Source: Candidatus Cloacimonadota bacterium (GTDB taxonomy: Bacteria > Cloacimonadota > Cloacimonadia > Cloacimonadales > TCS61). From it: a DNA stretch of 55,013 nucleotides. Positions 1 through 55,013 of this stretch are shown in pieces (position 1 is the first letter of the stretch; each line of letters begins with the position of its first letter). The DNA is taken from positions 1 to 55,013 of the forward strand of contig JABGOP010000001.1 in assembly GCA_018645365.1 (NCBI GenBank). Direction: 5' to 3'. Under the pieces are notes generated by a model. The model saw only the letters and a list, made by a program, of their open reading frames with translations, had not been told where the DNA came from and did not search any database. The position numbers and the translations under genes are program-made.

Positions 1-960
1 CCTGGCTATGCTACTCGGCATTATGATGAAACTAGCGGACATTATATAAAAATTGTGAATGGATCAACAAAAACGTATTATATACACCTCAGTGAATGTC
101 TCGCATATGATCAAAATGTTACAGAAGGACAGTTAATTGGTATGAGTGGTAATACTCCTAATGTATCTTATCATCTTCACTTCGAAATTAGGTCTAATGA
201 TGTAGCAAGACACCCTCTTCTGGTCATGCCCTACATGAACGATACTTCGGCAAATATTGATATGGTTACGAACGGAGAGGATAATTTTAGTTTTAAATTA
301 ACCATTAATGATACAGAACTTGATATTAATCAAATTTCTCTTCGTTTCGATTGGTATGAATGGTCACCAGATTATTCAACAACACAGTACTATAACTTAG
401 ATTATAGTACTAGAGAGAATATTCCTGTTGATTTAAATAATACTGTTATTACCAGTAATGCAAGCTGTACGAAATGGAGAATGTATGTCGAACCAAGTTC
501 CTTTAACCTCGGTACTGATCAAGAAATTATTTTCAGATTTGAAGAATCAGAAGAAGGGGATGATTTATATATGTATTTTCTAGAAGTCCGAGTTTATAAT
601 GCTGAGCAAACGCAAGAAAGCATTTTTTATACATATGATTTTAGTGGTACAGATACTGATGGGAGCACTATCTCAGATGTAAATAACTATTTACAGCATA
701 ATCACCCCAACCCATTTAATCTAACCACAACCATTTCCTACAGTTTATCTGAGAATTTCCAAAATCCTCAAATAGAAATTTACAATGTAAAAGGACAAAT
801 GGTGCGAAATTTCCAACTGGAAGGTATTGCTGGCAAGAGTTCCCTTGTTTGGGATGGTAGAGATGTGAACAACAAACTTGTAGGTAGTGGAGTGTATTTC
901 TACAGATTGATAAATGAAGGCAAAACCGTGCAGTCACGAAAAATGTTGTTAATAAAATAA
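1..960 (+). CDS. M23 metallopeptidase with T9SS sorting domain (5' partial)
   Basis: The frame is open from the first base, so this is the 3' part of a gene that starts upstream of the window. The visible N-terminal part is the end of a LytM/M23 peptidase: a YIHL motif followed by G-QLIGMSGNTPNVSYHLHFEI, where HLH supplies zinc-ligand and catalytic histidines; the first ligand motif (HxxxD) would lie upstream. M23 enzymes cut peptide cross-links in peptidoglycan or act on proteins. A middle region of unknown function follows. The last ~80 residues are a T9SS type A sorting domain (HPNPFN..TTISYSL, VKGQMV, GVYFYRL, KMLLIK), so the protein should be exported and surface-attached or released. 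It ends 15 nt before the C25 peptidase start, so the two are probably cotranscribed. Confidence 0.85.
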   Translation, partial: PGYATRHYDETSGHYIKIVNGSTKTYYIHLSECLAYDQNVTEGQLIGMSGNTPNVSYHLHFEIRSNDVARHPLLVMPYMNDTSANIDMVTNGEDNFSFKLTINDTELDINQISLRFDWYEWSPDYSTTQYYNLDYSTRENIPVDLNNTVITSNASCTKWRMYVEPSSFNLGTDQEIIFRFEESEEGDDLYMYFLEVRVYNAEQTQESIFYTYDFSGTDTDGSTISDVNNYLQHNHPNPFNLTTTISYSLSENFQNPQIEIYNVKGQMVRNFQLEGIAGKSSLVWDGRDVNNKLVGSGVYFYRLINEGKTVQSRKMLLIK

Positions 961-975
961 AAAATGGAGGATAAT

Positions 976-3555
976 ATGTTACAAAAAACAAGGATTAGAA
1001 AAACAATGGTGTTAGTATTAGCTTTTTTACTGATGTCTTCTCTAATGGCGGTAGATAACACAAATGCTATAGAAGAACAAAGAATGGAATTGCTAAAAAT
1101 TTTGCAGAGTGAAGAAGTTGTAGAACAATTTCTAAGTGAGATGAACGAGGAAAGAACCGTTAATAAGAATGTGCAAACCTTGAATCGCAATCTTGCTACC
1201 GAGATGCTGATTATCACCGATGCTACTTTGGTAAATAGCTTTGAACATTTCGTTAAAATAAAAAATAAAGAGGGTATTGTGACAGCAGTCGTCTCTACTC
1301 AGATAACAGGTAGCACTGCATCGGAGATTAGATCATATTTGAGACAGCAGAAGATTGCCAATACCAATTTGCAATATGTTCTTCTCGGTGGAGATGAAAC
1401 GATAATTCCTCCTAAAAATTTTGAATGGATGAAGAGTGGAGAAATACGAATCGCAACTTCTGATTTTTATTACAGTAATGTCCTTAGTACGTGGCCCATT
1501 GATGAAGATATAATGGCTATTGTCTTAGAACCAGATCTTTATGTGGGTAGGATTCCAGTAACAGAAAATAGTGAGGTAAATGGCTATATCAGCAAATACA
1601 TAGCTTACCGTAACAAAAAGGTTAAACATACAAACAATATGGCATTTATAGCTTCAAATATTAACAAGTTTCCAAATTCACAAGCTTCAAACAACCTTAT
1701 TGATGCAATTATAGAGCATATTGGTCCTAATGTAGAAGTTGATGCTTTGTATTCTGAAGACTTGGTAGACACTGTGAATGGCTGTGCTCAACCAGTAATA
1801 GATAAACTGCAGGCTCGTGATTACAGTTTTTTATACGGTACCTGGCACGGTGGTGATTGCTATGTAATCCACGATTCTGAATATGATGATAATTGGGATT
1901 GGTGGAAGCGTAGCTTTGGGAATCATAAACAATATTTATCTATAAATACCACAAGAGTATCTGATGGAACATGCTGGTATGGAGACCCGACCGGAGTAGA
2001 TAGTGTGAAGTATTACTATAATAATACTTACAATAATTTTCTACAATTAGAAGATGCTGTACCAGATAATATCAGCAGTACTTATGTAGCTTGGATAGGA
2101 TCGTGCTATACTACCGACTTGAATTACGTCAGCTATACTATTCCAGTACAGAGAGATTCGCTTGGTGTTATCGTGGAAAACTATAACGAAGGTGGTCCAA
2201 TTCACGATTATTGGATACCTTCCAATGAAATTCCAGAAAACATCTATAACACTGAAAATTGTGCTTCGGAAGTTTTTTTTAATGAACTGGGAGGTCCTGT
2301 TGCTCTTATTGCATCATCTTGTGATGATTATCCGATGTTTACTTACAGAGTTATAAAGGAATTCATGAATAAATTATTCCTTGACGACGAACATAAAATC
2401 GGTATCTTATCAAAAGATAGTTGGGAAACTGTGTCTCAATTCTATGCTTATTCCACAATCAGAGAAATGTATCTTGGTTACACACTTTTCGGTGATCCCA
2501 GTATGGAGGTATGGAGTGCGGATGCCAAAAAATTGGTACTGCGTAGAGATAACTCACTAGGAAGTAGCAATAATGTATTTGAAGCAATGGGCGCATCTGG
2601 CAAGCCCATTGATGCTCTTATCTGTATTACTGATGATTCTGGTAAACTAAGAGGTCGAGGCAATTCACCTTATTCATATCGGGGCAGGATAAATGATGAA
2701 TGGATAATTACCGCAAACAGGGCTAATTATACTCAAGATAGCCAAACATATGAATATCTCAACAAAAACACAGAGTTACCATATGAAATAGATTTCGAAA
2801 AAACTGTGGATAAAAATTGGTTAATGAAATCTAATAATGAATACGGCAGAGTGTTGATAACTTCAAATCATGATGCACGTACTGGAAACAATTCATTGAT
2901 AATGGATTCCACGACACAAGAAGAATATGCTACCAATGAAGCCAGACTTCATTTGAATCTATCAGAAGCAGAAAATGTTTATCTCCGTTTCTATTGGCAA
3001 GAATTCTATGATGAACTGCACAATGAAGACGGTATATTTTTATCAGACGATAATGGTGAAAATTTTGTTAAAGTGTTTTCTTTAATCAATTATATTCCCG
3101 GCTGGCAAACTGAAACTCTTGATTTAGATTCCCTAGTTACATTTCATGGACTGGAATATAATGATAATTTCATAATCAAGTTCCAGCAACAAGATGATGG
3201 CCCAATCAATAACGATGGAATAACTTTCGATGATATAAAAGTTTATTCTTCTCGTAGTAGTACTGAAGATATTTCTTTATCATCAAACTACCATTTAGCC
3301 AATACTCCCAATCCGTTCACAGGTGAAACAACTATTTCATTTAGCTTAAACACCGAAAACACCGAAAGTGCAGAAGTTGAAATCTACAATGTGAAAGGTC
3401 AACTCGTGAAGCAATTAGCTATTACGAATTATGAATTAGGAAATGATCAAGAAATTATTTGGAACGCAAATAATTTTGCAAGTGGCGTTTATTTCTACAA
3501 ACTTGTTGTCGATGGTAACCCCGTTGACACAAAGAAGATGATATTGTTGAAGTAA
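976..3555 (+). CDS. C25 (gingipain-like) cysteine peptidase, T9SS cargo
   Basis: Secreted cysteine peptidase of family C25. I chose the ATG at 976 because GGAGG lies 5 nt upstream; an in-frame ATG at 964 sits in front of that Shine-Dalgarno and is unlikely to be used. The first ~25 residues are a signal peptide (basic n-region, VLVLAFLLMSSLMA). The C25 core shows LQYVLLGGDETIIPP, DLYVGRIPV, a candidate catalytic His at residue 291 (YGTWHGGD) and a candidate catalytic Cys at 377 (AWIGSCYTT), then GPVALIASS and LFGDPSMEVW. A jelly-roll-like region (~residues 630-760) precedes a T9SS sorting domain with PNPFTGETTISFSLN and KKMILLK. Assignment of the catalytic pair is by motif only. A strong terminator follows. 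Confidence 0.88.
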   Translation: MLQKTRIRKTMVLVLAFLLMSSLMAVDNTNAIEEQRMELLKILQSEEVVEQFLSEMNEERTVNKNVQTLNRNLATEMLIITDATLVNSFEHFVKIKNKEGIVTAVVSTQITGSTASEIRSYLRQQKIANTNLQYVLLGGDETIIPPKNFEWMKSGEIRIATSDFYYSNVLSTWPIDEDIMAIVLEPDLYVGRIPVTENSEVNGYISKYIAYRNKKVKHTNNMAFIASNINKFPNSQASNNLIDAIIEHIGPNVEVDALYSEDLVDTVNGCAQPVIDKLQARDYSFLYGTWHGGDCYVIHDSEYDDNWDWWKRSFGNHKQYLSINTTRVSDGTCWYGDPTGVDSVKYYYNNTYNNFLQLEDAVPDNISSTYVAWIGSCYTTDLNYVSYTIPVQRDSLGVIVENYNEGGPIHDYWIPSNEIPENIYNTENCASEVFFNELGGPVALIASSCDDYPMFTYRVIKEFMNKLFLDDEHKIGILSKDSWETVSQFYAYSTIREMYLGYTLFGDPSMEVWSADAKKLVLRRDNSLGSSNNVFEAMGASGKPIDALICITDDSGKLRGRGNSPYSYRGRINDEWIITANRANYTQDSQTYEYLNKNTELPYEIDFEKTVDKNWLMKSNNEYGRVLITSNHDARTGNNSLIMDSTTQEEYATNEARLHLNLSEAENVYLRFYWQEFYDELHNEDGIFLSDDNGENFVKVFSLINYIPGWQTETLDLDSLVTFHGLEYNDNFIIKFQQQDDGPINNDGITFDDIKVYSSRSSTEDISLSSNYHLANTPNPFTGETTISFSLNTENTESAEVEIYNVKGQLVKQLAITNYELGNDQEIIWNANNFASGVYFYKLVVDGNPVDTKKMILLK

Positions 3556-3573
3556 ACCCCCTACAGACACCAC

Positions 3574-3603
3574 AAAAGTCCTGCTCGATTGAGTGGGACT
3601 TTT
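3574..3603 (+). terminator. Rho-independent terminator after the C25 peptidase
   Basis: AAAAGTCC and GGACTTTT form an 8-bp stem with an inner CTC/GAG pairing around GATT. It lies about 20 nt after the stop. Its inner sequence is the reverse complement of the terminator at 13934-13966, next to the truncated T9SS gene, with compensating changes in the stem. Confidence 0.85.
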
Positions 3604-3672
3604 GCAGTTTTAAATAGAAAACATTTGACAACAAAACGCTAAAAATTTGTTTCATAATTAGTTGGAGGAGTT

Positions 3673-3990
3673 ATGAGGAAATTTTGGAAAATATTTGCAG
3701 TTACCTTAAGTTTTTTACTTTTAGCCGCTCATTTTGGGAGAGCAAATTTGTTTGTTTTACAATATCTCTCTTTAGCATTACCATTTTTACTTTTTTGGAA
3801 ATCTGAAGTTTCCAACACAATTTTACACATTGCCCTCATTCTAGGTGGTTTGGAGTGGATAAGGACGATAATTTACTACACTAAAATACGCATTGTAAAT
3901 GGAGATGATTGGATTCGTTTAGTAATTATTTTAGGATTGGTAACTTGTTTCACTCTTTGTTCTGCTGTAGGATTAAAGCAGAAAAAATAG
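3673..3990 (+). CDS. Small integral membrane protein, unknown function
   Basis: 105 residues with four hydrophobic stretches at about 5-22, 27-43, 47-66 and 78-97, ending in a basic tail (LKQKK). TTGGAGGAG just before the ATG is a strong ribosome binding site. A TTGACA at about 3628 may be part of its promoter. I recognise no family. The next gene starts 12 nt after its stop, so the two are probably cotranscribed, but the sequence gives no functional link. Confidence 0.7.
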   Translation: MRKFWKIFAVTLSFLLLAAHFGRANLFVLQYLSLALPFLLFWKSEVSNTILHIALILGGLEWIRTIIYYTKIRIVNGDDWIRLVIILGLVTCFTLCSAVGLKQKK

Positions 3991-4002
3991 TTTATTTTTT
4001 TC

Positions 4003-5163
4003 ATGAAAAAAATAACTCTACTTATTCTTTCAATTATATTCATTGGTTGTACAATCAACAGCTATAACCAATATGCTTATCTACAACCAGCAAACATTGA
4101 CGATGACTTACGCGTAGGCACATTGAGCGAAGCAAAAATAGATTCCACTTTGATAATAAAAGCAGTGAATGACATAAATAAAGGAAAATTCAAAGAAATA
4201 CATTCCATGCTTATCTACAAAGACAATAAACTCGTATTTGAAGAATATTTTAGCGGACACAAACACAAATGGAATGCTCATAAACACCATGGAAAATTAG
4301 AAAATTGGGACAAATCAATGCCACATAAAGTGATGTCCGTCTCCAAAAGTGTAACTTCCATTTGCATTGGAATTGCAATAGATAAAGGTTTTATCGAAAG
4401 TGTGCAACAATCTATTTTCGATTATCTGCCAGAACACCAACACTTCAAAAAAAACGGAAAAGATGAAATTACCATCGAGCATCTACTCACCATGACTTCT
4501 GGGCTAAAATGGGATGAATGGAGTAGTCCACTGAGCAGTAAAAATAATGACATTATTAGTTTATGGTTTCGCTACAAAGACCCCATCAAGGGTATTTTGA
4601 AGCGACCACTACTCACAAAACCTGGCACCCATTTTACCTATTCGGGTGGAAACACCATCATCTTGGGAGAAATACTAAAAAATGCTACTAAGATGAGTAT
4701 AGATGAATTTTCCACAAAATATCTGTTTGAACCTTTGGACATTAATAATTCAAATTGGGCAGTTAAATACAGAAATGGTACCATTCAAACCGCTGGTAGT
4801 TTGGAAATAACACCACGAGCAATGACTAAAATTGGAGCAACATTCCTAAATAATGGCGTCTGGAATAATAAACAAATTATTTCCCAAGAGTGGATAGAAA
4901 AAAGTAAAATTCCATACCGTGAAAATAAAAACCTTAAAATTCCAAAAGTAGATTCTGGAAAAGTTGGTTATGCATATTCATGGTGGACGGGGCAAGGTGC
5001 AAACGGAAAAACAAGTATCTTCTACGCGGGCGGTTGGGGCGGACAATACATTATGGTTATCCCCGATTGGGATATGGTGGTTACTTTCACGGGCGGGAAT
5101 TACCTCGATAAAGTACGCGTATTTGAAATTCTAACAGATTACATTTTACCTGCAGTAAATTAG
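4003..5163 (+). CDS. Beta-lactamase-family serine hydrolase, lipoprotein
   Basis: 386-residue member of the class C beta-lactamase / penicillin-binding-protein-like hydrolase family (often annotated EstB/AmpC-like). The N-terminus is a lipoprotein signal with lipobox IFIGC (Cys16). The SxxK nucleophile motif is Ser112-Lys115 (SVSK, followed by SVTS). The second motif, Tyr213-Ser214-Gly215 (TYSGGN), corresponds to the usual YxN region, and GGWGGQ near the C-terminus takes the place of KTG/HTG. Such proteins are mostly esterases or D,D-peptidases rather than antibiotic-resistance enzymes; the substrate cannot be told from sequence. There is no clear Shine-Dalgarno, suggesting translation coupled to the small membrane protein upstream. 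Confidence 0.85.
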   Translation: MKKITLLILSIIFIGCTINSYNQYAYLQPANIDDDLRVGTLSEAKIDSTLIIKAVNDINKGKFKEIHSMLIYKDNKLVFEEYFSGHKHKWNAHKHHGKLENWDKSMPHKVMSVSKSVTSICIGIAIDKGFIESVQQSIFDYLPEHQHFKKNGKDEITIEHLLTMTSGLKWDEWSSPLSSKNNDIISLWFRYKDPIKGILKRPLLTKPGTHFTYSGGNTIILGEILKNATKMSIDEFSTKYLFEPLDINNSNWAVKYRNGTIQTAGSLEITPRAMTKIGATFLNNGVWNNKQIISQEWIEKSKIPYRENKNLKIPKVDSGKVGYAYSWWTGQGANGKTSIFYAGGWGGQYIMVIPDWDMVVTFTGGNYLDKVRVFEILTDYILPAVN

Positions 5164-5196
5164 AAAAACATTGATTCAGTAAAAAATTTAACAGTC

Positions 5197-5760
5197 TTAG
5201 ATTGTTTTCCCAAAATTTTCGTATTTTTTTAGAAGTTCAGGTTTATCACATTGACCGCTTTCTCCCAAAAAATCGCCTTCATGGATAATTTTAATTTTTT
5301 CCATTTTAAAGAAGAAATCACCTAACCACTTTTCAAGATAATCGGATACATCTTTGAATGTTTCTGAGGGAGCCCCTGAAGTTACAACGGAGATAAATTT
5401 TTTATTTTCAAGATCTCTAATTGTAAAATTTTCCAAGATGAATGTATAAAATCTATCAAACATTGTTTTGGCTTTACCCGTGATGTGCCCCATGTAAACT
5501 GGAGAACCAAAAATTATTAAATCTGCGTTCCGAATTTCGGGAAGTAAGAGATTTGTAAAATCATCATTATGAATACAATCTTTCTCTAAATGAATTTTGT
5601 GAGAATTTTTACAAGCAACACAATCATTGATTTTTAAATCATAAAGATGGATAGTTTTACTTTTATGATGATTAGTTTCTGTGCCTTTTAAGATCGCACT
5701 AACTATGTTTTGCGTGTTACCTTCTTTATTTGGACTACCATTAATGGACAAAATGTTCAT
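5197..5760 (-). CDS. Flavodoxin-like NAD(P)H-dependent FMN reductase
   Basis: 187-residue protein of the WrbA/iron-sulfur-flavoprotein superfamily. The FMN phosphate-binding loop is SINGSPNKEGNTQN (residues 5-18). IIFGSPVYMGHITGKAKTMFDRF is the typical second FMN-contact region. Three cysteines (47, 50, 62) lie where some relatives bind a [4Fe-4S] cluster, but the fourth is not obvious, so cluster binding is uncertain. It probably passes electrons from NAD(P)H or ferredoxin to an unknown acceptor. RBS GAGGAG precedes the ATG. The leader immediately upstream contains copy 1 of the repeated element described at 5790-5825. Confidence 0.85.
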   Translation of the reverse strand: MNILSINGSPNKEGNTQNIVSAILKGTETNHHKSKTIHLYDLKINDCVACKNSHKIHLEKDCIHNDDFTNLLLPEIRNADLIIFGSPVYMGHITGKAKTMFDRFYTFILENFTIRDLENKKFISVVTSGAPSETFKDVSDYLEKWLGDFFFKMEKIKIIHEGDFLGESGQCDKPELLKKYENFGKTI

Positions 5761-5789
5761 AACTACTCCTCTTTTTTTCTTTGTTTATA

Positions 5790-5825
5790 CACCACCGAAC
5801 AAAATAACCTTTCTTTGGTTGTCAA
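5790..5825 (-). repeat. Repeated leader element, copy 1
   Basis: Read on the minus strand it begins TTGACA, then 12 nt, then TTATTTTGTTCGGTGGTG. It aligns without gaps to copies at 12893-12929 (minus) and 35364-35399 (plus). Here it lies about 30 nt upstream of the flavodoxin-like gene, so it may include that gene's promoter. Spacing between TTGACA and TATTTT is too short for an ordinary sigma-70 promoter. Confidence 0.6.
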
Positions 5826-5835
5826 TAATTTTTTA

Positions 5836-5918
5836 TTTCATAAAAAAATTAGAGGCTTTTTTTTTCATAAATGAAAAAAATTAGAGGCTTTTTTTATTTC
5901 ATAAAAAAATTATTGACA
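5836..5918. repeat. Short AT-rich tandem repeat
   Basis: Two units of about 31-34 bp (TTTCATAAAAAAATTAGAGG followed by a T-run) and a third partial unit that ends in TTATTGACA. The left edge carries TGTCAATAATTTTTTAT and the right edge TAAAAAAATTATTGACA, so the block is also an imperfect inverted repeat. It could place TTGACA boxes for divergent transcription of the flavodoxin-like gene (left) and the structured RNA (right). This stretch holds no gene. Confidence 0.6.
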
Positions 5919-6025
5919 GAATCTTTATGAAAATAAACTTCCAATTCATCTAAGTTGATTCATTAGAAAAGTTCTTTATAAAGTTGTAAATATTTGCATT
6001 AGTTTTACTGTGTTCTAAATTAAAA

Positions 6026-6154
6026 ATTGGCGTTTTTAGACTAACAGAACAAGTAGAGAGAATGCGTCCACAAATGGACGTTACTTTCTGCATCTTGTTA
6101 GTCGGGTTGCCAATACCTTAATTTAGGATGTAATGAAAGTTGCGTCCTTTTTTT
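6026..6154 (+). ncRNA. Candidate structured RNA or riboswitch-like leader with terminator
   Basis: Nested complementary segments: ATTGGC (6026-6031) with GCCAAT (6109-6114); GACTAA (6039-6044) with TTAGTC (6098-6103); CAAG (6050-6053) with CTTG (6094-6097), leaving a one-sided CAGAA bulge; and CGTCC (6065-6069) with GGACG (6076-6080). A terminator hairpin (AGGATG/CGTCCT, 6125-6148) with seven Ts follows. CGTCC occurs in both the inner hairpin and the terminator, so alternative pairing is possible. I could not assign it to a known riboswitch class. It is either a small RNA or an attenuator for the lipoprotein gene downstream. Confidence 0.5.
6125..6154 (+). terminator. Rho-independent terminator of the candidate RNA
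   Basis: AGGATG and CGTCCT form a 6-bp stem (one G-T pair) with a 12-nt loop, directly followed by a run of seven Ts. It lies about 200 nt upstream of the lipoprotein start, so it would end transcripts coming from the 5900-6000 region. Confidence 0.6.
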
Positions 6155-6201
6155 ATTTTATAGAGAGGGGATGTAAAATAAAAAACAAGGAGGTATTTAT
6201 T

Positions 6202-6219
6202 ATGTGCCATTCACCGTAA
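6202..6219 (+). other. Possible five-codon leader ORF (MCHSP)
   Basis: A full AAGGAGG Shine-Dalgarno (6187-6193) stands 8 nt before ATG TGC CAT TCA CCG TAA. Nothing coding follows until the lipoprotein at 6364, which has its own RBS. This could be a leader peptide or the remains of a frame-broken gene; the strong RBS is the only evidence. The remainder of 6220-6345 shows nothing I recognise. Confidence 0.25.
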
Positions 6220-6363
6220 ATTACGATTGTGATTAAAATTGAAATCAAAATTGAGGTAGGATTGTAATTCTTGCGGAAGTAAGAATAAAATTGAAAATAC
6301 ATCTGATTTGGAGCATTTGTGTTTTTGCGTGATTGATGGCTCACAATAAAAAGGAGTTTTAAA

Positions 6364-7332
6364 ATGAAAAAGATAATTATGATTTTAACAATAGCAAGTT
6401 TGCTATTGTTTTTGTTTTTGGTAGGATGTGAAGGCGAAAAAGGTCCAGTAGGAATACAGGGTGAACATGGTCAAGATGGAGGACAAGGACAAGACGGAGA
6501 ACCTGGAATATCAGGGCAAGGTGGTATTCCAAGAGAATGGAAAGGATTGTGGAGTGCAAGTTCATCATATAACATTTATGATGCCATTCAACATGATGGT
6601 TCAACCTATATTTGTATTTTAGCTCATTCTTCAACTCAAGAACCACCGCATACTACATATTGGGATTTAATGGCACAAGCTGGTTCGGGTACAGATTGGC
6701 AAGGTGGAGTAGTTACTAATCAAACAACATTTCAAGCTGATACTGATTTTTGGACAGGAACTAATGTTGATTTTACAGGAGCAAATATAACTGGCTTACC
6801 CAATTCATCATGGGACGGTGGAATAGTTAATGGAGCAACTAACTTTATGGATGAAGTCATTTTTGAAGGAAGCACTCATAATTTACGTTGGAATGGTGGT
6901 AACCCCTTTTTGCGTTTTGAAGATTCTAATGGAATTGAAGGTCTACAATTAAATTCTCACCAAATTTGTATAGATGCTGGTGCAGATAATGATAAACTAA
7001 TTGATATTTCTGGAAGCGGTATTGCAAAAATAGATTTGTATAATGTCAATGATGATGCCAACTTAGCACTTGTAGTAAATGGTGCAGGTGATTGTAGGTT
7101 AAGAATGGATTCTCCGTCATACAACGGTGCAGTATATCTAACAGCCGAAGAAGACGATGGGGGCGGAGGACGCTTACAACTTAATGGTCCGAATCAATCA
7201 TTCGATTTTGATAGCAATACAGGTAGGCTCACATTGAGAAATTCTAGTGGAAACATAACTTTTGAGATAGATGCTGAAACTGGAAATATTTATTACAGTG
7301 GAGAAATGAAAAAAATGGTTTCACAAAAATGA
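6364..7332 (+). CDS. Collagen-like lipoprotein with CBM5/12-like and tail-fibre-like regions
   Basis: 322-residue exported lipoprotein: hydrophobic signal then lipobox LVGC (Cys22). Residues ~24-55 are collagen-like Gly-X-Y triplets (GEKGPVGIQGEHGQDG...). Residues ~58-105 (W..SSSYNIYDAIQHDGSTYIC...W.LMAQAG) resemble the short chitin-binding-type modules (CBM5/12) common in phage tail fibres and secreted glycosidases. The rest is Gly/Asn-rich with strand-like repeats (FEDSNGIEGLQLN, IDLYNVNDDANLALVVNG), like a trimeric fibre. It is probably a surface fibre or adhesin anchored by lipid; function is inferred from composition only. RBS AAAAAGGAG. A 14-bp terminator follows, and the structured RNA lies in front. 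Confidence 0.75.
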   Translation: MKKIIMILTIASLLLFLFLVGCEGEKGPVGIQGEHGQDGGQGQDGEPGISGQGGIPREWKGLWSASSSYNIYDAIQHDGSTYICILAHSSTQEPPHTTYWDLMAQAGSGTDWQGGVVTNQTTFQADTDFWTGTNVDFTGANITGLPNSSWDGGIVNGATNFMDEVIFEGSTHNLRWNGGNPFLRFEDSNGIEGLQLNSHQICIDAGADNDKLIDISGSGIAKIDLYNVNDDANLALVVNGAGDCRLRMDSPSYNGAVYLTAEEDDGGGGRLQLNGPNQSFDFDSNTGRLTLRNSSGNITFEIDAETGNIYYSGEMKKMVSQK

Positions 7333-7355
7333 AAAAACAAACCTACTTACTACTC

Positions 7356-7393
7356 AAAAACCTGCAAGTTGTTTATACTTGCAGGTTTTTTGT
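7356..7393. terminator. Bidirectional terminator between lipoprotein and methylase genes
   Basis: AAAAACCTGCAAGT and ACTTGCAGGTTTTT form a 14-bp perfect stem with loop TGTTTAT and T-runs on both strands. It can end the lipoprotein transcript (plus) and the five-gene defence operon (minus), whose last stop is about 60 nt away. Confidence 0.9.
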
Positions 7394-7450
7394 TTTTGTT
7401 TGGTTGTGAAGATGTTTGTTATGCTTATTCTTTTGATATTACTTATTGCG

Positions 7451-9043
7451 CTAAAAATAATTGTATTGTTTTCTAATCCTCTTTTGAATTAATTTTTTTC
7501 TTATTGTTTTAAGTTTATCTAACTCATTATTATTTATACCTAAAATTGGATTTAATATTTTAACATCATTTTGCGAAAGAATTTGTTCTATGTTTTCTTT
7601 ATTTTCAAAATCAGAAGTGAAATTAACAAATTGATTATCACTAATATTTGTATATGGAATTGGTAATTTTTTAAATTCGCTGGGAGTTAATTCTAGTACA
7701 CCACCACCATAATATCTTCCTTCAATTTCTGAAAAAATTAGAGTTAATGTATTATAAAAAGAATAAATGAAACTACTTAAATCATAGCCACTATTCATTT
7801 GAATTTTATATGCTGAATCTGTAACAAAAGCATCAGAATTGTTTTTCAATAATTTGGGAAATAAATGACTTCTTTTAAAAAAGAATGCTTTGGGTTTTAA
7901 TGCAATATTGGGGATAACATACCAATTATTTCTGTGTTTACATTTGTATCGATTAGGAATTCCTAAATTTTCTCCAATCAATAAATATTTTCTAAGGTTT
8001 GGAGAGATCTTTTCATTATTATTCAATTGTAATAATTTTGTCGGATAATTTGCACTCTCTAAAGATTTAAAATCATTTTCACTAAAAACTACACTACCAT
8101 TAACATACAAACCTTTTTGAATAATAGGTTGAGTATATTTTGATAATTTATATTTTTTTTCTGTTTCTTTGTTTATAATGAAAAATTTATTAGCGGCCGT
8201 GACTATGCCAGGACTTGATTTACTATAGAAATTAGTAGTTTTTAATTGCTTTTTAAAATTATAAAGAAAAGTTAATTCATCAGAAGACAAAAAATGATGT
8301 GTCCATTTTATTTTAGATTCAATGAGTAAGTTATTTTGTTTAAGAACAAATGATTTATTCCCCAACTCTTCTTTAGATTTGATATTAGTAAAAAACTCAC
8401 CCTTTTCAATAGCTTGTTTATAAGCAAATAAAATAATGGTATCTTGTCCTTTACATTCAAACATTAAATCATTAAAGGTGAAAATTTCAATTCGTTCAAA
8501 TTTCCTTTTTAAAAATTCTCTAATTTCTTCGGCAAATTTTACTTGTAATAATTCTGATGGAAGAATAAATGCTAAAATCCCATTTTTACTTAAATGAAAA
8601 ATTGATTTTACTAAAAATGTCGTCCAAATATTTTTTGTTGCTTTTCCTAATAGGTTGTTTTTCTTATGAATTATTTTACTGATTTCAATTTGTTCGTTCG
8701 TAAGTCTATTTTTTTTAATATAAGGTGGATTTCCAATGATTGCAGAAAATAAATTTTCAGGTTGAAACTTCAAAAAATCAATGCATTCAAATTTAGAATT
8801 TCTTTTATTCCACTTTTTAGAAGCTTTAATTAATTCATCAGGATTGATTTCCAAAGCAGTTAATTTTATTGATAGATTATTGTTACCTACATTTTTTAAG
8901 GCCTCAATAAAAGCTCCATCACCAACACTTGGTTCTAATATTGATATTCGTGATCTTTTATTAAAATATGAAAGGACTCTTTTTGAAATGAAATCAGCTA
9001 AATAATCAGGTGTATAATACGAACCTGTTTTTTTTTTATCCAT
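7451..9043 (-). CDS. Adenine-N6 DNA methyltransferase (Eco57I/TaqI-like)
   Basis: 530-residue Class I methylase. N-terminal TGSYYTP (residues 6-12, motif X), SAM-binding motif I LEPSVGDG (36-43), and catalytic motif IV NPPY (105-108), diagnostic of N6-adenine methylation. The C-terminal half should be the target-recognition domain; GGGVLELTPSEFKKLPIP near the end is typical of Eco57I/TaqI-like specificity domains. No nuclease motif is visible, so this is the modification partner, with cleavage presumably by the HNH protein. Its ATG overlaps the HNH stop by 8 nt (ATGGATAA). A run of ten A residues covers codons 3-6, which could mutate by slippage. It is the last gene of the operon. Confidence 0.9.
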   Translation of the reverse strand: MDKKKTGSYYTPDYLADFISKRVLSYFNKRSRISILEPSVGDGAFIEALKNVGNNNLSIKLTALEINPDELIKASKKWNKRNSKFECIDFLKFQPENLFSAIIGNPPYIKKNRLTNEQIEISKIIHKKNNLLGKATKNIWTTFLVKSIFHLSKNGILAFILPSELLQVKFAEEIREFLKRKFERIEIFTFNDLMFECKGQDTIILFAYKQAIEKGEFFTNIKSKEELGNKSFVLKQNNLLIESKIKWTHHFLSSDELTFLYNFKKQLKTTNFYSKSSPGIVTAANKFFIINKETEKKYKLSKYTQPIIQKGLYVNGSVVFSENDFKSLESANYPTKLLQLNNNEKISPNLRKYLLIGENLGIPNRYKCKHRNNWYVIPNIALKPKAFFFKRSHLFPKLLKNNSDAFVTDSAYKIQMNSGYDLSSFIYSFYNTLTLIFSEIEGRYYGGGVLELTPSEFKKLPIPYTNISDNQFVNFTSDFENKENIEQILSQNDVKILNPILGINNNELDKLKTIRKKLIQKRIRKQYNYF

Positions 9044-9662
9044 TATAATATGCCATAAGTTCTTTGTGATAGATATAATATTGGATTGTATATGTTCCTA
9101 AATTAGTTCTTATTACAAGATAATTATCTGCATCTTCTTTATAATTATTCAACTCTATTATTAATGCATCAATAATTTTTCTAAGTTCATTCAAATTCCA
9201 TAGAATAATTATTGAGCGTTCTCTTTCATCAAACTTAAATGCTTTTGTTGCCATCCATTTTCCTAGAGGGGTATTCCACATTATACTTCCCCTACTTGTT
9301 CTGTAAAGATGCTTCTCATATTCAGCCTCACAAACATCAATAAAACCCTCATCGTTTATAATTGGAACATTTTCATCTTGAGACGGCCACAGTTTACCTT
9401 TTTTATTATTACAAAACTTACACGAGTATATTAGGTTATCATATTGGCAATACTCGATATTTCCATTTTTTTCAAAAAGGCTTTTGGGTATAAAATGATC
9501 AACTTCAAAATAAGTATGCCTAAAACCATCAAAAGAACCACAATAGCCACAGCAAGAATTGAAATCTTCTTTTAAATCAGGTTTATGTTCAGACCACCTT
9601 TTCCCTGTGGGATTTTTAGTTGGAGTTGATCTTCTCTTTGGTATTTGGTCTCTGACATTCAT
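9036..9662 (-). CDS. HNH endonuclease
   Basis: 208 residues. The HNH fold is clear: a CGYC knuckle at 38-41, catalytic EVDHFIPKS (Asp55-His56), Asn76 in YDNLIYS, and a second knuckle Cys81-x2-Cys84 followed by NNKKG. Such domains nick or cut DNA using one metal ion. The C-terminal ~110 residues are helical with no family I recognise. Between a receiver gene (47-nt overlap with its start) and a methylase (8-nt overlap with its end), it is best read as the restriction nuclease or effector of the operon. There is no good Shine-Dalgarno, in keeping with coupled translation. Confidence 0.88.
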   Translation of the reverse strand: MNVRDQIPKRRSTPTKNPTGKRWSEHKPDLKEDFNSCCGYCGSFDGFRHTYFEVDHFIPKSLFEKNGNIEYCQYDNLIYSCKFCNNKKGKLWPSQDENVPIINDEGFIDVCEAEYEKHLYRTSRGSIMWNTPLGKWMATKAFKFDERERSIIILWNLNELRKIIDALIIELNNYKEDADNYLVIRTNLGTYTIQYYIYHKELMAYYNG

Positions 9663-10320
9663 TTTTACTACTTTTTTCTATTAATGTTTTAAGGAATTTT
9701 TCTGCTTCTTTTCTTGTCTTAGATAGTGTTTCAATTTTATCATCAGATGTTAATTGTTTGGGAACTTCATTTCTTTGAGTTTTATCAAGATTATTTAATT
9801 CTTCTTGAATTACTAACAAATCATTTTTTTCAATAGATGATAATCCTTCTTTCTCACCTTTTACAAGCAAATCAGCTAATATCTTTTTTTTATTCGAAAT
9901 ATGCTTTTTGTATTGCTCAATACTTTTAGTTAGTATTGTGACAAATTTCTCAATTTCTTCATCACTTGAGAAAACCTTAGTTTTATCAAAGATAATTTTC
10001 CAATCTTCAACCTTATCTTTTGTTTCAGAATCATCAGCGTTATTTGTGAAAATTATATGTGGGAACAAGGGTTTATTATCATAAATCAAACTCTCAACAA
10101 CATCTCCGTTAAAAGCAAGAATATTAGTCTCATTTAACTTAAAATCAATCATTAATAAATCAATATCAGACTTGTACACTTGTTCCATTAGACTTTCTAA
10201 AGTTGTTTCTTTCTTAATGTCATAATCAATAACATAAAAATATTCCTTTAGCTTTCGTTTATATTTTTTTACTTGCTTTGGATCTTCATCAATATACCCG
10301 ATTGTAAATTTTGAATTCAT
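9616..10320 (-). CDS. Receiver-domain (response-regulator-like) protein
   Basis: 234 residues. Residues 1-~125 look like a CheY-type receiver: acidic pocket Asp11-Glu12-Asp13 (YIDEDP), phosphoacceptor Asp59 (LLMIDF), Thr92 (IIFTNNADD) and Lys113 (FDKTKVF). All residues needed for phosphorylation are present. Instead of a DNA-binding output domain the rest is charged, helical and probably coiled coil (residues ~125-225). This suggests it acts by protein contact, perhaps on the HNH nuclease or methylase. It starts 4 nt after the histidine-kinase-like gene with RBS AAGGAGA, so the kinase-like protein is the natural phosphodonor; that link is inference. Confidence 0.8.
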   Translation of the reverse strand: MNSKFTIGYIDEDPKQVKKYKRKLKEYFYVIDYDIKKETTLESLMEQVYKSDIDLLMIDFKLNETNILAFNGDVVESLIYDNKPLFPHIIFTNNADDSETKDKVEDWKIIFDKTKVFSSDEEIEKFVTILTKSIEQYKKHISNKKKILADLLVKGEKEGLSSIEKNDLLVIQEELNNLDKTQRNEVPKQLTSDDKIETLSKTRKEAEKFLKTLIEKSSKNECQRPNTKEKINSN

Positions 10321-10324
10321 AAAG

Positions 10325-11233
10325 CTATTTTCTCCTTGTTGGAAAAGTAATGTTTACAGAAAATCCACTATTTGGATCTAGAACACTTATGCTACCATTA
10401 TTATCATCTATTACATCTTTTACTAAATACATCCCTAAACCTGTCCCATTTTTCTTTGTGGTTGTAAATGGTAAGAATATTTCTTCATTATCTTCAAATA
10501 CATTAGATAAACCAATACCATTATCAGAGTAATTAATCACAATATTATCTTTAATTAATTCTGTGATAATGCAAATCTCTCTTTTTTTTATTTCTTCTCT
10601 ATGATCTCTTTTATTAAAAGAATCAATTGAGTTGTTAATCAAATTTGTAAAGATAGTATTCATATCCATTTCGAATGCACGAAAATGATAATCAATATCC
10701 TTAAGGTTATCAATAATCGTAAATTTTATATCTTTAGTTTGAAAGACTTTTTTCCAAGATTTTTTCAATTTAATGAAATAATCAGAAAAGTCTAAAGGTT
10801 TTCTTTTCCTTTTATCTTTTTTAATAGCTGTTAATGAATAATCAATCCAGTGTTTTATTTTTTCACTATTTTCATCAAGCAATTCCAGAATATCAATAGC
10901 ATCTTTGTATTCTTCTGCCTTTTCTAAATCTTTTGTAATTAATGAACTAAACAATCCTCCTAATGATTTAATCTCAGATGAATTGTCTCTTATTTCTTTT
11001 AACTCGTGTGAAAAGGATGAAACAATTAATCCTAAACTTGCCAATGCTCTTACTTGAACTATTTCTTCATTATCTTTTCTTTGGTATTCTTCTTCGATTT
11101 TTTGAAATGTTTTTATTAATGTTTTTTCATAAGTCTTTCTTTCTTTTTCTTCAGTTTTCTTTTCATCAAAATTTGTAATAATATTTATTTCTCTTTCTAA
11201 ATTTTTCCTTTCCTTGATAATTTCATTTGCCAA
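10325..11233 (-). CDS. Soluble histidine-kinase-like GHKL ATPase
   Basis: 302 residues, no membrane segment. A coiled N-terminal region (1-60) leads to an H-box-like FSHELKEIR with His76, then the ATP-binding lid: N-box TNLINNSIDSF (~196-206), G1 SDNGIGL (236-242), F-box IFLPFTTT and G2 GTGLGMYLV (263-271). This is a complete HisKA/HATPase module. The only start available is a TTG with no Shine-Dalgarno, inside the 3' end of the paraMORC gene (37-nt overlap). The joint has a slippery A_AAA_AAT, so it may be made as a -1 frameshift fusion with the upstream ATPase. It is probably the activity switch for the downstream receiver protein. Confidence 0.85.
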   Translation of the reverse strand: MANEIIKERKNLEREINIITNFDEKKTEEKERKTYEKTLIKTFQKIEEEYQRKDNEEIVQVRALASLGLIVSSFSHELKEIRDNSSEIKSLGGLFSSLITKDLEKAEEYKDAIDILELLDENSEKIKHWIDYSLTAIKKDKRKRKPLDFSDYFIKLKKSWKKVFQTKDIKFTIIDNLKDIDYHFRAFEMDMNTIFTNLINNSIDSFNKRDHREEIKKREICIITELIKDNIVINYSDNGIGLSNVFEDNEEIFLPFTTTKKNGTGLGMYLVKDVIDDNNGSISVLDPNSGFSVNITFPTRRK

Positions 11234-12720
11234 TTTTTTGCTCGTTCGTTAATTTCTTGTTCTTTAGCCTTTTCTTTTTCTTTTTTTATATGCTTGTAGA
11301 AAACATTAAGAATTTTACTCCTATCATATTCAAATTCGTGTATTAAACCTATAATTATTTTTTTAAATACTTCAAAAGATTCATTTTCTTGTAACGCTCC
11401 TCTATCTGATTTGTCTTTTAGAAATGGATTAGTTTTTCTGGAAATTGAGATCATTCCTGCAGTTTGTTCTGGTCTAACGCGCCAATCACCAATACGCTGA
11501 CCTGCTCCAGCTGGACTTTGCGCTACTCTTGCACCAAGTCTTAACCAATCATTGTTTGGATCACCGTAAGGTCTTACTCGGAATGAATCTCTATAAATTT
11601 TCACTCCGCCAAATTTATCCAGAACACTTCTTCTTTCTTTTGTATTTATTAATTTATACGGATAACCTTCTTTTCTTGAAACTGAATATTTTAGATAATA
11701 AAAAGATAATTCAAAAGAGCCAACATCATTCAAAAGCTTAATATTATTCTTTTCTAAATTCCATTTTAATATTTTATCAATTGATTTAGTATATTTGAAA
11801 GTCCTATTATTCAGTGTTTGTAAATCATAAGGTTTCTTTGCATCATTGAATAAATCTTCATAGTTCTTCTTTATTTTATTATGATTGAGTTCATTTCGTG
11901 TTATTTCAAAATCGACAGTCAATGTATCTGAATCATATTTAGCTTTAACTTTGTAATCGTAATCATTAAAAAAAGCAGTTTCAACTGAACCAAAATTCTT
12001 CGGTTGTTGTAAATGGATCAATGTTACATCAAAAGGAATCTTAAATTCTTTAGGAGGGATTAATGCTTCTAAACTTTTATAAACATTGTTTATTCCATCA
12101 TCAGACCAATCATCTTTTAAATTTGAGATTTTTAAAACAGTACCACTTCTAAAATTAATTTTCTCAATTATCTCATTTACATTATCATTCTTAATAATTG
12201 ATTTAATTTGCTTTTTAATATTAAACTCTAATTGTATTAAGTCAGCTTTAATTTCAGCAATAGATTTATCAGAATTATCAAATTGATTCCAATCCATTTT
12301 CCAATGAGATCCGATATTGCTTTTTACTTTTTTTGAAGTTGTCCACATATCTGTAGTAAAACCTAACCTATCTAAAGCAAATCTGCCAATTCCTTTGGCT
12401 CCTGTTTTTACTCTTTTTTCATCTGATAAATAATCTTTTTCCTTACTGCCTGTTCCGATTTTCATCCATAATTCTTTAATGACATCTTCTGTCATTCCTT
12501 CACCATTATCAATGATGTAAATTGTATCTTCTCTTTTTAAACTTTTTTTGTTTGTGCTATTGTCATTACTTTGAATGTCAAAAAAGATTAAACAATTTTT
12601 AGCGTCCGCATCATAAGAGTTTTTAACAAGTTCAATAATGGCTCCTTCAGGATTAGAGAAATTTTCTCTTCCTAATAATTTACCTGCTCTTGCAGAAACT
12701 GTAAAAGGTATTTTAGCCAT
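11197..12720 (-). CDS. MORC/paraMORC-like GHKL ATPase
   Basis: 507-residue ATPase of the Hsp90/MutL/MORC class. N-box IIELVKNSYDADA (28-40; Glu30, Asn34), G1 DNGEGM (71-76), G2 TGAKGIGR (106-113). The second half has the S5-like transducer region with GGVKIYRDSFRVRPYG (371-386), LGARVAQSP and a Lys/Arg-rich stretch, then a C-terminal coiled coil (465-495). Iyer, Abhiman and Aravind (2008) linked prokaryotic MORC and paraMORC ATPases to restriction-modification operons. These proteins are thought to clamp or remodel DNA-protein complexes on ATP binding. It is first in the operon, with RBS AAAGGAG and a TTGACA box 49-54 nt upstream of the ATG. Confidence 0.88.
   Translation of the reverse strand: MAKIPFTVSARAGKLLGRENFSNPEGAIIELVKNSYDADAKNCLIFFDIQSNDNSTNKKSLKREDTIYIIDNGEGMTEDVIKELWMKIGTGSKEKDYLSDEKRVKTGAKGIGRFALDRLGFTTDMWTTSKKVKSNIGSHWKMDWNQFDNSDKSIAEIKADLIQLEFNIKKQIKSIIKNDNVNEIIEKINFRSGTVLKISNLKDDWSDDGINNVYKSLEALIPPKEFKIPFDVTLIHLQQPKNFGSVETAFFNDYDYKVKAKYDSDTLTVDFEITRNELNHNKIKKNYEDLFNDAKKPYDLQTLNNRTFKYTKSIDKILKWNLEKNNIKLLNDVGSFELSFYYLKYSVSRKEGYPYKLINTKERRSVLDKFGGVKIYRDSFRVRPYGDPNNDWLRLGARVAQSPAGAGQRIGDWRVRPEQTAGMISISRKTNPFLKDKSDRGALQENESFEVFKKIIIGLIHEFEYDRSKILNVFYKHIKKEKEKAKEQEINERAKNWQMKLSRKGKI
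11233..11239 (-). other. Possible -1 ribosomal frameshift site A_AAA_AAT
   Basis: In the paraMORC frame the codons read GCA AAA AAT. Slippage by -1 on A_AAA_AAT enters exactly the frame of the histidine-kinase-like protein, giving a fusion of about 795 residues. The alternative is that a one-base change or error in this A6 run split a fused gene. I did not find a clear downstream stimulatory hairpin. Confidence 0.45.
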
Positions 12721-12745
12721 TATCTTTTTACTCCTTTTTTGTGTT

Positions 12746-12774
12746 CAAATAAAAATTATTCAAATAAGTGTCAA
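12746..12774 (-). promoter_or_regulatory. Candidate promoter of the defence operon
   Basis: TTGACA (12769-12774, minus) followed after 17 nt by TATTTG (12746-12751). The same TTGACA/TATTTG pair with 18-nt spacing occurs in front of the cupin and rrf2 genes, which supports it as a -35/-10 pair of this organism. The repeated leader element (copy 2) lies further upstream. Confidence 0.45.
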
Positions 12775-12831
12775 GTTCGTAAATTTATGAAAGTGCAAAA
12801 TGAGCTATTTTGTTTACGTAAAGAGACATAA

Positions 12832-12929
12832 TGTGTGTATCCTCGACAATTTTATCGTGAATATCTATTTCCCCCTCACTCCTCCTCTACTCTCACCGTC
12901 GAAAGAAATAATCTCTCTTTGGGTGTCAA
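12832..12929 (-). repeat. Repeated leader element, copy 2 (long form)
   Basis: On the minus strand: TTGACA, 12 nt, TTATTTCTTTCGACGGTG, then a purine-rich stretch of 32 nt, then TTCACGATAAAATTGTCG and ACACACATTA. The same blocks in the same order and nearly the same spacing occur at 35364-35462 upstream of a small membrane protein gene. It sits between the truncated T9SS gene and the defence operon. No ORF or known RNA family is recognisable in it. Confidence 0.6.
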
Positions 12930-12956
12930 TAATTTTTTAGTAAACAAAAAAACAAA

Positions 12957-13625
12957 TTATTTCAACAACAACATTTTCTTTGTTATTAACACGCCTTCAT
13001 CAGTTTTTAATCTATAGAGATAAATACCAGATGCGAAATTATTTGCATTCCAAATAATTTCTTGATTTGGCGAATTTGTGATTTGGAGATTGGAGAAAGT
13101 TTTTACTAGTTGTCCTTTAATGTTAAAGATTTCAACCTCCGCTTTTTCGGTGTTTTCGGTGTTTAAGCTAAATGAAATAGTGGTTGCACCATTAAATGGA
13201 TTGGGATAGCTATTCAAATGTGCATTTGAATGACTTAAGATGTTTTCATCTATGCCATTATTTTGATGGTAATAATATGCCCCCATATCCGCAATGGTAC
13301 CATCAGGATCGAGTGGAGAATTGGAATTTCCAGCGTCAATACAGGGAGAATTGACTTGCAAATGATAATCTCCATTAAGCGGGTCTACAAAAAGTGGGTC
13401 TTCACTAATTTCTCCGGTTCCTGGTTGCGGTAAAAATGGCTGAGAATACAAATTGGAACCAATATAGTATTCTTCCCAATAATTGGCTGCAATGTTATTC
13501 CAAACATCATTATAGGCAACATCCACAAGTGGTACACCTGATTGCTGGTCGCCCATAATATATATCCCGTAATAAAAGTTGATAACAATATTATTCCGAA
13601 CAATTAAATGTACGCTAGTCTTCAA
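12957..13625 (-). pseudogene. 5'-truncated T9SS cargo gene (beta-helix remnant)
   Basis: The 222 residues starting at a TTG are the C-terminal part of a secreted right-handed beta-helix type protein (DPLFVDPLNGDYHLQVNSPC, IDAGNSNSP, typical of choice-of-anchor Q proteins). A T9SS sorting domain follows (SYPNPFNGATTISFSLN, GIYLYRL, KKMLLLK). There is no signal peptide or N-terminal body: upstream the frame runs into the 21-bp tandem array and stops at a TAG at 13878-13880. The loss of the 5' end looks linked to array insertion or expansion. About 35 nt of the sorting-domain DNA (ATTTCATTTAGCTTAAACAC and onward) is identical to the C25 gene, so the cassette was copied recently. Confidence 0.75.
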
Positions 13626-13661
13626 CCCAAGAAATATTTGATATTTCCATAGAAAGTTTTG

Positions 13662-13870
13662 ATATTTCCTAGGATAGTCGGGAACTTTCCTAGGATAGTT
13701 GAAACATTTCCTAGGATAGTTGGAATATTTCCTAGGATAGTTGGAATATTTCCTAGGATAGTTGGGAACTTTCCTAGGATAGTTGAGATATTTCCTAGGA
13801 TAGTTGAAACATTTCCTAGGATAGTTGAAACATTTCCTAGGATAGTCGGGAACTTTCCTAGGAAATATTT
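13662..13870. repeat. Tandem array of ten 21-bp units
   Basis: CCTAGG recurs at exactly 21-bp steps from 13668 to 13857 (ten times). The unit is TTTCCTAGGATAGTTGNAANA with small variations (TTG/TCG; GGAA, GAAC, GAGAT). Being a multiple of three it is open in several frames: the plus strand reads FPRIVGN/ET/GI heptads, the minus strand YPRK-rich heptads continuous with the truncated T9SS gene. GAAATATTT borders both ends. There are no spacers, so it is not a CRISPR array. The region around it (13626-13982) otherwise holds only the terminator. Confidence 0.9.
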
Positions 13871-13933
13871 GGTTTATCTAAGGGTAAATATTGGTTGTTA
13901 ATATCTATTGTAACAAGAAGTTATCTAAAAAAT

Positions 13934-13966
13934 AAAAAGCCCCACTCAATCGAGCAGGGCTTTTTT
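13934..13966. terminator. Terminator after the hybrid cluster protein gene
   Basis: AAAAAGCCC and GGGCTTTTT stem with an inner CTC/GAG pairing; A- and T-runs make it usable in both directions. The inner sequence matches, in reverse complement, the terminator at 3574-3603. Confidence 0.85.
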
Positions 13967-13982
13967 GTTATTGAATTTTAAT

Positions 13983-15641
13983 TTATCCAATCATTTTTTT
14001 AATATCTTCGTCAACATTAGTAATGCCACCGATATTAAAGTTCTCTACCAATACATTTACCACATTTGGTGATAAGAAAGCAGGAAGAGTTGGTCCAAGA
14101 TTGATGTTCTTCACACCTAAATGTAAAAGTGCAAGTAACACGATAACTGCTTTTTGCTCGTACCAAGCGATGTTATACGCAATCGGTAAATCATTGATGT
14201 CATCGAGTCCAAATACTTCTTTGAGTTTTAGTGCAATGAGAACGAGTGAGTAACTGTCGTTACATTGTCCAGCATCCAATACACGCGGAATGCCACCGAT
14301 ATCACCGAGGTTAAGTTTGTTGTAACGATACTTCGCACAACCTGCCGTAAGAATAATTGCGTCTTGTGGAAGTGCTTCCGCAAAATCTGTATAATAACTT
14401 CTACCTTTCTGACGACCATCACAACCAGCCATAACTACGAATTTCTTTACAGCACCACTTTTCACAGCATCTACCACTTTATCTGCAAGAGCGAATACTT
14501 GTTCGTGTGCAAATCCACCCACGATTGTGCCAGTTTCAATTTCTGTTGGAGATGGAAGAGTTTTTGCAAGTGCAATAGCTTCAGAGAAATCTTTTGCTTC
14601 GCCTTTTTTTGCTGCTGGAATGTGCTTTACACCGTCAAAGCCAACATTATTTGTTGTGAAAACTCTGTTTTTATAGGAATCTTTTGGTGGCACTAAGCAG
14701 TTAGTAGTCATAATAATTACGCCGTTGAAAGAGTTAAATTCTTTATCTTGTTGCCACCACGCATTACCATAGTTTCCTACAAAGTGTTCATATTTTTTGA
14801 AAGCAGGATAATAATTTGCTGGGAGCATTTCACTGTGAGTATAAACATCTACGCCAGTTCCATTGGTTTGTTCCAAGAGTTCTTCCATATCTTTTAGGTC
14901 GTGCCCAGAGATAAGAATTGCTGGATTTTTACGAACGCCAATGTTTACTTCAGTAATTTCAGGATTTCCGTAAGTAGATGTGTTTGCACCGTCCAAAAGA
15001 GCCATCGCATCTACACCAAATTTACCAGCTTCCAATACCAAGCCTACCATTTCATCAACGCTCAAAGAATCATCGAGAGTAGAAACAAGTGCTTTTTCCA
15101 TAAACATCACAATTTCTTTGTTAGTGTGGTCGAGGTGGATTGCGTGATCTACATAAGCTGCCATTCCTTTGATACCATAAATGAGAAGTTCACGAAGTGA
15201 ACGCACATCTTCATTTTCTGTGGTAAGAACGCCAACTGTTGCAGCTTTAGCATCGATATTTTCGTCTGTAACTGTGAAATTAGCCGCATCGTGATCTGCG
15301 AATTTTACTTCAAGCCCCATCTCTGCAACTTTCTTTTTTCCCATCTCGCGTAATTCGATAGCTTCTTTAATTGTTTTAATGAAATATTTTCTATCGAAAT
15401 TAGCATTTGTGATTGTCGCAAACAAACTTTCTGCGATGAATTTATCCATTTCACCACAAACTTCAGCATACTCATTTCTTACTTCTAAACTTGCTGATTG
15501 CCTAAAAATTGAAATCCCTTTCAAAGCATAAATAAGAAGATCTTGCAAATTTGCCACATCTCCCTTTTTCCCGCAAATCCCGTTTACTGTACAACCTTTG
15601 TTGCCAAGAGCTTCCTGACATTGAAAACAAAACATACTCAT
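13983..15641 (-). CDS. hcp: Hybrid cluster protein (hydroxylamine/NO reductase), class I
   Basis: 552 residues, usual length for Hcp. The N-terminal Cys5-x2-Cys8-x8-Cys17-x5-Cys23 (CFQCQE...[10 protein letters not shown]) is the [4Fe-4S]-type spacing of class I proteins from strict anaerobes. Ligands of the hybrid 4Fe-2O-2S cluster follow: [30 protein letters not shown] and GQCNDSYS. Hcp reduces nitric oxide to N2O and can reduce hydroxylamine in vitro; the in vivo role is mostly nitrosative-stress defence. It starts 39 nt after rrf2 with RBS AAAAGGAG and is expected to be cotranscribed with it. No dedicated reductase (Hcr) gene is adjacent, so its electron donor is unknown. Confidence 0.96.
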
Positions 15642-15659
15642 TTTACATCTCCTTTTGGT

Positions 15660-15679
15660 TAACCTTTTTATTAAGGTTA
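15660..15679 (-). promoter_or_regulatory. Hairpin between rrf2 and hcp
   Basis: TAACCTT and AAGGTTA form a 7-bp perfect stem with a 6-nt AT spacer, directly after the rrf2 stop and just before the hcp RBS. There is no T-run, so it is more likely an mRNA processing or stabilising hairpin, or an operator, than a terminator. Confidence 0.4.
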
Positions 15680-15680
15680 T

Positions 15681-16094
15681 CTATTTTTCTTTTTTTAAAA
15701 AATCTACTAATTTAATTTTATTCATTGCTTTGTTCAACTCTTGCGAAATGGAACACAATGAAACTCCGTAAATACAATTTTCTGCATCGCATTCTCTTTT
15801 TGAAAAGGGGCAAGTTGTCTTTTTTATTTTCCCTTCTATCGTCTCGAAAATATCCAAAAAACTAATATTTTCTACATCGCTACACATTTCAAATCCACCC
15901 GCTGGACCGCGTACAGATTTCACAATTGATGCTTTACTTAGTTGCTGAAATATTTTGGAAAGATGTGCTTCCGAAGCTTGCAATTCGTTTGCCAATTTTT
16001 TGATATTCAATCTATTTGGAAATTCTTTGGCAACGATAACTAAACCTCGCAACGCCAATGAAACTCCTTCTGACAAATTAATTAAATTACTCAT
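15681..16094 (-). CDS. Rrf2-family iron-sulfur transcriptional regulator
   Basis: 137 residues with the Rrf2 winged helix (LSEGVSLALRGLVIVAKEFPNRLNIKKLA..., wing SVRGPAGGFEM). The C-terminal cysteines are Cys95, Cys102, Cys107 and Cys114. Rrf2 regulators such as NsrR and IscR sense NO, redox state or Fe-S status through a cluster held by cysteines in this region. Next to hcp, an NsrR-like NO-sensing repressor is the best guess. The promoter contains a GTATT-CA-AATAC palindrome over the -10, related to the larger palindrome in front of the cupin operon, so it probably regulates itself, hcp and that operon. RBS AAAGGATG. Confidence 0.92.
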   Translation of the reverse strand: MSNLINLSEGVSLALRGLVIVAKEFPNRLNIKKLANELQASEAHLSKIFQQLSKASIVKSVRGPAGGFEMCSDVENISFLDIFETIEGKIKKTTCPFSKRECDAENCIYGVSLCSISQELNKAMNKIKLVDFLKKEK

Positions 16095-16121
16095 AACACA
16101 TCCTTTCTATATTTATATTCT

Positions 16122-16157
16122 GGTATTCAAATACTTATTTAGTATCTTTCTTGTCAA
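16122..16157 (-). promoter_or_regulatory. Promoter and putative Rrf2 operator of rrf2-hcp
   Basis: Minus strand: TTGACA (16152-16157), 18 nt, TATTTG (16128-16133). The -10 lies in the palindrome GTATTTGAATAC (16123-16134). The geometry matches the cupin promoter at 19766-19808, where TATTTG also lies at the centre of the palindrome. Confidence 0.6.
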
Positions 16158-16180
16158 TTCTTTTTTTTAGAAAATCTAAA

Positions 16181-16423
16181 TTAATAATCAATTCCAGCTG
16201 CCTGAACATTACTGGCATCGAAAGCGTGACAAGGTGTTACCGCATAAACCATCTTACATTTGGGGCATTTATCCTCGAAATTTACCATCTCAAAAGTGCT
16301 TCCACACTCCACACATTTAATTTCTAAAGGCATCGGCATAGGCTGAAGAGCAAACCCCATTTGTCTAACTTTATCAACTACCTGCATTCCATTTTCAAAA
16401 CTTCCACCACATCCATCGTGCAT
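16181..16423 (-). CDS. Small zinc-ribbon protein
   Basis: 80 residues. Cys37-x2-Cys40 and Cys53-x2-Cys56 (CVECG...CPKC) make a zinc ribbon or rubredoxin-like knuckle. Additional Cys5 and Cys65 and several His residues could bind metal. The N-terminus is Gly/Met-rich. It ends the operon that begins with the cupin gene, 25 nt after the ABC ATPase gene, with RBS AAAAGGAG. Its role is unknown; in this context a metal- or cluster-handling partner of the GTPase and ATPase is plausible. Confidence 0.75.
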   Translation of the reverse strand: MHDGCGGSFENGMQVVDKVRQMGFALQPMPMPLEIKCVECGSTFEMVNFEDKCPKCKMVYAVTPCHAFDASNVQAAGIDY

Positions 16424-16448
16424 AATTATCTCCTTTTTTTGTTAAGTA

Positions 16449-17456
16449 TTATTTTTTTAATATTTCGCCTTTTCTTAATCTAGAACGGAATGAAAGAAGT
16501 GTTCTATCGAGTTCTTCTAATTCGCTCAAAATTTCGCGTTCTTTATCTGTTGTTTCGATTATTTTATCAATTCCGCCATTTTTTATGACAATACGTTTAT
16601 CACCTAAAAGTGCTAAAATAGGGTCGTGTGTTGCCATCAAAACTATTTTATCTTCGGAAAGAAGCAAGTTCAAAGCCTCTTTTCTATCAATCCCTGCATT
16701 CTCAATTTCATCAATTAGGATAATCGGAGATTTACTGAGAATAGCAGTATCGGCAATCATCAGTGTGCGTGACTGTCCACCACTAAGGCTCGTAATCGGT
16801 GTATCTATCGTAAACTGTTCACCTGCAAGTTGATTTGCTTTTTCAATAATGCGATTAATTACATCCTCTTTATTTTCTACCATTCTACTTTCAGCGTGTA
16901 ACTCCACAAATTCGTAAACCGACAAATCCATTACGAAATTCATATTTTGTGAAAGTTGGGCTACCAATTTATCGGAAGATGAAAAACGCCATTTTGTGTC
17001 TGGTTTTGCTTCGTTCACCAAAATTTTACGATTTGTCGGTGTATCATTTTGTGCTACCCATTCGATGTCACCCAAAAGTCTGCTTTTTCCAGAACCAGTA
17101 GGACCCACAATGCAAATAATTTCGCCTTTTTTAATGGTAAATTTGTCGAATTTTTCTCTATTGCCAGATTTATCATTACCGGGCAAAATAGAAATCGATT
17201 GAACATTATCTTCTTCTTGTCCCAAAAATGCAATCATTTGGTTGATAAACTCAAAAATCTGCATTATGTAGCGTTCCCCATCGATTGCTTTATCTTCAAT
17301 TTCATCTTCATCGAAACTTGCAAAATATTCCGCAATTTCTAAATTCTCTTTGCTCGTAATATCCAAGTCATTATCTTCAAAAAATGAAATAAGAAAAGGA
17401 TAATCTTCGATAAGTTTTGAAATTTTTGTCTCTTTTATTCTATTTAAGGTTATCAT
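16449..17456 (-). CDS. ABC-type ATPase with N-terminal DUF1858-like region
   Basis: 335 residues. Residues ~10-45 (ISKLIEDYPFLISFFEDNDL) resemble the DUF1858/ScdA N-terminal motif, also present in the neighbouring solute-binding-like protein. The ABC domain has Walker A GPTGSGKS (118-125), signature LSGGQ, Walker B IILIDEIENAG and H-loop ATHD. There is no membrane-spanning permease gene in the cluster, so this is probably not an ordinary importer ATPase. Soluble relatives include SufC-like and PhrA-annotated ATPases. It lies 9 nt after the GTPase gene with RBS AGGAG. A role in energising metal or cofactor transfer is inference. Confidence 0.85.
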   Translation of the reverse strand: MITLNRIKETKISKLIEDYPFLISFFEDNDLDITSKENLEIAEYFASFDEDEIEDKAIDGERYIMQIFEFINQMIAFLGQEEDNVQSISILPGNDKSGNREKFDKFTIKKGEIICIVGPTGSGKSRLLGDIEWVAQNDTPTNRKILVNEAKPDTKWRFSSSDKLVAQLSQNMNFVMDLSVYEFVELHAESRMVENKEDVINRIIEKANQLAGEQFTIDTPITSLSGGQSRTLMIADTAILSKSPIILIDEIENAGIDRKEALNLLLSEDKIVLMATHDPILALLGDKRIVIKNGGIDKIIETTDKEREILSELEELDRTLLSFRSRLRKGEILKK

Positions 17457-17465
17457 TTCAATCTC

Positions 17466-18158
17466 CTAATCATCCAATTTCATTTTGCGAACATTACCCA
17501 TTTGGTAACTCTCGCCAATACGAGTTTCGCCCAAACAATATGAACATAATGCAGCTGGCATTGGGAAACGAAGTTCTTTACCTTTGAGTGAATCGACATG
17601 ATCTTCTTCACTGTAGAGTAGCGTGGAAAGCTCGAAGCTACCTTGACCGGTGAGACCATTGATGTGCATAATTGTAGCGGCAGGATTCACCGTGTTTACG
17701 CGTGATGCAAAAACTTCGCGTTCTGCCTGCGAAACAATGTCGCCTTTTGTGATCACCACAATATCAGCAGATTTAAGCATCGGACCAATTTTTTTGGGAG
17801 TGTTGATTCCACTTAAATTATCAATTACACAAATTGCCTTAATCCCTTTGATGTAAGGTGAACAGCGATTGCACAATCCCGCAGATTCACTGATGAGAAT
17901 GTCAAAATTATTATCCAAACCCCACTTCGTAATTTCTTCCACATTGCTCACAAAATAGTGATCGGGACAAAGTGCACCAGAAAGCCCTTTCTTGACAGGA
18001 ATCCCAGCTTTTTTATAGAGAATGTCATCATCTGTATAGAGACAATCAAATTTGGCAACTGCCACTTTTAAATTGCGTTTTTTCAAGGATTCAATCGTCT
18101 TCAAAATCACCGCAGTTTTACCCGATGAAGGTGGGCCTGAAACTGTAATCAAATTCAT
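17466..18158 (-). CDS. HypB/CobW-like P-loop GTPase
   Basis: 230 residues of the SIMIBI class. P-loop GPPSSGKT (8-15), a switch-like region with ESAGLCNRC (91-99) containing a CxxC next to the expected Mg/GTP site, and base-specificity motif TKGD (137-140). A second CxxC lies near the C-terminus (ALCSYCLGE). HypB, UreG and CobW-type GTPases deliver nickel, zinc or cobalt to client proteins, often through such cysteines. No hydrogenase, urease or B12 gene lies nearby, so the client is unknown. It starts 2 nt after the upstream stop with RBS AAAAGGAG and lies in the middle of the cupin operon. Confidence 0.82.
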   Translation of the reverse strand: MNLITVSGPPSSGKTAVILKTIESLKKRNLKVAVAKFDCLYTDDDILYKKAGIPVKKGLSGALCPDHYFVSNVEEITKWGLDNNFDILISESAGLCNRCSPYIKGIKAICVIDNLSGINTPKKIGPMLKSADIVVITKGDIVSQAEREVFASRVNTVNPAATIMHINGLTGQGSFELSTLLYSEEDHVDSLKGKELRFPMPAALCSYCLGETRIGESYQMGNVRKMKLDD

Positions 18159-18160
18159 AA

Positions 18161-19393
18161 TTACTCCTTTTCCAACTCGTTTTCAAACAGCATTTTGCAA
18201 TGCTTGATTAGTTTACTAATGTCATTTTTGTAGATGTAATCCCAGCCGAGCCACATAAATTTATTTTCTTTTGGAATACGATTGTCCACTTCGGGATGAA
18301 CAGATGGGAAAAGCCCACTGTGTGAAAGAATTTCTCCCACTTTTTTGGAAGCAAAGAAATCGACAATTGGTTGTAACTTTTCAATTTTTTCTTTTTTGGA
18401 AAGCATAAAAATTGGGCTTACAATCGCACCATCTTCTGGCCAAACTGCTATCATTGGTCCACCTTCTTTCACCATTTTTGTGAAAAAATATGGCATAATT
18501 GTGATAATCGGACGATTCTCTTTTTTCCGATTACTCTTCACCATTTGCGAAGGGTGCATCGATTCCAATAAACTGCGTCCCAATTTTTTCACACCTTCAT
18601 CACCATATTTTTTGTGAATATTCAGTAAAATTCCATTGAATAGATCGAAATCTCCTACTGGCAATGAAACGCGTTTTTCAAATTCTGGTTTCATAATATC
18701 TGCCCAAGTTTTTGGAACTGGCCTGTCCCCCAACTCTGTTTGATTGATGAGGAAAACTGCAGGAACCACGCCAATCATCGCATAATGATTTTTGGGGTCT
18801 TTCAGTTTCATCTCTTCAAAAAGTGAATTAAATTTTGGTAATTTTGTGGTATCTTCAAAAACTCCATTTCGCTTAAATTTACCAATCATCTCTTCATCGA
18901 AAAACATATCAAATCCAGCTGAAATAAAAAGATCTGGTAGTTGTTTTGCATCAGAAATACCAACGATATTTTTCTCTACCCAATCCAAACCCATCGATGC
19001 TGCTTTCAATTCGTGGTTAACACCAACGCCATTTTTCGCAGTAAAATCTTTCACAAAATTATTGAATTGTTCCAAAAGTGGAATACGCACTGGACACGGC
19101 AGCAATCCCACAATATCGAGTGCTTCAGTATCTGCACTTTTTACATTTGTAGCAAGCGTCGCATCGATGTTGTTATCGTTCTGTTCTATTGCTTCGATAA
19201 GAAGATTAGAAAAAGTTTTCAAATCTATTTGCTTCAGCATTAAAGCTATTTTCAAAGAGATCGATTTTGCAAATTTTTGGCGTTGCTCGACATCATTCAT
19301 TTGAGAAAATCCATTCGAAGTGAACACATCTACTGTTTCAGGATATTTTTCTACAATTTCTAAAAGAGTGCTATTCTCATCAAAATATTTCAT
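18161..19393 (-). CDS. DUF1858-like domain fused to solute-binding-protein-like domain, cytoplasmic
   Basis: 410 residues with no signal peptide or lipobox. Residues 1-~35 (STLLEIVEKYPETVDVFTSNGF) match the DUF1858/ScdA N-terminal motif; ScdA/YtfE proteins repair iron-sulfur clusters after nitrosative damage. Residues ~95-400 look like a type 2 periplasmic-binding fold of the iron-binding (FbpA-like) kind (VPKTWADIMKPEFEKRVSLP, YGDEGVKKLGRSLL, MLSKKEKIEKLQPIVDFFASKKVGEIL). A binding protein with no export signal is unusual and suggests an intracellular ligand. It lies between the cupin and GTPase genes. The ligand is unknown; iron or a cofactor is a guess. Confidence 0.78.
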   Translation of the reverse strand: MKYFDENSTLLEIVEKYPETVDVFTSNGFSQMNDVEQRQKFAKSISLKIALMLKQIDLKTFSNLLIEAIEQNDNNIDATLATNVKSADTEALDIVGLLPCPVRIPLLEQFNNFVKDFTAKNGVGVNHELKAASMGLDWVEKNIVGISDAKQLPDLFISAGFDMFFDEEMIGKFKRNGVFEDTTKLPKFNSLFEEMKLKDPKNHYAMIGVVPAVFLINQTELGDRPVPKTWADIMKPEFEKRVSLPVGDFDLFNGILLNIHKKYGDEGVKKLGRSLLESMHPSQMVKSNRKKENRPIITIMPYFFTKMVKEGGPMIAVWPEDGAIVSPIFMLSKKEKIEKLQPIVDFFASKKVGEILSHSGLFPSVHPEVDNRIPKENKFMWLGWDYIYKNDISKLIKHCKMLFENELEKE

Positions 19394-19401
19394 TTTACTA
19401 C

Positions 19402-19740
19402 CTATAACATTATTGTTTTCTTAGTAGGTTTTGGAAGTTTCATCACTAAAACGCGGATAACTTCATCAGTTTCATTGTAGATACAATGCGGAATATCTTT
19501 TGGACTTTCCACGATATCATCTTTTTTAACTTGAATTTTTTCTTCGCCAACTAAAATTGTTGGACTACCTTCCAAAATATAAAAAGCAACATCAACTGGT
19601 GTGATATGTTCTTTCAAAGACTCACCCGCTTTCAATAAAAGATGCATAATTTGTGCATCGTCTGTATCATACATTTTCGTAGCTTGTACACCGTGCGGAT
19701 TGTTCGCAATCCCTAGTTTTGTGTAATTTCTAATTTCCAT
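19402..19740 (-). CDS. Small cupin-domain protein
   Basis: 112 residues forming a single cupin barrel: motif 1 region GESLKEHITPVDVAFYILEGSPTI and motif 2 region DDIVESPKDIPHCIYNETDE. Some usual metal-binding His/Glu positions are kept (His in KEHITP and IPHCIY). The ATG at 19740 is chosen because AAAGGAG lies 7 nt upstream. It is the first gene of the operon, directly downstream of the perfect 11-bp inverted repeat over the promoter. It may be a metal-binding or small-molecule-sensing protein. Confidence 0.85.
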   Translation of the reverse strand: MEIRNYTKLGIANNPHGVQATKMYDTDDAQIMHLLLKAGESLKEHITPVDVAFYILEGSPTILVGEEKIQVKKDDIVESPKDIPHCIYNETDEVIRVLVMKLPKPTKKTIML

Positions 19741-19765
19741 TTTCAATCTCCTTTTGATTAAGTTT

Positions 19766-19808
19766 CTATTTAGGTACTCAAATACCTAAATAGGCATTTT
19801 CTTGTCAA
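19766..19808 (-). promoter_or_regulatory. Promoter and palindromic operator of the cupin operon
   Basis: CTATTTAGGTA (19766-19776) and TACCTAAATAG (19783-19793) form a perfect 11-bp inverted repeat with a 6-nt centre. On the minus strand TTGACA (19803-19808), then 18 nt, then TATTTG at the centre of the palindrome. A repressor bound here would cover the -10. The core GTATTTGAGTAC is close to the GTATTTGAATAC in front of rrf2. Confidence 0.75.
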
Positions 19809-19897
19809 GAAGTTTTTTTTGCTTTTGAAAAATAAAAAAATCTTGACGAACAAATCCATAAATAATATCAGTTCTCTAAATTAAATCTGGAGCGATT

Positions 19898-21367
19898 ATG
19901 AAAAAATATTTGAACATTGTTTTGCTATTTTTCACCATTATACTTTATGCTGAAAACAAAATTTCCATTTTTGAAGGCGGTAATCACTCCGTAAAATCAC
20001 ACCTTTATTTGAAAAATCCGTTTGCAAAAAATCGATTTTATACTGATTTGCAAAAATCGCCGACTGGCTTTACGGTTAATCCCGCTAATTTAGCATTTGT
20101 AAAAACAAAAATGTTTGAAATTGAAATGACTCCGTCAATTTCGCTAAATTTGAATAACTTATACGACCCACAAAGTAAAATTAATGGTATCGTTGATGAT
20201 GTTCTCGATAGTTTTGCAGACGACAATCTTTCACTAAATTATCCAAAAACGAGCATTGAAGGCGGACAAAAAGGTGGCATTCAGAATTTTGCGATGGCAT
20301 TTCCAATTCAAAATTATGGTGCATTGGGATTTTCTTTTTCGAACGATTTTCATTTCGATTTCAATTACATTGGCAACGGAATGGGAGGAGTTTTACGAGA
20401 CAGTACGAATTCTGAAGTTACAAAAGTAGCGATGGATATTGATATTTTTTCTAATTTAAGCATCGACATAAATAAGCTAAATCTCGGTTTTGGTGGAAAA
20501 ATTTATGAAAACTTAACATTTGGCACTGAAATTGGTTGGCTAAATTCATCTTTCGATGGAAATTTCGATGCTCAATTTGAAGGAATAATCCGTCAATACA
20601 GCGAAAGTTCAGATGTAACATTCATTTTCAATGATGCAGAAAATTTTCGCAACACACTTGATGATTCAATTCGGATAAATTTAAACGCAAATGCTTTGAG
20701 ATTTACAACTGGTTTGAATTATCAATATGAAAAATATCTTTTCGGTTTATCCTTCAAACCAAAAACAAAAGCTGATTTAAACGGAAATTTCCAAATCATT
20801 CAACACACTTTAGGTGCGTTAAACACAGATGCTTTAACCGGCGATTCTGACGAAGAAATGGTGAACGCTACCCTTTTTGAATTATCTAAAATGACCTACA
20901 CAAACCGCACAGAATATACTGGCAAAAACATTTATCTTTCCTATCCTGCTCAAATAGAATTTAGTGCGTTTTTGCAAGCGGCACACACAGAATTTTCGGT
21001 TTATTATTCTAAATTTTTGGGAGAATATGCGCTTCATTATGAGTGTGATATTTATGAAAACGGACGCGAAAAAAATGAGGATGGTGAGTTTGAAGATTAC
21101 GAAAAACATTCTGAAAAAGAATATGATTTCAGTATCAAGCCAAATCATCTTTTTGGTTTAGAGACTAATTTTCATCTATCAAAAAAACTGATTCTAAAAA
21201 TAGCTACCCAATTTTTAATTCTCACATCAACATCAGAAAAAACGCTATTTGTGCCATTTTTAGATACAGACTTAACTTACAATTTTTCTAATAATATTAG
21301 TGTGAATTTAGGTGTAATTTCATTTCCAAACCCAATTTTGAAATTCAGTACAATATATAACTTTTAG
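19898..21367 (+). CDS. Outer-membrane beta-barrel protein
   Basis: 489 residues. Signal peptide (MKKYLNIVLLFFTIILYAEN), then alternating hydrophobic and polar strands ending in an aromatic C-terminus (YNF), typical of outer-membrane barrels. VNPANLAFVKTKMFEIEMTPS and QNFAMAFPIQNYGALGFSF recall the FadL/PorV-like family. It lies 9 nt upstream of the giant repeat protein gene, which is followed by another PorV/PorQ-like gene, so the two barrels may assist secretion or anchoring of the giant protein. RBS GGAG. A TTGACG at about 19840 may be its -35 box. Confidence 0.75.
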   Translation: MKKYLNIVLLFFTIILYAENKISIFEGGNHSVKSHLYLKNPFAKNRFYTDLQKSPTGFTVNPANLAFVKTKMFEIEMTPSISLNLNNLYDPQSKINGIVDDVLDSFADDNLSLNYPKTSIEGGQKGGIQNFAMAFPIQNYGALGFSFSNDFHFDFNYIGNGMGGVLRDSTNSEVTKVAMDIDIFSNLSIDINKLNLGFGGKIYENLTFGTEIGWLNSSFDGNFDAQFEGIIRQYSESSDVTFIFNDAENFRNTLDDSIRINLNANALRFTTGLNYQYEKYLFGLSFKPKTKADLNGNFQIIQHTLGALNTDALTGDSDEEMVNATLFELSKMTYTNRTEYTGKNIYLSYPAQIEFSAFLQAAHTEFSVYYSKFLGEYALHYECDIYENGREKNEDGEFEDYEKHSEKEYDFSIKPNHLFGLETNFHLSKKLILKIATQFLILTSTSEKTLFVPFLDTDLTYNFSNNISVNLGVISFPNPILKFSTIYNF

Positions 21368-21376
21368 GATGTGATT

Positions 21377-24300
21377 ATGAAATATTTTATTATTATTTTT
21401 CTTTTAATTTCTACTTCGATTTTTGCAATTCAATTTGGCAATTCGCACGATAAAGGCGTCATCGAAAATGATGCGATTACCGAAGCTTCTGGTTTGGTCG
21501 AGAGTCGTAAAAACACGAATGTTTTTTGGACTCACAACGATTCCGGAGACGAAAATGTACTTTATGCCTTTAATGAAGGCGGTATACATTTGGGGACTTA
21601 CACAATTGATGATATCATAAATAGAGATTGGGAAGACATTGCCATCGCTATCATTGATAGTGAGCATTATCTTTTGGTCGGTGATATTGGCGATAACAAC
21701 TTAGCGTTTACAGAAAAACATATCTATCGCATCCCTGAGCCAGATGTGGATTACGAACAGATACCTGTTACAGAAACTATTTTTGGTACGGAAACAATTA
21801 CCGTTCAATATCCAAATGGAAACCATGATGCCGAGACCTTATTGTGTGACCCAACCACAAATGATCTTTACATTATTAGTAAACGATTTTCAAGCGAAGA
21901 GGGTGGCGTTGATTATCTATTCCGAGCCACTTATCCACAATCTACGGCCACAACTATTGAAATGGAAATCGTAGCAAATTTAGATTATCCCTCCACCTAC
22001 ATTCCGGGAGTTGGTTACGCTGGTGCAACGGGTGCCGAAATTTCTAACTCTGGTTTAGAAATTTTGGTCAAAACATATTCCCATACCTATTACTGGGAAC
22101 GCAATCTTGGACAAAACATTGATGATGTTTTTGAGAATGAACCGCTGAGTGTTACATATAGTCAAGAACCACAAGGCGAGGCTATTTGTTGGAAAATCGA
22201 CGGAATGGGATATTACACATTGAGTGAAGAATACGCTGGAATTCCGGCTCATCTATTTTTCTATCCGCGTGTTGATAACTACATCTCGCTTTCCGAAATC
22301 CCAACCGATTTATACAAAAGTGATGAACTATTTCAAGTTGAATGGCTTCCAGAAAATTTGGCAGGAGAGTTCTATTACTCCACTTCTCCAGGTGGTGAAG
22401 TAATTTCAAACTACACCGCATCTGGGCAAGTTGGAACAGGAAATATCGAAATTACTGCTGAAGATTTGGGAATTGGAACAGGTAATTATTATTGCGTAAT
22501 TCACAACAGTGAATACAATTACACATCTATCGAATTTTCTTTGATTATTGAAAGTTCTCAATCTACCCAAATGGTAAATCCAACAAATGGTTCAATAATT
22601 AATAATGAAATTCCTGTTTTTAGCTGGGAAGCAAATCCCGGCGTACCCTACTATTTTGTGGTAATTTCCGACCATCCATTTACCGTTGAAGAGGATGAAA
22701 ATGGTGAAACAATTATCGTGGGAATGCAACCAATTTGGCAAGCAGTAACTCCAAATACATCAATAAATTACGGCGACATTGACCCTTCGGGATATTTTGG
22801 TGGAAACGCTCCACCACTCGTAGCGGACACTGAATATAATTGGATTGTGGCGAATAATTATGGCAATGATCCGCTCTTCACTTCAAAAGTCATTTCGGCA
22901 CCATTTTCCTTTACCTTCGAAACAGAAAATTCAATCGAGCCACCAATTCTCATAACTCCAACCGATAATTCATTAATAAATGGGGATATTGCTTTTCATT
23001 GGAGCGAAGTTACGGACGCGATGACTTATCATATTTTTTTGTATGAAATAAGGAATGAGGGGGGGAATATCGGTCACTATTTGGTATGGGATCAAGTTAC
23101 CACAGACGAAACAGTAACTTGTTACGCCGCCGATTTTCTCGTAAATGCACATTTTATTTGGAAAGTAATCGCATCTGATGAACTGGGCGTTAGTGCATCA
23201 AGTGATGAATTTACTTTCCATTACAAAATCCCCATTGGAACGTTACAACTTCGCATCAGAGATCCACAAGGAAATGCGGTCAGTTTTGCAACTGCGGAAT
23301 TAGACCCCATCGACGGTTCTGGTGATAGTGTTCCTCTCGCCGTCAATGCAAATGGAAATGAAACCAAAATAATTCCACCCGGAGATTATTTTCTAACTTG
23401 CAGTAAAACTGGTTATGAAACTGCCGACAGCCTGATTACAATCACCGAAGATACCGATCTCGAATCTTCGCAAGGTGATGTTGTTATCACGATAATTCAA
23501 GAACATTCGCCTTCTCTATTTTATGGAGATGTTACAGATGAGGATGGAAATTTATTGGAAAATGTGGACATCTCTGCCATTAAGTCAAACGGCGACACAC
23601 GCACAACATCATCCAGTACAGGAAGTTATAATATTGGAGTCATCGAAGGTTTCTGGACGATTTCTGCAGACAAAGAAAGTTACACTCTCACTTCACCAAT
23701 CGAAGCATACATCAACACTGCTGAAAATATCCAATTGCCTAATGTCGAGATGTCGTTTAACGAAAAAACAGCCGAAGGTTATGTCAAAAATCTTGATGGA
23801 AATTCACTTTTTGGCGTTAATGTTACCGCTATAAATGGTAATATTGTCAGAAACAAAACCACCAATTCAAACGGATTTTTTCAATTTGAAGGTTTGAATA
23901 TTGGTAGTTGGACAATTTCCGCAGAAAAAGCAGGCTACTATTCACCGGGTGTAACGGTTATCGAAATTGATGCTACTTCGCCAGCCATTACCACACTCAA
24001 TGATATTTTATTAACCCCACAAGCAAATATCGTAATGGGCAATGTAAATAACGGCTTAGTGGGCGTGGATGATATTTTAGTAAAAGCTACTCCCGCCGCT
24101 GGACAACCCCATACAACGCTCACAAATCAATACGGAAATTACACTTTGAGTCTCCCCGCCGGTAATTTTGAAATAACCGCCATTCACGCAGGATTTTACA
24201 CCGATGAAATATATCAATTGAACTTGTCCGTTGCCGAAACACACGAAAATTTGAATTTCACATTAATTCAAAATGATGGTATGATTTGCGGAATCGTGAC

Positions 24301-27300
24301 TTCGGAAGAACAGTTTTTGGAAGGAGTTACAGTTTCAGCTGGAAGCTACCAAACCACCTCAAATGCAGATGGGACTTATTCATTATCTGTTTTTCCTGGT
24401 ACTTACACCGTTATCGCCACCAAAAATCATCACACTTGCAATTCACAAATTATCTCAATAAATTCGGATCAAATCGTTTCAAATATTAATTTTGAGATGA
24501 TTCCAAATGCAAGTATGGTTACGGGAAAAATATTAACGGAAGGTGGAACTGGAATTTCCAACGCAACCATAAAAGGCTATCGCACTTCAAATGGGGAATA
24601 TTTTACGCCGGCCACATCGAATGGATTGGGAGGTTATACGCTAAATTTACACCACGGTACTTACCAAATTTGGGCAGAAAAAAGTGGTTTTATTTGCGAC
24701 ATCGGCGACTCTCTCGAAATTACTACCGCTGCTGGTCAATCTCTACCAAATCAAAATATTGTCCTTTCGCTATACATTTCCCAAATTGAGGGAACTACTT
24801 TTTTGAACAACGGTGAAACCGTTGGAACCGTTAATATCACTGCCACAAACATAAATAATGCCGAACAATATTTTTCCACCATTAGTAATAATTATGGTAA
24901 TTATTCTCTTACGGTTACACCAGATATTCAATATGAAATAACGGCTACGAAACAAGGCTACGCACTCGATGAAACAGTTACAACTACTATTTTAGAGTAT
25001 GAAGAAAGTGTTGTTCATGATTTATTTTTCACACCACTGCCATCTTCAATTTCTGGAACAGTTTACGATGAATTTAACGAAATTATTATTGGTGCAACTA
25101 TTCAAGCTGAATTATTGGAAGAACCATTCATTATCACTTCTGATGAAACAAATGTGACTGGGCAATTCGAACTTGGTGTAACTTACGGTGAATTCCAAAT
25201 AACGGCATATAAACTTGGCTATCTTCAATCAGAAATATTATTAACGGTCAATCCCGGCGACAACATCGAAGATATTAATTTTTATCTTGATGAAAATTTT
25301 GGAATTTTAGAAGGAGTAATCACCGACGCAAACACAAATTTACCCATTCCAAATGCTCAAATTTCAGCAAATTTAGCAGGCGGAGGCGGAAGTACCGTCT
25401 ATTCAAATGAAAGTGGATTTTATCAAATGAATCAAATTCTGCCTGGCATTTACTATACTGTCATCATTTCAAAAGCAAATTACGAAACTACTGAAATTGA
25501 AAATCAGGTCGTGCCGGGTGGCGTTACAATTGAGCTAAATCAACAATTAGTGCCCTATTCATCGTCTATTTTGGTAAATGCGGAATTAAGTGGCGTTACT
25601 ATTTCTGCTGAAAGAATAGAAAATAGAGAAATTATTTCTGGCATTACAGATGAAAATGGGAATTGCCATCTCGAAGGATTGGCAAGTGGCGTCGAATGGA
25701 GTGTTACCGCTGCTCGCACCAACTATTCACCGAACCCTGTCGACAGCATTATCACCCTTTTGCCGAACGAAACACAAATGCTAAATTTCGAGCTAACCCT
25801 GAACAATTCTACAATTACGGGTTTCGTAACTAACATTAATCAAATCGGTTTGAACAATGTGCTCGTTTCAGCAACTTCTAATGATGGGTTTTATCAAGAA
25901 ACCACCTCTACTGCGACCGGTCAATTTTTCATCGTAAACTTAGCGCCATTCCATCAATACACTATTTCGGCAGCACTAGAAAGCTATACCATCTTAGCTG
26001 ATTCTGTCAGCTTTTTAGAAACTGAAATTGACACTGTAAATTTAATAATGCAAGAAAATAATTTAATTATTTCAGGAATTGTCGTCGATCAAACTGGACA
26101 AATTTGGGAAAATATCAGCGTCGAAATAGAAAACGAAAATATCTGGTGCAATACAAACGAAAATGGCGAGTTCACACTAATAAATCTCGCACCACTTCAC
26201 ACCTGTCAAATTGTTACAAATATCGTTGAACAAGGCTATGAAAACACTGATTCGTTGATTACGATAGATACTGAAAATATAGAAGATGTCGAACTCAAAA
26301 TTGATGTTCATACCGCTAATATAATTGGTCTAATTACCGATGAAAACACATTCGAACCAATTGCTGATGCGTCTATTATTGCTTCAAATGGTGCACAAAA
26401 TTTTGTGGCAATTTCACAACCAGATGGTTCTTATGTCTTGTCATATTTATACGCCGATGACTACGAATTAATTGTCATTGAAGAGAGCTATCAAGCCGAA
26501 ATTATTACATCTGTTTTGGTTGAACATCAACAAACTGTGGAACAAAATTTTGAGCTACTCTACACTGTACCAGTCTCCGTTTCTGGAATTTTGAGAGATA
26601 CAAGCGCACGCCCAATTGCAAATGCCATCATTAACCTTGTTGATGCGCGCGAAACATTTTCGGATACAACCAATGTGGACGGTGAATTTATTTTTACAGA
26701 AATTTCGCCATACACAAATCGTGTTATCGGCACAAATTTACCTTCCGAAAATTATGAAAATGATTTACACTCTGTGGAAATTTTGGCGGAAAACATCGAA
26801 AATATCGAGCTAATTACCGACATCCATTCAGCTTCAGTTTTCGGCACTATTAACGGTGAATTCGGGTTTCTTCCAAATGTGGAAATAGAGCTAACCTCCG
26901 AAGATTATCTGCAAAATTTTATTACAAATGAAAATGGCACATTTTCCTTCACTTATCTTTATGAAGGCAATTATGAAATTTTGATGGTAAGAGCTGGTTA
27001 TGAAGATTCCATTTTTACCTTTTCGCTTGTTGATTTTGAAAATAGCAATCTCAATTTTACACTCATTCCCAAAACAGGAAACATCGTGGGAACGGTTCAA
27101 AATACAAACGGTGATTATTTGAAAAATGTGGTAATTACACTATTGGAAAATGAGGTTGAGATAGCCCAGGATACCACATCTGTAAGCGGAACTTTTGCAA
27201 TAGAAAATCTAACCGAACTTCACGAATATGCCATAAATTGCGAAAAATTGGGTTACCAATTTTATCAGCACCCAAACTTATTAACAACCGATTCTACCGA

Positions 27301-30300
27301 TGTGGAAGTTTCGCTTTCGATGATTCCAAATTCTGTTTTGGGAACAGTTTATCACCAAAATGTTGAATTTGAAAATGCTACCATATTTATAAAAGATATC
27401 GAAAATAATCTCACCACCGCTCAATCAAATGAGTTTGGTGATTATTCCATCTCAAATTTAACCGGATATTACCAAATTTGGGGTGCAAATGCAGATGCCA
27501 CTTTGGTCAGTCACACTCAGTCAACCGTAATTGATGGTCCACAAATTGTACAAATCGAATTACTGCCAGCGGCTCACATTATTGGCACGGTTTTTTATAA
27601 CAATGTTCCAAAATCTGGCGTTACTATTTTCGCGATGAACACCAATAATGGTATGGTTTTATCTGATATTACTGAAACAGATGGGACTTTCGATGTAACC
27701 GGTCTTTCGGATGGCATTTACAATTTGAATATCGTCTTAGACGGATTTACCGTAAATGAACCAATTCCACAAGTTGAAATTGCAGACGGTGAAACTACCG
27801 ATATTGGTCAATTTACACTTACATTTTCGGAAAATGCGATTGCCGGCGTGGTCTCAATCGCAGAAACGAGGGAAGGAATTTCAAATACAACTGTTAAGCT
27901 TTTTGATGCAGAAATGACTCAAATTGACAGCATAATCACAACCGCCGACGGTTCATTCCTATTTACAAATTTAGACGATGGTAATTACGAAATTACGGCA
28001 ACACACATCGCTTACGAAATGCACGAAAGTATTTTTGTGATATTACAAGATGGATCTGCAACTCCTCAAACCGCCGACTTCCATCTAATCCCAAAAGAAT
28101 TAACTATCTTTGGACAAGTTACAGATGACGACCAAAATATTTTACAAAATGCAACTATTCAAGCAGTTTGTGCCGATAATGAAGATGATATTTTTATTGT
28201 TTTTACAGACAATTTTGGCAACTATTCACTTTCGGTGGATTCGGTAGCAACTTACAATTTAGGTGCTTCAAAAGAAGGTTACCACTCCCCTGAAAATGTA
28301 GCCATCACAATTGACTACGAAGAAAATTCACAAGTTGAACAAAATTTCGTTTTGGAATACATTCAACTTTTTGCGGATATCATAGGTAGTGTAGCAATCT
28401 TCGATGAAGCTTTGCAACAAAATGTCGCGCCCGAAAATGCAACTTTACAATTGTCCAATAGCAGTGGCGATTTACTGGAAATAACTATCACCGATTCGCT
28501 CTTTGCGTTTAATAATTTATCCATTCCAGATGTTTTTAGTTTGGAAATTTCCGCCACCTATTTGGACCAAATTTATCACGATTTGGCGTTTGGTATTGTC
28601 ATTTCGGAAGAAGGTGTTTACGACCAAAATTTTAATTTCCATTATATCGAAAATACGGTTTCACTGGAAGGAAATGTTTTCATGATTCGTGATTTTAATC
28701 AAATTCCTTTATCAAGTGTAACTGTTCAATTATTCGATGAAAATGCACAAATAGATAGCACTTTAACGAATGAAAATGGTTATTATCAATTCAATAATTT
28801 AACGGAAGATAACTATTCTCTCATTTTTTCAGCAAATTACGATAATGAATTTTGGCAATCCGAAATTATCCAAACCGAATGGACAGGTGAGAATATTTAC
28901 GAAAATCACTACTTCCAATACCAACTTTGTAATCTCGATTTTTACGTAATGGAAAACGACGAAACACCCATCAATGGAGCAACTATCCAGATAACTTCCA
29001 CCGAAAGAGACATCTTGCTTTACACAAATGAAAATGGTTATTGCACCACCGGCAGCACGCTTCACACAGGACATTACGCAGTAAAAATATCCAAAAATTA
29101 TGGAACTTTTGGTAAATTCATCGAGCCAAAAAATTATTTTCTCTCATTAGACTCACTCTCTTTTTACGAAGAACACAAAATCTTGCCTTTACAATTTGAC
29201 ACATCACAATTGCCAGAAACTGTTTCTAGTATTACATCTACCGAACTTTTATTACATCGAAATTTAGATTACGAAAATGATGTATTTTTGTGGTATTCTT
29301 TTGAAAATAGTGAACCAATCACTATTCAAATGAGTGATGATACAGCTGAATTAACCGCCACAATCCCACCTCAAAATCAATCTGGAAAAGTTAGGTTCTG
29401 GTTTGAATCCACCACCGAAAACTTAACTTATTCAAACGAAAATAATCCAGATAGTTTACTCATTACAACCGATGGTGTGTTGGGGACAGAATATTCCAAA
29501 ATCAATCCAAACCAACCAGTTTTCGTCTATAATCAGGAAACAATTTTTGAGGTAAATCTCTTCGATGATGCTGGAAATTCGCTCAATGATTCCACTGAAA
29601 TTTTAGTGGAATGGTCACTTGCCGATTCCACTATCGGCACAATAGAAAAAATTGAAAATGAAAGCAGAAAACAACTTTTCAGAGCACGAGAATTGCAAGA
29701 AGAAGATATTGCGGGTGAAATTTACGCCACCGTTTCCTTAAATGGCGTTACCATAAATTTGGTGGAAAATATCCAAATAAAAAACATGCAATTGGCGGAA
29801 ATAGACATTTCGGGAAATTTTGAAACAGACAACGAAACGCCACTTATTTTAACTGCTATCGCAAATAGCGACAGTGGTTTCACAATGAATATCCCGTTTG
29901 CTATTGCTCCTATTTCACCAATCATCGGTGAAATAGAAATGCAAAATAACAACATTTTATTTGTACCAAATAGCGAATATATTGGAAATTTTAACATCAC
30001 TATCAGTGCAACAGATCCAAATTTCGACAATGAAATAAGTGTTTCGCAAGAAATTATTGTTTTCAAACAAATAAATGCCAACACAAATTTAGCAACGCTT
30101 TTCACCGATGATGACTGTAATTTATTGCTTTACGAAGCGATGCTCGACACCATTTCCGCCCAGCAAGCAAAATTGTATTTGAATACCACAAATTCAGCAC
30201 CTTTCACGGAAGTTGGAGCAGAAAATGAAGTGAACGGAAAAATTTACAATCTCTATAGCAACAAAGCGAAAGAAGCATTTACGACTATGCCGGGATTACA

Positions 30301-30799
30301 ATTTGCGACAAATGACAATCTGCCATTTGTCGCATTTTGGGATGATCGGCAATTGGAATGGATAGTCGCCACCGAAGATGATGAAACCAATCATATTTTG
30401 GAAAATGTGCCGAAATGGTGCAATTACGCACTCGTCACTAACTCTAAAAAATTGGGAATTTACGATTTGAAATTACGCCCAAATCCATTCACACCTTACG
30501 ACCATTATGGTGAAAATATGGGACTGCAAATTGAATTCAAAATATCCTCAAACAAAACGCGATACCCACTCATCACTGCAAAAATTTACACAATAGATGG
30601 AACTTTAGTACGCACAATAGCAGATAAATACCCGCTTTTGAAAGGCGAACATCTTGCTGGTAAAGTTGGCACACTACATTGGAATGGCAAAACAAATGGC
30701 GGTAGAATGGCACGTAACGGACGCTATGTCATTCAGCTTATCGCGGAAGATGCTCAACATCGCGAAGAAATAGTGAAAACAATAATTCTAATAAAATAG
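21377..30799 (+). CDS. Giant surface protein with many carboxypeptidase-regulatory-like repeats
   Basis: 3,140 residues from ATG 21377 (AGGA 7 nt upstream; a GTG two codons earlier is less likely). Signal peptide FIIIFLLISTSIFA. Residues ~15-300 have propeller-like signatures (ITEASGLVESRKNTNVFWTH, DWEDIAIA, DIGDNN, DAETLL) seen in esterase-like beta-propellers. Two or three Ig-like segments follow to ~600. From ~620 to ~2,550 more than twenty ~75-90-residue repeats of the CarboxypepD_reg type occur (G.V....G..I.NA.I.........T...G.Y.L..L..G.Y.I.....GY). The C-terminus has LRPNPFTPYDHYGE...GRYVIQLIAED...KTIILIK, a FlgD-like/T9SS sorting domain. It is probably an extended surface fibre or adhesin. 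Confidence 0.88.
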   Translation: MKYFIIIFLLISTSIFAIQFGNSHDKGVIENDAITEASGLVESRKNTNVFWTHNDSGDENVLYAFNEGGIHLGTYTIDDIINRDWEDIAIAIIDSEHYLLVGDIGDNNLAFTEKHIYRIPEPDVDYEQIPVTETIFGTETITVQYPNGNHDAETLLCDPTTNDLYIISKRFSSEEGGVDYLFRATYPQSTATTIEMEIVANLDYPSTYIPGVGYAGATGAEISNSGLEILVKTYSHTYYWERNLGQNIDDVFENEPLSVTYSQEPQGEAICWKIDGMGYYTLSEEYAGIPAHLFFYPRVDNYISLSEIPTDLYKSDELFQVEWLPENLAGEFYYSTSPGGEVISNYTASGQVGTGNIEITAEDLGIGTGNYYCVIHNSEYNYTSIEFSLIIESSQSTQMVNPTNGSIINNEIPVFSWEANPGVPYYFVVISDHPFTVEEDENGETIIVGMQPIWQAVTPNTSINYGDIDPSGYFGGNAPPLVADTEYNWIVANNYGNDPLFTSKVISAPFSFTFETENSIEPPILITPTDNSLINGDIAFHWSEVTDAMTYHIFLYEIRNEGGNIGHYLVWDQVTTDETVTCYAADFLVNAHFIWKVIASDELGVSASSDEFTFHYKIPIGTLQLRIRDPQGNAVSFATAELDPIDGSGDSVPLAVNANGNETKIIPPGDYFLTCSKTGYETADSLITITEDTDLESSQGDVVITIIQEHSPSLFYGDVTDEDGNLLENVDISAIKSNGDTRTTSSSTGSYNIGVIEGFWTISADKESYTLTSPIEAYINTAENIQLPNVEMSFNEKTAEGYVKNLDGNSLFGVNVTAINGNIVRNKTTNSNGFFQFEGLNIGSWTISAEKAGYYSPGVTVIEIDATSPAITTLNDILLTPQANIVMGNVNNGLVGVDDILVKATPAAGQPHTTLTNQYGNYTLSLPAGNFEITAIHAGFYTDEIYQLNLSVAETHENLNFTLIQNDGMICGIVTSEEQFLEGVTVSAGSYQTTSNADGTYSLSVFPGTYTVIATKNHHTCNSQIISINSDQIVSNINFEMIPNASMVTGKILTEGGTGISNATIKGYRTSNGEYFTPATSNGLGGYTLNLHHGTYQIWAEKSGFICDIGDSLEITTAAGQSLPNQNIVLSLYISQIEGTTFLNNGETVGTVNITATNINNAEQYFSTISNNYGNYSLTVTPDIQYEITATKQGYALDETVTTTILEYEESVVHDLFFTPLPSSISGTVYDEFNEIIIGATIQAELLEEPFIITSDETNVTGQFELGVTYGEFQITAYKLGYLQSEILLTVNPGDNIEDINFYLDENFGILEGVITDANTNLPIPNAQISANLAGGGGSTVYSNESGFYQMNQILPGIYYTVIISKANYETTEIENQVVPGGVTIELNQQLVPYSSSILVNAELSGVTISAERIENREIISGITDENGNCHLEGLASGVEWSVTAARTNYSPNPVDSIITLLPNETQMLNFELTLNNSTITGFVTNINQIGLNNVLVSATSNDGFYQETTSTATGQFFIVNLAPFHQYTISAALESYTILADSVSFLETEIDTVNLIMQENNLIISGIVVDQTGQIWENISVEIENENIWCNTNENGEFTLINLAPLHTCQIVTNIVEQGYENTDSLITIDTENIEDVELKIDVHTANIIGLITDENTFEPIADASIIASNGAQNFVAISQPDGSYVLSYLYADDYELIVIEESYQAEIITSVLVEHQQTVEQNFELLYTVPVSVSGILRDTSARPIANAIINLVDARETFSDTTNVDGEFIFTEISPYTNRVIGTNLPSENYENDLHSVEILAENIENIELITDIHSASVFGTINGEFGFLPNVEIELTSEDYLQNFITNENGTFSFTYLYEGNYEILMVRAGYEDSIFTFSLVDFENSNLNFTLIPKTGNIVGTVQNTNGDYLKNVVITLLENEVEIAQDTTSVSGTFAIENLTELHEYAINCEKLGYQFYQHPNLLTTDSTDVEVSLSMIPNSVLGTVYHQNVEFENATIFIKDIENNLTTAQSNEFGDYSISNLTGYYQIWGANADATLVSHTQSTVIDGPQIVQIELLPAAHIIGTVFYNNVPKSGVTIFAMNTNNGMVLSDITETDGTFDVTGLSDGIYNLNIVLDGFTVNEPIPQVEIADGETTDIGQFTLTFSENAIAGVVSIAETREGISNTTVKLFDAEMTQIDSIITTADGSFLFTNLDDGNYEITATHIAYEMHESIFVILQDGSATPQTADFHLIPKELTIFGQVTDDDQNILQNATIQAVCADNEDDIFIVFTDNFGNYSLSVDSVATYNLGASKEGYHSPENVAITIDYEENSQVEQNFVLEYIQLFADIIGSVAIFDEALQQNVAPENATLQLSNSSGDLLEITITDSLFAFNNLSIPDVFSLEISATYLDQIYHDLAFGIVISEEGVYDQNFNFHYIENTVSLEGNVFMIRDFNQIPLSSVTVQLFDENAQIDSTLTNENGYYQFNNLTEDNYSLIFSANYDNEFWQSEIIQTEWTGENIYENHYFQYQLCNLDFYVMENDETPINGATIQITSTERDILLYTNENGYCTTGSTLHTGHYAVKISKNYGTFGKFIEPKNYFLSLDSLSFYEEHKILPLQFDTSQLPETVSSITSTELLLHRNLDYENDVFLWYSFENSEPITIQMSDDTAELTATIPPQNQSGKVRFWFESTTENLTYSNENNPDSLLITTDGVLGTEYSKINPNQPVFVYNQETIFEVNLFDDAGNSLNDSTEILVEWSLADSTIGTIEKIENESRKQLFRARELQEEDIAGEIYATVSLNGVTINLVENIQIKNMQLAEIDISGNFETDNETPLILTAIANSDSGFTMNIPFAIAPISPIIGEIEMQNNNILFVPNSEYIGNFNITISATDPNFDNEISVSQEIIVFKQINANTNLATLFTDDDCNLLLYEAMLDTISAQQAKLYLNTTNSAPFTEVGAENEVNGKIYNLYSNKAKEAFTTMPGLQFATNDNLPFVAFWDDRQLEWIVATEDDETNHILENVPKWCNYALVTNSKKLGIYDLKLRPNPFTPYDHYGENMGLQIEFKISSNKTRYPLITAKIYTIDGTLVRTIADKYPLLKGEHLAGKVGTLHWNGKTNGGRMARNGRYVIQLIAEDAQHREEIVKTIILIK

Positions 30800-30808
30800 G
30801 AAGTTAAA

Positions 30809-31750
30809 ATGAAAAAAATCATCTTTATTCTTTTATTTATCGCCACTCTTTTTGCCCAAGATTTAAGTAATCTCGATCCAACATTTCACCACTATTCGGC
30901 GCGTGCCACCGGCATGGGAAACGCCTACACCGCAATGCAAGAAGCTCCCTTATCCATTTTTTATAATCCCGCTGGCATTCTTTCCGATAGACAAAATATC
31001 GCATTTTCCAACACAAATTTTCTAAATTTAATCTCCTACAACTATTTTGGCTACTCACAAAATTTAGGAAAAGATTTCACGGGTGCTTTGGGCATTACTT
31101 ATTCTGGCGACAACGCTTTTCAAGAATACGCAATTTACGCTTCTTTTGCCAAAAAATTTGATTTTTACAGCGATTTAATTGGGGGAATAAATGTAAAATA
31201 TCTTGGTGCTTCTTTTGGTGGAAATGATCATGGTGAATTAATCGATGACGAAGGTTATAACCACCAAGTTGATGGTTTTGCCAATGGTTTTGGAATAGAT
31301 TTTGGCGTTCAATATGAACTCGATAAATTTAATCGGTTGGGTGCTTTTTGGCGAAATCCTCTTAATTTTATTTTTTGGCACAGTGAGAACGAAGTGGAAA
31401 CTGCACTCGGAGATTATGAAGAAGGTCAACCTTCAAATTTGATTTTTGGTTACGCGTTTTCAAACAACAATTTTTCTGGTGCAATCGATTTCAATAAGTC
31501 TTATCATTCCGATACCGAAGATATTTTCGCAATTGGTGGAGAATACCATATTTATCAAAAAATGATGGCGATGCGATGCGGATATTCACAAGAAATTTTA
31601 ACTGCCAAAAACAGAAAATACAGCTTTGGTTTGGGATTTAATTTCAAGGCTTGGCAGGCAAAAAAATGCAATTTGGATATCTCTTACGAAGTTCAAACAG
31701 AATGGCAAAAACACAACGCATTCAAAATATCTTGCGGATTGCAATTGTAG
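30809..31750 (+). CDS. PorV/PorQ-like outer-membrane protein
   Basis: 313 residues with signal peptide (FILLFIATLFAQ). The start of the mature protein, HHYSARATGMGNAYTAMQEAPLSIFYNPAGI, is the hallmark of the PorV/PorQ/UPF0164 family of T9SS-linked barrels; PorV shuttles cargo from the translocon to the attachment complex. The rest is a predicted beta-barrel. It starts 9 nt after the giant T9SS cargo gene, which supports a role in export or attachment of that protein. RBS AGGAAG. Confidence 0.88.
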   Translation: MKKIIFILLFIATLFAQDLSNLDPTFHHYSARATGMGNAYTAMQEAPLSIFYNPAGILSDRQNIAFSNTNFLNLISYNYFGYSQNLGKDFTGALGITYSGDNAFQEYAIYASFAKKFDFYSDLIGGINVKYLGASFGGNDHGELIDDEGYNHQVDGFANGFGIDFGVQYELDKFNRLGAFWRNPLNFIFWHSENEVETALGDYEEGQPSNLIFGYAFSNNNFSGAIDFNKSYHSDTEDIFAIGGEYHIYQKMMAMRCGYSQEILTAKNRKYSFGLGFNFKAWQAKKCNLDISYEVQTEWQKHNAFKISCGLQL

Positions 31751-31759
31751 GAAAACCTA

Positions 31760-33247
31760 ATGAAATTATTCTACAACGCAAAATTCTATTCAATGCGAAA
31801 AAAAGGTGAATATTTTTCCGCAATTTTAACAGAAAATGGGAAAATAATCGAAACATTTACCAAAACACCGAAACGAGAAAATGTAGAAAAAATAGATTTG
31901 CAAGATAGCTTTGTTTATCCTGGTTTCATTGATACGCACACCCATTCGTTTGAAGGTGGGTTATACAGTTTGAGTGCAAATCTGGAAAATGTAAAAAATC
32001 TCGACGAAGTCTTCCAAATTATCGCCGAAACAAAACCAATTAGTGACAAAATTTTTGCCTTCCATTTTGATGAAAATAGTGTCTTGGAAAAGCGTTTTCC
32101 AACCAAAATAGAGCTCGATAAAATCTCGCCCGATATTCCGCTCATCATCAGAAGAGTAGATGGTCACAGTTGTGTCATCAATTCAAAAGCGACTGAAATG
32201 ATAGATTGGGAAAAACCTTTGCCCACTGATTTTAACGGACATCTTTTCAAACGACAAAACGGAAAAGCATCAAATTGGTTCAATCGAAATTTAAGTGATG
32301 AATTTATTTTGAAAGCATATTCACGAGCGGCAAAAATAGCTGTAGAAAACGGTCATACTACCGTTCATACGATGGTGGGGAACGGTTTTTCTGACCTCAA
32401 ACATTTCCAATTAATCAAAGATAATTTAAACAAATTTCCGGTCGAATTTATTTTGTATCCACAGATTTCGGATGTGCAAAAAGCTCTTTCTGTAAATTCG
32501 CCACGAATCGGCGGTTGCATTTTAGCAGACGGCTCTTTCGGTTCTTATACCGCCGCACTTTCAGAGCCATATTCCGACAACAATAAAACTTCTGGGATTC
32601 TCTATCGAAGCGACGAATTTTGGCAAAATTTCATTCAAAAAGCACATCAAAACAATCTGCAAATCGCCATTCATTGCATCGGTGATAAAGCTATTGAGCA
32701 AATTTTAAAATTTTACGAAAAAGTCGAATCAGAAAATCCCAAAAATTTGAAACACATCATCATTCACAATGAGCTAACTTCCAACGAAATTTTGGATAGA
32801 ATCGCAAAAGCAAGGGTGAGTGTCTCGATGCAACCAATGTTCGATAGATTGTGGGCTGGAAAAGATGGTTTGTACGAAAACCGACTGGGTAAAAAACGCA
32901 CATTACAGACAAATAGATTAGCTTCAATTTTTAAACGAAACATACTTCTCGCCGGTGGTTCAGACTGGTACATCACAGACTTAAATGCACTGCAAGGAAT
33001 AAACGCAGCGACCAAAATGCACAATAAAAATGAACAACTTACACCATTTCAAGCCACTGAAATTTACACCAAAAAAGCTGCTGAAATTTCAAATGATGAC
33101 ACAAAATTTGGTACGCTTGAAAAGCAAAAACAAGCTGATTTTGTTGTTTTAAAAAATGACATTTTCAACGAAAAAAATATTGATAAAATCAAAATTTTAG
33201 CAACCATAAAAAAGGGGAAATTTGTATGGAAAAACGGCGCAAAATAA
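31760..33247 (+). CDS. YtcJ-like metal-dependent amidohydrolase
   Basis: 495 residues of the amidohydrolase 3 family. Metal-binding HTH is in GFIDTHTHSFEGG (~residues 54-66); later AIHCIGDKAIEQIL and LAGGSDWYITDLNALQ supply the His and Asp metal ligands. No signal peptide, so it is cytoplasmic. The family hydrolyses cyclic amides, formamides and N-acyl compounds; the substrate cannot be assigned. It starts 9 nt after the PorV-like gene and overlaps the next gene by 22 nt, so it belongs to the same operon, though a functional link to the surface proteins is not evident. Confidence 0.88.
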   Translation: MKLFYNAKFYSMRKKGEYFSAILTENGKIIETFTKTPKRENVEKIDLQDSFVYPGFIDTHTHSFEGGLYSLSANLENVKNLDEVFQIIAETKPISDKIFAFHFDENSVLEKRFPTKIELDKISPDIPLIIRRVDGHSCVINSKATEMIDWEKPLPTDFNGHLFKRQNGKASNWFNRNLSDEFILKAYSRAAKIAVENGHTTVHTMVGNGFSDLKHFQLIKDNLNKFPVEFILYPQISDVQKALSVNSPRIGGCILADGSFGSYTAALSEPYSDNNKTSGILYRSDEFWQNFIQKAHQNNLQIAIHCIGDKAIEQILKFYEKVESENPKNLKHIIIHNELTSNEILDRIAKARVSVSMQPMFDRLWAGKDGLYENRLGKKRTLQTNRLASIFKRNILLAGGSDWYITDLNALQGINAATKMHNKNEQLTPFQATEIYTKKAAEISNDDTKFGTLEKQKQADFVVLKNDIFNEKNIDKIKILATIKKGKFVWKNGAK

Positions 33248-33966
33248 TTATGAATGTCAGTTTTGGCATCGGTTTTTTATTGATTCTTATTTTGGCACCA
33301 CTCAAAATAAACTCGGTGCATCAATTCTGTCCGTACGCTGCTATTTGTTTCGGACCGATGATTCTAAGAGGGTTTACCGTTTACACAGTTACCGCTATTT
33401 TAGGAATTTTAATCGCAATTTCCACCATTTTTTTTGGTAGAAAATTTTGTGGATACATCTGTTTTCTTGGCACACTGCAAGAATATTTTTTTAAACTTAA
33501 CAAAAGAAAAAAAATAATTATTCCTCAAAAACTGGAAAAATTATTGAGTTCCATAAAATACATAATCTTTGTCATCACGCTATTTCTCGCCATTTTTTTG
33601 ATGCAGTACAAATACATGAAGTTTTGCCCCATCCAAATTTTAGCGTTCTTCATTCCACTTGGTTTCGCACTGCTCACGACACTAATTATTCTCTTTGTTT
33701 TCGGCTTTTTCGTCGAGCGATTTTGGTGCAGATTTGTCTGTCCATACGCTGCTTTTATGAACATTTTACAAATTATTGGAAAGAGGTTTCGTTTGAAAAA
33801 ATTTATGATTAAACGAAATTGGGAAGTTTGCATCGATTGCAATAATTGCATAAGGAATTGTCCGATGAAAATTCAAATTATGAATTTTGAAGAAATTACC
33901 GATAAAAATTGCATCTTTTGTTTAAAATGTGTTGGTACTTGTCCCATAAAAGATGGATTAAAATAA
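33226..33966 (+). CDS. NapH-like membrane 4Fe-4S ferredoxin protein
   Basis: 246 residues. Four to five membrane helices. Two Cys motifs of the NapH/CcoG/RdxA kind lie between helices (FCGYICFLGTLQE and FWCRFVCPYAAFM). The C-terminal dicluster ferredoxin has Cx2Cx2Cx3CP repeats (CIDCNNCIRNCP and CIFCLKCVGTCP). Such proteins move electrons between the membrane and periplasmic or cytoplasmic partners. RBS AAGGGG lies inside the end of the amidohydrolase gene. No reductase partner is adjacent. Confidence 0.9.
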   Translation: MEKRRKIIMNVSFGIGFLLILILAPLKINSVHQFCPYAAICFGPMILRGFTVYTVTAILGILIAISTIFFGRKFCGYICFLGTLQEYFFKLNKRKKIIIPQKLEKLLSSIKYIIFVITLFLAIFLMQYKYMKFCPIQILAFFIPLGFALLTTLIILFVFGFFVERFWCRFVCPYAAFMNILQIIGKRFRLKKFMIKRNWEVCIDCNNCIRNCPMKIQIMNFEEITDKNCIFCLKCVGTCPIKDGLK

Positions 33967-34033
33967 AATTTATTTTGACAGAAAAAGGTGCTAACTTTTT
34001 TTGACACTGAAAATTATAGCAATGGAGGAATTA

Positions 34034-34297
34034 ATGCCAAATCATAAATCTTGTGAAAAAAGATTGCGACAAGAAGTAAAAAGATCGGCACAGAATCATT
34101 ATGTAAAAAGTACGATCAAAACGCTTACAAAAAAAATGAAGAGCGATATGTCAGTTGAAGACAAAGAAAAATTGTTGCAAGAAGTTTATTCAAAATTGGA
34201 TAAAGCGGCAAAAAGACATGTGATTCACAAACGCACTGCATCTCGTAGAAAAGCACGCCTTGCAGCCTATTTTAATAAAGAAAAAGCAGCGAAATAG
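34034..34297 (+). CDS. rpsT: Small ribosomal subunit protein bS20
   Basis: 87 residues beginning MPNHKSCEKRLRQ and rich in Lys/Arg, with RTASRRKARLAAYFN near the end, as expected for bS20, which binds the 5' domain of 16S rRNA. The ATG at 34034 follows GGAGG; longer in-frame starts upstream would include the RBS and are rejected. TTGACA at about 33973 may be its promoter. A terminator follows. Confidence 0.95.
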   Translation: MPNHKSCEKRLRQEVKRSAQNHYVKSTIKTLTKKMKSDMSVEDKEKLLQEVYSKLDKAAKRHVIHKRTASRRKARLAAYFNKEKAAK

Positions 34298-34317
34298 CTT
34301 TTGAAGTGTTTATTTTT

Positions 34318-34346
34318 GGCAGACAGAAATGTCTGCCATTTTTTTT
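34318..34346 (+). terminator. Rho-independent terminator after rpsT
   Basis: GGCAGACA and TGTCTGCC form an 8-bp perfect stem closed by a GAAA tetraloop, followed by a run of eight Ts. Confidence 0.92.
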
Positions 34347-34365
34347 AATTTTGAGGTAATACCAA

Positions 34366-35367
34366 ATGGAATATACAAAAATTATTTACATTAGCTTAGC
34401 GGTAATTTTAGCAATTTTTACAATCATAATTTTATTAAAAAAAAGACAAAAAAAAACTACAACTTCAAAAAAAACAGTTAATTTTGGCTTTTTCTCCAAA
34501 ATTTCTGAATTACTTAAAATCAGCGGAAAAGTCGATGAATTGTTACTCGAAAAAATGGAAGAAATTCTCATTCAAGCCGACGTAGGTGTACAAACTAGTT
34601 TGGATATTATTGAGAAATTAAGGCAAAAAATCAAAGAAGATAACATCACTTCCGCCCATGAAATTCAAGCTGTTTTGAAAGTGATAATTCGCGAACTACT
34701 TTTGCAAGATTACAACGCCAACGATGCTTTCAAATCTTCAAACCAAAAACCGTTTGTGGTACTATTTACCGGCGTAAATGGCGTTGGAAAAACTACAACA
34801 ATTGCAAAATTAGCGAAACGATACACATCATCTGGAAAGTCAGTTTTGATGGTAGCGGCTGATACATTTCGTGCAGCAGCAATCGATCAACTTTCTATTT
34901 GGGCAAAACGAACTGGTGCTGAAATAATGAAGCAACAGGAAGGTGCAGACCCATCTTCGGTAGTTTATGATGGAATGATGAAAGCCAAAAAATTTGATGT
35001 GGTTTTGATAGATACAGCCGGGCGACAGCACACAAAAGTGAATTTGATGAATGAGCTTGCCAAAATCGAGCGAACCATCAAGAAAGTTTTGCCAGATGCA
35101 CCCCACGAAACTCTTTTGGTGGTAGATGCCACCACTGGGCAAAACGCCATTACGCAAGCTGAAATGTTTAATAAAGCCACAAACTTGAGCGGATTAGTTT
35201 TGACAAAATTAGATGGAACTGCGAAAGGTGGTATTGTGATTGGCATTAAACACCAACTCGGTATTCCGATAAAATTAGTGGGAATGGGAGAAACCTACCA
35301 CGATTTACATGACTTTAATGTAGCCGAATTTGTGGAACAAATTTTTGGCAAACAAAAAATTATTTGA
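34366..35367 (+). CDS. ftsY: Signal recognition particle receptor FtsY
   Basis: 333 residues. An N-terminal membrane helix (residues ~6-25) and a basic linker replace the long acidic A domain of the E. coli protein. The NG domain follows: P-loop GVNGVGKTT (136-144), DTFRAAA, DTAGRQHT and TKLDGTAKGG. FtsY receives ribosome-nascent-chain complexes from SRP and passes them to SecYEG. The stop codon overlaps the TTGACA of repeated leader element copy 3. Confidence 0.96.
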   Translation: MEYTKIIYISLAVILAIFTIIILLKKRQKKTTTSKKTVNFGFFSKISELLKISGKVDELLLEKMEEILIQADVGVQTSLDIIEKLRQKIKEDNITSAHEIQAVLKVIIRELLLQDYNANDAFKSSNQKPFVVLFTGVNGVGKTTTIAKLAKRYTSSGKSVLMVAADTFRAAAIDQLSIWAKRTGAEIMKQQEGADPSSVVYDGMMKAKKFDVVLIDTAGRQHTKVNLMNELAKIERTIKKVLPDAPHETLLVVDATTGQNAITQAEMFNKATNLSGLVLTKLDGTAKGGIVIGIKHQLGIPIKLVGMGETYHDLHDFNVAEFVEQIFGKQKII

Positions 35368-35462
35368 CAAAAAATGAGAGATTATTTTGTTCGGTGGTAA
35401 GCTGAAAAGAGATGGATGTAAAAGAGATGTTCACGACAAAATTGTCGCGAACACAAACATTA
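35364..35462 (+). repeat. Repeated leader element, copy 3 (long form)
   Basis: TTGACA, 12 nt, TTATTTTGTTCGGTGGTA, a purine-rich stretch of 30 nt, then GTTCACGACAAAATTGTCGC closed by GAAC. The last block is an 11-bp inverted repeat with one mismatch. ACAAACATTA follows. It matches copy 2 (12832-12929) block by block. It lies between ftsY and a small membrane protein gene. Confidence 0.6.
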
Positions 35463-35542
35463 CACGAAATTGGAATTACATTTATCTGATAGTACAAAAA
35501 TAAGAAGTTCGAATTTTAATCAAATATGAAGGAGGAGAAAGA

Positions 35543-35758
35543 ATGAATAAGATACAGCAAGTAACGTTTATGTTTTTAGGAATTATTCTTTGTTTGTGTG
35601 GAACTTTTATGATAACTACCGGAGGGTTGAAAGGAAATATCCAAATACAAGCAGGTGGAATAGTTATGTATCTTTCTTCAATGGTTTTGTTTTTTGCAGT
35701 TAGATTATCTAAAACAGAAAACAGAATCAAAGAATTAGAAAGCAAAATAAATAGTTAA
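35543..35758 (+). CDS. Small membrane protein, unknown function
   Basis: 71 residues: two hydrophobic segments (~8-27 and ~39-55) joined by a Gly-rich turn (TTGGLKGNIQIQAGG), then a short charged helix (TENRIKELESKINS) that is probably cytosolic. RBS GGAGGAG is strong. Its ~140-nt leader contains repeated element copy 3. No family recognised. Confidence 0.65.
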   Translation: MNKIQQVTFMFLGIILCLCGTFMITTGGLKGNIQIQAGGIVMYLSSMVLFFAVRLSKTENRIKELESKINS

Positions 35759-35824
35759 AGTTTTCCGCACAATATTTTAGTAAATTAATACCAAGGAACA
35801 AAATTTTATACAAAGTGGGGAAAC

Positions 35825-36043
35825 GTGAACAATAATCTTAACAATCCACTACACGGAATAAAATTAGCGGATATTTTGGAACGATTGGTCGATGAATACG
35901 GCTGGAAAAAACTTGGCATAAAAATCAAAATTCGTTGCTTCAACTATGACCCTTCAATCAAATCTAGCCTTAAATTTTTAAGAAAAACACCTTGGGCAAG
36001 AAGCAAGGTAGAACACCTCTACATCAAGTTGGTGAAAAAATAA
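35825..36043 (+). CDS. VF530-family (DUF2132) protein
   Basis: 72 residues. [20 protein letters not shown], then [20 protein letters not shown] and WAR..VE.LY, are the conserved core of the VF530 family, small proteins with a helical fold proposed to bind DNA. A GTG start is chosen: GTGGGG lies just upstream and the conserved N-terminus begins a few residues later. It is monocistronic and converges on nfo, with 7 nt between the stops. Confidence 0.9.
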
Positions 36044-36050
36044 TTACAAT

Positions 36051-36887
36051 TTACAGACCGTATAACATTTGAATTTCAGTCGCCCAACTTTCTGAATTTG
36101 GTGTTTCCAAAATGAGGGGAATATTGTCAAAACGGCTATCATTCATCAAAAGTTTAAAAGCGTCTAACCCGATAAAACCCTTACCAATGCTTTCATGACG
36201 GTCAACGCGTGAGCCGAGTTCTTTTTTGCTGTCGTTAATGTGCATCGCCTTCAAATATTCAAAACCAACAATTTTTTCAAATTCTATAAAGGTTTTTACG
36301 CAAGCCTCTTCGGTACGTAAATCATAGCCAGATGCAAAAGTGTGGCAAGTGTCGAGGCAAACGCCAACGCGCGACTTGTCGTTCACATTTACGATAATTT
36401 CTGCTAAATGCTCAAATCGGAAACCAATATTATTGCCTTGACCAGCGGTATTTTCGATAACTGCCATCACATTCTTAGTTTGCGAAAACACGAAGTTTAT
36501 CGATTCTGCTACTTTTTTGAGCGATTCTTTTTCTGAAATTTTGCCCAAGTGTGAGCCGGGATGAAAATTTAAAAGTTGCAAACCAAGTTGTTCACATCTC
36601 TGCATTTCATCTAAAAAAGCAGAACGCGATTTCTCTAATTTTTCAGCCTCTGGATGCCCCAAATTGATCAGATAACTATCGTGCGGTAAAACATATTTTG
36701 ACAAAATTCCAGTTTTTTCTAAATTCGTTTTGAATGCCAGAATATCTTCTTTCGAAAGCGATTTTGCACTCCATTGTCTTTGGTTTTTGGTGAAAAGCGC
36801 AAACGCTTTTGCACCAATTTTTTGGGCATTCAGGGGTGCATTTGCCACCCCACCAGCCACACTAACATGAGCTCCAATAAATTTCAT
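36051..36887 (-). CDS. nfo: Endonuclease IV (AP endonuclease)
   Basis: 278 residues, full length. Signature regions include [75 protein letters not shown] and ILETPN; His, Asp and Glu residues in these bind three zinc ions. It cleaves 5' of abasic sites in base excision repair. RBS AAGGAG precedes the ATG. Confidence 0.96.
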
Positions 36888-36905
36888 CCTAACTCCTTTA
36901 AAACC

Positions 36906-36934
36906 AACAAAAGGAGCTTTTAGCTCCTTTTGTT
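36906..36934 (-). terminator. Terminator of the NuoEFG-like operon
   Basis: A 13-bp perfect stem (AACAAAAGGAGCT with AGCTCCTTTTGTT) and a 3-nt loop, between the stop of the large iron-sulfur flavoprotein gene and the nfo start. T-runs are modest on both strands. Confidence 0.8.
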
Positions 36935-36950
36935 CGCATTTTTACAGCAA

Positions 36951-39900
36951 TTATTTTTTGGTTGATTCTTTCAAGTTAGCAATTAATTTTCGCTGAACTG
37001 TTACTTTTTTGAATTTTTCGGTTTGCAGATTTTCAATCGAATTTAAGTATTTTGTCAACTCATTTTTCGACATCTCTTCACCCTGCAAAATCGAAATATG
37101 TTTTGCTTTTTCAAGCCATATTTCTTCATCTGAATTTCCCAATAAACCAGCAATTTTCAAAGTTTCTAACATCTCGCTAAACATCGCAGATTTTTGTGGA
37201 TTTTTAAATTCACAAATTCTGCCATCATTTGCAATTGTAGTTCCGTCCATTTCGAGATAAGTTGGTTTCGGCAACACAAAATTTGCGGTTTCATTTTCGC
37301 CCAAATGGGAATTGAACATCACCGAGAATTTTGCGTTATTTTGTGAGCGTTTTTCACCATAATAAATGCCAAGATCAATTTTTTCTTCAACACCTTCAGC
37401 TATATTCAAAGCTTGTAAACCTTTAAAATTTGCGTAGCTAGTAGTTTCCAGTACACCTGAACCTTCTGCGAAATCACAAATTTCGGTTGCTTTTTTCCAA
37501 GTTTGCCAAATTGTTTTTTCCGTCAAATTATGACGGTCATAAATAAACAATGTCTTCGCCAAATTAGCATTAAAATCCTTCAATTCGGAAAGTGCAAAAA
37601 GTTCGTCTGCAAAATTATTAAACTCTGATTTCTTATCTGTAAAAATGAATAATTTTTTACCACTTCGTTGTTCATTCCTCGCTAAAATTTTCAAAGTATG
37701 GCTAATTTTTCCGACCAAAACAATTACTTCTGCTTTTTTGATGTCATTGTAAGTTTTGGTTTTAGCAATTTTATCAGTGAAATTTTCACGATACGAAAGA
37801 GATGAAATTTCTGCTCCAATATTTTTCGCAACTTGCTTCATAACCAACATTTCTTCGAGCGAAACTGATGGAGAAATGTAGATTTTTTTTGATTTTGCGT
37901 TTGCTACTTTCTCTTTGATTTCTGACAAAATAACAGAAATATCTTCGCATTTTTCGTAATCATTTTCCGTTTTAGAAAGTGGTTCTAAAATGCGATCTGT
38001 TTGACCAAATATTTGCCAACCGAATTTTCCTGCAAAACACAAATTTCGTTCATTGAAACTTTCATTTTCCACTGGATTAATGACGGTAACTCTTCCAGAT
38101 TGCGTGTTTACATCAATTTCACAACCAGTTCCACAAAGCCCACAATTTTGCGTGGTAATTTTTGAAATGCGTGGATTAAGTTTGAAATTATAATTTTTCG
38201 GAAGTAACGCACCTACTGGACAAGCCTCGATACATTTTCCGCAAGATTCGCAAGCCGTTTTCGTTAAACTTCCATCGAATTCAGGTGCCACGTAAGTTAC
38301 AAAACCACGATAAATATAGCCCAAAACGCCTGGTCCTTGAATTTCTGCACAAATTCGCACACAACGCCCACAGTTGATACATTTATTTGCATCTCGTTGA
38401 ATAAATGGGTGGCTATGATCAATAGGATGTTTGTTTTTATCGCCGCTAAAAATATCGGGATTTATTTTGTAATCGGTTGAATATTTTCGCAAATCACAAG
38501 TTTCGTTCACGTGACATCCGCACTCTAAACAGCGTTTCGCTTCCGCACACGCATCATTATCTTCAAAACCAGTTTCCACCTCTTCAAAGTTGGTAGCACG
38601 CTCTGTCGCATCAAGTTCCGGCATTATCATGCGTGCAATTTTTTCGTATTGTGCAAACTCTTTTGGGTCAACATCTTTCAGTCTTTTCTCTTTTTTGGAA
38701 TCAAATTTTGAAGCTGGTAATTCCACCAACATTCCATCCAAAAATCGTTCAATTGCTTGGAAAGCTTTGCGTCCATCAGCAATCGCTTCAATCGCTGTTG
38801 CCGGTCCACGCCTAAAATCTCCACCACCAAAAATATTGGCAATGCCGGTAAATTGCGTCTCTTCGTCAGCTTCGATGGTATCCCATCTCGTCAAAGGTAG
38901 CTCTTTGCCATCAATTTTATTTTCATTTTGCGATAAGAATTGAATTTCTGGTTTTTGCGAAATTGCGGCAATTACAGTACCAAAATACTCTTCAAAAGTT
39001 TCACCAGTCGCAACTGGACGGCGTCTTCCACTTTCGTCAGGCTCGCCCAATTTCATTTTTTCCAAAACAATTTTACTTAATTTTCCATCTTTACCAATGT
39101 TTTTAACTGGGTTTGTGAGGAAATGAAACTTAATGCCTTCTTCTTCAGCTGCGTCCACTTCGTAAGCTTCTGCTGGCATTTCTTTGCGAGTACGACGGTA
39201 AATCAAGGTAACATCGCTACCCAATCTTTTTGCGGTGCGAGCACAATCGATCGCAGTATTTCCGCCACCAACGACAGCAACATTTTTAGCAACTTCTGGA
39301 TTTTTCTCTAAAACAACATCTTTCAAAAAATCTACACCGAGATAACAACCAGCTAAATCACTATTTTCAATACGCATTGGTACAGCTTTTTGAGCACCAA
39401 TTGCCAAATAAATAGCGTCATAATTTTTGCTCAATTCGGAAAGTGAAACATCTTTGCCAACTTCAACATTATATTCAATTTCCATTCCATTTTTGCACAT
39501 TAATGCAATTTCTGCATCTAATATTTCCTTGGGAAGTCGATACTCTGGAATACCATAACGAAGCCATCCACCGCCCTTTGGAGCAGACTCAAAAACCTTC
39601 ACATCGTAGCCTTCATTAGAAAGATAATAGCCACAAGTTAGACCAGAAGGTCCAGCACCAATAATGGCAACTTTCTTATTTTTTGCCGCCTTTTTTTCAG
39701 GGACATACGACCAATCATTCACTAAATCATAATCCGCGGCATGACGCTTCAATTGACGAATCGCAATTGGTTCATCGACAATATCACGGCGACATTCTTC
39801 TTCGCAAAAAGCTGGACAAACCCTACCAATCGAGAGAGGCATCGGCAAGGTTTCCTTGATAACTTTTGCGGCTTCGCCAAATTCACCATTCGCAATTAAT

Positions 39901-40250
39901 GAGACATAACTTTGAATGTCAACTTGGTTCGGACACGCTATTTTACAAGGTGCTTCACAATCTGCATAATGGTCAGAAAGCAAAAGTTCTAGTGCCATTT
40001 TACGCGCATTTCTCACCTCTTCAGAATCAGTTTCAATCTCCATTCCGTCCAAAACTTCCGTACCGCAAGATGTTACAAAACCTCGGCGATTTTTCACTTT
40101 TACCGCACAAACCCAACACGAGCCGAATGGCTTCAATTCTTCATCGTGACACAAAGTTGGAATCTCAATTCCATTCGCATTTGCCACTTCCAATATCGTT
40201 TTTCCTGCTTCTACTTTAATTTTTTTCCCGTTCAATAATATCGTTATCAT
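36951..40250 (-). CDS. NuoG-like iron-sulfur protein with inserted GltD/NfnB-type FAD-NAD(P) module
   Basis: 1,099 residues from ATG 40250 (GGGG RBS; 13 nt after the NuoF-like stop). Order: [2Fe-2S] domain (Cys34, 45, 48, 62); GltD-type Fe-S domain starting at Cys98/102/106 (DCEAPCKIAC); FAD site VAIIGAGPSGLTCGYYL and NAD(P) site VAVVGGGNTAIDCA as in glutamate synthase beta subunit and NfnB; two [4Fe-4S] motifs (CINCGRCVRIC, CESCGKCIEACP); a [4Fe-4S] motif NCGLCGTGC; and a shortened molybdopterin-oxidoreductase-like domain without an evident catalytic Cys/Sec, as in NuoG. With NuoE and NuoF partners it probably forms a soluble NADH- and ferredoxin- or NADP-linked, possibly bifurcating, complex. 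No hydrogenase H-cluster motif is seen. Confidence 0.85.
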   Translation of the reverse strand: MITILLNGKKIKVEAGKTILEVANANGIEIPTLCHDEELKPFGSCWVCAVKVKNRRGFVTSCGTEVLDGMEIETDSEEVRNARKMALELLLSDHYADCEAPCKIACPNQVDIQSYVSLIANGEFGEAAKVIKETLPMPLSIGRVCPAFCEEECRRDIVDEPIAIRQLKRHAADYDLVNDWSYVPEKKAAKNKKVAIIGAGPSGLTCGYYLSNEGYDVKVFESAPKGGGWLRYGIPEYRLPKEILDAEIALMCKNGMEIEYNVEVGKDVSLSELSKNYDAIYLAIGAQKAVPMRIENSDLAGCYLGVDFLKDVVLEKNPEVAKNVAVVGGGNTAIDCARTAKRLGSDVTLIYRRTRKEMPAEAYEVDAAEEEGIKFHFLTNPVKNIGKDGKLSKIVLEKMKLGEPDESGRRRPVATGETFEEYFGTVIAAISQKPEIQFLSQNENKIDGKELPLTRWDTIEADEETQFTGIANIFGGGDFRRGPATAIEAIADGRKAFQAIERFLDGMLVELPASKFDSKKEKRLKDVDPKEFAQYEKIARMIMPELDATERATNFEEVETGFEDNDACAEAKRCLECGCHVNETCDLRKYSTDYKINPDIFSGDKNKHPIDHSHPFIQRDANKCINCGRCVRICAEIQGPGVLGYIYRGFVTYVAPEFDGSLTKTACESCGKCIEACPVGALLPKNYNFKLNPRISKITTQNCGLCGTGCEIDVNTQSGRVTVINPVENESFNERNLCFAGKFGWQIFGQTDRILEPLSKTENDYEKCEDISVILSEIKEKVANAKSKKIYISPSVSLEEMLVMKQVAKNIGAEISSLSYRENFTDKIAKTKTYNDIKKAEVIVLVGKISHTLKILARNEQRSGKKLFIFTDKKSEFNNFADELFALSELKDFNANLAKTLFIYDRHNLTEKTIWQTWKKATEICDFAEGSGVLETTSYANFKGLQALNIAEGVEEKIDLGIYYGEKRSQNNAKFSVMFNSHLGENETANFVLPKPTYLEMDGTTIANDGRICEFKNPQKSAMFSEMLETLKIAGLLGNSDEEIWLEKAKHISILQGEEMSKNELTKYLNSIENLQTEKFKKVTVQRKLIANLKESTKK

Positions 40251-40263
40251 TTCAGATTCCCCA

Positions 40264-42030
40264 TTATGATTTATTGATTGCGTTAAATTTACACACATCA
40301 AAACAAATTCCACATTTTATACACTCAGTTTGATTGATGAAATGTACTTTCTTTACTTCTCCGGAAATCGCATTTACCGGACATTTCTTTGCACAAACCG
40401 TGCAACCAATACATTTATCAGCAATTATTTCATATTTTTGAAGAGCAACGCAAACACCAGCTGAGCATTTTTTTTCTTTGATATGCTCCAAATATTCTTC
40501 TTTGAAATATTTCATTGTGGTCAGAACGGGATTCGGCGCAGTTTGCCCCAATCCACATAACGAACCTTTGATGATATTTTCCGACAATTCTTCCAGTTTT
40601 TGAAGATCTTCAATTTTGCCTTTTCCTTCGGTAATTTTCGTCAAAATTTCGAGCATTCGTTTCGTTCCAATCCTACAAAAAGTACATTTTCCACAAGATT
40701 CTTTTTGAGTGAAATCCAGAAAAAATTTAGCCACATCGACCATGCAAGTTCCAGTGTCCATCACTACCATTCCGCCAGAACCCATAATGGCACCAGTTTT
40801 GTTAATCGAGGCATAATCTACCGTTGTGTCCAAAAGCGATGCGGGAACGCAACCACCAGAAGGTCCGCCCAATTGCACTCCTTTGAATGGTTTTTCGGTT
40901 TTCATTCCGCCACCAACTCCATAAATCACATCTTTCAACGGAATGCCCATTGGTACTTCGATGAGCCCGCTATTTTTGATTTTTCCAGCAAGTGCAAAAA
41001 CTTTTGTACCGGGACTATCTTCCGTGCCATATTTTTTGTATTCAGAAGCGCCATTCAAAATAATCCACGCGATATTAGCCAAAGTTTCTACATTGTTAAT
41101 ATTAGTTGGTTTGCTCCACAATCCAGATTGTGCAGGAAATGGTGGACGAATACGAGGCATACCGCGTTCGCCTTCAATTGATGCCATCAACGCCGTCTCT
41201 TCACCACAAACAAACGCGCCGGCACCCTCTTTTATGTGAAGTTTGAATTTGAAATTTGTTCCTAAAATATTGTCGCCCAAAAAACCTTCTGCTTCGGCAT
41301 CTACAATTGCTTTTTTGAGATGACGAATTGCGAGTGGATATTCTGCTCGACAGTAGATGTAACCTTCATCTGCGCCAATTGCAAAAGCACCAATAATCAT
41401 CCCTTCGATGACACTGTGCGGGTCACCTTCCAAAACACTCCTGTCCATAAAAGCACCAGGGTCGCCCTCATCTGCGTTGCAGACAATATATTTTTTATCA
41501 TTTTGGGCGTTGTAAGCAAATTCCCATTTCAAACCGGTCGGAAAACCAGCTCCACCACGACCGCGTAAACCAGAATTTTTCATCTCGTCAATAATCTCTT
41601 TTCTTTCTAGTTTAAGAGATTTTTCGAGTGCTTTATAGCCATCTCTTGCTAAATAATCTTCAATCGATTGTGGATTGATAATACCACAGTTTCGCAAAAC
41701 AATTCGTTTTTGTTTTTGCAGGTTTTCATTTTCGGAAGCAACCATAAAGTTCGATAAAACCACATTTTCTGGAATGGGTTTTCCAATTTGAAATGCTTCA
41801 ATCAAATCACCAATTTGTGCCGCTGTAACTTGACCGTAAGTAATGGATTTTTCTCCATTCGCAATAATTTCCATCAACGGTTCTTCAAAACATAAACCGA
41901 TGCACGCCGTCTTTTGCAAATTGATATTTAACTTATTTTCTGCTAAATATTTTTCAATTGCATCGTAAACTTCGCCGGCTCCTGCCGCCAGTCCACAACT
42001 CCCTAATCCAACTTTTATTGAAAGGTTCAA
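40264..42030 (-). CDS. NuoF-like NADH-binding flavoprotein subunit
   Basis: 588 residues. The thioredoxin-like N-terminal domain has cysteines GLGSCGLAAGAG and CIGLCFE. The NADH/FMN domain has RGRGGAGFPTGLKW, CNADEGDPGAFMDR, GAGAYVCGEE-type sequence GAGAFVCGEETAL and EGERGMPRIRPPFP. SLBB region, then [4Fe-4S] site ESCGKCTFCRIGT plus SLCGLGQTAPNP. The C-terminal dicluster ferredoxin has CIGCTVCAKKCP and CIKCGICFDVCK. This is the HydB/HndC/NuoF type found in bifurcating hydrogenases and formate dehydrogenases. It follows the NuoE-like gene by 9 nt. Confidence 0.94.
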   Translation of the reverse strand: MNLSIKVGLGSCGLAAGAGEVYDAIEKYLAENKLNINLQKTACIGLCFEEPLMEIIANGEKSITYGQVTAAQIGDLIEAFQIGKPIPENVVLSNFMVASENENLQKQKRIVLRNCGIINPQSIEDYLARDGYKALEKSLKLERKEIIDEMKNSGLRGRGGAGFPTGLKWEFAYNAQNDKKYIVCNADEGDPGAFMDRSVLEGDPHSVIEGMIIGAFAIGADEGYIYCRAEYPLAIRHLKKAIVDAEAEGFLGDNILGTNFKFKLHIKEGAGAFVCGEETALMASIEGERGMPRIRPPFPAQSGLWSKPTNINNVETLANIAWIILNGASEYKKYGTEDSPGTKVFALAGKIKNSGLIEVPMGIPLKDVIYGVGGGMKTEKPFKGVQLGGPSGGCVPASLLDTTVDYASINKTGAIMGSGGMVVMDTGTCMVDVAKFFLDFTQKESCGKCTFCRIGTKRMLEILTKITEGKGKIEDLQKLEELSENIIKGSLCGLGQTAPNPVLTTMKYFKEEYLEHIKEKKCSAGVCVALQKYEIIADKCIGCTVCAKKCPVNAISGEVKKVHFINQTECIKCGICFDVCKFNAINKS

Positions 42031-42039
42031 ATCTCCCCC

Positions 42040-42498
42040 CTACTTATATTTTTTCAAAATTTCCGAAATTGATTCCGGCACTAATTTACCAAATGTGTCG
42101 TCATTTATCATCATTACGGGTGCCAAACTGCAACAGCCAAGGCACGCTACTTCCATCAATGTGAAAATTCCATTTTTGGTTGTATCTTCATCACCTTCCA
42201 ATTGTAGCGTTTCGCGAAGCTGTTTTAAGATGGAATTTGCGTCTGAAACATGACAGGCCGTTCCTTTGCAAATGCGGATAATGTGCTTGCCTTGCGGTTT
42301 GAGACGAAACATTGTATAGAAAGTTGCGACACCATAAATTTGTGCTAATTTCACATCAGTTTTTTCGGAAACATATCGCATTGCATCTTTCGAAAGATAA
42401 CGATCAATTTCCTGAACTTCTTGTAATAATGGAATCAACGCACCTTTTTTACCATTGTATTTGGCGATGATACCATCAATTGCTTTTTGATTATTCAT
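42040..42498 (-). CDS. NuoE-like [2Fe-2S] subunit
   Basis: 152 residues from ATG 42498, which has AAGGGAG 8 nt upstream; earlier TTG/GTG codons would include the RBS. An N-terminal helical bundle is followed by the thioredoxin-like [2Fe-2S] domain with CKGTACHV and ACLGCCSLAPV, the four-cysteine site of NuoE/HydC. It passes electrons within the NuoEF module. It is first in the operon; TTGACA about 60 nt upstream may be the -35 box. Confidence 0.94.
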   Translation of the reverse strand: MNNQKAIDGIIAKYNGKKGALIPLLQEVQEIDRYLSKDAMRYVSEKTDVKLAQIYGVATFYTMFRLKPQGKHIIRICKGTACHVSDANSILKQLRETLQLEGDEDTTKNGIFTLMEVACLGCCSLAPVMMINDDTFGKLVPESISEILKKYK

Positions 42499-42578
42499 CA
42501 ACTTCACTCCCTTACTCAATTCTTTTGTGTCTTTTTTCTAATTGAGAATCGATTGTCAATTGAAAACTAATTGTAACT

Positions 42579-44603
42579 CTAAAATTGAAATCCAACCTTC
42601 AAAAAAACCGTTTTATAATCAGCAATACTGCGGTTTTCTATTTCGTTTGTAGATGTTTTGTAGCCTAAGTAAATATCAACATTATTATTCATTTGATAAT
42701 GGAAATTACTGAAAAATCCAAAGTGTTTTACTATTCCTGCATATTCAAAATCGTCATATCGAATGCCATTTTTGAGAGACAAATTATTCGATAAATTCAA
42801 AGAAATATCTAAATTACCCACCCAATATTCATCATCAATATTTTCACTTTTGACAAGGTTCAAATATCTTGTTTTATCTGCTGAAATTGAATATGAAGCA
42901 AATTTGCTTACATCTCCAAAAACACCAAACTGCAATGTCTTAAATTGACACATCTTACTCAAACTATACAGTATTCTTTCGCCATTTGTGAATGTCATAT
43001 GCACTTGCAAAAAACCGAGTGAGGTTTGTTTAAATCCAAGTGAATGCATATTTTGATTGAAATAGCTTTCTGCGTAAAATTCTCTTCCTTGCGAGATATT
43101 TGCCGAAATACCAAGGTCAAGGTTTGTGGAAAAATCAATACCAAAATTTTGGTATTGATTTAATAATTTATCTGTTTCATTTTCCAGTTCAACATTTCCA
43201 AAATATGAACTCTCCATTTTATTGAAAATCTTGTTTTTCAACTCTGTTTCTTTCCAAATCATTGCATTAAATTGGCTAAACCCAGTTAAATTAACATATC
43301 CCATTTTAGGGTCAAAATCTTTACTGATTTTCTGCATTTTCAATCTTACAAAAAAATCATCAAAAACAGCGCCATATCCCAATTTTCCGAAGTAGCCATT
43401 ATTCACCGGTTGCTTTGAAAGCCAATTTTCAGCACTGTAATTATGAGAAATATTTAGTTCAAACCAAATCCATTGATGAGTATTGATCTGCCAACTCGGA
43501 TTAATGTGAAAAACATGACTTTGATAATTTTCATTCATTCTGTTCAAATATGATAGCTGCACAGAAGCATTATTCCATTTTGGTTTGAAAGCTAAAATAT
43601 TGTAAACATCTGCATTTTCGTCATTATCTTTGGTAGAAAGAAAACCAAGATTATAATTACCATTACTGTCCGTAATTTTGAACGCAAACAACGGTTGCAC
43701 AATATTACGCGAGTAAAAAAGGTCGTTCGAAACACCATACGCATCTACATCTTCCGTGAAGAAAAATCTGTTTTCTGCGAGAGACGGAGCATTTATCGAA
43801 TTGTGCTCATCTACCTCGGCATCAATAGGAACATCGGTAAAATCTGGATTAATGCTCAACTTCAGTTTCATTGAATTCGACGGTTTATACGATGTGTCAA
43901 GCCCTACCCCAAACACATAATCATCTTTTTCAAAATCGCGTGAAATAATTGAATATGGTTTAATTTGAATATTTTTGTCGTGTTTAATCTCGTTATTAAT
44001 CGTAATTTTTGTCGCTTTTTTAAAATAATCACCACCCATTTTTACCAATACAAATGGATGTGAATAATGTTCTTTCGTTTCGGAAAAATAGCGCGTAATA
44101 ATCATTTTCCAATTGTGTGGTGCAGCACCATCAAAACGTAAATCTTGGAACGGTATTTTTGCAGAAATTATCCAATTTTTCGCATTAATTTCACCTTGAT
44201 AAAGATACGAGCTGTTCCAACTTTCATCCATAAAAAAATTAGCATCTCGAATGGCATCATATTTGTTTTCGAGTGGAAAAAAATAGTAACAATATGAATA
44301 ACTGTCGTTTTTGTCTGTAATTAATTGAACACGAATATGGTCTGCTTCTACCAAATTGTCATTTTCGGCAAATTTTCCAACTTTGAATTTTCCGTCAATT
44401 TCACATTCAAAATTGAAGTAAATATTTTTGCCGTCGTTCCACAGCCAAACATCTGTTTGCAACTGACATTTTGCAGAATCTGCCGGCACAACGCGCACAA
44501 AATTGGCAATTTTATTTTCGGAGGTTTTATGTTTCGAAAACGGTACTTCAATAGCAGAAATGTTGCTGAAAAGTAACAAAAAAAAAATGATGAAATTTTT
44601 CAA
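42579..44603 (-). CDS. DUF5916-type outer-membrane protein with CBM9-like domain
   Basis: 674 residues. Signal peptide FIIFFLLLFSNISA. Residues ~25-190 match the CBM9-like domain that begins DUF5916 proteins (VWLWNDGKNIYFNFECE, ADHIRVQL, WIISAKIPFQDLRF). The conserved NPDFTDVPIDAEVDEHNS and SLAENRFFFTEDVD come next, then a long barrel-like region ending in an aromatic residue (VGFQF). The family is outer-membrane and of unknown role, perhaps in polysaccharide binding. It follows the HD-GYP gene by 10 nt and may be cotranscribed. Confidence 0.85.
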   Translation of the reverse strand: MKNFIIFFLLLFSNISAIEVPFSKHKTSENKIANFVRVVPADSAKCQLQTDVWLWNDGKNIYFNFECEIDGKFKVGKFAENDNLVEADHIRVQLITDKNDSYSYCYYFFPLENKYDAIRDANFFMDESWNSSYLYQGEINAKNWIISAKIPFQDLRFDGAAPHNWKMIITRYFSETKEHYSHPFVLVKMGGDYFKKATKITINNEIKHDKNIQIKPYSIISRDFEKDDYVFGVGLDTSYKPSNSMKLKLSINPDFTDVPIDAEVDEHNSINAPSLAENRFFFTEDVDAYGVSNDLFYSRNIVQPLFAFKITDSNGNYNLGFLSTKDNDENADVYNILAFKPKWNNASVQLSYLNRMNENYQSHVFHINPSWQINTHQWIWFELNISHNYSAENWLSKQPVNNGYFGKLGYGAVFDDFFVRLKMQKISKDFDPKMGYVNLTGFSQFNAMIWKETELKNKIFNKMESSYFGNVELENETDKLLNQYQNFGIDFSTNLDLGISANISQGREFYAESYFNQNMHSLGFKQTSLGFLQVHMTFTNGERILYSLSKMCQFKTLQFGVFGDVSKFASYSISADKTRYLNLVKSENIDDEYWVGNLDISLNLSNNLSLKNGIRYDDFEYAGIVKHFGFFSNFHYQMNNNVDIYLGYKTSTNEIENRSIADYKTVFLKVGFQF

Positions 44604-44613
44604 AACCTAGCCC

Positions 44614-45795
44614 TTAAAAAGTAAATTCACCACTTTCGAAGAGAGATTTACAAGCATTTACCACATCAACATCGTACCGTTCATCCTTAAATTTTTCAAT
44701 TTCAGCGAGTGCCACATCAATGCCCAAAGCTTCGCGATAAGGACGGTGGGAAGTCATTGCTTCCACCACATCCGCAGTAGATAAAATTCTTGCTTCAAGC
44801 CTAATATCATCGCCCTTCAAACCACGCGGATAACCAAGCCCATCTAATCGCTCGTGATGTTGATAAACAATTTCAGCAATTGGCCACGGAAATTCTATCT
44901 TTTTCAAAATATCGTAACCAGCTTGACTATGATTTTTAATGACGGCAAATTCCATCTCGGTAATTTTCCCCGGTCTAGTGAGAATATCAGTAGGAACGGA
45001 AACTTTCCCAATATCGTGAATAATACCAGCAAATTTTATCCCTTCAAATTGGTCACCTGAAACATTCATTTTTTTGGCAATTGCCATCGCTAAATTTGCC
45101 ACCCGTTGTTGATGTCCCGCTGTGTAGGGGTCGCGCATTTCGGAAGTGGAAGCCATCGCTTGAATGATATCTCCGGTTGCTTTTCGCAGCATTGCGTAAC
45201 TTTGCTGCAGTTTTTGTTCAGCTAAAACGCTTTCGGTAATGTCGTTTATCAAAATCACCGCGCCGGCAAAATTCTCATCTTCAGAGAGTGATGAGCCTTT
45301 TATTTCCACAAATCTTTTTTCCTCGTTTGCCAAAATGAAATTTGATTCGTAAACAACTCTTTTACCTTCAGATAATATTTTGAAATGATGTTGCAAACCA
45401 ATTTCTTTGAATTTATGGACTTTTTCAATATCAGATTTGATTAGCTCCGTAAATTCAATATCTGAAAGATTAAAAATATTTTTAATCTCCAAATTAGCAA
45501 ATTCGACTTTGTGGTTTTTATCGTATTTGATGATTCCTGCTGGTGAATTATCCAAAATTTCTTCATTAAGCTCGTAAAGTAATTTAAAGCGCTTTTCCGA
45601 TTTTCTTAATTCCACCGTTTTTTCATTTATAATTGTCTGCAAACTATCATTAAATTTGCGTAATTTTTCTTCCGATTTTTTCAATAAAATGTCGTTTAAT
45701 TTCAGCTTTACGATTAAATAAACCGTAATAAAAACAAATGACACCAATACGATTGATGAGATTAGAACAAATGCTTGGATTTCTTGATATTCCAT
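44614..45795 (-). CDS. Membrane PAS-HD-GYP cyclic-di-GMP phosphodiesterase
   Basis: 393 residues from ATG 45795; a TTG eight codons earlier is possible. One N-terminal membrane helix (~8-30), a coiled coil (~35-65), a PAS domain (~70-190; LLDNSPAGIIKYDKNHKVEFAN-like start, then KRFVEIKGSSL) and an HD-GYP domain. The metal and catalytic motifs are complete: HDIGKVSVP, HSQAGYDIL and HHERLDGLGYPRGLKGD. Such enzymes hydrolyse cyclic-di-GMP. The gene overlaps the preceding multi-TM gene by 34 nt, so the two probably form one sensory pair. Confidence 0.92.
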   Translation of the reverse strand: MEYQEIQAFVLISSIVLVSFVFITVYLIVKLKLNDILLKKSEEKLRKFNDSLQTIINEKTVELRKSEKRFKLLYELNEEILDNSPAGIIKYDKNHKVEFANLEIKNIFNLSDIEFTELIKSDIEKVHKFKEIGLQHHFKILSEGKRVVYESNFILANEEKRFVEIKGSSLSEDENFAGAVILINDITESVLAEQKLQQSYAMLRKATGDIIQAMASTSEMRDPYTAGHQQRVANLAMAIAKKMNVSGDQFEGIKFAGIIHDIGKVSVPTDILTRPGKITEMEFAVIKNHSQAGYDILKKIEFPWPIAEIVYQHHERLDGLGYPRGLKGDDIRLEARILSTADVVEAMTSHRPYREALGIDVALAEIEKFKDERYDVDVVNACKSLFESGEFTF

Positions 45796-46415
45796 ATAAA
45801 AAAGGTACTCCCTAACCAAAAAAATAAACTTACTAAATTTGCCATTTTATTGAATTGCCAATCTTGACCATACATTAATAAAACTCGCCCTACAATGTGC
45901 AACCCAAAATAAAGCACAAATCCAGAAAAAATAAAGAATGCCTTCAAATTTTGAACAAATGATTCACTTTTTAGAATATTACTCAAAATGACTATTGACA
46001 GAACAAGAAATAAAATTTTATTGTAAAAATCTATTGTATTCAATGGATAATAATCATCTCGCATATATGAAAAAACAGAAGCAAATATTGATGGTATCAT
46101 TAATAACAAAATTACTATCGACGCAATCCATTTTTCCCAAGAAAATAATTCAACTATGATTTTAATGAAAAATATAAATTTTAAAATATTTACTAACGAC
46201 CAAAACACAAGGTAAACATTGCCAGAGAAATTAGTAAAAATCATAAACAGGTTCCAAACAACATACAACGCCAAATAATCAATAAAATACTTCCCAATTT
46301 TATCAGAAAAATTAGATTCTGTTTGTTTGTTTGAAATTATAGCCCAAACCGTCAAGCATATTATCCGAAGCAAACCAGAACCATAACTATCCAATAAATC
46401 TATCACCCAAACCAA
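45762..46415 (-). CDS. Multi-TM protein, putative sensor partner of HD-GYP protein
   Basis: 217 residues with about six to seven hydrophobic helices (roughly 8-28, 47-62, 67-90, 95-115, 130-150, 160-180, 190-210), few loops and no catalytic motif. It resembles the multi-TM input modules (MASE or 7TM type) that are normally fused to signalling enzymes. Here the enzyme is encoded by the overlapping downstream gene, suggesting a split sensor. The start is uncertain, since no clear RBS is seen. Confidence 0.6.
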   Translation of the reverse strand: MVWVIDLLDSYGSGLLRIICLTVWAIISNKQTESNFSDKIGKYFIDYLALYVVWNLFMIFTNFSGNVYLVFWSLVNILKFIFFIKIIVELFSWEKWIASIVILLLMIPSIFASVFSYMRDDYYPLNTIDFYNKILFLVLSIVILSNILKSESFVQNLKAFFIFSGFVLYFGLHIVGRVLLMYGQDWQFNKMANLVSLFFWLGSTFFIWNIKKSKHLF

Positions 46416-46516
46416 AGTTACCCCTTTACCAATTTAAGATTTATCTCCTAATTTTGATGATAGATTTTTTTGGCAAGAAAAATTTTTAAATTTTAATTAT
46501 AAATAATTTTTACTAA

Positions 46517-46831
46517 TTAACTTCCCGTCACATCATTTTTCTTTCTTTTTAGGGGGCGTGGTTTAAAGTCACCGCTTACACACAATAAGAGTGAATCTCT
46601 TTTGATTGGACGAGGCTTAAAATCTCCAGCCACACACAAAAGTGTTTCAGATTTTTTGGGTAAAATTGGTGCAACAAAATTATCATTTAATGGTTTTGGT
46701 TGAAAATCACCTGATGCCCTACATTCAACTTTTGTAATTAATTGACCGTCACCTTTTTTCACAATACTCCAAACCGAAAGAGCCGAAACCATAAACACAA
46801 CTAACAAAACAATCATTGTAACTTTTTTCAT
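46517..46831 (-). CDS. Small exported protein with three Cys-GDFKPRP repeats
   Basis: 104 residues from ATG 46831 (GGAGG 7 nt upstream). An N-terminal hydrophobic helix (residues 5-23) acts as a signal or anchor. Three copies of a motif follow: Cys37 (CRASGDFQPKPL), Cys66 (CVAGDFKPRPIKR) and Cys84 (CVSGDFKPRPLKR). The last two end in the dibasic pair KR. No family is recognised. The repeats with processing-like sites recall a peptide precursor; disulfide-linked surface protein is the alternative. An XRE regulator gene is divergent, 121 nt away, and may control it. Confidence 0.65.
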   Translation of the reverse strand: MKKVTMIVLLVVFMVSALSVWSIVKKGDGQLITKVECRASGDFQPKPLNDNFVAPILPKKSETLLCVAGDFKPRPIKRDSLLLCVSGDFKPRPLKRKKNDVTGS

Positions 46832-46861
46832 TTTAACCTCCATTAATTAAAATAAATTTTC

Positions 46862-46936
46862 ATTGACAAAAATGTCGAGTCAATAGAAATTCCATTCGGT
46901 ATATTTGTCAAGATAAATATTCCAGATTGGTATAAT
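46862..46936. promoter_or_regulatory. Divergent promoter region with repeats
   Basis: ATTGAC (46862-46867) and GTCAAT (46879-46884) form an inverted repeat that also holds GACA-AAAA-TGTC. Direct repeats ATTCCATTCGGTATA (46889-46903) and ATTCCAGATTGGTATA (46919-46934) lie before the XRE gene; the second runs into TATAAT (46931-46936), a clear -10. The direct repeats are candidate binding sites for the XRE regulator. Confidence 0.5.
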
Positions 46937-46952
46937 TCAAAACGGAGAATAG

Positions 46953-47351
46953 ATGGAGCAGTTAGCGAATAGGTTAAAAAAAATACGCGCAAAGTTGGGC
47001 TTGAATCAGAAAGATTTCGCAGATTCAATTGCCACCACTCAAGCCGCTATTAGCCGCTATGAAAAAGGTTTACGACTGCCAACTGCAGATTTTCTTCACA
47101 AAATTTGTGAAACACACAAAGTAAACATGAATTGGTTTTTATCTGGCACCGGCGAAATGTTTTTGATCGACGAAAAAAAAGTAGAAAAAAATATTGTTAC
47201 CAAAAAAGCAGTACCTTCAAAAAACTCTGAAAACGAGAATAAAGAACTCTATAAAGACATTAAAAAGATTTATGAAGATTACGTGCAGCAACTAAAAAAA
47301 ATGGTTGTTATGCAAGAAAAAATAATCAAAAATATTGAGAACAAATCATAA
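46953..47351 (+). CDS. XRE-family helix-turn-helix regulator with coiled-coil tail
   Basis: 132 residues. Residues 4-66 are a Cro/CI-type HTH (RLKKIRAKLGLNQKDFADSI, TTQAAISRYEKGLRLP), ending WFLSGTGEMF, common in this family. Residues ~75-132 are charged and helical, probably a dimerising coiled coil. RBS GGAG. It is divergent from the Cys-GDFKPRP protein gene and likely autoregulated through the repeats in between. Its signal is unknown. Confidence 0.88.
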   Translation: MEQLANRLKKIRAKLGLNQKDFADSIATTQAAISRYEKGLRLPTADFLHKICETHKVNMNWFLSGTGEMFLIDEKKVEKNIVTKKAVPSKNSENENKELYKDIKKIYEDYVQQLKKMVVMQEKIIKNIENKS

Positions 47352-47366
47352 CATTCAAAAATTCAT

Positions 47367-47394
47367 TTGACACTAAAGAGAATGTTATTAAAAT
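47367..47394 (+). promoter_or_regulatory. Sigma-70-type promoter
   Basis: TTGACA (47367-47372), 16 nt, TAAAAT (47389-47394), about 29 nt before the TTG start of the next gene. Confidence 0.6.
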
Positions 47395-47422
47395 CGTTTT
47401 GTAATTAAATTTCGGGGGAACT

Positions 47423-48457
47423 TTGAAAAAAAATCAGACAATTGATTATCTTTTTGAAAATGCAAATCCAATAATTCGTTACCGCATTGCCACAGAATTG
47501 GCAAACGAAGAAGTGGATTATGACATTGGTATGCTACGCTATGAACTGTTGCAACACAAGGACGCAAAATATTGGATGAAATGCCTAAAAACTCGCCGTA
47601 GTTATGACAATATTCACGGCGGATATGATAAAAGTCTCGAAAATTCTTTGGGAAAATTACTTCAATTGGGTATCAAAAAAGGTGTAAGTAATTTTGACAA
47701 AAATGTAGCTAAACACATAAACTGGTTGCAAGAAGTTTCGGAAGAGGAGTCTGAACTTCCGCATAATGACTATTTTTTACAAACAATTGTATCTTCATTC
47801 TTAGCAAAAGCTGGCTTTACAGACGAAAAAAATGTGCGTGATTTTGTTTTGAATCGTCTCGATTTACTCTATGGTTTTGCAAAAAAGAAAAACTATAATG
47901 TCTTTATCGACAAAGTTCTTTTTAAAGATTTTCCACCCGCATTCGAAAATCACAAAATAATTGACCCATTGTTGTATGAAAATGATGACTTCGCTCTACC
48001 TTGGATTTATGATTTATTCGCGTTTGCTGCATATTACAGCGAATTCAAAGAAAAAATTGACACGGTTATTAATTATATTTTAAATAAAAAATACCAAGAT
48101 TTTCCAGAAGGCTACGGCGTGACGGTATCATTTCCAAAAAGATTTTTTGTGGTTGGTTGGAATGTTTGGTTGCCATGTTTTAGTAACATTGATGAAAAAT
48201 CACCGCAAATAAATGAGTTGCTTTTTCGATTAAATTTGATGAGTCCATTTGAGCCAACAAGAAAAAGTAAATGGTACAAAAATGCTATTGCTCATTTGGA
48301 AAAATTCAAAACAAAAAAAGGAACCTACATTTTTCCAGAAGAATACTTGCAAGAAAAACGAAATTCATATTTCATCAATGCTTCTCGAATGGAAATCGGT
48401 GAAGATACCATCGAAAATCTATCTACTTTTTGGATGATGAAAATCCTGAATAATTAA
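47423..48457 (+). CDS. Hypothetical protein, possible alpha/alpha-toroid fold
   Basis: 344 residues, soluble, no signal peptide. The start is TTG with GGGGGA 4 nt upstream; no ATG lies nearby. Repeated helical segments with HGGYDKSLENSLGKLLQLG and GWNVWLPCF recall prenyltransferase or squalene-cyclase-like alpha/alpha repeats (IRYRIATEL at the start is shared with that group of uncharacterised proteins). The assignment is by resemblance only. It overlaps the convergent TPR gene by 4 bp. Confidence 0.6.
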   Translation: MKKNQTIDYLFENANPIIRYRIATELANEEVDYDIGMLRYELLQHKDAKYWMKCLKTRRSYDNIHGGYDKSLENSLGKLLQLGIKKGVSNFDKNVAKHINWLQEVSEEESELPHNDYFLQTIVSSFLAKAGFTDEKNVRDFVLNRLDLLYGFAKKKNYNVFIDKVLFKDFPPAFENHKIIDPLLYENDDFALPWIYDLFAFAAYYSEFKEKIDTVINYILNKKYQDFPEGYGVTVSFPKRFFVVGWNVWLPCFSNIDEKSPQINELLFRLNLMSPFEPTRKSKWYKNAIAHLEKFKTKKGTYIFPEEYLQEKRNSYFINASRMEIGEDTIENLSTFWMMKILNN

Positions 48458-49083
48458 TCTTTCTTTTCTAAATTCTCAAAAAAAGCTATCGCACTTTGAT
48501 TTGTCGGATCAAGAATTAGTAATCCACTGAAAATAAGATAGCTCTCTTCTGACTTGTTATTCAAATTTAGATTTTCTGCCAATTCTTGTAGAAAAATAGC
48601 AGAAGTTGGAAAAATCACCAACATTTTTCGGTCAATTTTAATCGCTAAATCATATTTTTTTTGCATTTTCAATGAATATGAATACCAGTAATTTGCACTC
48701 ACATTATAGTAATCTATTTCAATAATTTTCGCAGATAGTTCTTCCGATTTTTGCCACTCTTTTTGAGCAATATGCACTAAGTTTTTTGTGTTCAACGCTT
48801 CTACAGAATATGAATTTACCACAAGTGCTTTCCCCAAATATTCTAACGCATTTGAATATTTTCCATGCAAATAATGCAACCAACCCAAACGATAATTAAT
48901 CGTATATTCATCCGCATAATTTTTTTGAACTTTATTAAGCGATTTTATCGCATAATCATATTTTTCTAAAGTTTCATACTCGTATGATTTTGTGTACGCT
49001 TCCTTGATTTCAGTAAAATTAAGCTCTTTTGCAATAATTCCAAATGTGACCAAAATCATCGCAACTATTAGTATTTTTTTCAT
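48454..49083 (-). CDS. Exported TPR-repeat protein
   Basis: 209 residues. Signal peptide ILIVAMILVTFGIIA. About four to five TPR-like helical pairs follow (YDYAIKSLNKVQKNYADEYTINYRLGWLHYLHGKYSNALEYLGKAL split over two repeats, then KKYDLAIKIDRKML). TPR proteins serve as protein-interaction scaffolds. It is the last gene of the operon that contains the UT/M23 fusion, so a cell-envelope role is likely. Confidence 0.75.
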   Translation of the reverse strand: MKKILIVAMILVTFGIIAKELNFTEIKEAYTKSYEYETLEKYDYAIKSLNKVQKNYADEYTINYRLGWLHYLHGKYSNALEYLGKALVVNSYSVEALNTKNLVHIAQKEWQKSEELSAKIIEIDYYNVSANYWYSYSLKMQKKYDLAIKIDRKMLVIFPTSAIFLQELAENLNLNNKSEESYLIFSGLLILDPTNQSAIAFFENLEKKD

Positions 49084-49100
49084 AAATTCTCCTCTCTGCT

Positions 49101-50222
49101 TTATAATTTAAAATAAATATTTAATAAATGTGAAGTGATGGAATAATCACTTTGATACTTGGTAAATTTTGCTTCGTAAGCAATACTCCAGTTTCGGTAA
49201 AATGGATAGATAATCGTACCAAGATTAGCACTCCAATCTGTTATATCCACCGAAATATTGAGGGTTTTTGAATTATTTTGCATAAATGAATTTCCTGTAG
49301 AACCACCGCCATAAATTCCAAAATAATCAAAATACCAAGCTATATTTCCATTCACAAAATAACGGTAATCATCATCTTGCAAAGCGGAATTAACTGTTTT
49401 GAAAATATGTCCATTTGCATTTAATAGCAAACGATTATTAATGTAGGTTAAATCTTGCGAAAATTGAATTGTTTGGAAATTATCCTCAAATTCTTGCGAT
49501 TCATAAACTGGATATTCGTAAGCGCCATTTTGCTCCATTGTGGTGATTAGGCTATCTGGCTCGAACTGATAAACTGTGTCATTGTAAGTTGTCGTTTGCT
49601 CAATTTTCTCATAACCAGCAGGGATAAAATTCCAATTATTTTCAACATAGGAAGAGTTTATTTGCGTCGCACAAACAGCAGAATTTGATGATAACTTTCC
49701 CATTTTGTGTCCATAATTCACATTTATCGAATAGGCGGAGTTAATGTTATTTTCTTTGAAAAACATATATTTGGCTTCGATTCCAGCAGAGTGTTTTTTT
49801 GAAAATTGATATTGCCAGCCGAGCAATATCTCATTTTGAATTATTGCTGTTTCCGAAAAATTTAGCGTGTCGGAAATCATTTCGGCAAATGTATAAGTTG
49901 TATCGCAAAAAATAGTATCAAATACAACTAATTCATCATCAACCCAATAAAAAACAGAATCTGTCCAAATTTCATTAACATTTACATCATAATTTTGAGA
50001 AATAATTTGCGAATTTTCTTTTGTGTTGGTACGCTGATTTAAAAGTGAAAAAGTAAAATTGTGCTTTTTATTGGAATATTTCGCCGAAATATTTTCATAG
50101 TCGCCATCTCTGAATCGTTCGTTTGCATCGTATTTAAAATACAATAAATCCGCAGAAAAAGATAATTCAGCCATCATAAACGATGCTAAGCAAAGAAAAA
50201 AAACAATTAAAAATATTTTCAT
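49101..50222 (-). CDS. Predicted envelope beta-barrel protein
   Basis: 373 residues from ATG 50222, which overlaps the previous stop as ATGA; an in-frame GTG seven codons earlier is a weaker choice because the signal peptide (KIFLIVFFLCLASFMMA) begins at this Met. The mature part has alternating hydrophobic/polar strands and ends ...LLNIYFKL, consistent with an outer-membrane barrel. No specific family is recognised. It lies between the UT/M23 fusion and TPR genes. Confidence 0.65.
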   Translation of the reverse strand: MKIFLIVFFLCLASFMMAELSFSADLLYFKYDANERFRDGDYENISAKYSNKKHNFTFSLLNQRTNTKENSQIISQNYDVNVNEIWTDSVFYWVDDELVVFDTIFCDTTYTFAEMISDTLNFSETAIIQNEILLGWQYQFSKKHSAGIEAKYMFFKENNINSAYSINVNYGHKMGKLSSNSAVCATQINSSYVENNWNFIPAGYEKIEQTTTYNDTVYQFEPDSLITTMEQNGAYEYPVYESQEFEDNFQTIQFSQDLTYINNRLLLNANGHIFKTVNSALQDDDYRYFVNGNIAWYFDYFGIYGGGSTGNSFMQNNSKTLNISVDITDWSANLGTIIYPFYRNWSIAYEAKFTKYQSDYSITSHLLNIYFKL

Positions 50223-52288
50223 TTTTTTAAACTTAATCTCCACTCAACATTATCTTTTGTTACAAAAATTTCCCTAAACCCTTTATTTTTATCCAAAACT
50301 ATTTTAGATTTAAGTTTCATCGATGAAATTTCGCCACGAATAGTGTAATCATTTTCCATTTTATAATTCCCCATTACGCCACCCAAATTATGTTTAAATG
50401 ACTTAATTAGCATCATTATCCAACCTTTTTTAGAAGAAAAAAGTTCGTCTGGCAATTCTTCTTTCCACAAAAGACCTTTTTCTTTAATGAGAGGCATTTT
50501 GGGTAAACCATAAAACAAATATTTAAGCAATCCGTCTCGTTTTCCATCGTAACTATAAAAAACAAATTTGCTGTTTTCTATCCCAAAAAACAGTCGGTCA
50601 TTCGTGTCTGTTTGGCTGAAAAAATAGGAACCATCAGTGAGCATCTTAATTTTAAATTCTATTTCACTAAATATTTCACCATTTTTTTGAACCTCATATA
50701 TGAAAGAATCATCGAGAATAAATTGCAATATTTTGTTATGTTTACGAGAAAAAGAAACCGGTTCAATTTTCATATTTATTTTCAAATCATTTTTCGTCAA
50801 TTCATTATTCTGCTTAATATTGCTGAAAAAAAATGGATAGGTTTCCGAACCTAATTTTGGTAAATATTGAATTTGCATATGAAGATGCGGTTGTGGTGAA
50901 TAGCCCGAATTTCCGCAATTTGCCAAAATAGTACCGTGTTTTACAAAATCGCCTACTTTTACTTTCAACGATTTGGTTTGAAGGTGTGAAATCTCTACAT
51001 AATAGCCAAACTCAGAATAAATGATGATATAATTTCCCCAATTATTTTTGCGGTCAACTGTGCCAATTGCATTATCCCGCAACGAATCGGAAGCCTCGAC
51101 AATCACACCGTTTATGGGTGATAAAATTGGTTTTCCATAACAATAATAATCTGCTAATTTGATACCTTTTTCAGAAAAAGTTTTGTCATCATCATCTGTT
51201 ATGACAAAATCATAAGCATATTTCCAATGACCTTTATGCGTCCATTTATCATCAAATCCCTGATAAACAGTCCATTTTCCAGAAAAAGGGAGAAATGGTT
51301 GTGGTGTGAAATAATCGAATCTACGCGAAAAATTCAAATAATTGGCAAGAGATTCTTCTGGTGATTCCTTGATGAAATTATTCACTTTCGGATAACCTAC
51401 ATTGCGGAGAACATAGACAAAAAGCAGTACTACTAAGTTAAATGGTAATGTGAAAATTGGAATGCCAAAAGTTGACCAAAATACAGAAACAGCATCAAGA
51501 ATAAAAACTGAAATTATTACACCAGTTAATGCCAAAATGTAGCTTCGTTTTGATGGAATCAGAAAAATTCCACCGAGTGCAATTCCAATTAAAATAAAAT
51601 TGAAAGATGATATATCTGAAATTGCTTGACTGTAGCTACCTTTCAAAAGTGCAAAAATAGAAATTCCTACAAAATAAGAAACAACTGAAAGCAAAAAAAT
51701 GATACGAGAATAGAGTAAAATTGCCACAATTACCACAATTCCAATAATGTCGTACGGAGAAAAAAGCAAGACCCCAAAACTACTGAAAAATCCGTGTAAA
51801 ACAGGTGGTAAGCTTGCAATATTTAACACATCTTTTGAGTAAGAAGCATCTACAAAAAGGGCGCTGTATTTTACCGCAGCAAGGTAAATAATCGAGCTAA
51901 CTATCGTAAAAGGAATGTTCAAAACAGGAAGCCGCAAATAATAATTGAATAGCGTAAATAAAGTATAGCTAAGCAACACCGTCAAAATTGATGCACCAAT
52001 TGTGAGAAAAATAGAAAGTGGCGTTATCCTGAATAGATATCCAATGGCAAAGCCGACTAACAGTGAATTGTAGGTGTAAACAGTATGAACAACATCTTCC
52101 TTTTTTATACCAATAAAGCGAGCAAAAGCAAAAGTTGTTAACCAAGCGATCACTCCCAAAATAGCTATATTTATGTTGAATAAAGTGCAAAGTAGGAGCA
52201 AAGCTCCCACGATGCGACTTTTCATAAAAAGCAAAGTCGAATAACTGTGTAATAAATTATCCGTAAAATGCAAAAGATGTTTTTTCAA
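50219..52288 (-). CDS. Urea-transporter-like membrane domain fused to M23 peptidase
   Basis: 689 residues. Residues ~20-300 contain about ten membrane helices of the urea transporter (UT) type, with YNSLLVGFAIGY and TLPFN as family marks. Residues ~330-470 are an M23/LytM domain with HKGHWKYAYDFVI (HxxxxxD), YYVEISHLQTKSLKVKVGDF, ANCGNSGYSPQPHLHMQIQY; zinc ligands and the HLH motif are complete, so it is probably an active peptidase outside the membrane. A C-terminal beta-rich region (~490-689) is unknown. It may combine solute passage with peptidoglycan cleavage. It is first in an operon with an envelope protein and a TPR protein. Confidence 0.85.
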   Translation of the reverse strand: MKKHLLHFTDNLLHSYSTLLFMKSRIVGALLLLCTLFNINIAILGVIAWLTTFAFARFIGIKKEDVVHTVYTYNSLLVGFAIGYLFRITPLSIFLTIGASILTVLLSYTLFTLFNYYLRLPVLNIPFTIVSSIIYLAAVKYSALFVDASYSKDVLNIASLPPVLHGFFSSFGVLLFSPYDIIGIVVIVAILLYSRIIFLLSVVSYFVGISIFALLKGSYSQAISDISSFNFILIGIALGGIFLIPSKRSYILALTGVIISVFILDAVSVFWSTFGIPIFTLPFNLVVLLFVYVLRNVGYPKVNNFIKESPEESLANYLNFSRRFDYFTPQPFLPFSGKWTVYQGFDDKWTHKGHWKYAYDFVITDDDDKTFSEKGIKLADYYCYGKPILSPINGVIVEASDSLRDNAIGTVDRKNNWGNYIIIYSEFGYYVEISHLQTKSLKVKVGDFVKHGTILANCGNSGYSPQPHLHMQIQYLPKLGSETYPFFFSNIKQNNELTKNDLKINMKIEPVSFSRKHNKILQFILDDSFIYEVQKNGEIFSEIEFKIKMLTDGSYFFSQTDTNDRLFFGIENSKFVFYSYDGKRDGLLKYLFYGLPKMPLIKEKGLLWKEELPDELFSSKKGWIMMLIKSFKHNLGGVMGNYKMENDYTIRGEISSMKLKSKIVLDKNKGFREIFVTKDNVEWRLSLKK

Positions 52289-52306
52289 AAATTACTCCTA
52301 ATTTTA

Positions 52307-53662
52307 TTACAATTCAAATTTTTTCAGTTTTTCTGGTAATCTTTCTGGACCGACCACATCTTCTAAGTTTTCGGCACGACGAATAATCTCGATATCACCA
52401 TTATCCATAATCATCGCTACGGCTGGGCGATAGCGAATAAACTGCATCCATTGCGTTACATTATAAGCCGCCATTGGCGAAAGAATTAAGCGAGTTCCGC
52501 GTGAAAGTGGTGGTAAGGAAGCATTTTCCAAAACTACATCAATGTTCATACAAAGTGGACCGTAAACAATACAATTTTCGTAAGAACCTTCAATCGGGCG
52601 ATCGACTTCAACCTTGTAATTATACCAAGTTGAAGTGTATAAATAATTCACACCAGCATCAATGATGTAACTTTTAAGCCCACTGGGAAGACGCTTTATC
52701 GCATCAACTGTAGTTACGAGGTAACCTGCTTCATCAATGAGACCACGACCTGTTTCCATATAAACCGTTGGATATTCGTCAGGAGAAAGTTCAGAAAGAA
52801 GAGTATTGGAAATTGCGGCTATAAAATCTGAAAGTGGTGGAACTGATACTTCTGGTGGCAAATATGTTCCCTTTAATTTGTTACGAGATGGGAAACCACC
52901 GCCAAAATCGAGAGATTCAATTGTCATATCAAATTCGCGTTCGACAATACGCATAAAGTCAATCATCACTTTCACTTGTGCAGCATAAGCCTTTGGTTCC
53001 AACATAAAAGTACCAATGTGAGAATGAAGCCCTGTCAAATTGAGCCATTCACTTTTATGGATGCGTTTTGCCGCATCGTAAGCATTGCGATTTTCATAAT
53101 TAAAACCGAAGCGAGACCATTGTGGGTAAACACCTGTGTCCATATTTAGTCGAATACCAACATCCACAATTTGCCCCATCTCTTTTGCCACTCTTTCTGC
53201 TTTGAAGATTTCATCAAAATTATCTAAATTGACGATTGCACCTTCTTCGAATGCAACTTTTAGTGCTTCTTCAGGTTTGAAGGGACCGTTAAAAATAATT
53301 TTATTTCCCGGCACTCCGAGACGGCGTGCTTTCTGATATTCAAATTCGGAAACTACTTCTGCAATGGAGCCTTCTTGATGATAAACCGCACAAATTGCGT
53401 CAAGATAGTTTGTTTTATATGACCACGAAAATTGCACTTTTGGGTAACGACTACTAAAGTCACGGTAAACTTCGCGATATTTTTCGCGAATTGCTTTTTC
53501 ATCGATAACAAAAACGGGCGAACCACATTTTTCCACAATTGCATCTATCTTTGCACCAGCAATTTCATCGCGATAATTTTTCTGATAAAATGAACCAAAT
53601 TTATTCATATTTCCAGCAGTTTGTTTTTTTATAAATGGTTTTATATACTCTTTTTTACTCAT
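52307..53662 (-). CDS. PLP-dependent decarboxylase (DapDC/LysA-like)
   Basis: 451 residues of the fold-type III group (Orn/DAP/Arg decarboxylase 2). The PLP lysine is Lys83 in SWSYKTNY. HSHIGTF, FGGGFPSR, ETGRGLIDEAG and DAGVNYLYTSTWYN form the PLP and substrate site. YGPLCMNIDV corresponds to the CExxD region of the partner subunit. It differs from true LysA enough that the substrate is uncertain. The ATG overlaps the ATP-grasp stop (ATGA), so translation is coupled, and the two enzymes probably act on the same molecule. Confidence 0.85.
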   Translation of the reverse strand: MSKKEYIKPFIKKQTAGNMNKFGSFYQKNYRDEIAGAKIDAIVEKCGSPVFVIDEKAIREKYREVYRDFSSRYPKVQFSWSYKTNYLDAICAVYHQEGSIAEVVSEFEYQKARRLGVPGNKIIFNGPFKPEEALKVAFEEGAIVNLDNFDEIFKAERVAKEMGQIVDVGIRLNMDTGVYPQWSRFGFNYENRNAYDAAKRIHKSEWLNLTGLHSHIGTFMLEPKAYAAQVKVMIDFMRIVEREFDMTIESLDFGGGFPSRNKLKGTYLPPEVSVPPLSDFIAAISNTLLSELSPDEYPTVYMETGRGLIDEAGYLVTTVDAIKRLPSGLKSYIIDAGVNYLYTSTWYNYKVEVDRPIEGSYENCIVYGPLCMNIDVVLENASLPPLSRGTRLILSPMAAYNVTQWMQFIRYRPAVAMIMDNGDIEIIRRAENLEDVVGPERLPEKLKKFEL

Positions 53663-54714
53663 TTTTTACTCCTATTTTCCAATTCTCCATTGGTCGTTAT
53701 TTTTTCAAATTCGCTAATATCTTTTACCAATTCGGCAGTGTAACGAATCATCATTTTTCCACTTTCGTAGTCAGAATGACTTTCATGGTCTAAATTTAGA
53801 AGAAATTTTACCATTCGTTCTGGTAAGTTAATTCCACAGCCTGATGCCATATAAATCCATGCTGGGAAGCGCGGATTTATCTCCAAAAGATAGATGTCGC
53901 CTGTCCTGTTTTCGATTAAAGCTTCAAATTCTAATCCACCACGCCACTGTAATTTTGCAATCATTCTTTTCGTCGCATCTATCAGCTCATCATTGTGGAT
54001 GCTTACGGCATTCCAAACTTTGCCAAGTGAAGTAGTCGTCATTTTACGAATTGCAAAAATCCCCAAATCTTCGCCATTTCCAGAACCACAACCAATCACA
54101 TCAAATTCTTCGCCATAAATAAATTTTTGTACGATAATCGGATAACCCCATTTATTGGCAATTTTAGAAAAATGTAACTCTGCCTCAACGAGATTATTTG
54201 CTTTGAAAGCTTCATAAAATGGACCTTTTACCATACACGGATAACCCACGATATTGAGTGCCGCAAGTAAATCTGGATATGATGTGCAAGCGATGTACGC
54301 TGGATTTTTCACACCAATCTCTTCCGCCAATTTTTCCAATTCAGTTTTATTGCGAAGCTTGAACATCTCTTTAGTCGGAATGAGCATCTTAATTCCCATT
54401 TTAGCGAGGTCTTTTTCAATATCCATATAAATTGGAAGTTCCGCATCTAACGCTGAAATAACCACATCAAGCTTCTCAATAGAATGAATGTACGCAATGC
54501 GTTTAATAAAAGATTCGCGTTCTCCAGATGGATAAGGCATTATGTAAGATTTGTCAATTACATCGTCCATGTAAATACCCGGTTCTAATGCATCATACGC
54601 CAAACCAATAGTACGAACATCTAGTCCGCTCTCTTTTAGAGATTTAGCAATACCAGTTCCTGGTCCAGGATTATCAATCGCGTTAATACCGCTAATTGCA
54701 ACTGTAATTTTCAT
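53659..54714 (-). CDS. ATP-grasp ligase (carbamoyl-phosphate-synthase-like)
   Basis: 351 residues. Rossmann-like N-terminus (VAISGINAIDNPGPGTGIAKSL), then the ATP-grasp domain: PCMVKGPFYEAFKANN, YPIIVQKFIYGEEFDVIG, GGLEFEALI and LLEINPRFPAW, the last being the Mg-binding E-x-N motif. ATP-grasp enzymes join a carboxylate to an amine or thiol through an acyl phosphate. It lies 3 nt after the PqqD-like gene and overlaps the decarboxylase gene, giving a three-gene set. The substrate is unknown. Confidence 0.87.
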   Translation of the reverse strand: MKITVAISGINAIDNPGPGTGIAKSLKESGLDVRTIGLAYDALEPGIYMDDVIDKSYIMPYPSGERESFIKRIAYIHSIEKLDVVISALDAELPIYMDIEKDLAKMGIKMLIPTKEMFKLRNKTELEKLAEEIGVKNPAYIACTSYPDLLAALNIVGYPCMVKGPFYEAFKANNLVEAELHFSKIANKWGYPIIVQKFIYGEEFDVIGCGSGNGEDLGIFAIRKMTTTSLGKVWNAVSIHNDELIDATKRMIAKLQWRGGLEFEALIENRTGDIYLLEINPRFPAWIYMASGCGINLPERMVKFLLNLDHESHSDYESGKMMIRYTAELVKDISEFEKITTNGELENRSKK

Positions 54715-54717
54715 AAT

Positions 54718-54960
54718 CTACACCAAACTAAAATTTTTGAGATTGTGAATAAAATCCATTAAATCCACATCAAGTTCATTTTCGTTAACACTATAAATTT
54801 CAGCAAGTTCGTCGAGAATATCTTCATTTTCTTTGTTTTCTTTGAGCAAATTAATAATTTTAATACCTATTTCATTTGTGGTAAAACTGTGTCCCGTAAT
54901 GGGGTCAAAGATAAAACCATTGTCACTAATTGCTAATCTTGTTAACTTTTCTACATTCAT
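54718..54960 (-). CDS. PqqD-like protein
   Basis: 80 residues: LTRLAISDNGFIFDPITGHSFTTNEIGIKIINLL then an acidic helical part (ILDELAEIYSVNENELDVDLMDFI). This matches PqqD/HPr-rel-A-type proteins, winged-helix domains that hold peptides or carrier segments for modifying enzymes in RiPP pathways. RBS GAGAGGAAAG. It lies 10 nt after the end of a T9SS cargo gene and 3 nt before the ATP-grasp gene. Confidence 0.75.
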   Translation of the reverse strand: MNVEKLTRLAISDNGFIFDPITGHSFTTNEIGIKIINLLKENKENEDILDELAEIYSVNENELDVDLMDFIHNLKNFSLV

Positions 54961-54970
54961 ACTTTCCTCT

Positions 54971-55013
54971 CTATTTTAGCAGTATCATTTTTTGAACTGC
55001 ATCGTTTTTGAAC
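54971..55013 (-). CDS. 3' end of a T9SS cargo gene (partial)
   Basis: The last 13 codons before a TAG read FKNDAVQKMILLK, the usual end of the T9SS sorting domain (compare KKMILLK in the C25 peptidase). The rest of the gene is outside the window. It lies 10 nt upstream of the PqqD-like gene, so cotranscription is likely. Confidence 0.7.
   Translation of the reverse strand, partial: FKNDAVQKMILLK

Follow-up and report, generated by a model that had tools for sequence, protein, structure and literature searches.

GHKL ATPases of the paraMORC type, built from a GHKL and an S5 domain, were placed in restriction-modification (R-M) operons by Iyer et al. 2008 (PMC2292703), where paraMORC1 co-occurs with HNH nucleases and an SFII helicase is the partner in ~70% of prokaryotic MORC operons, typical but not universal; receivers are not mentioned in that study. 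Bellieny-Rabelo et al. 2021 (PMC8011034) reported HATPase_c_3, DHp and HATPase_c kinases beside receivers and R-M genes, a paper in which paraMORC ATPases and R-M genes are already linked to a kinase-receiver pair. In the families HEF_HK (PF19191) and Response_reg_2 (PF19192) a soluble kinase of this architecture has an adjacent receiver-like protein with a conserved Asp, and methylase and nuclease genes adjoin. PtuB-like HNH effectors controlled by an ATPase are known from Septu (PtuA-PtuB) and from retrons. A DefensePredictor candidate, a predicted and unvalidated defence system whose domains as named in the legend of Fig. 6F (PMC13092281) include HATPase and REC, resembles the present locus by domain names alone.

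The window, a 55,013-nucleotide stretch of DNA from a Candidatus Cloacimonadota bacterium, carries on its minus strand (12720 to 7451) open reading frames for a MORC-like ATPase, a histidine-kinase core, a receiver, an HNH nuclease and an N6-adenine methylase (Table 1). The five frames lie where the original prediction had placed them, and the profile searches it called for return family matches far above chance. The ATPase and kinase frames overlap by 37 nt, a gap of 4 nt separates the kinase from the receiver frame (10320-9616), the receiver overlaps the nuclease by 47 nt and the nuclease overlaps the methylase by 8 nt. The GC content of the operon is 26.6% vs 35.2%. A promoter scan gave scores no better than those of shuffles, and the 14-bp hairpin downstream is likely a terminator common to the operon and the convergent gene.

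Table 1. Features of the operon and its 3' boundary (positions in the window)
Feature	Position	Strand	Description
MORC-like GHKL ATPase and S5-like domain	11197..12720	-	N-terminal part of sensor, 507-aa ORF; HATPase_c_3 2e-18
A6 run, break of sensor frame	11234..11239	-	GCA AAA AAT TGG
DHp and CA histidine-kinase core	10325..11233	-	TTG start; HATPase_c 1e-13
REC half of 234-aa regulator, residues 1-118	9967..10320	-	AF2 model, Foldseek matches
Helical C-terminal tail of regulator, residues 119-234	9616..9966	-	AF2 model
HNH nuclease, 208 aa, PtuB-like	9036..9662	-	PF01844 2e-9
N6-adenine DNA methyltransferase, Eco57I/TaqI-like	7451..9043	-	Eco57I 2e-15, M_Eco57I_C 2e-33
14-bp hairpin	7356..7390	.	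Between operon 3' end and convergent neighbour gene

The locus and its relatives share with HEF_HK/Response_reg_2 a kinase next to a receiver among R-M genes, the one-protein sensor architecture being seen in the relatives and split in the window, and the kinase profiles match at 1e-44. They differ in size (kinase ~810 aa here vs ~995, regulator ~220 aa vs ~550) and in enzymes, as the known families carry a C5 methylase, often with Vsr, whereas an N6-adenine methylase and a PtuB-like HNH protein are found here, and the regulator profiles have no significant similarity. PF19191 gave no match at E up to 10 with the window kinase and five fused relatives; PF19192 gave none with the window regulator or those of L009, from a Bacteroides plasmid, L007 and L008, nor in a search of the whole genome G000. 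Strict membership in Response_reg_2/HEF_HK is thus ruled out on profiles, and because the window proteins match neither family, the window and its relatives are, on sequence grounds, a separate HNH/N6-methylase branch. Compared with the paraMORC R-M operons, whose GHKL and S5 ATPase, R-M context and HNH co-occurrence they share, a kinase core is fused here, a receiver is present and an SFII helicase is not; a helicase is absent inside the window operon, as originally noted, and inside the operons L003-L006. Septu resembles our locus in its PtuB-like HNH protein and, if control by the sensor is real, in an ATPase-controlled effector, but the partner ATPase here is of the GHKL, MORC/HK type instead of the ABC-like PtuA, no PtuA was found beside the HNH gene and, unlike in Septu and retrons, every locus has a methylase. 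The phosphorelay logic was first put forward as new; the kinase-receiver pair with paraMORC and R-M genes (PMC8011034) and paraMORC with HNH (PMC2292703) precede it. The general idea was therefore in the 2021 literature, where the present nuclease branch was not recognised.

In relatives with the same nuclease, barring lineage-specific breaks, the ATPase and the kinase are one gene of ~810 aa, a single soluble protein with HATPase_c_3, DHp and HATPase_c domains. The window ATPase frame shares 62-70% identity with the N-terminal ~500 aa of the fused relatives and stops 11 codons past a frameshift at the A6 run, where a single A is missing and homology is complete on either side; an extra A, or a -1 slip, would fuse both frames without loss of a residue. 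The reading as five independent genes is therefore rejected, and comparison with the relatives leaves the window with an operon of four genes, in which the sensor gene carries a frameshift. A programmed -1 shift at A AAA AAT was weighed, as the heptamer is phased correctly, but relatives lack the run and are read through in one frame, so the slippery site is not a conserved signal. An error of assembly or sequencing may underlie the two-frame form, with an intact fused gene in the organism; we take this as a serious possibility, somewhat short of even, which applies to the window copy only and is compatible with all the readings discussed below. A break of exactly one A within a homopolymer fits such an error, yet the sensor is also broken independently by a TAA at codon 73 (L005), a TGA at codon 274 (L038) and an IS66 element at the 5' end (L033), all in isolates and finished plasmids, as well as by a one-base deletion in a T run in Campylobacter (L059) and by multiple breaks in Klebsiella (L060). 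Such breaks indicate that real lesions are common. The window copy may be dormant, or may work as two polypeptides or via ribosomal slippage.

Both halves of the sensor retain their signatures. The ATPase motifs ELVKN-YDAD, D-G-GM and GxKGIGR are conserved, and in the kinase half the phospho-acceptor His76 (codon 11008-11006) is kept in 18 of 18 sequences, followed by E or D, with N, G1, F and G2 boxes found. Confidence in the structure models used here is moderate (pLDDT 69 and 61). That of a fused relative matches MORC2, MORC3 and SMCHD1 in its ATPase half and the ZraS and HK853 cores in its kinase half; a search of PDB sequences with the ATPase gave no match. The HATPase_c_3 match, the intact catalytic motifs, the GHKL and S5 module and the model agree with the MORC-type assignment made at the outset. 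The receiver matches Pfam Response_reg at only 0.022 and no PDB sequence, but in its AF2 model solved receivers are the top-ranked Foldseek matches, which upholds the receiver fold despite the weak Pfam value. Asp59 (codon 10146-10144) is present at 21 of 21 loci, so that the two phospho-residues whose conservation was in question are kept without exception. His76, Asp59, Thr92 and Lys113 are located as predicted, the acidic pair only in part: Asp11 stands, and its conserved partner is Glu12 instead of Asp13. Together, the H-box His, the four kinase boxes and the receiver's acidic pair, Asp, Thr/Ser and Lys make up the full set of two-component residues. Some weak receiver matches (L028, L029) turned out to be ordinary receivers; among viral contigs the receiver profile gave 76 pattern matches, none a relative, and phage records yielded just two weak ATPase matches.

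Might the DHp and REC folds serve without any phosphate relay, as ATP-gated assembly surfaces of a MutL-like DNA-looping restriction complex? The MORC-like half is well conserved, and Iyer et al. 2008 (PMC2292703) proposed looping for paraMORCs in general. Nevertheless, His, kinase boxes and Asp59 are retained across phyla while receiver identity falls to 18-30%, which is unexpected if surface alone matters, and we regard this reading as improbable. In the regulator the tail forms long helices in the AF2 model (120-157, 162-178 and 196-219), and a DNA-binding domain was found neither by profile search nor in the structure model.

The HNH core (about 9393-9551, CxxC...DHF.P...NL.Y.C..CN) has its core residues conserved; the window protein matches PADLOC PtuB at 1.5e-12 and TIGR02646 at 1e-4, and all seven aligned members match PtuB, with PtuB models up to 3e-16. 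The methylase, with NPPY at 8731-8720, matches MTase_II at 4e-139 and resembles the M.BseCI and M.TaqI structures, and both enzyme identities hold as first assigned. An N6 methylase of one of several families adjoins or is near the HNH-type locus in 17 of 17 cases. A methylase at every locus, of Eco57I/TaqI type, would suit an ordinary type II R-M system in which the HNH protein acts as the methylase's cognate site-specific endonuclease, with a relay that merely tunes expression or activity. Against this, the HNH protein is just ~200 aa and PtuB-like, its 25 best matches include no type II endonuclease of PADLOC, it pairs with several unrelated methylases, it has been exchanged while the kinase stayed nearly constant and the methylase closely related, and the regulator lacks a DNA-binding domain; we consider this the remotest of the explanations weighed here.

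Besides the phylum of the window, the 17 HNH-type operons come from Bacteroidota, alpha-Proteobacteria, Deinococcus and one Calditrichales genome; other defence genes adjoin several relatives. As the original prediction expected, the parts are co-inherited: at all 17 loci, gathered by ATPase or receiver similarity and not by nuclease, the kinase is adjacent to a receiver in an R-M neighbourhood, and the receiver is never missing beside HNH. In comparisons of distance matrices, REC distances follow those of the kinase core (partial r 0.76, p 0.0002, 16 loci) and tail distances those of HNH (0.50, p 0.0002); with REC controlled, HNH shows no such link to the kinase (0.07, p 0.24). The pattern within clades is carried by six taxa only. 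DNA identity between L004, from Oceanihabitans, and L005 is ~95% through the kinase, 52-69% in tail and HNH and 70-95% in the methylase; in L024 a methylase of clade A accompanies a sensor-receiver-HNH set of clade B. Natural mosaics exchange tail and HNH as one cassette while kinase and methylase stay. Linked recombination along the gene order (kinase, REC, tail, HNH) could explain part of the co-variation, yet the methylase adjoins HNH and follows the kinase, unlike what gene order alone predicts. An empty site was sought within the genus; of the two flanks, a gene of one turned up in a single genome and the other nowhere, and no empty site emerged.

In four of the 17 operons (the window, L005, L038 and L033) the sensor is broken, and in all four receiver and HNH are intact. 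Keeping the nuclease harmless thus seems not to depend on the sensor, although four cases are few and the loci concerned may just be in decay. These loci bear on whether the receiver, with or without phosphate, keeps HNH off like an antitoxin until the sensor, in response to an attack on DNA or to unmodified DNA, frees it, an unlikely but not far-fetched arrangement. Tail and HNH are swapped together like toxin-antitoxin partners, and the receiver always accompanies HNH. Intact HNH genes beside broken sensors disfavour restraint of the nuclease by the kinase; a form in which the receiver alone restrains needs no sensor and is compatible with them.

We find it reasonably probable that the locus was acquired horizontally and is a defence operon of the restriction type, under the control of a two-component relay in the cytosol. 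The methylase would mark host DNA by N6-adenine methylation, and the MORC-like half of the sensor would engage DNA or a DNA-bound complex. The closure of this half, driven by ATP, would reach the fused kinase core by way of a coiled coil, the core would phosphorylate Asp59, and the helical tail of the receiver, paired with the HNH protein, would then license the nuclease. Phosphotransfer, defence and nuclease activation we infer; the mosaic pattern favours control of the nuclease by phosphorylation. More tentatively, at slightly less than even, an intracellular phosphorelay, with a MORC-type DNA motor as the sensor of the kinase and a receiver without DNA-binding output, would gate restriction through a phospho-switched HNH enzyme, the receiver being modular. 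With REC reading the kinase and an exchangeable tail matching the nuclease, effectors could be swapped under one sensor.

New here are the 17 HNH-type operons in several phyla, the exceptionless phospho-His and phospho-Asp, the model-supported receiver, MORC and ZraS folds, the tail-HNH mosaics and the recurrent loss of the sensor. The natural tail-HNH swaps mark a candidate interface that is testable with few constructs. If the relay is true, post-translational phosphorylation would arm a defence nuclease and so tie restriction to two-component signalling, and eukaryotic MORC proteins would gain a bacterial relative in which the output of the ATPase is an easily measured phosphate.

The five reading frames claimed in the original prediction are all present as described, and profile searches place their families well above chance: the ATPase matches HATPase_c_3 (2e-18), the kinase core HATPase_c (1e-13), the nuclease the HNH family (2e-9), and the methylase Eco57I (2e-15) and M_Eco57I_C (2e-33). 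By sequence the receiver scores poorly (Response_reg, 0.022), yet its identity is supported by an AlphaFold2 model in which Asp11, Asp59 and Thr92 lie at the ends of strands 1, 3 and 4 and Lys113 is placed after strand 5, and whose top-scoring PDB structures are receivers or proteins that contain one. Past the receiver domain the model continues in long helices (residues 120-219); no DNA-binding domain was found in this part of the regulator. The five frames do not, as had been proposed, correspond to five separate genes. In Lentimicrobiaceae, Oceanihabitans and Flavivirga, which have the closest relatives (ATPase identity 64-70%), ATPase and kinase form a single protein of 809-811 aa, which is frame-split in the window. 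The fused gene is also found in a Bacteroides plasmid, Salipiger, Deinococcus and a second genome of the window's own phylum; Maribacter has the same frame save one stop codon. A model of the fused Oceanihabitans sensor, of moderate confidence (pLDDT 61), aligns over ~250 columns with the kinase cores of ZraS and HK853 and over ~500 columns with the ATPases of MORC2, MORC3 and SMCHD1, supporting the MORC label. The phospho-sites of the proposed signalling pair are conserved across the family: all 18 sensors have the H-box His, with Glu or Asp as the next residue in each, and all 21 receivers have Asp59. The G1 Asp is missing only from the L007 sensor, Lys113 is lost in three receivers (L008, L035, L036), and every sensor aligned at its N-terminus has an intact ELVKN-YDAD motif there.

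As predicted, the families are co-inherited. Sensor, receiver and HNH lie side by side in 17 loci collected through ATPase or receiver similarity (window, L003-L007, L009, L023-L027, L030, L032-L034, L038), and each of these loci has an N6-type methylase adjacent to the set or close by. Strong receiver-profile matches (E below 1e-15) occur in 6 of 395 class-level genomes, each carrying the full set. Pairwise distances of the four components correlate at r 0.72-0.95, a level reached in none of 2000 permutations. The GC content of the operon (26.6% versus 35.2% in the rest of the window) is consistent with acquisition. Neighbouring genes in relatives match AriA/Old, NsnA, NsnB, a type I restriction enzyme, an Orf5-type protein, PDC-S36 and a defence reverse transcriptase. 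More distant ATPase relatives have other effectors, an MBL-fold hydrolase (Burkholderia, Hymenobacter) or a C5 methylase (Campylobacter).

ParaMORCs were reported in R-M operons, HNH neighbours included (Iyer et al. 2008, PMC2292703). Kinases with HATPase_c_3, HEF_HK and HATPase_c adjoin Response_reg_2 proteins as well as R-M genes, among which C5 methylases predominate and HNH and N6/N4 methylases occur in some cases, and control of R-M was suggested for them (Bellieny-Rabelo et al. 2021, PMC8011034); kinase-receiver control of restriction is thus not the new logic it was taken for. HATPase and REC domains also occur in predicted systems, as yet unvalidated, listed by DefensePredictor (2026, PMC13092281). 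A full-text search of openly accessible papers turned up no experiments on a relay of this kind. Judged by its sequences, the window family is a variant of these described systems that fails PF19191 and PF19192, neither of which gave a profile match: its kinase is related to the canonical ones at 1e-44, whereas its regulator has no relation detectable by profile. Both branches occur in one phylum, since L031, a canonical system, likewise comes from the phylum of the window.

What does the receiver connect? Across 16 loci, REC distance tracks the kinase core with the tail controlled (partial r 0.76, p 0.0002) and tail distance tracks HNH with REC controlled (0.50, p 0.0002), while HNH does not track the kinase with REC controlled (0.07, p 0.24). 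The split is sharp in the six closest operons (REC-kinase 0.74, tail-HNH 0.66, tail-kinase 0.03). Between the Oceanihabitans (L004) and Maribacter (L005) loci, DNA identity is ~95% through the kinase, 72-79% in REC, 52-69% in tail plus HNH and 70-95% in the methylase, and the HNH of L005 is 73% identical to that of the window, that of L004 71% to that of L023; this mosaic therefore points to recombination in which one edge falls within the receiver gene, close to where REC meets the tail. In trees, L024 is a chimera of a clade-A methylase and a clade-B sensor-receiver-HNH set. Linked gene order could contribute to the co-variation, but distance along the DNA is not its whole cause, since the methylase, though adjoining HNH, tracks the kinase. 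The best HNH matches are models of PtuB, the Septu effector, in 7 of 7 members tested, with no type II endonuclease model among the best 25. Because of this resemblance, the size of ~200 aa and the pairing with several unrelated N6 methylases, we favour a regulated effector nuclease rather than a self-sufficient site-specific enzyme.

Positions of operon features, sensor lesions and neighbouring elements
Locus	Position	Feature
Window	13664-13863	21-bp unit TTTCCTAGGATAGTTGGAAAC, ~9.5 tandem copies, just upstream of operon, flanked by T9SS-like ORF and hydroxylamine-reductase-like gene
Window	21371-30799 (+)	Very long ORF of 3142 aa; product probably secreted or located at the surface
L024	3119-6818	Sensor-receiver-HNH; break at HNH-methylase boundary
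L024	6808-8382	Methylase
L035, Burkholderia or Hymenobacter plasmid	7784-8791	MBL-fold hydrolase in HNH's place; same kind of fused ATPase-kinase plus receiver
L036, Burkholderia or Hymenobacter plasmid	7464-8501	As L035
L031, window's phylum	2891-8379	Canonical Response_reg_2 system: kinase (in-frame stop, broken sensor), receiver, C5 methylase, Vsr-like
L005, Maribacter	codon 73	Broken sensor, in-frame TAA
L038, Rhizobium	codon 274	Broken sensor, TGA
L033, Salipiger	5' end	Broken sensor, IS66 element
L059, Campylobacter jejuni plasmid		Broken sensor, one-base deletion in T run
L060, Klebsiella variicola plasmid		Broken sensor, several breaks

At the window split, the ATPase frame reads GCA AAA AAT TGG and stops 11 codons past AAT, and the kinase frame reads AAA AAA TTG GCA over the same bases. 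Homology to relatives runs unbroken across it with no residue missing on either side, and a single additional A or a -1 slip would be enough to restore one continuous frame. Conserved programmed frameshifting is unlikely, as relatives have no matching slippery run there. The split could be an assembly error; genuine sensor lesions are, however, common, given that the sensor is broken in several other loci. Homopolymer switching of sensor genes is a possibility. Across the wider family, sensor loss is recurrent (L059, L060, L031). Receiver and HNH are intact in all four broken-sensor loci of the HNH type (window, L005, L038, L033). An unphosphorylated receiver may restrain HNH; the repeated loss of the sensor with HNH intact argues that the sensor arms the nuclease rather than restraining it. 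Most likely, the operon encodes a relay in which the methylase would mark self, the MORC-like ATPase half would act as the kinase's input domain, phosphate would be handed to the receiver, and the receiver's tail would license HNH.
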